From the IMG/VR virus record IMGVR_UViG_3300006754_002917, positions 1 to 27,906 of that record: a DNA stretch of 27,906 bases. One strand, written 5' to 3'. Origin of the DNA: a virus. The translations under genes and the position numbers were made by a program. Below, in pieces: positions 1-27,906 of the stretch. Each line of letters begins with the position of its first letter. The stretch's first letter is position 1. Under the pieces are notes generated by a model. The model made no database searches and was not told the origin of the DNA. It was given only the letters and a program-made list of their open reading frames with translations.

Positions 1-2274
1 GCAGAAGACCCGGGGCTGAAATTACGATTGCGGTTGGAAGATTATCAGAGAGAACTTGAAGCAAGTAAGAAAGGATTAAAAAGATTTCAAGCAACAGATG
101 ATCAGTTCAGAACAGCAAGGTCAGATGAATTTAGAATTAGAGATGATCTTGATCTAACACAACAAAGGTTGGATGACCTACCAGATCATCCAGATCCTGA
201 TAGACTTAGAGAACTAGAAGATTTAGTGGATGAAGCTAGGGCTTATGTACTGATGGCTCAGGGGGGTGTTGGAGAAGTAGGCGAGGCTGCTGCAAGGGCT
301 TCCGTTGGGAAGACTGCTAAGCAAATGACAGAATACGATGAACTACTTTATCGTGAATTTGTGCAGACACTTGAACGACATATTATGGGAAAAACTGTTA
401 AAGGTGAAGTTGATAGGATTGGTGCAAAGATTAAACCTCCCGGTCAGATTAGAGAGGTACTGTTAGCATTGTTCAAGACTGATAAGACTGGTGCATATAT
501 GGCTGGTAAGGCTTTTGGTGAAGTGATACAGTGGCTACAGACATTTAGATATTCAGCATTGCTTGGAGCAAGAGCAGCATTTCACGCAGTCAATATATTT
601 ACTGCTCCTCAGATTATATGGGGTACATTAGGTGGAAGAGCGGCTGCTGCCTCTCTGTCTCCGCAGAAGATGATGCTGGCTCATAGGGTTTGGCAGGTAG
701 GTAATCCGGCTGTTGGTGGAAAAATACCAAGAGGGGTAAAAACCTTAGGTGCACCTGATAGTGCAAGGCTTGCAATGCAGGATGCTATGGGCAGGAAGTA
801 TACCTATGGTGATATCTGGGAGATGGCAATAGGAACTGGTGGATTGAGATCTCAGACAAGATTAATTCTTGAAGCTGGAGAATTCAAACATATTCTTGAT
901 GATGCTAGATTTGATCAAGGATATAGAAGCTTTGTAAAGGAAGGGATGGCTAGACTATATGGTCCACTTGCTGGTGCGGCTGCTGCTCGGACTGGTGAAG
1001 TGATACATCCATTGACAGCAGGTGCTGCACATTTAGGTGGTGCTGTGGCTCCTGTTCCTCAGAGAATTGGTGGTAAGGTAGTAGGACTAAAGCAGAATCC
1101 TTATGCAAGGTTCTTGGCTAATATGACTGAATACGAAGATCAATACTTTAGATTGACACAGGTGTTACACGCTATAGAAAGAGGTGATGATCCATTTATG
1201 GCAGTAGCTGCTGGTCGTAGATCATTGTTTGATTATGGTTCAATGACTGGTGTAGAGAAGTGGGCAGTACAAAGGTTTATGATGTTCTGGGCTTTCTTCA
1301 GATTGAATATGCTTAATACACTGGGTGTGCTGTTAAGTAATCCTAAGAGGTTTGCTAACATCTATAGAACTACACAGGCTCCGCAGACATTGAGAGAAAA
1401 GAAAGGTAAGGTACCTGAAGGGGTACCATTGATGGGTGGATATGAATTTGGTAATTCGTTTGGTGGATATAATACTGCTGAATTAGATTTCTATTCGCAT
1501 CATTTCCTGCTGACTAGACCGATGATTAGTTATATGGAAGGAGCGGATAAGCAAAGTCATTATACCTTTATGCCTCCAGTTCCGATATTGGATGCAGCGG
1601 TTACAGCGTCAGAGATTATGATGGCTCCTAATTGGGATACAACTATTCAGCCATTTAGAGATTATGTGAATCCTGATTTGAAATTAATACTTGGACAGAA
1701 GTCAAGAATAGAATGGAAGAAAAAGTATGTAGATCCAAAGGATATATATTTGTTTACTGAATCAGGTTGGGGTGATTGGTTCTGGAATACTATGATTAAA
1801 GAGGAACCGACAAGGACACCAGCAGTGGCAGGAGAAGAACACTACGGTGGCTTCAGATACACTTTAAGTGATGAAGGTATGGAAAGGTATTTGTACTTTA
1901 AGAATACACTGGCGCCGTTCCTGACCGTACCCAGCGTTATGGGAACTGATACTATACCGTTGACACATTTAGTTTCTACAAGACTTGGTGCACCAACAGG
2001 AATGTTTGGTAAGCAGTTCGGAGAAGAAGGCGAAGGTGATGTACTTGGATCATTAGGTATTGTTCGTAAGGTTGGTTCAATTCCTGTTACATCTCAGCGA
2101 ACTATGCTTCTCAAAGAATTAGAGAAGAGATTAATACAGATGGAAGAAGAGGCTGGTGTACAAAATCAAGATCTGCAATATCAAGGTATAAATCCAGTGG
2201 AAGCAGAAAGAAATAGAAAGGTACAAGAGATGCAAAGAAAACGAGAAAAGGAGCGTCCTCGTTATCGTGAATGA
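1..2274 (+). CDS. C-terminal part of a giant phage internal (ejection/polyvalent-type) protein, 5' end outside window
   Basis: The frame is open from base 1 (757 codons before the TGA), so the true start lies upstream of the window, or at 25624 if the ends join. The N-terminal part seen here is charged and helical. A more hydrophobic helical region lies near codon 180-200 (YSALLGARAAFHAVNIF), and an aromatic-rich segment near codons 405-440 contains RRSLFDYGSMTG and FMMFWAFFRLN. That segment resembles the large polyvalent protein associated domain LPD38 found in giant phage proteins; this match is from memory and not searched. The C-terminus is strongly charged (RNRKVQEMQRKREKERPR), as in DNA- or membrane-associated ejection proteins. 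It follows the tail and internal-protein genes in gene order, which supports a virion-internal role such as T7 gp16-type ejection. No lysozyme or transglycosylase motif was recognised. Function is inferred mainly from size and position. Confidence 0.6.
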   Translation, partial: AEDPGLKLRLRLEDYQRELEASKKGLKRFQATDDQFRTARSDEFRIRDDLDLTQQRLDDLPDHPDPDRLRELEDLVDEARAYVLMAQGGVGEVGEAAARASVGKTAKQMTEYDELLYREFVQTLERHIMGKTVKGEVDRIGAKIKPPGQIREVLLALFKTDKTGAYMAGKAFGEVIQWLQTFRYSALLGARAAFHAVNIFTAPQIIWGTLGGRAAAASLSPQKMMLAHRVWQVGNPAVGGKIPRGVKTLGAPDSARLAMQDAMGRKYTYGDIWEMAIGTGGLRSQTRLILEAGEFKHILDDARFDQGYRSFVKEGMARLYGPLAGAAAARTGEVIHPLTAGAAHLGGAVAPVPQRIGGKVVGLKQNPYARFLANMTEYEDQYFRLTQVLHAIERGDDPFMAVAAGRRSLFDYGSMTGVEKWAVQRFMMFWAFFRLNMLNTLGVLLSNPKRFANIYRTTQAPQTLREKKGKVPEGVPLMGGYEFGNSFGGYNTAELDFYSHHFLLTRPMISYMEGADKQSHYTFMPPVPILDAAVTASEIMMAPNWDTTIQPFRDYVNPDLKLILGQKSRIEWKKKYVDPKDIYLFTESGWGDWFWNTMIKEEPTRTPAVAGEEHYGGFRYTLSDEGMERYLYFKNTLAPFLTVPSVMGTDTIPLTHLVSTRLGAPTGMFGKQFGEEGEGDVLGSLGIVRKVGSIPVTSQRTMLLKELEKRLIQMEEEAGVQNQDLQYQGINPVEAERNRKVQEMQRKREKERPRYRE

Positions 2275-2287
2275 TTTAACATATTAT

Positions 2288-2299
2288 CCTTATATAAGG
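2288..2299. repeat. 12-bp palindrome CCTTATATAAGG in the gap before the next gene
   Basis: This perfect palindrome lies 13 bases after the stop of the giant protein gene and directly before the strong ribosome binding site of the following gene. It could be a small operator or chance in AT-rich DNA. It is too short and AT-rich to act as a terminator. Confidence 0.3.
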
Positions 2300-2315
2300 T
2301 AGGAGGAGAAGAAGA

Positions 2316-3095
2316 ATGCCTATTGCAAGAACATTTGCTATTACAGCCCCATCAGCACCGGCTACTTGGTCACAAGGTATTGGTAGTGGTCAGGGAGATT
2401 CGGCTTGGAATGAAATAGATCTGGCTGATAATAGCTGGACAAGAACTGCTAATGGTACTACTGTAACTACATTAGCGGTTGACGGATCTAATAAGCATAC
2501 ATTTACTATGACGGCAATTGCTAATAGTGATGCTGATCTGTGTCCGTTAACTGGTGGTAATTTTACTGGAGATACTTGGACTAAAGATCTACAGATGCCA
2601 GACAATTCTCAGATAGTTGGTGATGATAACTGGATCATAGTAATGGAAGCACACATATATGATCCGGGTGCAGATAAGGCAAATATTGGTTTGACCTTCG
2701 GTGTCTGTGCAGATGCTCAAGCTACAGTAATAAATGATAGAGCATTCTTTGGTACACTGGTATACGAGACTGATGCGGCTACAGTTCAGTACGGAGGTGG
2801 TGTACAGTGCAGAGGAGCAATGACAAAGAACAGCAGTACAGCGATTAATCGGGTATATAATGTTTTTACTTTTAGTCAGGGTATAGCAGGTGCTGGATCA
2901 TTCCATACATTCTCAGCGGCTAATGCTACATTGGGTAAGGGAGCAAGGCAGGCGAATTACAATTGGGTTGGGAATCCAAATATAAAGTTATGTGTGCAGG
3001 TAGGTTGTCGTCAGAATAGTGACACCTATGCTGCAGGAAAAAAGATGTTGATCAATATGAGATACAAATTAATTAAGTTGTCAGATCTACCGTAG
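2316..3095 (+). CDS. Beta-rich probable virion surface protein
   Basis: This gene encodes 259 residues and begins after a very strong Shine-Dalgarno site (AGGAGGAG), which fixes the ATG. The protein is rich in Thr, Ser, Gly, Asn and Ala with alternating hydrophobic residues, typical of beta-sandwich or beta-helix phage appendages. No signal peptide, membrane segment or catalytic motif is visible. It sits between the giant internal protein and a second beta-rich protein with an equally strong ribosome binding site, suggesting both are made in quantity. A head or tail fibre, or a carbohydrate-binding accessory protein, is the best guess. I do not recognise the family. Confidence 0.55.
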   Translation: MPIARTFAITAPSAPATWSQGIGSGQGDSAWNEIDLADNSWTRTANGTTVTTLAVDGSNKHTFTMTAIANSDADLCPLTGGNFTGDTWTKDLQMPDNSQIVGDDNWIIVMEAHIYDPGADKANIGLTFGVCADAQATVINDRAFFGTLVYETDAATVQYGGGVQCRGAMTKNSSTAINRVYNVFTFSQGIAGAGSFHTFSAANATLGKGARQANYNWVGNPNIKLCVQVGCRQNSDTYAAGKKMLINMRYKLIKLSDLP

Positions 3096-3107
3096 GAGGA
3101 AGAAGAA

Positions 3108-3542
3108 ATGGGCGCAACAGGAAAATATATACATTGTAGCAGAGATGTTACAACAGGTGCAATTGCTTTAGCGGCTGCATATAATCCCGGATTATATCAT
3201 ACTATTAGATGTAACAGTGGATTGGATACACGGACACAGGGTAACCAAAGGTTATATATGTCAGGTGTACATATTCAATTGGCTGGCTTAGGAGGCGGTG
3301 CAGCTACAGTAACATTTAATCTTAGTGCTGATGCTGCTGGTGATGTTATCATTGTACCAGATACTGCGTGTACAATTACACCGGGGTTGACGACAGTGAC
3401 AGTCGGATTAGGTTCAGCGTTAGTAGATGTAGATTATGTATTAGGTGCAATGGGATGTACTGACAATACACTTTATCTACACGCTAAGATAAATGCTGGT
3501 ACTGCTAATATGACATTGACTGCAATTACTTGGGAAGAATAG
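3108..3542 (+). CDS. Small beta-rich probable virion decoration or fibre protein
   Basis: This gene encodes 144 residues. The start is set by AGGAGG upstream of ATG, 12 bases after the preceding stop. Composition is Gly, Ala, Thr and Val-rich with short beta-strand patterns (for example AATVTFNLSADAAGD), few charges and no membrane segment. It looks like a single jelly-roll or Ig-like beta domain of the kind used in phage decorations and receptor-binding modules. It is co-directional and almost contiguous with the previous beta-rich gene, so the two may form one structure. The family is not recognised. Confidence 0.5.
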   Translation: MGATGKYIHCSRDVTTGAIALAAAYNPGLYHTIRCNSGLDTRTQGNQRLYMSGVHIQLAGLGGGAATVTFNLSADAAGDVIIVPDTACTITPGLTTVTVGLGSALVDVDYVLGAMGCTDNTLYLHAKINAGTANMTLTAITWEE

Positions 3543-3545
3543 GTT

Positions 3546-3773
3546 ATGGAATTTGAAGCATTGGCTGCGTTGATTGCTGGTCCGTGTGGAGGATTAGTTG
3601 TTGCTGTTTATTTTCTCAGGTCTTTTATTGCATTTCAGAAAGATACTATTGCGAAAGTATTGGAAAGTGCAGATGATGATAGGGAATTGTTTAGGTCGGC
3701 TCTTAGTAAGATTGATGTTCGCTTACAGTATCTTGAGAAGTTGGTTGAGAAACAGTGTAGGTGTGATAAGTAA
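3546..3773 (+). CDS. Small membrane protein with coiled-coil tail, holin-like
   Basis: This gene encodes 75 residues and starts three bases after the previous TAG. Residues about 5-28 form one hydrophobic segment (ALAALIAGPCGGLVVAVYFL) that is long enough to span the membrane. The rest is a charged amphipathic helix (KIDVRLQYLEKLVEKQ) ending in a Cys-containing basic tail. This plan of one N-terminal membrane helix plus a cytoplasmic coiled coil matches many small phage holins or spanin-like partners. Its place at the end of the late operon, with short genes, also suits a lysis function. No endolysin is recognisable beside it, so the holin call rests on topology and position only. Confidence 0.45.
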   Translation: MEFEALAALIAGPCGGLVVAVYFLRSFIAFQKDTIAKVLESADDDRELFRSALSKIDVRLQYLEKLVEKQCRCDK

Positions 3774-3774
3774 G

Positions 3775-4026
3775 ATGGGATTCTATGAGAGCGATAGGAT
3801 TCGGCGTAAGCAGAAGTTAGTTAAAAAGATTATTAAGAAGAGGGAAGATATGGGTAAGGCAGAAGAAGTAAGTGTTAGTGTAGCGGACGATCTATTGAGG
3901 TTGCTCTGGAAAGTATTCAAGTATGGCAAAGGTGGTTATACAAAAGAAGAAGCCAGAGATCTCGGAGAAGACCTGCTGGCTCTTGCATTTGAAGTACTTG
4001 AGAAAGCACTAGATAAGGAAGACTAA
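3775..4026 (+). CDS. Small charged helical protein of unknown function
   Basis: This gene encodes 83 residues from the ATG one base after the previous stop, probably by translational coupling. The same frame is open further upstream inside the holin-like gene, but that part reads as an out-of-frame shadow. A second ATG at 3850 has a better Shine-Dalgarno site (GAGGGA) and would give 58 residues. The N-terminus is very basic (RIRRKQKLVKKIIKKR) and the C-terminus is an acidic amphipathic helix. The stop codon overlaps the stop of the convergent gene by three bases, with no visible terminator between them. No family recognised. Confidence 0.5.
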   Translation: MGFYESDRIRRKQKLVKKIIKKREDMGKAEEVSVSVADDLLRLLWKVFKYGKGGYTKEEARDLGEDLLALAFEVLEKALDKED

Positions 4027-4712
4027 GCGATCATAGATCCAGTGATAATCTTAATTACATTGGACTTGCGTTCAGCGTGGATATCTTCAAAGTCGTTGGG
4101 TTGATTATTTTTTAAGTCAGCCCAGTGTCCTTTGTTTAGTATAGTCCAGATGCGTTTGCATTGTGGTACATTCTTGATGGATGGAATGATATGTCCAGTC
4201 CAGTATAAAGTATCCTTGAGAGGGATGATGGATTTGAATCCGTATTCCTCAGCAGTAGGCATATCGCCGTGTGGTACTTTATAGATGAAGCCGGGACAGT
4301 CATTACGATTATCCATATTCTGATGTGCTACACCCATACGACAGTTCATTTGTTCCATCTTTTGAAAACGCTTGTATAGTGTTTTGGCGTGATAGAAATG
4401 AGCAGTATAGTTTTTCATATTGACGAAGCAGATTAGATCTATTAGGTCAATGTTAGTATACCATTGAGGTCGTTTAGATTTCTGATCGTCCTGATAGATT
4501 TCAAATACGAAGTCGCTATAGCCTACTTGGTTCCAGTCTAATGCCTTGACCTCTATGTTCATAGTGGCTCCGGATTTCATTAGTGCTGTAAGATCGTAGG
4601 GGAATATACGATAGTCCATCTTTTGACAAGGATGGTTATGTTCCTCAAATGCTAAGCGTACTGCTTGCTCTGTCCATTCTGCTTTGATTAGGTCTGTGTT
4701 GAAATTTTGCAT
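4023..4712 (-). CDS. PD-(D/E)XK-like nuclease, second gene of leftward operon
   Basis: This gene encodes 229 residues from the ATG at 4712, which has AAGGAG at good spacing. A longer frame from 4751 overlaps the upstream gene and was rejected. The N-terminal half shows a plausible PD-(D/E)XK nuclease core: an early helix with Glu15 (EWTEQAVRLAF), PYD with Asp40, then IEVK with Glu54 and Lys56 after a 13-residue gap. Such folds occur in phage exonucleases, Holliday junction resolvases and restriction-like nucleases; which one applies here is not clear. It could degrade host DNA, process replication intermediates or help recombination. It is co-transcribed with a sigma-like protein. The motif reading is by eye, so the fold is likely but not proven. 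Confidence 0.5.
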   Translation of the reverse strand: MQNFNTDLIKAEWTEQAVRLAFEEHNHPCQKMDYRIFPYDLTALMKSGATMNIEVKALDWNQVGYSDFVFEIYQDDQKSKRPQWYTNIDLIDLICFVNMKNYTAHFYHAKTLYKRFQKMEQMNCRMGVAHQNMDNRNDCPGFIYKVPHGDMPTAEEYGFKSIIPLKDTLYWTGHIIPSIKNVPQCKRIWTILNKGHWADLKNNQPNDFEDIHAERKSNVIKIITGSMIA

Positions 4713-4740
4713 AGTAGTTTTCTCCTTATTGTTATTACTG

Positions 4741-5400
4741 TTATGCAGCATCAGATTCTACTGGTGTAGGTAGTGATGCCTTCAAGGTAAGTCCCTTGAA
4801 TTTGTGGATTAGTTTCCGTTTATGACTGTGGAAAGTTTGTCGTGTAACAATCTTGCCGGGGTAATTCAGAACATATTTGTAATGTTCGTCGTATACGATA
4901 TCGTCCAGTCCAGTCATTGACCGGAAGATAAAGCGTTCTCGTTCTGTTGCGTGATATTCGCAGAAGTCAGAGATAAGTTGATAGATAGATTTGTTTGTCA
5001 TTAGTTCCTCCATATTATCTATTGTACTATAAGTTAGACTATTTGTAAAATCTTTTAGTTTATATTGTAATGTTCGCTTATACCTTTTGGATTGTTTGCG
5101 AAGCTTGTATGAATACCAGTCCCTGAATATCTTGATAGATAATGGTTTGAATTGTTCAATGGGTAGGTCTATAAATTTAGTTAGTGCTCGTTGTTCCTCA
5201 GAATAAAATGCTGCTGAGGTAGAGAGAATAGATCGTTCTAATTTATCTGATGGATTCCAGACACGACAGGTAGCTCTAAAGTATTCAGCCTTCTTGACTT
5301 GATGTGTCATACAGAGAAGAGCGTGAAAGTATGAGGCGATGCCGTTGCGGTCAGTTAATAAGAAATGGATCTTATCGTCGGGTAGTAGTTTGGATTGCAT
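4741..5400 (-). CDS. Putative transcription regulator with sigma region 4-like C-terminus
   Basis: This gene encodes 219 residues, starting at an ATG about 27 bases downstream of the expected transcription start of a good leftward promoter, with a weak AGGA site. Residues about 90-118 are strongly basic and helical. Residues about 151-202 (from ATERERFIFRSMTG to TRQTFHSHKRKLIHKFKG) follow the pattern of sigma70 region 4 or late-activator helix-turn-helix domains, with an extended loop between the helices. It could redirect RNA polymerase or repress promoters in the divergent control region next to it. The gene is followed, 28 bases on, by the nuclease-like gene. The N-terminal half has no recognised domain. 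Homology is weak, so a DNA-binding protein of another type is possible. Confidence 0.4.
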   Translation of the reverse strand: MQSKLLPDDKIHFLLTDRNGIASYFHALLCMTHQVKKAEYFRATCRVWNPSDKLERSILSTSAAFYSEEQRALTKFIDLPIEQFKPLSIKIFRDWYSYKLRKQSKRYKRTLQYKLKDFTNSLTYSTIDNMEELMTNKSIYQLISDFCEYHATERERFIFRSMTGLDDIVYDEHYKYVLNYPGKIVTRQTFHSHKRKLIHKFKGLTLKASLPTPVESDAA

Positions 5401-5434
5401 TGGTAGTAGTTCCTATGTTTTGTACTGTATATAT

Positions 5435-5463
5435 AGTATACCAGATTATTAGTAGATTGTAAA
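5435..5463 (-). promoter_or_regulatory. Sigma70-type promoter of the leftward operon
   Basis: On the minus strand, TTTACA (5463-5458) is separated by exactly 17 bases from TATACT (5440-5435). The predicted transcript starts near 5428, leaving a short leader before the ATG at 5400. The boxes match the bacterial consensus at five of six positions each, so host RNA polymerase should recognise it. Confidence 0.7.
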
Positions 5464-5540
5464 CTATTATTTTTATTATTGTTAATATTTATTGTCCATA
5501 TAGTAAATAGGTATGTACAAAAGAAAATGCCAATTTAATT

Positions 5541-5597
5541 TGAAATAAAATAAAAAAGACCCCGACCCTGAAACTACTACATAAAAGGGAAGGGGTC
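5541..5597 (-). terminator. Leftward intrinsic terminator with no protein gene in front of it
   Basis: Read on the minus strand, GGGGTC (5597-5592) pairs with GACCCC (5563-5558). An inner AGGG/CCCT stem sits across a two-base internal loop, and the apical loop is about 16 bases. The hairpin is followed by TTTTTTATTTTATTT. On the plus strand there is no T tract, so the terminator acts only on leftward transcripts. It isolates the leftward operon promoter from transcription coming from the right. Confidence 0.6.
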
Positions 5598-5749
5598 CGA
5601 AGTCAAAGTCCAGAGCCAAAGGAGAATGGCTAATCCATATGGACGACCTCTAATATATTATACATTGTAAAATGCAGATGATCAAGAAGAATTGAAATAA
5701 ATAAAAATGAAAATAAATTAAAAAAAGTCTTTACAATTTTCTGGGTAAA
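5551..5749 (-). ncRNA. Candidate leftward small RNA of about 200 nt
   Basis: A minus-strand promoter with boxes TTTACC and TATACT at 17-base spacing (5784-5756) is followed about 160 bases later by the terminator hairpin at 5597-5558. No protein gene with a ribosome binding site lies between them. A hydrophobic minus-strand frame from a TTG at 5893 begins upstream of this promoter and so is not fully transcribed from it. The transcript has nested pairing potential (GTCC 5608-5611 with GGAC 5641-5644 and AGCC 5614-5617 with GGCT 5628-5631). Its role is unknown. Control of the divergent genes, antisense to the rightward leader, or replication control are possible. Confidence 0.35.
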
Positions 5750-5797
5750 GCAGTTAGTATAGATGTAGGTAAGGAATTGGTAAACAGACGACCATAT
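5728..5797 (+). repeat. Two-copy regulatory element, copy A
   Basis: This 70-base segment matches 16268-16328 in the same orientation. A 33-base block (5728-5760) is identical at 30 positions, and a 17-base block TAAACAGACGACCATAT (5781-5797) is identical; the spacers are 20 and 11 bases. The left block contains TTTACA and, 19 bases on, TAGTAT, a poor match to a normal sigma70 promoter. The block beginning CTTTAC and ending GTAAAG can form a 6-bp stem. Copy B stands in front of the tail operon, so a phage-controlled promoter or regulator-binding site is the leading idea. Confidence 0.55.
5756..5784 (-). promoter_or_regulatory. Leftward sigma70-type promoter inside copy A
   Basis: On the minus strand, TTTACC (5784-5779) is followed after 17 bases by TATACT (5761-5756). 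Copy B lacks this arrangement because its spacer is nine bases shorter. It would drive leftward transcription starting near 5749 towards the terminator at 5597. Confidence 0.45.
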
Positions 5798-5890
5798 GAG
5801 AATGGATTTCTGAAAGAATAAATACTGAGGAATATAGAATATATTATAGTAGAGACTGAGGGGTGAAAGTTCTGATAGATTATTTCTTAT

Positions 5891-5915
5891 CAAGACCGAA
5901 GGAACTGAGGTCTTG
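5891..5915. repeat. Perfect 7-bp hairpin in the rightward leader region
   Basis: CAAGACC (5891-5897) pairs with GGTCTTG (5909-5915) across an 11-base loop. On the plus strand it is followed by a T-rich but interrupted tail (TTAGTTGTTAGATTATTTAA), so it might be a weak attenuator or end for rightward transcription from copy A, or an operator. Confidence 0.3.
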
Positions 5916-6070
5916 TTAGTTGTTAGATTATTTAATTTGAAAGTTGAAAGTTAGAAGTTAGATTAAAGTGATAGTGTCCTTCAGATTAATTTATTAATAA
6001 AATTATTTATTTAATATTATTGTAATAGAAGATTAAACAAAATGTTATAGTTGGTTATTATATATATAAC

Positions 6071-6097
6071 TGATTGATTGAATGGTTTGATTGATTG
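6071..6097 (+). repeat. Short direct repeat TGATTGATTG, two copies
   Basis: The 10-mer occurs at 6071-6080 and 6088-6097, each made of ATTG-type units, next to an AT-only tract and just before the ribosome binding site of the first rightward gene. It may be a regulator or initiator binding site, or simply low-complexity sequence. Confidence 0.35.
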
Positions 6098-6122
6098 GTT
6101 GAAATAATAAAGGAGAAATAAA

Positions 6123-6557
6123 ATGTCAGTAAGTTATAGAGATTTAGAGAAAGAGAAGAAGAGATTAGAGAGAGAGGAAAGAATATTATTGAAGGAGATT
6201 AATATGAAGAGAGATTATTATGAGATGATGTTTGGTGAGGATAGTAAAGAGGAGAGAGGAAAGTTAGAGGAGATTATAGAAGAGAAGGAGAAGTTATATG
6301 AAAGGAGAGAAGAAAGTATTAGTGAATGGGGAAGTGAGGTAGAAGGAAAGTTGATAAGGGTTAGGACAAAAAGTATTGGCTACTTTGGTGTTGGTGTAAA
6401 GAATGTGAGAGGTAGGATTAAAAGAGGAGAGGTAGTAGTTTGTATGGGTAGTAGGAAGGAGAATGAGAGAAGGTTATTGTGTATGTATAATGGTGGCTTG
6501 GTTAGTATTAGTAAGAAGCAAGTGATTAGAGAATGTGATGTGATTGACGAGGCGTAG
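6123..6557 (+). CDS. Cytosine-depleted early gene: coiled coil plus small basic C-terminal domain, unknown
   Basis: This gene encodes 144 residues, with AAGGAG placed well before the ATG. Residues 1-70 are a highly charged Lys/Glu/Arg coiled coil. Residues 75-144 look like a small beta-barrel (GRIKRGEVVVCMGSRKENER, then NGGLVSISKKQVI), perhaps SH3-like. The gene has only 8 cytosines in 435 bases, and 239 consecutive bases have none, which forces codons to GAG, AAG, AGA, TTA and ATT types. The protein therefore has no Pro or His and almost no Ala, Thr or Gln. It heads the rightward small-gene cluster and is closed by its own terminator. Function unknown; a host-takeover or nucleic-acid-binding protein is a guess. 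Confidence 0.6.
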   Translation: MSVSYRDLEKEKKRLEREERILLKEINMKRDYYEMMFGEDSKEERGKLEEIIEEKEKLYERREESISEWGSEVEGKLIRVRTKSIGYFGVGVKNVRGRIKRGEVVVCMGSRKENERRLLCMYNGGLVSISKKQVIRECDVIDEA

Positions 6558-6571
6558 TAGATAAGAGATAG

Positions 6572-6616
6572 ATCCAGTGGTTGTAATGGCTGCTGGATTT
6601 ATTTTATTTATTTGTA
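6572..6616 (+). terminator. Intrinsic terminator after the first small gene
   Basis: ATCCAG (6572-6577) pairs with CTGGAT (6593-6598), and the stem can extend inward to about 11 bp using several G-U pairs around a GTAAT loop. It is followed by TTATTTTATTTATTTG. It lies 15 bases past the stop codon. Confidence 0.6.
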
Positions 6617-6625
6617 ATAGTAGGG

Positions 6626-6653
6626 TATACAAAAGTAAAGGATATGGTATAAT
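6626..6653 (+). promoter_or_regulatory. Sigma70-type promoter before the second small gene
   Basis: A consensus TATAAT (6648-6653) is preceded after 16 bases by TATACA (6626-6631). Transcription would start near 6660, giving a leader of about 60 bases in which TGAGG (6661-6665) can pair with CCTCA (6691-6695). Its position just after a terminator supports it. Confidence 0.55.
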
Positions 6654-6720
6654 ATATATATGAGGTTAGGGGATAGCTCATTAAATAAATCCTCAGCATT
6701 TTGATAAAGGAGATAAAGAA

Positions 6721-7026
6721 ATGTTAAGAATTCAAGAGAATGTATATATGATGGATGAAGAAGGTAATAAGTTTATGAAGCTTATGGATGCTGAAGAATG
6801 TATTGCCTGTTATTGGGTGAGGGCAGTAATTGGTTTGAAGGATGGTATGGATCAAGTGGTAGGTAATTATTTCTTCAGTAGATTAGAGGATGCAGAAGAT
6901 AAGATGAGAATGATAAGAAGAGGAGAATATGGTATTGATGAGGAAGGAGAAGATGTATTGTTTGGAGATGAAGAGAAGTGGGGTAATGCTTCAGCTTGGA
7001 TTAAGCCTATTAGGGCAATGAGGTAG
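6721..7026 (+). CDS. Small acidic protein, unknown, own promoter and terminator
   Basis: This gene encodes 101 residues; the ATG is fixed by AAGGAG eight to nine bases upstream. The protein is acidic and Met-rich (KMRMIRRGEYGIDEEGEDVL) with two cysteines in ECIAC and no membrane segment. It is monocistronic, with a promoter at 6626-6653 and a clear terminator at 7038, which suggests strong independent expression. It shares the purine-rich, cytosine-poor codon use of its neighbours, though less extremely. No family recognised. Confidence 0.6.
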   Translation: MLRIQENVYMMDEEGNKFMKLMDAEECIACYWVRAVIGLKDGMDQVVGNYFFSRLEDAEDKMRMIRRGEYGIDEEGEDVLFGDEEKWGNASAWIKPIRAMR

Positions 7027-7037
7027 AGATATAATTA

Positions 7038-7074
7038 GAAGCCCTTGGCTGTACGCTGAGGGCTTCCTGTTTTA
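7038..7074 (+). terminator. Intrinsic terminator
   Basis: GAAGCCCT (7038-7045) pairs with AGGGCTTC (7059-7066). Four more pairs, two of them G-U, extend it (TGGC with GCTG) around a TGTAC loop. It is followed by CTGTTTTA and begins 12 bases after the stop codon. Confidence 0.65.
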
Positions 7075-7136
7075 CTAAATGGTAGTTTATATAGGTGGAT
7101 TAATAGGATGGCTTAGAAGACAAGGAGAGGCGTTGT

Positions 7137-7490
7137 ATGAAATGGAAGAAAGGAGCGGAGGATAAAAGAAAAAATGAATGGAAGATTATTAGAGGAGATA
7201 GAACAGTGACAACATTGACGGCAGAAGAATTAGCGTGGAGAAGAAATAAGATAAGATATCTAAGAGAGATAGATTGGAAGAAGATAAAAAGAAATAATGT
7301 AGAATTAGTTTCTTTAATATTTGCTATAGCAGAGATAAAGGCTAAAGAAGATAATGGTATGTCTCAGCGTAATCAAAAGAATTTCTATGAGACAACTTGT
7401 GATAAGACTTTAGATGAGATATGGAAAGATATAAAGGGAGGCAAGTATAATGGAAAAGAAAGGTGTATACAGATTCTTTATTATGATTGA
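7137..7490 (+). CDS. Small basic protein, unknown
   Basis: This gene encodes 117 residues from an ATG preceded by AAGGAGAGG. The N-terminus is very basic (MKWKKGAEDKRKNEWKIIRG). A central amphipathic helix (VELVSLIFAIAEIKAKED) and a short C-terminal domain with two cysteines follow. It could bind nucleic acid, but no motif is diagnostic. Its last 41 bases overlap the next gene, which implies coupled translation. Low-cytosine codon use matches the cluster. Confidence 0.55.
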   Translation: MKWKKGAEDKRKNEWKIIRGDRTVTTLTAEELAWRRNKIRYLREIDWKKIKRNNVELVSLIFAIAEIKAKEDNGMSQRNQKNFYETTCDKTLDEIWKDIKGGKYNGKERCIQILYYD

Positions 7491-7644
7491 TGGCATTGGT
7501 AATAATGTAGATGAGGCGTTGGTAAATGCTATGAATTCAGTAGGGATAGATGATCCAAATAAATTGACTGGAGATATAGACTATAAATTAATTAAAGAAT
7601 ATAAAGATATAGTGTATGTGCATAGTAAGGTAGGCGAAGCTTAA
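7450..7644 (+). CDS. 64-residue protein, unknown, overlapping the previous gene
   Basis: The start has an excellent ribosome binding site (GGGAGG, eight bases before the ATG) inside the end of the previous gene, in another frame. The sequence alternates a beta strand (GVYRFFIMIDG), a helix (NVDEALVNAMNSVGI), and a strand-like end (KDIVYVHSKV), suggesting a compact alpha/beta domain. No catalytic motif was found. It is followed by about 230 gene-free bases that carry the next promoter. Confidence 0.55.
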   Translation: MEKKGVYRFFIMIDGIGNNVDEALVNAMNSVGIDDPNKLTGDIDYKLIKEYKDIVYVHSKVGEA

Positions 7645-7708
7645 TCCTCAGCACACTTAGTGTTTAGTAATAATTCTTTGGAATATAAGAATATATTCTA
7701 GATAAATC

Positions 7709-7737
7709 TTTACATAAGTATCTGGCTGGTGTATAAT
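7709..7737 (+). promoter_or_regulatory. Strong sigma70 promoter for the sigma-like gene
   Basis: TTTACA (7709-7714) and a perfect TATAAT (7732-7737) are separated by exactly 17 bases. Transcription would begin near 7744 and leave a leader of about 135 bases, AT-rich and without an obvious fold, before the gene at 7879. The -35 context TCTTTACA is shared with both copies of the two-copy element. Confidence 0.75.
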
Positions 7738-7878
7738 ACTAATGGTAATTATTTTACATAATGATTATTTATATGAGGTGAATACTTATAGTTATTACTA
7801 ATTATTATAGTAAGATGTTCAGTTGATTTATGTAAATAGTTAAATGAATGGATACTAATGTTAAGGAGACTATAAGGT

Positions 7879-8337
7879 ATGTGTAAAATCGAAACGGATG
7901 AGAATAATAAAAGAATTAGAAAGAAGAGGTATAGAAAGTTCAAGGATGATTGGCGTTATATTGGCTGTGATAATTGGAGATTAGATAAGGTCAGTGGACA
8001 TTATTCCCCAGAAGATGAATGGATTAATCAGATTGATAACGAAAACATTATCACATTTCCCCCTCAGATAGCATTGGTCGATTGGATCGCAGATGTGCTG
8101 GAGGAAAGGGAAGCAAAAATAATAAATGATTTTGTGTGGGAAGGTAGAAGTATGGATGAGATAGGAAAGGAATTAGGTTATACAAGACAGAGGATATGGC
8201 AGTTGTACAAGCAAGGGCTAGAGAAGATAGGCGAGATAGTGGGAGATGCAGAACAGTTCAAGGCTCTGTTCATTATGGAAGGGAATGGTAGAGATAAAGA
8301 GAATAAGGAACAACCTCATTTGGCGCAAGCCAAATGA
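7879..8337 (+). CDS. Sigma70 region 4-type helix-turn-helix protein
   Basis: This gene encodes 152 residues behind the best promoter in the window and an AAGGAG site. Residues about 65-117 read as a sigma region 4: EEREAKIINDFVWEG, then a helix-turn-helix, MDEIGKELGYTRQRIWQLYK, then QGLEKI, matching the EIG..LG.TR.R..Q pattern of the -35-binding helix. The N-terminal 60 residues are basic and aromatic and do not resemble region 2, so it is unlikely to be a complete sigma factor. It may be an appropriator or activator that alters host polymerase at phage promoters. The last codons and the TGA stop lie inside a perfect hairpin. Confidence 0.7.
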   Translation: MCKIETDENNKRIRKKRYRKFKDDWRYIGCDNWRLDKVSGHYSPEDEWINQIDNENIITFPPQIALVDWIADVLEEREAKIINDFVWEGRSMDEIGKELGYTRQRIWQLYKQGLEKIGEIVGDAEQFKALFIMEGNGRDKENKEQPHLAQAK

Positions 8338-8342
8338 GGTTG
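8311..8342 (+). terminator. Perfect 14-bp hairpin with GCAA loop, overlapping a gene end
   Basis: CAACCTCATTTGGC (8311-8324) pairs perfectly with its complement at 8329-8342 around a GNRA-type GCAA tetraloop. The stop codon of the upstream gene (8335-8337) is inside the right arm. There is no clear U tract after it (TGTGTTAGATTAAAA), so it may be an RNA-stability or processing hairpin as well as, or instead of, a terminator. Confidence 0.5.
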
Positions 8343-8427
8343 GTGTGTTAGATTAAAATCTAAGAAGAAGAAGATAAGAATTAATTAATTAATTCTGTAA
8401 ATATAGGATAGGGAGGATATAATAAGA

Positions 8428-8691
8428 ATGAAGAAAACTACATTCAAAGCGATCAAGGATCGTGATATAGAAACGGTGTTATGGGATTTAGTGGATGAAG
8501 CTATGAGGGAATTTAATGTGTCTCGGAATTGTAAGATAGGGAGACAAACATTTAGTAATATCCTCAGTACGCTAAGTCAGATGGAGATGTTGAGACGAAG
8601 AAGAGAAGATAAGAATTATGATAAGAAGATAGAGCAGGAAGAATATGATATGAAAGATTGGTTGACAGTATTGGATGGTACAGGAAAGTAA
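8428..8691 (+). CDS. Small helical protein; possible small terminase subunit or regulator
   Basis: This gene encodes 87 residues, with GGAGG about 11 bases before the ATG. It is entirely helical and charged: an N-terminal KDRDIETVLWDLVDEAMREF helix, a middle region (GRQTFSNILSTLSQM), then MLRRRREDKN and an acidic end. Small size, helical make-up and a place two genes before TerL would suit a small terminase subunit, but no helix-turn-helix is clear and the position is not diagnostic. A DNA-binding early regulator is equally possible. Confidence 0.45.
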   Translation: MKKTTFKAIKDRDIETVLWDLVDEAMREFNVSRNCKIGRQTFSNILSTLSQMEMLRRRREDKNYDKKIEQEEYDMKDWLTVLDGTGK

Positions 8692-8693
8692 TC

Positions 8694-8725
8694 AGATAAG
8701 TGAATGAGATAAGTGAATGAGATAA
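8694..8725 (+). repeat. 13-bp tandem repeat carrying two ATG-AGA-TAA minimal frames
   Basis: The unit AGATAAGTGAATG occurs at 8694-8706 and 8707-8719, with a partial third unit to 8725. Each repeat junction creates a two-codon frame, ATG AGA TAA (8704-8712 and 8717-8725). It starts three bases after a stop codon and runs directly into the hairpin at 8725. Confidence 0.6.
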
Positions 8726-8753
8726 ACCCAAATTCGCAAAGCGAATTTGGGTT
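8725..8753 (+). terminator. Perfect 13-bp hairpin with AAA loop
   Basis: AACCCAAATTCGC (8725-8737) pairs perfectly with 8741-8753. Only TGTAAGAATAG follows, so there is no U tract. It resembles the hairpin at 8311-8342 in design and may be a processing or stability element between small genes. Confidence 0.5.
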
Positions 8754-8775
8754 GTAAGAATAGTAAGGAAATAAA

Positions 8776-8970
8776 ATGTTTAAGTTGGTGTTAGGTAAGT
8801 TGGATGTGGATGTGAGGATAAAGAAGGATAGAAGGAAGAATCAATATAGTAAGTCAGATCTATCGGTGAAGATAAAAATAAAATATGATGATGATTGGAT
8901 AGATGTGGATATTGATAAGGGTAAGTTAAGAGATGTGGTTGATGATTGGGTAAGTGATATAAGTGGTTAG
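8776..8970 (+). CDS. 64-residue charged protein, unknown
   Basis: The start follows AAGGA after a perfect hairpin. The protein alternates Lys and Asp with Val and Ile (KLDVDVRIKK, DDDWIDVDIDKGKL), consistent with a small beta-rich domain. It lacks Pro, Ala, Thr and His, in line with the local absence of cytosine: its last 106 bases contain none. No family recognised. The coding call depends on the ribosome binding site and codon pattern. Confidence 0.45.
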   Translation: MFKLVLGKLDVDVRIKKDRRKNQYSKSDLSVKIKIKYDDDWIDVDIDKGKLRDVVDDWVSDISG

Positions 8971-9060
8971 GTTAGTTAGGTTGGTTTGGTTTATGTGGTA
9001 ATGGTTAATGTGGTTAATGGTTTTGGTTATGGTAATTAATGGTAGAAGAATATAATGGTT
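8967..9060 (+). repeat. G/T-rich low-complexity tract with GGTTA-type repeats
   Basis: This gene-free stretch is made of G, T and A only. GGTTAGGTTAGTTAGG is followed by several copies of TGGTTAATG and TGGTTATGG. It lies inside a 218-base run without cytosine (8865-9082). Short frames here start in low-complexity sequence and were not accepted. It could be a regulator or replication-protein binding tract. Confidence 0.45.
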
Positions 9061-9138
9061 AATAATGAAATGAATAGTGAATCATATCTAAACTGTAAAA
9101 ATATAAAAAATATATATAAGGTATATAAGGGGTATATG

Positions 9139-9167
9139 TTATCATATAGAATTTATCTATATGATAA
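9139..9167. promoter_or_regulatory. Perfect 12-bp inverted repeat upstream of terL, possible operator
   Basis: TTATCATATAGA (9139-9150) is the exact reverse complement of TCTATATGATAA (9156-9167), with ATTTA between. It lies about 70 bases before the terL start, preceded by two GTATATAAGG-like repeats. A second small stem, CCAAA with TTTGG, and six T's follow near 9172-9196. A dyad of this length suits a dimeric regulator; the arms are too AT-rich for a strong terminator. Confidence 0.4.
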
Positions 9168-9238
9168 TAGCCCAAAATTATTTGGCACCATTTTTTCCAC
9201 ATTGACATTACTATTGTTAAAGACGGAGAAACCAATAT

Positions 9239-10750
9239 ATGCTTAATGATAAGCTGCATAAGGTACTGGATGATCCCCTACAGTTTATTAGTCGTCTAAA
9301 GATTATTAATAAATTAGGAGAACTATGTAACTTACGCCCTACCGCTGAGCAACTGAAGATGTATGAGGCATTGGAAGGGGATAAGGATGTATTGATTCTG
9401 AAGCCAAGACAGATAGGCAGTACTACATTTGTTTCAGCGTGGTTATTCTATAAGTGGTTCACGGCGAAGGAACCTATCACAATCGCTATACTAAGCCATA
9501 AGATATCCTCAGCGAAACATATGTTGGCTATGTATAAGCGTTTCTATAGTACATTGCCGAAACAACTACAACGAGAATTAATTGTTGAGAATACTACTGA
9601 GATGGTATTCGCAGATACAGGTGCTAAGATTATGGCGGTGTCTGCTGAGGGGAAAGGTGGACTTAGATCTTTTACTTGTAATTTCTTGCATATGTCTGAA
9701 TATGCTTTTGCTCCTAATCCTGAAGAACTTAAGGCTACTGCCATAGGTGCTCTTAATGGGAACAGGTTAATCATAGAGAGCACTGCGAATCATTATGGTG
9801 ATGCCTTACATCAAGAAGTCATCAAGGCACAGAGAGGGGAAGGACATTGGAACTATCAATTTTTTCCGTGGTTTGAGCATCCGAATTATGTTGCTGATTA
9901 TCCTGAAGGCTGGAAGCATACCGACTTGGACTATCAGAAACATCATCTGCTCAGTCAGAACCAGATGTACTGGAGAGCCAATATGATCCATAGGATTGGC
10001 GCAGAGAAATTTAGGAGGGAATATCCGGCAACATTGGAAGAAGCATTTGCACAAGCAGGTACAGCGTATTTCTCTGATGAGGATCTACGGTACATTGAAA
10101 CGAAGAATGTTGAGGCTGTTAACAATAAAAAATATATTTGGACTGAGCCTGATCTTAACAGTTCTTATGCTATTGGTGTGGATGTTGCTTCTGGTAGAGG
10201 TGGTGACTATTCAGTCATTACCGTTATGGATAAGATTAGTTATCAGCCTGTGGCTATGTTTCGTAGCAATACAACAGTTCCTGTGGACTTGGCTGATAAG
10301 ATTATTATTTTAGCGACGAAGTATAATGAGGCTAAGGTATTGGTGGAAGAGAATAACTGGGGGCTTCCTGTCCTGAATGAATTAAGGAATAGAGGGTATT
10401 ACAACCTCTGGTCTGATCAGAAGGGTAAGGACTGGATAACAACTACGAAGTCCAAGATCATTCTATTTGAGGAACTTAAGGCGCTTCTTTCTGAGGGTGT
10501 TATTACACAACTAGACAGCATTACTTATACGGAGCTTCGTTCCTATCAATTAGATGATAGGGGTCTGGCTCCTAAGGTTCCATCTAATTTGGATCATCAC
10601 GGTGATACTGTGATTGCTCTGGCATTGTGTTGTCAGTGTCTTAAGCAGGTTCAACTACATAAGTCGGCATACCTTCCTGACTGGATTAAAGAAAGAAGGG
10701 TTCAACGGGTATTGGATACCTCATTCGGTCAGAAGGAGAAGAGGTATTAA
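9239..10750 (+). CDS. terL: Terminase large subunit (packaging ATPase and nuclease)
   Basis: This gene encodes 503 residues, full length for the family. The N-terminal ATPase has a P-loop at about 55-63 (KPRQIGSTT), with the lysine moved in front of the usual position as in lambda-type terminases. A Walker B region lies near 148-155 (NFLHMSEYAF) and the coupling motif ESTAN near 180. The C-terminal RNase H-like nuclease has Asp315 (GVDVASGRGGDYS), Glu370 or 371 (VLVEENNW) and Asp456 (HHGDTVIA). It cuts and pumps phage DNA through the portal encoded next to it. The ATG has CGGAG upstream. Shadow frames on both strands inside it were ignored. Confidence 0.93.
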   Translation: MLNDKLHKVLDDPLQFISRLKIINKLGELCNLRPTAEQLKMYEALEGDKDVLILKPRQIGSTTFVSAWLFYKWFTAKEPITIAILSHKISSAKHMLAMYKRFYSTLPKQLQRELIVENTTEMVFADTGAKIMAVSAEGKGGLRSFTCNFLHMSEYAFAPNPEELKATAIGALNGNRLIIESTANHYGDALHQEVIKAQRGEGHWNYQFFPWFEHPNYVADYPEGWKHTDLDYQKHHLLSQNQMYWRANMIHRIGAEKFRREYPATLEEAFAQAGTAYFSDEDLRYIETKNVEAVNNKKYIWTEPDLNSSYAIGVDVASGRGGDYSVITVMDKISYQPVAMFRSNTTVPVDLADKIIILATKYNEAKVLVEENNWGLPVLNELRNRGYYNLWSDQKGKDWITTTKSKIILFEELKALLSEGVITQLDSITYTELRSYQLDDRGLAPKVPSNLDHHGDTVIALALCCQCLKQVQLHKSAYLPDWIKERRVQRVLDTSFGQKEKRY

Positions 10751-10785
10751 TTTTACATATTATACATTAATAGGGAATCTAAAGA

Positions 10786-12498
10786 ATGGCACTAACACAT
10801 AGTGAAAAGAACGGCTTTGTCCGTGCTGTCGTTGCAGAGCACGAAGCCTTGTGGTCCGAGAGACAAAGCGATATGCGTAAGTATAAGGCTGCGTATATGA
10901 CAAATTTCTATAAGGAGAGGAATGCATTTGATACACACGCTCAATTGAGGGTGGAGACTTCGGATGCATATGCTTATATTGAAGGCTTCATTGCAAGTCT
11001 GTTTAGTAAGGCACCATCTATTGAGATAGGTGCTGATATTCAGGGTAAGGGCAATAAGAATATGATTAAAGAAATTGCTAATCGTTTCTTATTTGAACAG
11101 AAGACGCAGTTGGAATTGGCTTCCAGACTGGCTCTGATTTATCCTAATAGTTTTATGAAGTTATATCCTAAGGATAGTAACAACATACTTGATCGTGTAG
11201 GTATCAAGGCATTGTCTCCTTGGGAAGTTATAGTTGATAGGGATGCTACTACTTGGGACGAACAGAGGTTTATTGGACACATCTATTATGAGACTGTGTC
11301 TGGTATGAATCATAAGTTTGGTGCTAAGAAGTGGAATCCAATTACGAAGACAAGTTATTTTGAAGAGCACGGAGCACCGGCAGATCCGTATGATTCTACA
11401 GACAATCTGCCTAATCAGTTCTTGTATTGTAAAGTGGTTGAACTGTATGATATGATTAATGGTAAGTTATATTTCTGGACCCCCAATTGGAGCGGAGGAG
11501 ATAAACTATTATCCGAGGATGATATCCCATTGGAAGATCATAATGATGAGCCAGTTGCTCCGATCGTACCTTTATATTATTCCCGTGTACCTGATCAGCC
11601 AATGGATGGCATTAGTGCTATGAAGCGTATCTATGATCAGGTGTATGAGAAGAATATCCTTCGGTCGTTTTGGGCTAACGCTGTTCGTAGAGATACAAGG
11701 CAATACCTTGTCAAAGAGGGTGCAATTGATGAAGAAGCATTAGCCAAAATTACTGCGGGGATAGATGGTGCTATGATTCCTGTAGATGCTGAAACTTTAG
11801 GCAATATTATTTCTGTGGTGCCATCTATCCCCATTTCTTCAAATCATTCGTTGTACCTACAACAGATTGATCAAGATCTTGCTAAGGGTTCTGTTATGGC
11901 TCCCTTTACTAGAGGTGAGACTACTAAGACATCGGCAACAGAGATTGCTGCTTTGGCTCAGTATACTGCATCAGAGATCGGACGACTTGCCAGAGAACGA
12001 GATGGTATGATTGAACAGATTGCTGAGAAGTATATTGGAATTATATCCTTGATTTCTGAAGAGGAAGCTAAGGAAGTTATTCTGTTGGAAGGAACACCTG
12101 AGATTGTTACACCTGAGAAACTACAAGGTAAGTTCAAGTATGCTGCATTGGATCAGGCAAGTACACCAATTGCAGAGAGCGTAAGACGACAGCAACTATT
12201 ACAGTTGGTGCCGGTGCTTACGACTTTGGGTGTTGAACCTTGGAAGATACGAGATGAGATTATCAGGCTATATGATCTACCTCGTCAGTTTAGTGAGACA
12301 CCTGAGGTACGACAGGAACTTGATCCAAGGGCTGTTGCTGAAGGTAAGAGGATGCCGAAGGCAAGACCTGATGGTGCACCCTTTTCGACGGAGCCAGTAA
12401 GTCCTGAAGAGGAAGTGGCTAAGCAATTTGGAGCAGGACGACGAGGAACTATTCCATTCCCAATGCCGGGAGACTTTGGTTCAGAGGGTGCGAATTAA
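10786..12498 (+). CDS. Portal (head-tail connector) protein
   Basis: This gene encodes 570 residues, directly after TerL and before the scaffold. The N-terminal helix-rich region (RAVVAEHEALWSERQSDMRK) and the later segment around residues 370-410 (MAPFTRGETTKTSATEIAAL, followed by a long helix) match podovirus portals, in which SATE begins the long helix near the channel. The C-terminus is Pro/Gly-rich and flexible. It forms the dodecameric ring for DNA entry and exit and binds the terminase and the tail adaptor. The ribosome binding site is weak. Its TAA overlaps the ATG of the next gene by one base. Confidence 0.88.
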   Translation: MALTHSEKNGFVRAVVAEHEALWSERQSDMRKYKAAYMTNFYKERNAFDTHAQLRVETSDAYAYIEGFIASLFSKAPSIEIGADIQGKGNKNMIKEIANRFLFEQKTQLELASRLALIYPNSFMKLYPKDSNNILDRVGIKALSPWEVIVDRDATTWDEQRFIGHIYYETVSGMNHKFGAKKWNPITKTSYFEEHGAPADPYDSTDNLPNQFLYCKVVELYDMINGKLYFWTPNWSGGDKLLSEDDIPLEDHNDEPVAPIVPLYYSRVPDQPMDGISAMKRIYDQVYEKNILRSFWANAVRRDTRQYLVKEGAIDEEALAKITAGIDGAMIPVDAETLGNIISVVPSIPISSNHSLYLQQIDQDLAKGSVMAPFTRGETTKTSATEIAALAQYTASEIGRLARERDGMIEQIAEKYIGIISLISEEEAKEVILLEGTPEIVTPEKLQGKFKYAALDQASTPIAESVRRQQLLQLVPVLTTLGVEPWKIRDEIIRLYDLPRQFSETPEVRQELDPRAVAEGKRMPKARPDGAPFSTEPVSPEEEVAKQFGAGRRGTIPFPMPGDFGSEGAN

Positions 12499-13001
12499 TG
12501 CCGTTTTATGAATATCAATGTAAGGGCTGTAAGAATATAGTGGAAGCCTTGGTGGAAATGGGTAAAGGTGATCTATGGATGGATGATCACGAATGTGCTA
12601 TCTGTGATGCAGATGGTAGACGAAAGCAACACGGTTGGTCACGATTGATATCCGCTCCAGCAAGAACAGTTACCCTTTGGGGAGATGAGACAGGTAAGTA
12701 CGGTGTAAACGGTATGTATAGTTCTGCTCTGGGGCGAAGGGTAACTAACAAACGAGAAGAGGAAGCTATCTGTAGGAAGATGGGTTATGTGAATGCTAAT
12801 GATCTTCCTCAGGGCTTTGTGGATAATAAGATTCAATCTCAGTTGGCAGAAGACCAGCACTTTGAGAATCTTAATAGTGCCTATAAGAAGAAGGTAAAAG
12901 AATACGGTTCTACTTATGGTGGTACAATGAAGGCTATATGTGAAGTATTGCCTGCTAAGGAAATGCTTAAACAGTCCGATGAAAGGGAGGCAAAAACATA
13001 A
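12498..13001 (+). CDS. FmdB-like zinc-ribbon protein in the head operon
   Basis: This gene encodes 167 residues. The N-terminus MPFYEYQCKGCKNIVEA with cysteines 8, 11, 33 and 36 is a typical FmdB-family CxxC...CxxC zinc ribbon. The remaining 125 residues are charged and not recognised. It is stitched to its neighbours by one-base TAATG overlaps on both sides, so it is made in step with the portal and the next protein. Zinc ribbons of this type are common as short genes beside phage portals, but here a longer C-terminal extension is attached. A role in assembly or in binding DNA or RNA polymerase is possible. Confidence 0.65.
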   Translation: MPFYEYQCKGCKNIVEALVEMGKGDLWMDDHECAICDADGRRKQHGWSRLISAPARTVTLWGDETGKYGVNGMYSSALGRRVTNKREEEAICRKMGYVNANDLPQGFVDNKIQSQLAEDQHFENLNSAYKKKVKEYGSTYGGTMKAICEVLPAKEMLKQSDEREAKT

Positions 13002-13531
13002 TGGCATTAGAATTACGATTAGAAGATAAGGATATAGCACCTGAGGTATTACAAGGTCAGGAGCAGACAGCACAGGCAGAGGATGAACTGGTTGGTGAAT
13101 TCCAGCCAAGAGGTAGTTTCTCTAAGAAGCCTCTTAATACTTTGGTTATTCAGGCTAAGAAGGGTCAACCGCTTTATGGACTTAAGGCTGACTATCCTAA
13201 CTTTACTGAAGATCAGGCGGAACTACCGATTGAATTCGTTCGGTTGCTCCTTATGTTTAAGCAAAGTGTTGATGATGCTATTGTGGCTGATATCCTAGAC
13301 GAAGAAGATACATTTGTTTTGGAAGATATTACTGATGATTCCAGTCTTAAGATACTGGCTGGTAAGTTGGGTAAGGTATTCCGTAATAGTAAATTTAAGA
13401 AGTTTCTTGCAACCCCTGATGAAGAGGCTGTGGAATTAAGTCCAGCAGAGGAATCTCTGGATGATGAGAGAACGCCGTTGCCAGAAGGTAGCGACGAAAG
13501 TATTGAAGACTTATTTTTAGAGAGGGTATAA
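13001..13531 (+). CDS. Acidic head-operon protein, unknown
   Basis: This gene encodes 176 residues, translationally coupled to the zinc-ribbon gene by a TAATG overlap. It is strongly acidic, with disordered ends (ELSPAEESLDDERTPLPEGS) around a central folded part (FVRLLLMFKQSVDDAIVADI). It lies directly before the scaffold gene. It may be a scaffold partner, a capsid assembly chaperone, or a minor head protein. No catalytic motif or membrane segment was seen. Confidence 0.5.
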   Translation: MALELRLEDKDIAPEVLQGQEQTAQAEDELVGEFQPRGSFSKKPLNTLVIQAKKGQPLYGLKADYPNFTEDQAELPIEFVRLLLMFKQSVDDAIVADILDEEDTFVLEDITDDSSLKILAGKLGKVFRNSKFKKFLATPDEEAVELSPAEESLDDERTPLPEGSDESIEDLFLERV

Positions 13532-13533
13532 CA

Positions 13534-14412
13534 ATGAGCGAAGCAGTAGAGACTGTCCAACAGGACACCACCTCAGATGCGTCAGAAACGACCGTAGAAG
13601 CATCTAACGAGGTAACCAATGGTAACACACCGGTAGAGGCTAAGGGTACGGCTCAGAGCCAACCAGAGGCTCCTAAAGTAATATCAGATAAGTTCCTTGA
13701 GAGCTTTAGTCTAGATGATCTGTTGGGTGCAGATTTTTCTAATGATGATATTATGAACAGCACCCATAGGGATCTTCCGAATTATCAGGAAGTACTTAAG
13801 CATCTACCAGAAAATGGTAGAAAATTAATTGCTAATCTTAGGGCAATGACAACCCGTAAAACACAGGAAGTCGCTGAGATGAGGAAGCAATTGGAACTTG
13901 AACGAGAAGCATTGATGACTGAAAAGAATGCTCTCTATAGTGGAAAGTTTGCAGAGAATGTGAAGGAACTTGCTAAAGAACCTGAGGTACCACACGATGT
14001 ATTTACTGATGATGGTATCAATAACAAGATCAAGCAAGAGGCTGCTAAACTATTTCAACAGATGATTCAACCTGTTCAGGAAGATATGTTTGTTAAACAA
14101 CGACAGTTGGCATTGGATAACTTTAAGAGAGATAATCCAGATCTAACAGAACCTACGGTTCGTGTCCAAGTTGCGCAACTACTTAAGTCTAGACCTGAAC
14201 TTAAATTAGAGGATGCATACTATATAACTAAAGCAAAGATGGACCGAGAGACATTGACTAAATTACAAGGTGAACAGATCGTTAAGAGGGAACGAGCCAA
14301 TGAGGCTTGGAATAAAACTTCTAACGGTACTGCTGGTAAGGTTAATGGTAATCCTCAGTTCAGAGATGCTTGGGAAGCATATCAGTATCATAAAGCAAAT
14401 GGCGTCTCATAA
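13534..14412 (+). CDS. Capsid scaffolding protein
   Basis: This gene encodes 292 residues with GAGGG before the ATG. It has an acidic, Thr/Ser/Glu-rich disordered N-terminus and a long charged coiled coil near 105-135 (RKTQEVAEMRKQLELERE), then another helical part and a flexible C-terminus. This is the usual make-up of podovirus scaffolds, and the gene stands just upstream of the capsid gene. It would drive procapsid assembly and be removed before or during packaging. No protease gene is recognisable nearby, so exit without cleavage is likely (inference). Confidence 0.75.
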   Translation: MSEAVETVQQDTTSDASETTVEASNEVTNGNTPVEAKGTAQSQPEAPKVISDKFLESFSLDDLLGADFSNDDIMNSTHRDLPNYQEVLKHLPENGRKLIANLRAMTTRKTQEVAEMRKQLELEREALMTEKNALYSGKFAENVKELAKEPEVPHDVFTDDGINNKIKQEAAKLFQQMIQPVQEDMFVKQRQLALDNFKRDNPDLTEPTVRVQVAQLLKSRPELKLEDAYYITKAKMDRETLTKLQGEQIVKRERANEAWNKTSNGTAGKVNGNPQFRDAWEAYQYHKANGVS

Positions 14413-14413
14413 G

Positions 14414-14674
14414 ATGAAACTTGATCAGTTATATTTGCATTTAGAACTACCTATTAAGGGTAGCTTACCTCCAAAGAATTTTACAAATTATACTATTTTA
14501 GATGGGGCAACTTTTCCCGCCCTGTATGTGGACCCTCCGGATCAAGAGGACAATCATAATATATTCTGGGGAAGAACAGAAGAAGCAGAACCCACTGGAG
14601 CAAATGGTGGACAATTCTACGGAACTGAATTAATAACATTCGTCATTGACGATATAGCAAACAAAAAGGATTAA
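14414..14674 (+). CDS. Small protein between scaffold and capsid genes, unknown
   Basis: This gene encodes 86 residues from the ATG one base after the scaffold stop; an alternative ATG at 14399 would overlap the scaffold by 14 bases and add five residues. The frame is open further upstream but only as a shadow of the scaffold gene. The sequence (YLHLELPIKGSLPP, then LDGATFPALYVDPPDQED) is Pro-rich and acidic with no membrane segment. A minor capsid or assembly protein is the likely role by position. Confidence 0.5.
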   Translation: MKLDQLYLHLELPIKGSLPPKNFTNYTILDGATFPALYVDPPDQEDNHNIFWGRTEEAEPTGANGGQFYGTELITFVIDDIANKKD

Positions 14675-14682
14675 TATAAATT

Positions 14683-15708
14683 ATGGCTATTTCAAATGAA
14701 CTATTATCCTCAACTTTGTTTAGTATCAGAGACGGCGAGGTTGACGAACTTTTCCAGAAGGTTGCCTTTTTAGATCACTGTAAACGAGCAGGCGGAATTG
14801 AATTTGAGGATGGCGGAATTAAAATTCAGCGTCCTCTCGCAATTGCCGAGCACAGTTCTATCACAAGTCTACCTACTGGATATGAGCCAGTCAGTCTAGC
14901 TGTTAACGATGTTATGCAACCGGCAATCTATGATTGGGCAGATTTCGCTGCACCGATCGTGATTACCAAAAAGGAAGAACTGGAAAATCAGGGCGAGAAA
15001 GCAATCGTGAAAATTGTTGAGGCACGAATGCGCTCTGTTATGGGAATGCTACGAAGGGAAATTAACCTTCAGCTTCTCGCTGGAAGCAGTACAGTTCTTA
15101 CGACACTGAACAGTCTTAATGGCGTACCCGCTGCAATGACCACCGGCTTCCTAGAAGAAGGTGCACCTGCGGCTGCTACACAGACTAATACCATTGGTGG
15201 TATTCAGAAATCAGTTGTTGATGTTGTCGGCTGGTATAACCAGATCGGTGACTGCGCTGGTGGTTTCAACGCTAACGGTTTGGCTGCTATGAACAGTCTT
15301 TGGACTACGACTAATAGTCGTGCTCCTATGGGACAGGTTGATGCGGTCATTATGTCTGAAGCAGGGTTTGCTAACTATAAGCGAGCACTATTTGCTAACG
15401 AACGATACATCGATGAGAAGTCTTTGGACGGAGGTCGTATGTCTCTGCTGTATGCAGGTGCTCCTTGTGAGGCTGATATCGCTATGCCAGATGCTACCAC
15501 GAACGGTGTTGGACAAGCAGCAACTGCTTACTTCCTGAACTTTGATGGAATTAAGTTGGTTATGCATCCAGATGCTGATTTCGCTGTATCTGACTTTGAA
15601 CATATCTCTGGAACTACAGCCCGTGCTGCTACCCTCTATTGGAAGGGTCAGTTGATTGCGGATCACTTGGGTTCACAGGGACTACTATTTGATGGGGAGG
15701 CTTGGTAA
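14683..15708 (+). CDS. Major capsid protein, HK97-fold
   Basis: This gene encodes 341 residues between the scaffold region and a decoration protein, the normal podovirus order. It has an N-terminal helical arm (SSTLFSIRDGEVDELFQ), an E-loop-like stretch (GIKIQRPLAIAEHSS), a spine-helix region (VEARMRSVMGMLRREINLQL) and a C-terminal segment ending in a beta strand with aromatic residues. Codon use is noticeably richer in C than in the early region, fitting a highly expressed protein tuned to the host. No N-terminal pro-domain is evident. The exact capsid subfamily was not identified. Confidence 0.82.
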   Translation: MAISNELLSSTLFSIRDGEVDELFQKVAFLDHCKRAGGIEFEDGGIKIQRPLAIAEHSSITSLPTGYEPVSLAVNDVMQPAIYDWADFAAPIVITKKEELENQGEKAIVKIVEARMRSVMGMLRREINLQLLAGSSTVLTTLNSLNGVPAAMTTGFLEEGAPAAATQTNTIGGIQKSVVDVVGWYNQIGDCAGGFNANGLAAMNSLWTTTNSRAPMGQVDAVIMSEAGFANYKRALFANERYIDEKSLDGGRMSLLYAGAPCEADIAMPDATTNGVGQAATAYFLNFDGIKLVMHPDADFAVSDFEHISGTTARAATLYWKGQLIADHLGSQGLLFDGEAW

Positions 15709-15709
15709 T

Positions 15710-16189
15710 ATGAGCAGATCAGGACTAAGTTATTTAGAGAAAACATCACAAGATGTGTTCGGCAATACAATTGATATTCCGTCCGCCTTGGATCGCAGAA
15801 CGGTACAGCGTTTTCACTGTAACGGAACTGTTTCCGCAGGTGAATGGGTTCAACTTGACCACACTGGACAGACACATTCCGCAAGGGTTGTGACTGTTAT
15901 TCAGGCTGCGGCTGTTGCTTTAGGCAATCCGGCTGTTGTGGGTGTTGCTTTGACAGATGGCGCCGCAGGTGGCTTTGTAGATGTTTGCACCAGAGGCTAT
16001 GTTGAGGATGCTGCAGTGGCTAACGCCGTTGCTGCTGCCGGCATTGGTCTTGTTGTAGACAATACTACCGCTGGACGGGCTGTTGCTTATGACGCTGCTG
16101 ATCAAGCACCACTATGTGGTGTGACATTGGAAGCGGCTGTTGGTAACACGGCTGATGTTTATGTATACGGACTAGGAACGGATTCGTAA
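15710..16189 (+). CDS. Capsid decoration/stabilisation protein, DUF2190-like
   Basis: This gene encodes 159 residues. The ATG at 15710 has GGGGAGG nine bases upstream; an earlier in-frame ATG at 15656 lies inside the capsid gene and was rejected. The protein is Ala/Gly/Val-rich with repeated short beta strands (GEWVQLDHTGQ, VVGVALTDGAAGGFVDVCT, GYVEDAAV), typical of DUF2190-type capsid-stabilising proteins encoded just after the capsid gene. It should bind the outside of the mature head. A strong terminator follows it. Confidence 0.65.
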   Translation: MSRSGLSYLEKTSQDVFGNTIDIPSALDRRTVQRFHCNGTVSAGEWVQLDHTGQTHSARVVTVIQAAAVALGNPAVVGVALTDGAAGGFVDVCTRGYVEDAAVANAVAAAGIGLVVDNTTAGRAVAYDAADQAPLCGVTLEAAVGNTADVYVYGLGTDS

Positions 16190-16205
16190 TTTATTGGAAT
16201 TCGTA

Positions 16206-16259
16206 GAGGGTGTCCAGTTGTTTTATTGACATTTTGGACTGGACACCCTCCTTTTTTTT
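16206..16259 (+). terminator. Strong intrinsic terminator closing the head operon
   Basis: GAGGGTGTCCAGT (16206-16218) pairs perfectly with ACTGGACACCCTC (16238-16250) across a 19-base loop, followed by C and eight T's. It is the strongest terminator in the window and separates the packaging and head genes from the tail operon. Confidence 0.9.
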
Positions 16260-16267
16260 GAAGTTTA

Positions 16268-16328
16268 TCTTTACAATTTCCTTGCTAAAGCAGTTAGTAT
16301 TATGTAAGTGTTAAACAGACGACCATAT
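16268..16328 (+). repeat. Two-copy regulatory element, copy B, probable tail-operon promoter region
   Basis: This 61-base segment repeats 5728-5797 in the same orientation: a 33-base block with three mismatches and an identical 17-base block, but a spacer nine bases shorter. It sits exactly between the head terminator and the first tail gene, so it must hold the tail-operon promoter or its regulator site unless transcription reads through. TTTACA (16270-16275) and TAGTAT (16295-16300) are 19 bases apart, too far and too weak for good unaided sigma70 use, so an activator seems likely. Confidence 0.6.
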
Positions 16329-16341
16329 AGGAATTGGAAAT

Positions 16342-17856
16342 ATGAACCTAAAAGAACTGAGAAATAAAGTAAAGAACATTACAGATTACAATCCAGAAAT
16401 ACAATCATATCTGGACGATCTGGATGAATTAATAAATGATGCATACAATCAATTATATCTGAGCAAGAGATGGAACTTTGGCAGAAAGACAAAGTTCCTT
16501 AACATATATCCAGATATTAAACCTGAAATTCCAGTAGGTGGTACAGTTCCTCTACCTAATCTGAATGTATTAGATGGACGAAGAGCTTGTGCCTTCAGTG
16601 GTCCAGTCTCTGAATTCCAAGAAGATCCAAGGATCTGGGAAGGACAGATAATTGAAATTCAGGGTAGAGAATATACTATAGAGAAAGTTACTAGTACTTC
16701 AGTTAGAACTGTAGAACCTTTAAGATGTACATCAGATTCTGATGATGTTACTTGGATCGTTAAACATAGGTTCTATCATCTTCCTGCAGATACTGTAGAG
16801 ATATTAGGACTGTCTCATAGAGATGCTCCTATACCAGATATCAGACCTCTGTGGGGAAAGAAGATTGGATTAGTAGCAAGACGAGATGAAGAATTAGATT
16901 TAAGAGAAGACTATACAGCAGACTTTTCTGAGGCTTATGTTCTATGTCCTCCTCAGGATATACCTGCTGGAATGAAGTGGGGACCAGAAGTTATTACACA
17001 AGCACCTACAGTAGGTAGTCCGTTTCCAGCTAGTACATACTGGGAATTTGCTTGGGCATTTGAGGTTGGAGGTATTATAGGTCCTCTATCAGAACCTCGG
17101 ATAATTAATATTGGAATCCCAGAGCAGGGTACTTCTCCAGTTGTTACACTACATTTTCAGACTTGGGATGATAGACCAGTTGCAGCAGATGCCTATAATC
17201 CAGCAGCAGACATCTATCAGAATGATTTTGAAGGAATGAAGAAGGTAGTATTCTACAATTCTAACTTTGATAATGCAGCAGGTGCAAGAAAAGGATTGCC
17301 TTGTTGGAGACAAGTAGGAAGTGCTGGTGCTCTTATCAATAGAGATGATTGGCTACCTATGACTGCTACAGATGAACAAAGTACTGTAACACTAACAGGA
17401 CTATGGAATGTTCACGCTGGTGCACCCAGATATCAAGAATGGGATGGACAGCATCTAAGAATTAGACCTTATCCCAGACCTCAAGGGTTTGAGAAAGAAT
17501 ACCCTAATGTTGCCGCTCCTGTTGATGGAACAATGGCTGCCTTGTACAAGCGTAGATTTAGACAGTATGAATTAAGGTATCAGAGGAAACCTTATCGTTT
17601 GTGCGAAACTACAGATAGTCCTCAGATGCCTTACGAATTCCATCAGCTTATAGTTTATGCAGTACTGCACGAAACCTTTGTTAAGGGTGGCAATGCAGCA
17701 ATGGCTGGTATGTATGATAAGAAGATCAAGGATGCGATTAAGATTCTTGAGAAGCGTTATATTGATAGGGCAGATACTTTCTGGCAGCGTGGTCAGTTTG
17801 GTATAGAAAATATGGGTATTGTCTACGACTATAATTCTCTCAGGAAACTTAATTAA
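16342..17856 (+). CDS. Tail adaptor protein (T7 gp11-like) with a large inserted beta domain
   Basis: This gene encodes 504 residues with AGGA nine bases before the ATG. The N-terminal part (VKNITDYNPEIQSYLDDLDE, then INDAYNQLYLSKRWNF) and the C-terminal helical part (PYEFHQLIVYAVLHETFVKG) are the two halves of the gp11/gp4-type adaptor that binds under the portal. T7 gp11 has only about 200 residues; here the middle is a long beta-rich insertion, including a fibronectin-like stretch (YWEFAWAFEVGGIIGPLSEP). The insert may stick out as an extra ring or an attachment point for the appendages encoded downstream. Its stop overlaps the start of the nozzle gene by one base. Confidence 0.7.
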   Translation: MNLKELRNKVKNITDYNPEIQSYLDDLDELINDAYNQLYLSKRWNFGRKTKFLNIYPDIKPEIPVGGTVPLPNLNVLDGRRACAFSGPVSEFQEDPRIWEGQIIEIQGREYTIEKVTSTSVRTVEPLRCTSDSDDVTWIVKHRFYHLPADTVEILGLSHRDAPIPDIRPLWGKKIGLVARRDEELDLREDYTADFSEAYVLCPPQDIPAGMKWGPEVITQAPTVGSPFPASTYWEFAWAFEVGGIIGPLSEPRIINIGIPEQGTSPVVTLHFQTWDDRPVAADAYNPAADIYQNDFEGMKKVVFYNSNFDNAAGARKGLPCWRQVGSAGALINRDDWLPMTATDEQSTVTLTGLWNVHAGAPRYQEWDGQHLRIRPYPRPQGFEKEYPNVAAPVDGTMAALYKRRFRQYELRYQRKPYRLCETTDSPQMPYEFHQLIVYAVLHETFVKGGNAAMAGMYDKKIKDAIKILEKRYIDRADTFWQRGQFGIENMGIVYDYNSLRKLN

Positions 17857-20102
17857 TGAAGACGAAATCTACTGAAGAGAGATTAGCTGGAGGTGTAGAC
17901 CAGAGATGGAAGGTACCTTCTAATCTTGCATCTGATATTAGAAATTGTCGGATAGAAGATGTAGGTCTTGGATGGAAGAATGATAGAGGTTGGGAGAACT
18001 TAATTCCTGTAGCAGATGCTATGACAAGGGAATTCACAACTGAACAGTTAGCTAATGTAAGGGAACCTTGTCGGTTCCTTAAAGTTTGGTCTAGACACGG
18101 TGGGTCAGAAGTATATTATCTCTATGAGAGAAATGGACATTTACATTATCATTTCGGTAATTCTGGACCAACACCGGCAGATAGAGAAGTAGTATTACAG
18201 GCGAATAGAAACATTCCTAAAGCAGATGATCCCGGTACACAGTTAACACCGTTTGGTAGATTTGCTTTAATTCAAAATGGTTATGAAGCACCATTCAAAT
18301 TCTGGGGAAGGGTAAAGCAATCACCGTTTGGATGGACACAAAGACCTATGCCTCCAAGGGTATATAAGCCTAACTTAGATCAGATAGATGATCCTCAGGA
18401 CTTGGAATCCCAGCAAGGTTCGTATCTAACTAATTGGAGATCTGTTGGATTAGGTAATGACCAAGAAGGTGACTGGAGCCACTATAGATATAAGGTTAGT
18501 TTCATATCAGATACTGGTTCTGAAAGTCCTCTAAGTGATGCTATGGGTGTAACTTGGAAGGTAACAAATGAAGATCAAGATTACTACAAAGTAGGAATAG
18601 TTCTTGATGACATTCCTACAGGTGATAACAATGTTGTTGCTCGTAACATTTATAGAACTAAGAACTTAGATAATAATGCTGCAGAGAAATACTATTTAAT
18701 TAAGAGACTGAACGATAATAGTTGTAAGACTTTCGTTGATATCATTCCGGATAGTTTGCTATTAGAAGAAGCACCGGGTGAGAATGATAGTATCTTAGTT
18801 TCTCAGTCATTCAAGTATGCTGCAACATATAATGGTTGTATATGGATTGCTGGTGGTGATGATTACAGTACTAGCATAAGGTATAGTAACAGACACCTTC
18901 CAGAACAATTTGATAGGTTTAGATTCTTTGATGTAGGGATGAGACAAGGCGGTGAGATAACTGCACTGGTTCCTTTTAGTAATAACCTATTGGTATTCCG
19001 AGCGGGTTCAATAGAAGTTATCTCAGCCATCTCCGATGATACATATACGATCGGTACCTTAGACAGCGATGTTGGAACAAGGGCAACGAATACAATTAAA
19101 GAAGTACCCGGTGTAGGATTATTCTTTCTGTCAAAAGATGGTGTATATGCAATCACCGGTGGACAGTCTGGTGCTGGCTTAGTTACTGCTAAAGTAGAAT
19201 CTGTTAGTAAGGGTTTGTATGGAGAATGGCAACGACTAAGTGAAGGAAGTTTAGCAAGAGCAACAGCCACTTATAGTACCAGAGAAAAAGAATATTGGGT
19301 ACACTATCCAGTAGATGGAGAGACAGAGAATACAAGAGGTGCAGTATTCCATAAAGAGGCTGGGATGTGGAGCCTTAGGAATTTATCTGATGGTGTAACT
19401 GTACAATCAACTGCTGGTAGTAGTTCAAATTATCAGATGACATTTACCTGTTTAGATACAGATCCTGAGGGATGGATTATTATAGGAACATATCCTGATT
19501 ATCCGTATGCATCACAATCTGTTTTAGCAACTAATGCACTGACATTCTTTCCGGGCTTTGACTTACAGGTATGGTCGGCTAATTGTGGATGGGGTGTATA
19601 CGGTAGGAACAGTGCATCAGGAGAAGGAACAGAAACATTCACTTTATATGATAAGCATAAAGCTTCTACTGACTGTGCTTACATCAGTACTTGGGATGAT
19701 TTCGGAGATGATAGTATTAAGAAGCGTATCCATTCAGTAGAGATAGAAATGGTATCGCAAGGGTATAATGATTTGTCAATGGTGTATGCTGTGGACTATA
19801 GTTTCAGTCCGCTTCAAGGAGGGACACAGGCTCCTATGATTATAGAGAAATATCATACACTAGCATCTGAGCCAGTATGGACAATTACCGGCGGAACCGA
19901 GGTAAAGAACCTAGCAACTTGGGGCGAGAACTGGTCTAATGGACAGTTATGCAGGGTTAGGTTTGATGTCCATACTGGGCTATGCTCCCATTTTCAGTGG
20001 GGAATTCATAGCAATAAGTTATTTCACATTATCTCCTATAATATAGAATACAGTTCATCTGATCAGAAGGTGATAACGAAGGGTGGTGGAAGTGGCTCGT
20101 AG
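17856..20102 (+). CDS. Tail nozzle protein (T7 gp12 / P22 gp10 type)
   Basis: This gene encodes 748 residues and directly follows the adaptor with a TAATG overlap, the usual gp11-gp12 order. The N-terminus (ERLAGGVDQRWKVPSNLASD) resembles the nozzle start, where a short strand inserts into the adaptor. The centre has repeated propeller-type blades (AATYNGCIWIAGG, NNLLVFRAGSIEVIS, GVGLFFLSKDGVYAITGG). Fibronectin-like segments lie near residue 200 (YRYKVSFISDTGSESPLSD). It forms the hexameric end of the short tail through which DNA leaves. The C-terminal Gly/Ser end overlaps the next gene. Confidence 0.78.
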   Translation: MKTKSTEERLAGGVDQRWKVPSNLASDIRNCRIEDVGLGWKNDRGWENLIPVADAMTREFTTEQLANVREPCRFLKVWSRHGGSEVYYLYERNGHLHYHFGNSGPTPADREVVLQANRNIPKADDPGTQLTPFGRFALIQNGYEAPFKFWGRVKQSPFGWTQRPMPPRVYKPNLDQIDDPQDLESQQGSYLTNWRSVGLGNDQEGDWSHYRYKVSFISDTGSESPLSDAMGVTWKVTNEDQDYYKVGIVLDDIPTGDNNVVARNIYRTKNLDNNAAEKYYLIKRLNDNSCKTFVDIIPDSLLLEEAPGENDSILVSQSFKYAATYNGCIWIAGGDDYSTSIRYSNRHLPEQFDRFRFFDVGMRQGGEITALVPFSNNLLVFRAGSIEVISAISDDTYTIGTLDSDVGTRATNTIKEVPGVGLFFLSKDGVYAITGGQSGAGLVTAKVESVSKGLYGEWQRLSEGSLARATATYSTREKEYWVHYPVDGETENTRGAVFHKEAGMWSLRNLSDGVTVQSTAGSSSNYQMTFTCLDTDPEGWIIIGTYPDYPYASQSVLATNALTFFPGFDLQVWSANCGWGVYGRNSASGEGTETFTLYDKHKASTDCAYISTWDDFGDDSIKKRIHSVEIEMVSQGYNDLSMVYAVDYSFSPLQGGTQAPMIIEKYHTLASEPVWTITGGTEVKNLATWGENWSNGQLCRVRFDVHTGLCSHFQWGIHSNKLFHIISYNIEYSSSDQKVITKGGGSGS

Positions 20103-20838
20103 CTATACAAAAGAATGTTTTGATGATGGTGATCAATTTAAGGCAGATCATTTTAATAGTGATGCTAATGGAATTGCACAGCAGTTTAACGGGCAGTTAG
20201 ATCAAAACAATATGCCGTTAGAAAGTTGTTATTCAGAACAGTTGAAGGATCCTGTTAGAACTAGCAATGCATTTGGTGTGGCTACTGTCAGTAGTTATAT
20301 GCCTACACAATCGTATCATTATGCACAGTGGAGAATAACGAATACAACTACAGAAGAATACGAGATAGGTCCTGCTTCAGTATATCAGACAGATTGGATG
20401 ACAGATAGTTGGGATCCTTTCTGGAACTTGTTTGATTATACTGTAGTTACACAGGGTGCACGAATAAGGTTTGAGAGCCAAGAAGGAATGATCATTGGCG
20501 GCTTAACAATTAATTGTGAAACAAGATCAGGTCGTATACGAGGTCCCGGTGATCCGGGGTGGACTAAGAATTCAGCAAACTATGAGAACTATGAGATAGG
20601 AATATTCTGTAATGGTATTCTGATAGGAAGAAGTGGTAGGGTATATAATGGAGCATTATGCTTGGATATCCCCTTCAGCACACCGATAGGAACAGAATAT
20701 ACCGAGATAGTAGTGAAATGGTTTAAGGAACAGAATGTTTTCATTGATGGAGAAACTTGGACTGTAACTGAATCAGATCACGGACAATTGTTTACTGTAT
20801 CAGGTATGCACCTTTGGGCGAGGAATCAATACCGATGA
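20083..20838 (+). CDS. Tail appendage protein, first of three paralogues
   Basis: This gene encodes up to 251 residues from GTG at 20083; a second GTG at 20092 (giving MARSYTKECF) is equally possible and fits the paralogues better. It overlaps the end of the nozzle gene. The N-terminus has the shared pattern of a short beta start, a ...F.AD.FN...N....FN...D motif and NMPLESC, found in modified form in the two following genes. The rest is beta-rich with Trp and Tyr. It is probably a tail-fibre or spike protein attached to the nozzle. Confidence 0.55.
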   Translation: MVEVARSYTKECFDDGDQFKADHFNSDANGIAQQFNGQLDQNNMPLESCYSEQLKDPVRTSNAFGVATVSSYMPTQSYHYAQWRITNTTTEEYEIGPASVYQTDWMTDSWDPFWNLFDYTVVTQGARIRFESQEGMIIGGLTINCETRSGRIRGPGDPGWTKNSANYENYEIGIFCNGILIGRSGRVYNGALCLDIPFSTPIGTEYTEIVVKWFKEQNVFIDGETWTVTESDHGQLFTVSGMHLWARNQYR

Positions 20839-21494
20839 GCAATAATCTAATTTATACGAATGGACGGGCTGGGCAACCATCTAATGATAATAGTGAGGCT
20901 GATAGCTTTTTCAATAGTTTGGCGACTGATAGTGGACAGATAGATCAAAGTAATACCAGAACTGAATGGGTATCTACAAAACATATAAACTTTGAAGATA
21001 AGCCTTTAATTAAAGTCTATGCACACAGAAACAATACTACATTAGATCAAGCCTATAATGGAACAACTTATCAGACAGTATCACACGGTAATAATGGAAG
21101 TTCAGAGCTAACATTTGCTGCTCATACATTTCGTGTAGGAGAGGTATTTAGATATCATTTCAACTTTAGAACTAATGTATCTAATAACGACTTGGCTGGA
21201 AATAAAGGTTTAGATTATTTCTGGGTTAAGGCACAACTACAGTTAGATTCTGGTGCTGGTGCAACTTGGACTGACATAGGATTTGATACAAGGAATTCAT
21301 TTGGTACACATAGGGCTGGTGCTGGTAGTGACTATCCGTGTGCTGGTAATAGAATGTATGGTCTAACATTCATATTCATTCCCGGTTATACTGGTGATAT
21401 AACAGGTATGAGGGTACAGGTTCGTACAGAAAGTGCTACGATGAATCTTAATATGAGAGACTGGAATGAACAACTAAGGGTGGTAGGTGCATAA
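20835..21494 (+). CDS. Tail appendage protein, second paralogue
   Basis: This gene encodes 219 residues from the ATG at 20835, whose ATGA overlaps the previous stop; GAGGA lies about ten bases upstream. An in-frame ATG at 20814 lies inside the preceding gene and is less likely. The N-terminal motif (GRAGQPSNDNSEADSFFNSL, then GQIDQSNTRTEW) matches its neighbours. The body is beta-rich. A receptor-contacting or spacer part of the tail fibre is likely. Confidence 0.55.
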   Translation: MSNNLIYTNGRAGQPSNDNSEADSFFNSLATDSGQIDQSNTRTEWVSTKHINFEDKPLIKVYAHRNNTTLDQAYNGTTYQTVSHGNNGSSELTFAAHTFRVGEVFRYHFNFRTNVSNNDLAGNKGLDYFWVKAQLQLDSGAGATWTDIGFDTRNSFGTHRAGAGSDYPCAGNRMYGLTFIFIPGYTGDITGMRVQVRTESATMNLNMRDWNEQLRVVGA

Positions 21495-22330
21495 TGCCTT
21501 ATGTTAAACAACACGCTATAGCAACAGGACAACCAGCACAGGCTGGTGAGGTTAATGAGAACTTTGAAGATGCTAGACGCTATATTAATAAGGATATTGT
21601 TCAGGCTGATTTGGCTAATGACAGTGTAGATTATCCGGAGATAGTAAGAGGGGAATTGAATGCTGGTACACAGCAACATCAGTTCACTGCTGGAAATAGT
21701 ATGGGTAACTTTGTTGATAGGCAATCAAGAAATATTAATCCATTTACGAGATATACTAAGAAAGAAACAACATCTCTTTGGACTGATCAACGGAATGCTG
21801 CATCGGCACCGCTTACAACCAGACCGTTATCACAGATACTACAGTTGCCTGATAATCAGTTCTCATTTGAAATGGAACAGAGAGGACTGGTTACATTAAG
21901 AACTTGGATTGAGGTTATTATTCCAGCAACACCTTGTAATGATCCTGAGGACAATACAGTGCAATGTGAACATAGGTATACAACCTATATGTATCTATCA
22001 GATGATGGTGGTGAAACTACAATGGAAGATACAACTAAGGGAAAGTTTTATGACTATAGTGAATTCTCAGGAGGTGGAGGCGGAGGTAGTCCCAGTAGTT
22101 GGGCAGGTCCTCCTAATCAAGATCCGATGAAGACTGTTGCAGATACTGGATGGTCAGCAAACATTCCGTGGTCTGCATACAATAGATTTTATTGTATCAC
22201 TAGGACAAAGATAATGAATGCCGGGACGCATCAATTTGGTGTGGTATATGATGCACACCACGATGTAGGTTATGCATATGTTTGCAATACTACAGTAGAG
22301 ATTGAATATATTGGCTCAAACATTACTTAG
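21494..22330 (+). CDS. Tail appendage protein, third paralogue, with glycine linker
   Basis: This gene encodes 278 residues, coupled to the previous gene by a TAATG overlap. The start (GQPAQAGEVNENFEDARRYI, then NKDIVQADLANDSVDY) is the clearest form of the shared N-terminal appendage motif. A run of six glycines followed by Ser/Pro (near residue 196) looks like a flexible linker that divides the protein, followed by a beta-rich end. The tip or receptor-binding part may be at the C-terminus. Confidence 0.55.
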   Translation: MPYVKQHAIATGQPAQAGEVNENFEDARRYINKDIVQADLANDSVDYPEIVRGELNAGTQQHQFTAGNSMGNFVDRQSRNINPFTRYTKKETTSLWTDQRNAASAPLTTRPLSQILQLPDNQFSFEMEQRGLVTLRTWIEVIIPATPCNDPEDNTVQCEHRYTTYMYLSDDGGETTMEDTTKGKFYDYSEFSGGGGGGSPSSWAGPPNQDPMKTVADTGWSANIPWSAYNRFYCITRTKIMNAGTHQFGVVYDAHHDVGYAYVCNTTVEIEYIGSNIT

Positions 22331-22350
22331 TTTACAAAGAGGATATTAAT

Positions 22351-23127
22351 ATGGCAAGAGATTATTACAGCGAATTTACCGGGACCGATGCATCAGACCG
22401 TTTGAGAGGTGGTGCAGGCGGTGCATTGAAAGGTGCTGGGACCGGTGCACTTATAGGATCTATTGTACCCGGTGTAGGTACTGTAATTGGTGCCGGTATT
22501 GGTGCAGGTGTTGGAGGTGCGTTTGGCGCAGGCGGTGCCACAAAGTATATGACACCTTATGAAGAGGAGAATCTTAAAAGGTTAACTGCATTAGAAAAAG
22601 GTATGGAAGAAGGTACCTTAGGATTATCAGAGGAAGAGAAACAACTACTATACGGATCAGCAGAGGATAGAGAAAGACAAGCAAGAGATCAGGCAAGAAT
22701 GCTACAGCAACAGAAGTTAGCATCAGCTTATCAAGGTGCTGGTACAGCTTATGCTGAGATGGCTGAAGCAGAAGAGATGCAAGTAGATGCTATGAGACAG
22801 ACTGGGCTGAAGGTAGCAGAACTTGATATACAAAGAGCAGAACAAGAAGAAGCAGAATACTGGGGAAGACTTGCTACTATGTCCCAGCGTGAAGCATTAG
22901 AGCACGATAAAAAGAAAGCAGAGAATGCTGCACTATATGAAGACTTTAATGAATTCTTAGTTGGAGAAATCACAACTGGTGGTGTACTATCAGATTCCGG
23001 TATGGAAGGTAAGGCTGCTGCATTGGCATCTAGATATGGAACTTCTGAGAATGATTTGGATGCGGCATTAGAAGTATTAAGTCAGAACCCAGAATTGGTT
23101 AACTTGTTAATTCAGGCGGGAGGATAA
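22351..23127 (+). CDS. Glycine-zipper internal (ejection) protein, T7 gp14-like
   Basis: This gene encodes 258 residues with AGAGGA eight bases before the ATG. Residues about 20-62 are an uninterrupted Gly/Ala-rich zipper with many GxxxG steps (GAGTGALIGSIVPGVGTVIG and on), able to pack in a membrane. Residues about 75-195 are a long Glu/Gln/Ala coiled coil. Short-tailed phages carry such proteins inside the head (T7 gp14) and inject them to form a channel in the outer membrane. It is the first of three internal-protein genes after the appendages, which fits. The assignment is by architecture. Confidence 0.6.
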   Translation: MARDYYSEFTGTDASDRLRGGAGGALKGAGTGALIGSIVPGVGTVIGAGIGAGVGGAFGAGGATKYMTPYEEENLKRLTALEKGMEEGTLGLSEEEKQLLYGSAEDRERQARDQARMLQQQKLASAYQGAGTAYAEMAEAEEMQVDAMRQTGLKVAELDIQRAEQEEAEYWGRLATMSQREALEHDKKKAENAALYEDFNEFLVGEITTGGVLSDSGMEGKAAALASRYGTSENDLDAALEVLSQNPELVNLLIQAGG

Positions 23128-23130
23128 GAA

Positions 23131-25623
23131 ATGGCTACACCAATTGCAATTGATCCAATAGCAGGAATCTATAGTATTCAGTATGCGGATCCACAGTTTG
23201 ATCCTAATGAGGCTAAGATAGGAGAAGGAACTACTGGAAAGAAGTACGCTTCATCTTATATGGGTGCACGATCTAGATGGTGGGATCTATCTTGGAAGCA
23301 GGCAGAATTAGAACAGAAAGGAATTGACCGTCATAATAAACGGGTTCAGAACGAGATATTAAATCTTCAGGATGCTAGAGCAAATATCATTCAAGGTATT
23401 CCACAGAGATATGATAGTATGTGGAAGCATAATAATACACAGGAGCAGAAGAGGCTGGAATGGAATGCTGCGTCTGGTGATATGAAAACCACTACAGTTT
23501 CTACCAGACCGGGAAGATCCCGAGGTGCAATGGTAGGTAACCAAGCTAAGGGAAGTTGGTATGTTAAGACTGATGTTCAGAAATTAATTGAGCCAGCTAT
23601 AGATCCTGATTCAACTGCTGGTCTGCTTAATACCGGTAGGACACTGGGTACACTGGGTAAAGATGAACAGTCACAGGATCAGGCATCATACTATGCTGTA
23701 CAGATGCAGATTGAAGAACTGGCTAATGATAAATTAGATGGTGGTGCTTCAGCCGTTGAAGCTTGGGGAGATGCTGAAAAAGAAACCTTGGCATCATATG
23801 ATGCATCAGCGACAGCTAAAGATGTAGTAGCAAGATATCGTAAGGTACAGCAAATTGTTGAGAGAGACTATGGTCCTCAGCGATCTGTAAGTGTATCAAC
23901 TAAGACTGGTAGAAAAGAACTGGCTCCTTATGAAAGGACTGCAAGTATATTAGGTATTGACCCATTTGATGAGCGTCATACTATTGCTCAGTTGGATACG
24001 GAGATTGGTGATAAGGAAGCAGAGCTTCTGGCTGATATAGATCTTATTGGTAGAACAAGGGAAGTTCAAAGTGAGAAGTTTGGACCGGGATTAATTGCTG
24101 GATTGTTAGGCGGTCCGCAAAACTTAACTGCGGCAGAACAGAATCTTGGTACACGAGATCCGAGGATAGTTAATCCCCAAAGAGCAAAAGCAGTAAGGGC
24201 ATTGGAAGCATACTTTGAAGGTGGTGGTACCGTAGAAGAACTACGAAATATGGGTATTATGAAAACCCCAAGAGCAGAAAGACCATCTACTTCAGATACT
24301 ACAATGCCCGGTGGTAGCGGTGATGTTGGTATTCCAGTTACGGACGAAGAAGAAGAGATGAGGATTCCGGTGATGAATCCAGATTCCATTATTGAATCAA
24401 CAGGAATTGCAGGGCGATGGCAGCACGAGGATGATGGGCATTTGTCATTCCAGTTAACGAATGGAACATATATGTTTTATACCCCAGTTGCTGCAACTGA
24501 AGGAACTGTTGGTGGCTATCAAGTTGGTCAGAAGGTTGTTGAAGGTCCGGGTAGTTGGACTGTTGATGAAGTTAGTGAAGATGGACAAACAATTAAAAAA
24601 GCAACTTGGACTACAACAGCAACTGGTAAGACAAAAGAAAGAACTGATAGATCGACATTAGATGATGTACAGGGATTGATCCCTAAGACAGATCCTGAAC
24701 CAGCAAGGGATGCAATGGTTGTAGGTTATCACCTTTTTCCTGATGGTAGTCTGATTGAATGGCAGCGTGATAATACTGAAGGTGCTGAATGGGAATTGGT
24801 TGATGAACGCAAAAGTCCAGATAAGAAAGAATATAATATAGCACACGGATATGAATATATTCCACAGAAACCTGAGCCTTCAGAAGCACCAGCACCGGTA
24901 CCAGTACAGGAAGGAGCTAGGATACCAATGGCAGATCAGTTGCCAATTGATATGGGTGATTTTGATCCGGGTGATCCAACGGCTGCGCCTCCATCAAGAC
25001 AACCAGAAGTTGATTCAACACCGAGAACACCGAGAATAGATCCCATTGATATGGGAGGCTTTGATGTGGGTGATCCAACAGCACCGACGAAACCAGAAGA
25101 GAAGTCTGAAGAAGACCTGAGAAGGCTACATCCTGATAGATATATCGGACCGGGTGCTGAAGAAAAACCTGCTGCTGAAGAGGGAGAGCCAGAAGAGGAA
25201 GAAAAATCTAAGATTAAGAAGATGCTTGAAGAGATGGATAAGGCTACAGATGTTCCAACGGATGTAATGGGTATTAATGCTGTACCTACATTGCAAGAGC
25301 ATCGTGGTAATCTATTAGCAGGATTTACTGGTGCGGCAGAGCTATTAGAGAAGCCGGCTGCATTAGATAGGAAGACAGCTAATGCTGATGCTGGTTCTCC
25401 TCAGGAATATGCAAGGGCAGTTATAGATGCAGAGACAGATAAGCCTACAGATCAAAGGTCTACACTTGAAGAGATCGTTGCTAATGTTGCTCAACAGTAT
25501 AATGGTATGGGTGATATCCAAGGTAGAGATCAGGCATTAGAATATACAATTGCTTTATATAAATTATTCCTTGATAGTAACACGCTTACAGATCAGGCAG
25601 GTGGCGGAACAAGGAGCGCATAG
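23131..25623 (+). CDS. Large internal virion protein with proline-rich acidic region, T7 gp15-like position
   Basis: This gene encodes 830 residues, starting after GGGAGG that overlaps the end of the previous gene. The first 400 residues are helical and charged. From about 410 there is a beta-rich part (LSFQLTNGTYMFYTPVAAT, GSWTVDEVSEDGQTIKKATW). From about 585 to 690 comes an acidic, Pro-rich disordered linker with a duplicated 14-residue unit, and the C-terminus is helical again. Position between the glycine-zipper protein and the giant protein matches the T7 gp14-gp15-gp16 order of ejection proteins. No enzyme motif was seen. Confidence 0.55.
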   Translation: MATPIAIDPIAGIYSIQYADPQFDPNEAKIGEGTTGKKYASSYMGARSRWWDLSWKQAELEQKGIDRHNKRVQNEILNLQDARANIIQGIPQRYDSMWKHNNTQEQKRLEWNAASGDMKTTTVSTRPGRSRGAMVGNQAKGSWYVKTDVQKLIEPAIDPDSTAGLLNTGRTLGTLGKDEQSQDQASYYAVQMQIEELANDKLDGGASAVEAWGDAEKETLASYDASATAKDVVARYRKVQQIVERDYGPQRSVSVSTKTGRKELAPYERTASILGIDPFDERHTIAQLDTEIGDKEAELLADIDLIGRTREVQSEKFGPGLIAGLLGGPQNLTAAEQNLGTRDPRIVNPQRAKAVRALEAYFEGGGTVEELRNMGIMKTPRAERPSTSDTTMPGGSGDVGIPVTDEEEEMRIPVMNPDSIIESTGIAGRWQHEDDGHLSFQLTNGTYMFYTPVAATEGTVGGYQVGQKVVEGPGSWTVDEVSEDGQTIKKATWTTTATGKTKERTDRSTLDDVQGLIPKTDPEPARDAMVVGYHLFPDGSLIEWQRDNTEGAEWELVDERKSPDKKEYNIAHGYEYIPQKPEPSEAPAPVPVQEGARIPMADQLPIDMGDFDPGDPTAAPPSRQPEVDSTPRTPRIDPIDMGGFDVGDPTAPTKPEEKSEEDLRRLHPDRYIGPGAEEKPAAEEGEPEEEEKSKIKKMLEEMDKATDVPTDVMGINAVPTLQEHRGNLLAGFTGAAELLEKPAALDRKTANADAGSPQEYARAVIDAETDKPTDQRSTLEEIVANVAQQYNGMGDIQGRDQALEYTIALYKLFLDSNTLTDQAGGGTRSA
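24943..25083 (+). repeat. Duplicated 14-residue coding unit in the internal protein
   Basis: PIDMGDFDPGDPTA is encoded at 24943-24984 and PIDMGGFDVGDPTA at 25042-25083, in frame and 99 bases apart (residues 605-618 and 638-651). The DNA differs at several third positions, so the duplication is not recent. It lies in the disordered Pro/Glu-rich linker and may be a short binding motif. Confidence 0.7.
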
Positions 25624-27906
25624 ATGGGTGATCCTCGTCCAGTACTTTATTCAAATCCAGAATCCCTAGACATTATCAATGATGCAAGGCGCAAAGGAAT
25701 GCTGCCTCCAATTGATAAGTATGGTGATATATCTGGTGACTTTCCAGATCCAAGTGAGATGGCTGCACAGCCGTCACCTAAAGTAGATGTAGGTCCTGCT
25801 AGAGATACTAGAGCAGGTAGGGAACTTGAGACTACTGGAAGGATGCTCAGTGCAGATGAGCTTGCTGCACAAGAGCGTATGGAAGATGCGTTTAGGGGAT
25901 TGACGCAAGAGAAGGCAAAGGGATTGTTAGCACAGTTTCGGGATGGTGGACAACCTCCCTATAATATCCCAGCACCGGGAGAACCGGGGTTTGCTGAAGC
26001 AATTTCTGAACTGGCTATTGATGAAGCCTTGGCAGATACTGAAAAGATGCAGGCTATTGTGCCGGGCTTTACTATGGAAGGATGGGGAGATAATCCTCCA
26101 GAAATGCCAGTAGGCGGTAGGGCTATGCAATATGTTTTTGGTATAGTAGCAGAGCCGTTTACGGAGACAGGAGAGATGGTACCGGAAGGTGTTGCTGCAC
26201 CACCGATGGAACTACCTCCTGAATCAGCAGGTTATGATGAACCTACTTTGATGATGGCATTAGCACCTCAGTCTCGTATCGGTCCAGTAAGAGCAGAAAG
26301 GGTAGAACAATTATCTGCTCCGAGAGCGTTGAAGACACCAGAAGAATATGCTAAAGATCAGGGATTAGATCTTGATGCTCATCTTGCCGGATACAAGGCT
26401 GATGAGATAATGGAGAAGGCGGAATCATCGGGTGAAGGCTTAAACAAATATGAAGAGAGAGAATTAGATAGACTTAGAGAAATACAAGAGAAACTTGAAT
26501 CTGGAGAACTAGTTTCAGGTACTGATCAGTTAGCCGGCTATAAAGGTTTCTATGACGCATATCATTTATATATTTCTCAGAATCCAGATGCAACAGCAGA
26601 GGAAGCAGTAGCAGCAGTACAGGGTGAATTAGAGATGATGGATTTAATCCTATCCGGTAAGGCTGATCCTAGATTCTATACTGAACATATACCAGCAGAT
26701 AGGGGTCCAGCAGATCCTTGGTATAGAGCATTTGCTAGTCAGGTAACATCCGGACAAGTGCCTAATTTAACTGACATTCAGAAACAATATCTTAATACTA
26801 GTATTGCTGAGAGAAGGAAAGCATTTGTTAAAACAATGCCTTATCGTAGGCGTGAACAAATTGCTCAAGATTATGGTGGAGATCCAGACTGGGGTGAGGA
26901 AGGAATGGACTATGGTGCTGTTGGTACCGGTGTTCCTGAGGTAGAAGGGGTTACTATAGATAATGTATGGGAACAACCAATAGAATCATTTGCTATAACA
27001 GAAGAAGAAACATTAAAAGAATATGGAAGTTGGCTAGAAGATAGAGGGCTAAAAGATTTCTGGGCTGTTGATTTCTGGGATAATCCTGAGAAGTATAAAA
27101 GTGGTTATTGGTGGAATAGATCCTACCCATCTGGTGCAGCCGTAGAGGGACCGGCACAGTGGGGGCTTAGGTCTATATTAGTTCTTCCGAACATAGCCTC
27201 TAGAGAGATATATGAGACTACTGCGGCTTGGACATCGGCTGGTGAAGCTGCTGCTGCAAGACAAGAAGCAGATGAAGATTATCCAGAATTATACAAGGGT
27301 CATCCGTATCTAAGAAACATTGCAGAGAATAGAGGGTTGATGAATGATATGTATGACCTCTATGCTTATACACCGGGCTTAGAAGAATATGCTTGGATGG
27401 CTGGTGCAACAGGATTAGGTGCAGATATATTCATCGCTCCGTTTGATCCGGGTCTAAGTGCATTGGCTAAAGCCGGACCGGCTAGTCTAAGAGCATATAA
27501 GACTGCTGGTGCTTTGGGTAGACCGGCTCTTGGTAGAGCAGCGGCAGGTAGTGAAGCATTCGCTAGAGGATTTGTTGAAGGCTTAGGTGATACCTCAATG
27601 GCTATGAATGCATTTGCTAGAAATACTGGTCTTGGATTACAGGATCCAATTACATATGCATCAAGACAAGCAGCACATTACTTGGATGGACAACAGGCTT
27701 ATCGTCACGCAAGGAAAGGTGGCAAAAGTCACGATGAGGCATTGACACTGGCTCAGCAGCAATTGGGTAGAAGGAATAGATTTCTTGCTGATGCTGAGAG
27801 AGGTGAAGATTGGGCGGCTAAGAATATTGAGGACCTGATGAATGAAAGTTCAGGTTATGGTAGGCTATATAATAGTTTCGTTGATGACATAGATGATTTT
27901 GCTAGA
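25624..27906 (+). CDS. N-terminal part of a giant internal protein, 3' end outside window
   Basis: The ATG directly follows the previous TAG, with AAGGAG eight bases upstream, and 761 codons stay open to the window edge. The first 250 residues are Pro/Glu/Gly-rich and likely disordered. Then come helical, charged stretches, and a Gly/Ala/Leu-rich, more hydrophobic part near residues 590-650 (YAWMAGATGLGADIFIAPFD, then AGPASLRAYKTAGALGR) that could meet a membrane. Its frame is the same as the open frame at base 1, so both may be one protein of about 1518 residues. Such giant final proteins in the virion module of short-tailed phages act in DNA ejection. No catalytic domain was recognised. Confidence 0.6.
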   Translation, partial: MGDPRPVLYSNPESLDIINDARRKGMLPPIDKYGDISGDFPDPSEMAAQPSPKVDVGPARDTRAGRELETTGRMLSADELAAQERMEDAFRGLTQEKAKGLLAQFRDGGQPPYNIPAPGEPGFAEAISELAIDEALADTEKMQAIVPGFTMEGWGDNPPEMPVGGRAMQYVFGIVAEPFTETGEMVPEGVAAPPMELPPESAGYDEPTLMMALAPQSRIGPVRAERVEQLSAPRALKTPEEYAKDQGLDLDAHLAGYKADEIMEKAESSGEGLNKYEERELDRLREIQEKLESGELVSGTDQLAGYKGFYDAYHLYISQNPDATAEEAVAAVQGELEMMDLILSGKADPRFYTEHIPADRGPADPWYRAFASQVTSGQVPNLTDIQKQYLNTSIAERRKAFVKTMPYRRREQIAQDYGGDPDWGEEGMDYGAVGTGVPEVEGVTIDNVWEQPIESFAITEEETLKEYGSWLEDRGLKDFWAVDFWDNPEKYKSGYWWNRSYPSGAAVEGPAQWGLRSILVLPNIASREIYETTAAWTSAGEAAAARQEADEDYPELYKGHPYLRNIAENRGLMNDMYDLYAYTPGLEEYAWMAGATGLGADIFIAPFDPGLSALAKAGPASLRAYKTAGALGRPALGRAAAGSEAFARGFVEGLGDTSMAMNAFARNTGLGLQDPITYASRQAAHYLDGQQAYRHARKGGKSHDEALTLAQQQLGRRNRFLADAERGEDWAAKNIEDLMNESSGYGRLYNSFVDDIDDFAR

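Follow-up and report, generated by a model that had tools for sequence, protein, structure and literature searches.

The window analysed here, a 27,906-base virus record taken at its full length, has a podovirus-like gene layout with genes for terminase, portal, major head protein, and a small sigma-70 region 4 protein (Table 1). The control region at 5400-6122 separates two divergent operons, one running leftward from 5400 to 4023 and the other, the early operon, running rightward from 6123. The early operon is made of small G/A-rich genes, and the stretch 6000-9000 shows an extreme GC skew of up to 0.79. The leader of the rightward operon (5800-6120, plus strand) carries several ACTGAGG motifs, and a similar motif is found in the leader of a relative, L042.

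Scans of IMG/VR returned L003 and L016, with 99.7% identity to the window over the control region, and L015, with 84% identity over 482 bases. L042 was found through a portal-protein profile, and its homologue of the protein encoded at 4741-5400 is 71% identical. L003, L016, and the window were counted as one version, and the comparison therefore involves three distinct versions: the window, L015, and L042. Scanning with a profile of the 4741-5400 protein brought in only one more relative, the distant L111 (31% amino acid identity), which has a different leader and gave no match to the small RNA unit described below. A host search with the portal alignment over genome contigs found no relative among 51 stretches. 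L015 also spans the ends of the window (1 and 27906) and holds about 2.2 kb between them that is absent from the window; the window's two end ORFs form a single 2275-aa frame in L015 (3598-10425), corresponding to a giant structural-type protein.

Table 1 Features of the control region, the predicted small RNA, and the genes and elements discussed in the text.
Feature	Position	Strand	Details or evidence
Own promoter of the leftward operon (5400-4023), beyond the terminator	5435..5463	-	TTTACA-17-TATACT with TG
Predicted small RNA, ~104 nt	5547..5650	-	Ends inferred: 5' from the -10 box, 3' from the U-tract
Intrinsic terminator	5547..5598	-	Stem-loop 5598-5557 and U-tract 5557-5547; fold, shuffles, kept in relatives
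5' domain of the predicted small RNA	5599..5650	-	P1, P2, and hairpin P3
P1, basal stem	5650-5645 with 5604-5599	-	Formed also by L015 and L042
P2	5644-5640 with 5612-5608	-	Common to the window and L015 only
Hairpin P3	5631-5627 with 5618-5614	-	Formed also by L015 and L042
Loop of P3, UUCUCCUU; anti-Shine-Dalgarno sequence and proposed seed for pairing	5619..5626	-	Predicted folds, invariance
Likely small RNA promoter	5657..5685	-	TTGATC-17-TATAAT, 10/12; -35 5685-5680, -10 5662-5657
Promoter of the original prediction, judged spurious	5756..5784	-	TTTACC-17-TATACT, 9/12
Rightward element, two copies	5728..5803 and 16268-16334	+	Conserved promoter/operator-like sequence
Early/regulatory start preceded by AAGGAGA	4712	-	
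Early/regulatory starts preceded by AAGGAGA	6123, 6721, 7137, 7879	+	
Small sigma-70 region 4 protein	7879		
Terminase	9239		
Portal	10786		
Major head protein	14683		

A leftward terminator and its promoter candidates

The minus strand of the control region holds an intrinsic terminator, GGACCCC-UU-CCCU(loop)AGGG-UC-GGGGUC-U6, that is real and far beyond chance. A leftward hairpin with a U-tract had been proposed at 5597-5541 in the original prediction, and the calculations bear it out: the 60 nt from 5541 to 5600 fold at -19.1 kcal/mol (z -3.98), which none of 200 shuffles equalled, and dinucleotide shuffling of the minus strand over 5400-6122 produced a terminator of -15 kcal/mol or below in 3 of 1000 cases (-12 kcal/mol or below: 10 and 5 of 1000 in two runs). 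Counting only those shuffles that also placed a promoter at a fitting distance, by criteria chosen after the site had been seen, left 0 of 1000 (-15) and 1 of 1000 (-12) for a promoter score of at least 10/12, and 2 of 1000 for at least 9/12. The terminator is absent from the list of a fixed-loop scanner because its loop is longer than the 3-8 bases covered there. One A-U stem pair is U-A in L015, and L042 keeps the U-tract but forms the stem anew from different pairs.

We also considered the terminator loop as a pairing seed and rejected it, the loop being identical in L015 but not in L042. Allowing up to 3 mismatches, its complement has no other occurrence in the window, and the exact loop pattern was found in three stretches of other phages, all of them contigs of L003, L015, and L016.

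Judged from sequence, the better candidate for a promoter feeding this terminator is probably the hexamer pair at 5685-5657. Its position is kept in both relatives, as TTGAAA-17-TATACT in L015 (10/12) and as TTGTAC-17-TATACT in L042 (8/12, with a weak -35), the matches in the relatives being counted by hand, and all three versions share the spacer piece CATTTTACA unchanged. Transcription from this promoter would be expected to start at the G (5650) with which the basal stem P1 begins in the window, and a matching GAG likewise opens the basal stem in L015 and L042. The promoter originally named lies further upstream, at 5784-5756. Its hexamers do exist, at 9/12, but it does not hold up as a promoter: matches of this kind occur at chance level in the genome (45 against 49.9 expected, sd 7.8, in 1-14000; 12 against 7.5 expected, sd 2.5, in 4700-6300), the site lies on the repeated rightward element, and it is lost in the relatives, the -35 reading CTTACC in L015 and the spacing being 3 nt shorter in L042, with a poor -10. 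For these reasons the RNA is likelier to measure about 100 nt (from about 5650 to 5547) than the roughly 200 bases first proposed, and we regard a ~200-nt transcript from 5784-5756 as very improbable.

Fold, conservation, and coding potential of the RNA

The segment 5545-5650 folds at -37.1 kcal/mol (z -3.75), a value equalled by none of 200 shuffles, and the whole RNA is also stable in the relatives, with z -2.79 in L015 and -2.93 in L042 (from a sequence lacking two bases at the 5' end). Taken by itself, the 5' domain has moderate stability, with z -2.58 in the window (2 of 200 shuffles), -1.93 in L015, and -1.94 in L042; plus-strand folds of two of these 5' domains gave z -1.69 and -1.73. 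Folded separately, the window, L015, and L042 each give the basal stem, a hairpin with the loop (U)UCUCCUU, and the terminator, and the L042 RNA carries an insertion of about 30 nt at the position of P2.

A covariance model built from L015 and L042, with the window left out, matches the window at 5553-5659 with 68.4 bits (E 3.3e-11), and L003 and L016 score the same. Over 88 sources this model gave one further match only, at chance level (17.7 bits, E 1.6). A search of other phages for the promoter-to-loop pattern found it in contigs of L003, L015, and L016 only, with L042 falling just outside the allowed spacing. A simpler scan for the loop plus a terminator misses L015 and matches 8 other loci (L050, L054, L061, L064, L065, L076, L094, L107), so that the combination of loop and terminator alone is not diagnostic; the conserved place, start, and fold are diagnostic of the unit.

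Covariation among the homologous control regions, which had been put forward as a check on the RNA, gives suggestive, not decisive, sequence support for the fold. When the alignment is fitted to the model, both partners differ in 6 of 24 pairs, a count that 1 of 500 shuffles reached and that slid structures did not approach (at most 2), while the number of further pair types is unremarkable (145 of 500 shuffles). The signal is weak in a plain, unfitted MAFFT alignment of L015 and L042, with 3 of 16 pairs changing on both sides (56 of 500 shuffles). When the helix arms are aligned by hand, each counted pair is a standard one in all three versions, in an alignment that was made to fit. Alignment A7 was kept out of this argument, as it includes a chance match (8306-8412) that inflates its counts, and alignment A5 and the first three-way alignment place P3 of the window 2 nt off.

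The interval evolves as non-coding sequence, and the claim that it holds no credible gene was borne out. A case for a small protein could be made from an 87-aa minus-strand ORF (5630-5893), for which tblastn aligns 62 residues in L015 (72.6% identity) and 67 in L042 (47.8%); the frame is open in part in the relatives, and its gaps relative to the window measure 9 nt (L015) and 3 nt (L042). Despite these matches, the frame shows no coding signal. Substitutions between the window and L015 fall evenly on the three codon positions (10/7/10, against 5/5/24 in the neighbouring gene), those between the window and L042 do so as well (18/20/23), and all six frames are alike in similarity between the window and L015 (64-73%). 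An open minus-strand stretch of this length arises in 52 of 500 shuffles, and the ORF has a TTG start without a Shine-Dalgarno site. On the plus strand, mini-ORFs after AAAGGAGA would yield peptides of 14, 16, and 9 aa in the three versions; because these are unrelated to one another, the plus-strand AAAGGAGA looks like no used ribosome site. That either the 87-aa frame or a plus-strand mini-ORF encodes a small protein is, in our judgement, exceedingly improbable.

Computation thus provides the terminator, the conserved fold, the promoter position, the non-coding mode of evolution, and the invariant loop as observations. The core of the original prediction was a small RNA transcribed leftward and ended by a terminator ahead of the leftward operon's promoter. 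It is supported by a terminator, a fold, and promoter positions that are kept in all three versions, and we consider it highly probable that such a unit, as predicted from sequence, exists. The terminator might instead be a mere insulator against stray leftward transcription before the leftward operon, its transcript being functionless. The unit does sit between divergent promoters, and the terminator clearly stands out as its strongest feature, but an insulator needs neither a conserved 5' fold that begins at +1 nor an invariant 10-nt stretch placed in a hairpin, and we hold this explanation to be unlikely.

The anti-Shine-Dalgarno loop and its candidate targets

The invariant stretch in question, UCUCCUUUGG, is identical in the window, L015, and L042 and is complementary to Shine-Dalgarno sites. 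In the predicted folds of all three versions, the anti-Shine-Dalgarno motif is single-stranded in the loop of P3. In L042, a second CUUAUUCUC motif lies upstream of the conserved loop (3110-3187, minus strand) and is possibly a duplicated seed.

The matching site, AAGGAGA, occurs 14 times in the window against 6.9 expected, and 1 of 100 shuffles contained as many. It lies at most 18 bases upstream of 5 of the 9 early or regulatory starts and of none of the 18 structural starts (Fisher p 0.0016), and the shorter AGGAGA is found upstream of 5 of 9 and 1 of 18, respectively, with the early and structural labels assigned by the analyst after the pattern had been seen. L042 shows AGGAGA before 9 of 13 early starts and AAGGAGA before 4 of 13; by automatic gene calls, the counts are 9 of 17 and 4 of 17. 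The G/A richness of the early region, with its GC skew of up to 0.79, could alone enrich AGGAGA.

Pairing energies favour early starts when only the loop is considered, with a mean of -8.2 kcal/mol at early starts against -6.1 at structural starts (p 0.013), a difference reached by 8 of 500 permuted loops. An assumed 16S tail sequence does not discriminate early from structural starts (p 0.33). The strongest individual loop pairing, at -10.6, is with the structural gene 2316. When the entire 5' domain is allowed to form duplexes without constraint, structural genes again come first, among them 23131 and 25624.

It seems to us about equally probable as improbable that a trans-acting phage small RNA that blocks ribosome binding on early mRNAs is encoded on the minus strand between about 5650 and 5547. 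We infer its transcription, accessibility in the cell, targets, and timing as follows. RNA polymerase would start at about 5650 from the promoter at 5685-5657 and stop at the terminator, releasing an RNA of about 104 nt, in which the basal stem would present the hairpin with its anti-Shine-Dalgarno loop UUCUCCUU. The loop would pair over 7-9 bases with the AAGGAGA sites before 6123, 6721, 7137, and 7879, and before 4712 on the other strand. With ribosome binding blocked, early protein synthesis would end, and most structural genes, which have differing sites, would be spared.

Action in trans is favoured over attenuation or cis-antisense pairing because the leftward operon has a promoter of its own beyond the terminator, with hexamers and spacing identical in L015 and TTTACA-16-TAATAT in L042, and because the unit overlaps no mapped target reading frame. 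A leader that allows conditional leftward read-through into the operon 5400-4023 would suit a unit that is on the same strand and directly upstream of it, and that shows 84-100% identity over the interval in L003, L016, and L015. Besides the operon's own conserved promoter, what speaks against such an attenuator is that the terminator is the best structure in each of the separate folds, and we rate it as quite improbable.

The targets of a real RNA might also lie elsewhere, the loop mainly silencing host mRNAs with AAGGAG-type sites or titrating host factors or small RNAs. A seed this short and general would pair with any Shine-Dalgarno site of the AAGGAGA type; the site type moreover appears to be independent of the RNA in L069, where the unit was not found and AAGGAGA precedes 5 of 15 early genes. 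The seed nevertheless fits the phage early set better than the structural set. Among 137 early starts called automatically in 15 relatives that yielded no copy of the unit, 17 have AAGGAGA upstream and 29 have AGGAGA, the former share being lower than in the window (5 of 9), although the control regions of these relatives may lie outside their contigs and L042 itself has 4 of 17. A mainly host-directed role appears unlikely to us.

Under a small RNA directed at the phage's own early mRNAs, a more far-reaching idea can be raised tentatively, as possible though doubtful: the RNA could be a dedicated translational early-off switch that silences the common AAGGAGA site of the early genes as one regulon. 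Its loop would be tuned to AAGGAGA and not to GGAGG, the canonical site that several late genes have, and the structural genes would stay on. Such an early-off regulon would be the novel part, the RNA itself being a new example of a kind already known. With its readable seed and its set of predicted targets, the predicted unit of these podovirus-like uncultivated phages bears on whether phages turn off gene classes translationally through one loop matched to a class-specific ribosome site.

Known systems and neighbouring elements

The 4227 models of Rfam gave 0 matches in the window. The best match to a small RNA family was a full-length alignment of suhB/mmgR (RF00519) to 5543-5631 (minus strand) at chance level, with 14.4 bits (E 3.6) against the 41 needed for gathering, and there was none in L042. 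In the open-access literature, we found no phage-encoded anti-Shine-Dalgarno small RNA of this type. According to a 2025 review, the functions of phage small RNAs are largely unknown, and the examples consulted there come from temperate phages or prophages (PMC12197685).

Several known RNAs share features with the predicted one. AbcR1/AbcR2 (alpha-r15) and NfeR1 of Sinorhizobium meliloti are likewise anti-Shine-Dalgarno small RNAs (PMC8844928); they are bacterial, carry the motif CUCCUCCC/UUCCCCUC where the phage RNA has UUCUCCUU, and mainly target transport and metabolism genes, whereas the targets of the phage RNA are predicted ones only. The c4 antisense RNA of phages P1 and P7 is also phage-encoded and blocks translation by pairing around the ribosome binding site of a phage mRNA, with complementary sequences that are probably located in loops (PMC12197685), as is predicted for the RNA described here. 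It acts on a single antirepressor mRNA (ant) of temperate phages, whereas the RNA here overlaps no annotated target and, unlike the single-target c4, has a seed that is a general complement of early-type Shine-Dalgarno sites. VpdS of phage VP882 and PreS of phage lambda are also trans-acting phage small RNAs; they differ in being described as Hfq-bound, acting on both host and phage RNAs, and belonging to temperate phages (PMC12197685), and their sequences were compared with ours via Rfam only.

The protein encoded at 4741-5400 (minus strand) adjoins the RNA and gave a sub-threshold match to ProQ/FINO, an RNA-chaperone family (E 0.026, 15 bits, cut-off 27). We did not retain this identity, which structure prediction does not support: the model was of low confidence (pLDDT 52) and gave no fold match at E <= 0.001. 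Against PDB sequences, the protein returned nothing better than E 0.27.

The rightward element consists of TCTTTACAATTTYCTNGSTAAAGCAGTTAGTAT followed by TAAACAGACGACCATAT and stands before both the early operon and the tail operon. It can be read as TTTACA-19-TAGTAT with a CTTTA/TAAAG inverted repeat. Its second copy was correctly said to lack the TTTACC-17-TATACT promoter, and directly before that copy we noted by eye a strong rightward terminator-like hairpin with T8 (16206-16258, plus strand), which the scan did not list. The element is kept before the tail operon in L008, L009, L010, L011, L022, L034, and L041. It is likely a phage-specific promoter or operator, and the sigma-like protein encoded at 7879 is a candidate for reading it.

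Follow-up and report, generated by a model that had tools for sequence, protein, structure and literature searches.

The plus strand of the window, by which we mean the whole 27,906-nt stretch of marine phage DNA that was analysed, contains two segments that are nearly devoid of cytosine, a property shared throughout its clade and by one phage outside of it. Very probably, this reflects selection acting against C in the corresponding transcripts, and such selection seems to target the RNA and not the non-template strand of the DNA. Judging from gene position, promoters and the presence of a sigma-like gene, the starved units appear to be early ones. The best overall explanation, which we offer tentatively, is that C-free early units are maintained by purifying selection in the face of a CTP-linked hazard.

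Extent of the depletion in the window

The positions that the earlier note gave for the two C-free runs on the plus strand, 6128-6366 (239 nt) and 8865-9082 (218 nt), proved correct to the base. When the window was shuffled, the longest C-free run was typically ~55 nt, with maxima of 98 nt in 500 mononucleotide shuffles and 114 nt in 300 first-order Markov sequences. The composition reported for the gene at 6123 was likewise confirmed, with 8 C in 435 bases (6123-6557) and a protein that lacks Pro and His and has a single Ala, Thr and Gln each. The C-starved module placed at 6123-9082 is real, but it starts earlier, at ~5913, and varies in strength along its length. At synonymous sites, C/(C+T) amounts to 4/49 in e6123 and 0/26 in e8776, whereas the sigma-region-4-like gene (7879-8337) has 16/61, as high as TerL (57/261). 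Because of this unevenness, we recognize two starved segments, a 5' unit and a 3' unit, together with a merely C-poor middle (Table 1). The leader before the first rightward gene probably includes what is left of an upstream unit, gene g1, that the relative L010 retains.

Table 1. Features of the depleted region and a contrast set in the window; promoters, transcription start sites (TSS) and terminators are sequence predictions.
Feature	Position	Strand	Details
Nearly C-free leader before first rightward gene	5913..6122	+	C 3% (5900-6122)
Promoter-like site in leader	6034-6061	+	sequence prediction
Starved gene e6123, 144 aa	6123..6557	+	8 C in 435 nt
Terminator-like hairpin ending e6123 unit	6565..6605	+	C mainly in stem arms
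Promoter-like site TATACA-16-TATAAT, TG before second hexamer	6626..6653	+	similar in L010, L002
C-poor gene e6721, 101 aa	6721..7026	+	5% C
Terminator-like hairpin	7038..7066	+	sequence prediction
C-poor gene e7137, 117 aa	7137..7490	+	6% C
Small overlapping gene, 64 aa	7450..7644	+	
Strong promoter-like site TTTACA-17-TATAAT, 5' of sigma-like gene	7709..7737	+	similar in L010
Sigma-70 region-4-like protein, 152 aa	7879..8337	+	Pfam Sigma70_r4 E 8.7e-9; phrog_351
Perfect 14-bp hairpin, end of sigma-like gene	8311..8342	.	
C-poor gene e8428, 87 aa	8428..8691	+	8% C
Perfect 13-bp hairpin directly 5' of second starved unit	8725..8753	.	
Starved gene e8776, 64 aa	8776..8970	+	0/26 synonymous C
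C-free non-coding tail, GT-rich in window	8971..9082	+	
Block of C return: C-containing tract immediately 5' of TerL	9083..9238	+	
Conserved hairpin within C-return block	9139-9167	+	
Leftward operon, contrast set	4023..5400	-	own RNA C-rich, 22-23% C

With relatives pooled, C makes up 0.6% of the non-coding DNA in starved units vs 12.4% elsewhere (p about 1e-35). Since the depletion touches non-coding as well as coding bases, protein function alone is insufficient as an explanation, as the earlier note had argued. The amino acids whose codons require C (P, H, A, T and Q) fall from 24.6% elsewhere to 1.05% in the starved proteins. The residual C lies in -35 boxes, in the stems of hairpins and in certain conserved codons. 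The T fraction amounts to 0.25-0.32 in starved genes and 0.37 in starved non-coding DNA. The whole plus strand has a mild C deficit (~15% C vs 25% G), leftward genes read on that strand included, but this is much weaker than the depletion in the starved units, and the leftward operon is not starved, as had been claimed. A replication-strand GC skew does not describe the pattern either, the starved units being sharp local minima adjoining a non-starved gene. An artefact of bisulfite-like reads or misassembly was rejected, as many contigs, obtained from different samples, share the pattern, reading frames are intact and free of the stop codons expected from C->T changes, and the flanks of the same contigs have normal C.

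Persistence among relatives and selection against cytosine

The depletion is clade-wide: all relatives that cover the region and have a TerL identity of at least 63% are starved, and about 60 loci with a TerL identity of 56% or less are not. Among 45 records from the wider MCP/TerL families, C-free runs of at least 96 nt occur in the two clade members only, and no relative turned up when genome_contigs was searched with the MCP. In the clade member L104, ~1.4 kb has 0-1% C; its genes are partly unrelated to those of the window, and the depletion sets in after the first rightward promoter-like site, with 12-14% C upstream. In the window the non-coding tail is GT-rich, and the L104/L028 and L019 lineages have an AG-rich one, yet it is always nearly C-free. 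C-rich tracts come after it in L104, L028 and L019, and the boundary at which C returns carries the same motif in near relatives of the window. Homologues of e6123 have 72-79% identity in L002, L010 and L019 and 33% in L104, and those of e8776 retain 0-2 synonymous C per gene down to about 50% identity. The absence of C is tied to place and persists through gene turnover, which speaks against the recent transfer raised previously. Relatives carrying the same genes share the starvation, which is absent from unrelated parts of the genome; this is the reverse of the two outcomes that the earlier note had named in advance as counting against it.

Outside the clade, C-free units were seen in L177 alone, a phage with a terminase of another family (phrog_38). 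L177 has 0 C across the first 1,125 nt from its inferred TSS, ~25% C just upstream, and 0-4% C per 100 nt beyond. A, G and T are about equal in its C-free region, and the C-free genes are closely packed and presumably well translated. MW202554, a relative of L177 from the cultured collection (31% in TerL), is not starved.

Searches of the early proteins against Pfam and PHROGs recognized no nuclease or Alc-like homologue, most of these proteins being unannotated, and an Rfam search returned nothing significant. The AlphaFold model of e6123 (mean pLDDT 85) combines a long helix (residues 5-73) with an SH3-like barrel, and fold searches produced weak SH3-like matches only, none at E <= 0.001 and none informative; for e8776, the quality of the model was low (pLDDT 51).

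Several observations point to selection rather than mutation. Firstly, close strain pairs differ in starved regions by 1 C/T and 32 A/G changes, as compared with 71 and 76 in normal regions (Fisher p about 2e-7, with differences taken as independent and L005 entered twice). Secondly, between the window and L002, the starved segments contain 1 A/C and 2 G/C vs 29 A/T and 17 G/T differences. A very fast C->T reversal could itself erase C/T differences, so it is the argument from base replacement that carries the weight. At GGN/GTN third positions in the window's clade, T makes up 0.39 of the non-C bases in starved genes vs 0.54 in late genes (p 0.008), and in starved non-coding DNA the rise of G equals the rise of T. 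The third-position T fraction of L177 (0.46) is ambiguous and compatible with C->T. With no excess of T at degenerate sites of the window's clade, deamination does not account for the pattern. Selection for G or for R-loops was also rejected: e8776 is enriched in G (66-67% G3), but g1, with 26-34%, shows no such enrichment.

Possible causes of cytosine avoidance

Under the explanation we prefer, early transcription units would be held nearly cytidine-free from their promoters on by purifying selection on each C, in codons, UTRs and spacers alike, with C persisting mainly where it is required, such as the untranscribed -35 hexamers, the stems of hairpins and certain conserved codons. In the earliest phage RNA, every cytidine would bear its own independent cost. 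That C is missing altogether over 239-1,125 nt would indicate a per-residue cost rather than a cooperative one, as both Rho loading and folding respond to many C acting jointly. In L104 and L177, depletion starts at promoters or the inferred TSS. Presumably, the earliest transcripts are made, or have to survive, while the use of C is hazardous. In the form that we consider likeliest, host RNA polymerase would be slowed or stopped at C by scarce CTP or by a CTP analogue, such as the ddhCTP of prokaryotic viperins, in which case a C-free first transcript would escape the block and supply the first phage proteins, and later transcripts would have no need of exemption. Prokaryotic viperins (pVips) make ddhCTP, an RNA chain terminator acting against phage, and also produce ddhGTP and ddhUTP (PMC12926258); C alone is avoided in the starved units, although pVips make the other two as well. 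Taken by itself, a CTP-linked cause of the avoidance is possible, though we incline slightly against it. Counting against this explanation, the sigma-like gene probably shares a transcript with starved genes, yet it is not starved. Furthermore, e8776 is starved despite being the last gene before TerL with no promoter recognized 5' of it, which pure 5' polarity would not predict. Terminator stems hold runs of C that a strict CTP block would hit too, at little cost at the 3' end. In its widest form, the proposal would be that some marine hosts make every early viral cytidine hazardous, through a hitherto unrecognized defence based on CTP depletion, a CTP analogue or C cleavage, and that unrelated phages independently dropped C from immediate-early genes and UTRs, which we judge somewhat unlikely.

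Unlikely as well, though the strongest of the alternatives, is a C-specific cleavage or shut-off from which the phage exempts itself, effected by a host or phage single-strand endoribonuclease or by an Alc-like C-sensing terminator, with C left out of those units that are expressed during its action. The avoidance of C in every context would suit such an activity, as would the hairpins flanking the e8776 unit and the location of much of the residual C in hairpin stems, where it would be tolerated because it is double-stranded. Alc of T4 provides a C-directed precedent, but it detects unmodified dC in DNA (PMC2988021), and the template strand here retains C. Moreover, the Pfam and PHROGs searches recognized no nuclease or Alc-like early protein, and the C-containing sigma-like and late genes need to be expressed as well. 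A specific form of cleavage proposed in the earlier note, MazF-type avoidance of ACA, was not borne out, as ACA (ratio 0.53 vs about 0.5 overall) is not depleted beyond other C trinucleotides.

Evasion of Rho is an improbable cause. Rho is loaded onto RNA that is unstructured and in some cases rich in C (PMC2988021). A transcript without C would have no rut sites, and the C-containing, G-poor tract before TerL would then permit termination. The C-free untranslated spacers and the C-rich tracts that follow the tail in L104, L028 and L019 are consistent with this. However, nearly all C contexts are depleted in the C-poor middle region, CC and TC no more strongly than AC and GC, and the packed genes of L177, presumably well translated, are likewise C-free. 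Given that C is already rarer than G genome-wide, its absence over >200-1,125 nt would exceed what rut avoidance needs.

It is also conceivable, if very unlikely, that dropping C serves to remove all G-C pairs and thereby prevents the folding of early mRNA in cold water, C being unneeded by start codons, Shine-Dalgarno sites, stop codons and -10 boxes. The predicted folding energy per 60 nt is indeed about -2 to -4 kcal/mol in starved units, vs -10 to -12 for late genes and -5 to -6.6 for the starved-unit proteins recoded with late-gene codons. Selection for unfolded mRNA, another suggestion of the earlier note, nevertheless fails against synonymous or mononucleotide shuffles, since there is no openness in excess of composition (z mostly <= 0, one gene +1.6) and the folding of L177 equals that of its shuffles. 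Nor do L177 and the GT-rich tail show any avoidance of U.

The two remaining candidates are highly improbable. Deamination of the displaced non-template strand in heavily transcribed early units, also put forward previously, would fit depletion of that strand with onset at the promoter, the genome-wide mild plus-strand deficit and, in L177 alone, the third-position T value, but it is contradicted by the lack of T enrichment at degenerate sites in the window's clade, the suppression of A<->C and G<->C differences and the sparing of the nearby sigma-like gene. Equally remote is evasion at the DNA level, whereby a C-less strand, on which no palindromic site with a G-C pair is possible, would shield the first-entering DNA from restriction-like systems by removing sites that need G and C, as the boundary lies at the TSS or promoter (upstream C is ~25% in L177 and 12-14% in L104) and such sites are avoidable without losing every C.

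Comparison with known systems

In an open-access collection of papers we found no account of C-free phage early genes. If our reading is correct, sequence alone would expose an undescribed pressure on early phage RNA, one strong enough to strip five amino acids from whole proteins across divergent lineages and to leave natural proteins with a reduced, essentially 15-amino-acid alphabet. Long C-free runs starting from a promoter could then serve as a simple search signature for such phages, for the hosts that they infect and, possibly, for a new antiviral mechanism.

The most familiar parallel is purine loading (Szybalski's rule, Forsdyke), in which a strand-wise bias in what is transcribed prevents RNAs from pairing. 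The bias in the window's clade is strand-wise as well; however, here a single base is nearly gone while T stays at 24-35%, and the boundaries are sharp, unit-specific and inclusive of non-coding DNA. We rejected purine loading itself, as T is not reduced in starved units and, in L177, is roughly as frequent as A and G. In T4, Alc terminates transcription where the DNA carries unmodified C, and the resemblance lies in phage transcription being exempted from a C-dependent block (PMC2988021). Unlike T4, which modifies C throughout, the phages described here would omit C from their earliest units only, and an Alc homologue was not found using Pfam and PHROGs. The likeness to prokaryotic viperins and ddhCTP is that of a C hazard in RNA synthesis that is escapable by a C-free transcript (PMC12926258). 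In rut avoidance and Rho escape, C is similarly the base that matters and untranslated spacers are affected, whereas here C is wholly absent, in all contexts and in closely packed coding genes too. Lastly, the early host-takeover modules of SPO1 and T7 are similar in encoding many small, often unrelated proteins and in having several host-type promoters, but C-free runs there reach no more than 57 nt in the first 50 kb of SPO1 and 40 nt in T7, as compared with hundreds here.

Extent of cytosine starvation and its genomic setting

Both C-free runs reported in the earlier note, as well as its count of 8 C in the gene starting at 6123 (e6123), proved exact on recount, while in shuffled versions of the window the longest C-free run is expected to reach ~55 nt, with a maximum of 114. 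Within the zone depleted of cytosine on the plus (coding) strand, starvation is uneven: the starved parts are e6123 and the last gene, e8776, together with its non-coding tail upstream of the terminase gene TerL, the genes between them are C-poor, and a sigma-region-4-like gene has normal synonymous C despite its position inside the zone. It was also correctly noted that coding and non-coding DNA are both affected; they are so with equal severity, as starved non-coding DNA contains 0.6% C vs 12.4% elsewhere. In starved proteins, the share of P, H, A, T and Q drops from 24.6% to 1.05% of residues. A mild C shortage across the entire plus strand, whichever the gene direction, is a distinct and weaker effect.

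The virus record encodes a phrog_2-type terminase, portal and major capsid protein, and no relative of the capsid protein was found in the cellular genome contigs searched. A related contig, L196, joins window position 27906 to 1 via ~2.5 kb within a single giant virion-protein frame, for a full genome of ~30.4 kb. The scanned proteins include no recognisable polymerase, helicase, primase or phage RNA polymerase, so early RNA is presumably made by the host RNA polymerase. Two further elements lie between the leftward and rightward operons: a strong hairpin, perhaps a terminator or a small RNA, for which Rfam yielded no significant match, and repeated CTGA(G/A) words, noted by eye, which are possibly binding sites or an origin.

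Coordinates of features in the window and compared contigs
Feature	Window	Other contig
GACCCC...GGGGTC-type hairpin	5559-5597	L104:1620-1660 (similar shape, different sequence)
CTGA(G/A) words	5811-5908	L104:1890-1995
C-starved zone	5913 (approximate onset) to 9082	
e6123	6123-6557 (+)	L019 (protein 75% identical; TerL only 65%)
C-free run, 239 nt	6128-6366	
e6123 3' half	6347-6557	L010:705-913 (nearly identical DNA); L019:940-1145
e7137, weak match to phrog_803 (host nuclease inhibitor family, E 0.015)	7137-7490 (+)	
Sigma-region-4-like gene	7879-8337	
e8776	8776-8970 (+)	
C-free run, 218 nt	8865-9082	
Tail	8971-9082	
Conserved inverted repeat TTATCATATAGA/TCTATATGATAA	9139-9167	
C-containing, G-poor tract upstream of TerL	9180-9222	
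C-rich tracts after C-free tail		CCTCCACCCCC, CTCCCCCCCCC, CCCTCCTTCC (in L104, L028 and L019)
Small cysteine-rich C-free proteins, overlapping frames		L177:3351-3796 (reverse complement)

Conservation in relatives and recurrence in an unrelated phage

Starvation occurs in the same place in all relatives with TerL identity of at least 63% that reach the region; at ~60 loci with TerL identity of 56% or less, the region is not starved. In the wider family, 45 longer records were scanned, and in 43 of them neither strand has a C-free run of 96 nt; the other two are members of the window's clade. Starvation outlasts both sequence divergence and gene turnover. In the e8776 homologues (48-94% identity), each gene in which synonymous C was counted contains 0-2, contig L010 carries an additional gene containing zero C, and L104 and L175 have ~1.4 kb at 0-1% C (C-free run of 428 nt), partly in genes unlike those of the window. 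In L019 and L127, e8776 is not recognised, yet a nearly C-free tail precedes TerL. Lineages differ in the composition of this tail: one has a GT-rich version, others an AG-rich one. The onset of the zone in L104 lies directly downstream of the first rightward promoter-like site, and the preceding, presumably untranscribed DNA has ~12-14% C. Separately, the similarity of e6123 across L010 and L019 likely reflects gene exchange or strong constraint.

A generic probe (ribosome-binding site, start codon and ~126 non-C letters) matched a single viral contig, L177, whose terminase is from a different family (phrog_38); no convincing homologues common to L177 and the window were found. L177 has a unit that diverges from its terminase operon; downstream of the inferred TSS of this unit there is 0 C over 1,125 nt, then 0-4% in each 100 nt, and the 100 nt directly upstream of the TSS have 25% C. 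By comparison, the longest C-free runs are 40 nt in T7, 57 in SPO1 and 37 in T4 (first 50 kb of each of the latter two), and 76 in HTVC010P. A single unrelated case, found with a single narrow probe, demonstrates that the feature recurs without indicating how often. The contig names of L177 and clade members L003 and L028 share sample number 3300025873. The cysteine-rich proteins of L177 look like zinc-binding domains.

Probable selection against cytosine

Close strain pairs (window-L018, L104-L175, L102-L173, L004-L005 and L005-L007) exhibit 1 C/T and 32 A/G differences in starved segments and 71 and 76 in normal regions, with L005 counted in two pairs and differences taken as independent. 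As very fast C->T reversal could mimic absent C/T differences, the identity of the base replacing C is important. The strand-specific deamination proposed in the earlier note would enrich T; instead, T makes up 0.39 of non-C bases at GGN/GTN sites in starved genes and 0.54 in late ones (p 0.008), the increase in starved non-coding DNA is as large for G as for T, and C<->A and C<->G changes are likewise suppressed. L177 by itself, with a T share of 0.46, is ambiguous as to C->T. For the window's clade, purifying selection against C therefore accounts better for the maintenance of starvation.

Two other suggested causes are not supported either: folding is weak, but no weaker than in equal-composition or synonymous shuffles, whereas selection for unfolded mRNA would make it weaker, and neither the MazF-type ACA nor any other motif stands out in depletion. 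Avoidance of T is not seen in L177 and no consistent preference for G was found in starved genes, which leaves C itself as the target. Since a lone C is removed even without a neighbouring C, it is more plausible that each C is costly on its own than cooperatively, as in Rho loading or folding.

Candidate mechanisms and known systems

We favour a CTP-linked hazard that would act while the host RNA polymerase makes early transcripts. Close rivals are C-specific RNA cleavage and a shut-off of transcription from which the phage may exempt itself. Simple versions of every mechanism fail on the starved e8776, for which a promoter was sought and none recognised, and on the spared sigma-like gene. 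C starvation is a real, maintained and convergent feature. Because it lacks the tested features of five known classes (purine loading, deamination, skew, folding selection and motif avoidance), we regard it as a feature of a new kind, subject to the caveat that the literature check was confined to open-access papers. As analogies only, neither being tied to this phage, prokaryotic viperins produce the RNA chain terminator ddhCTP (PMC12926258), and C-directed shut-off has a precedent in T4 Alc (PMC2988021).
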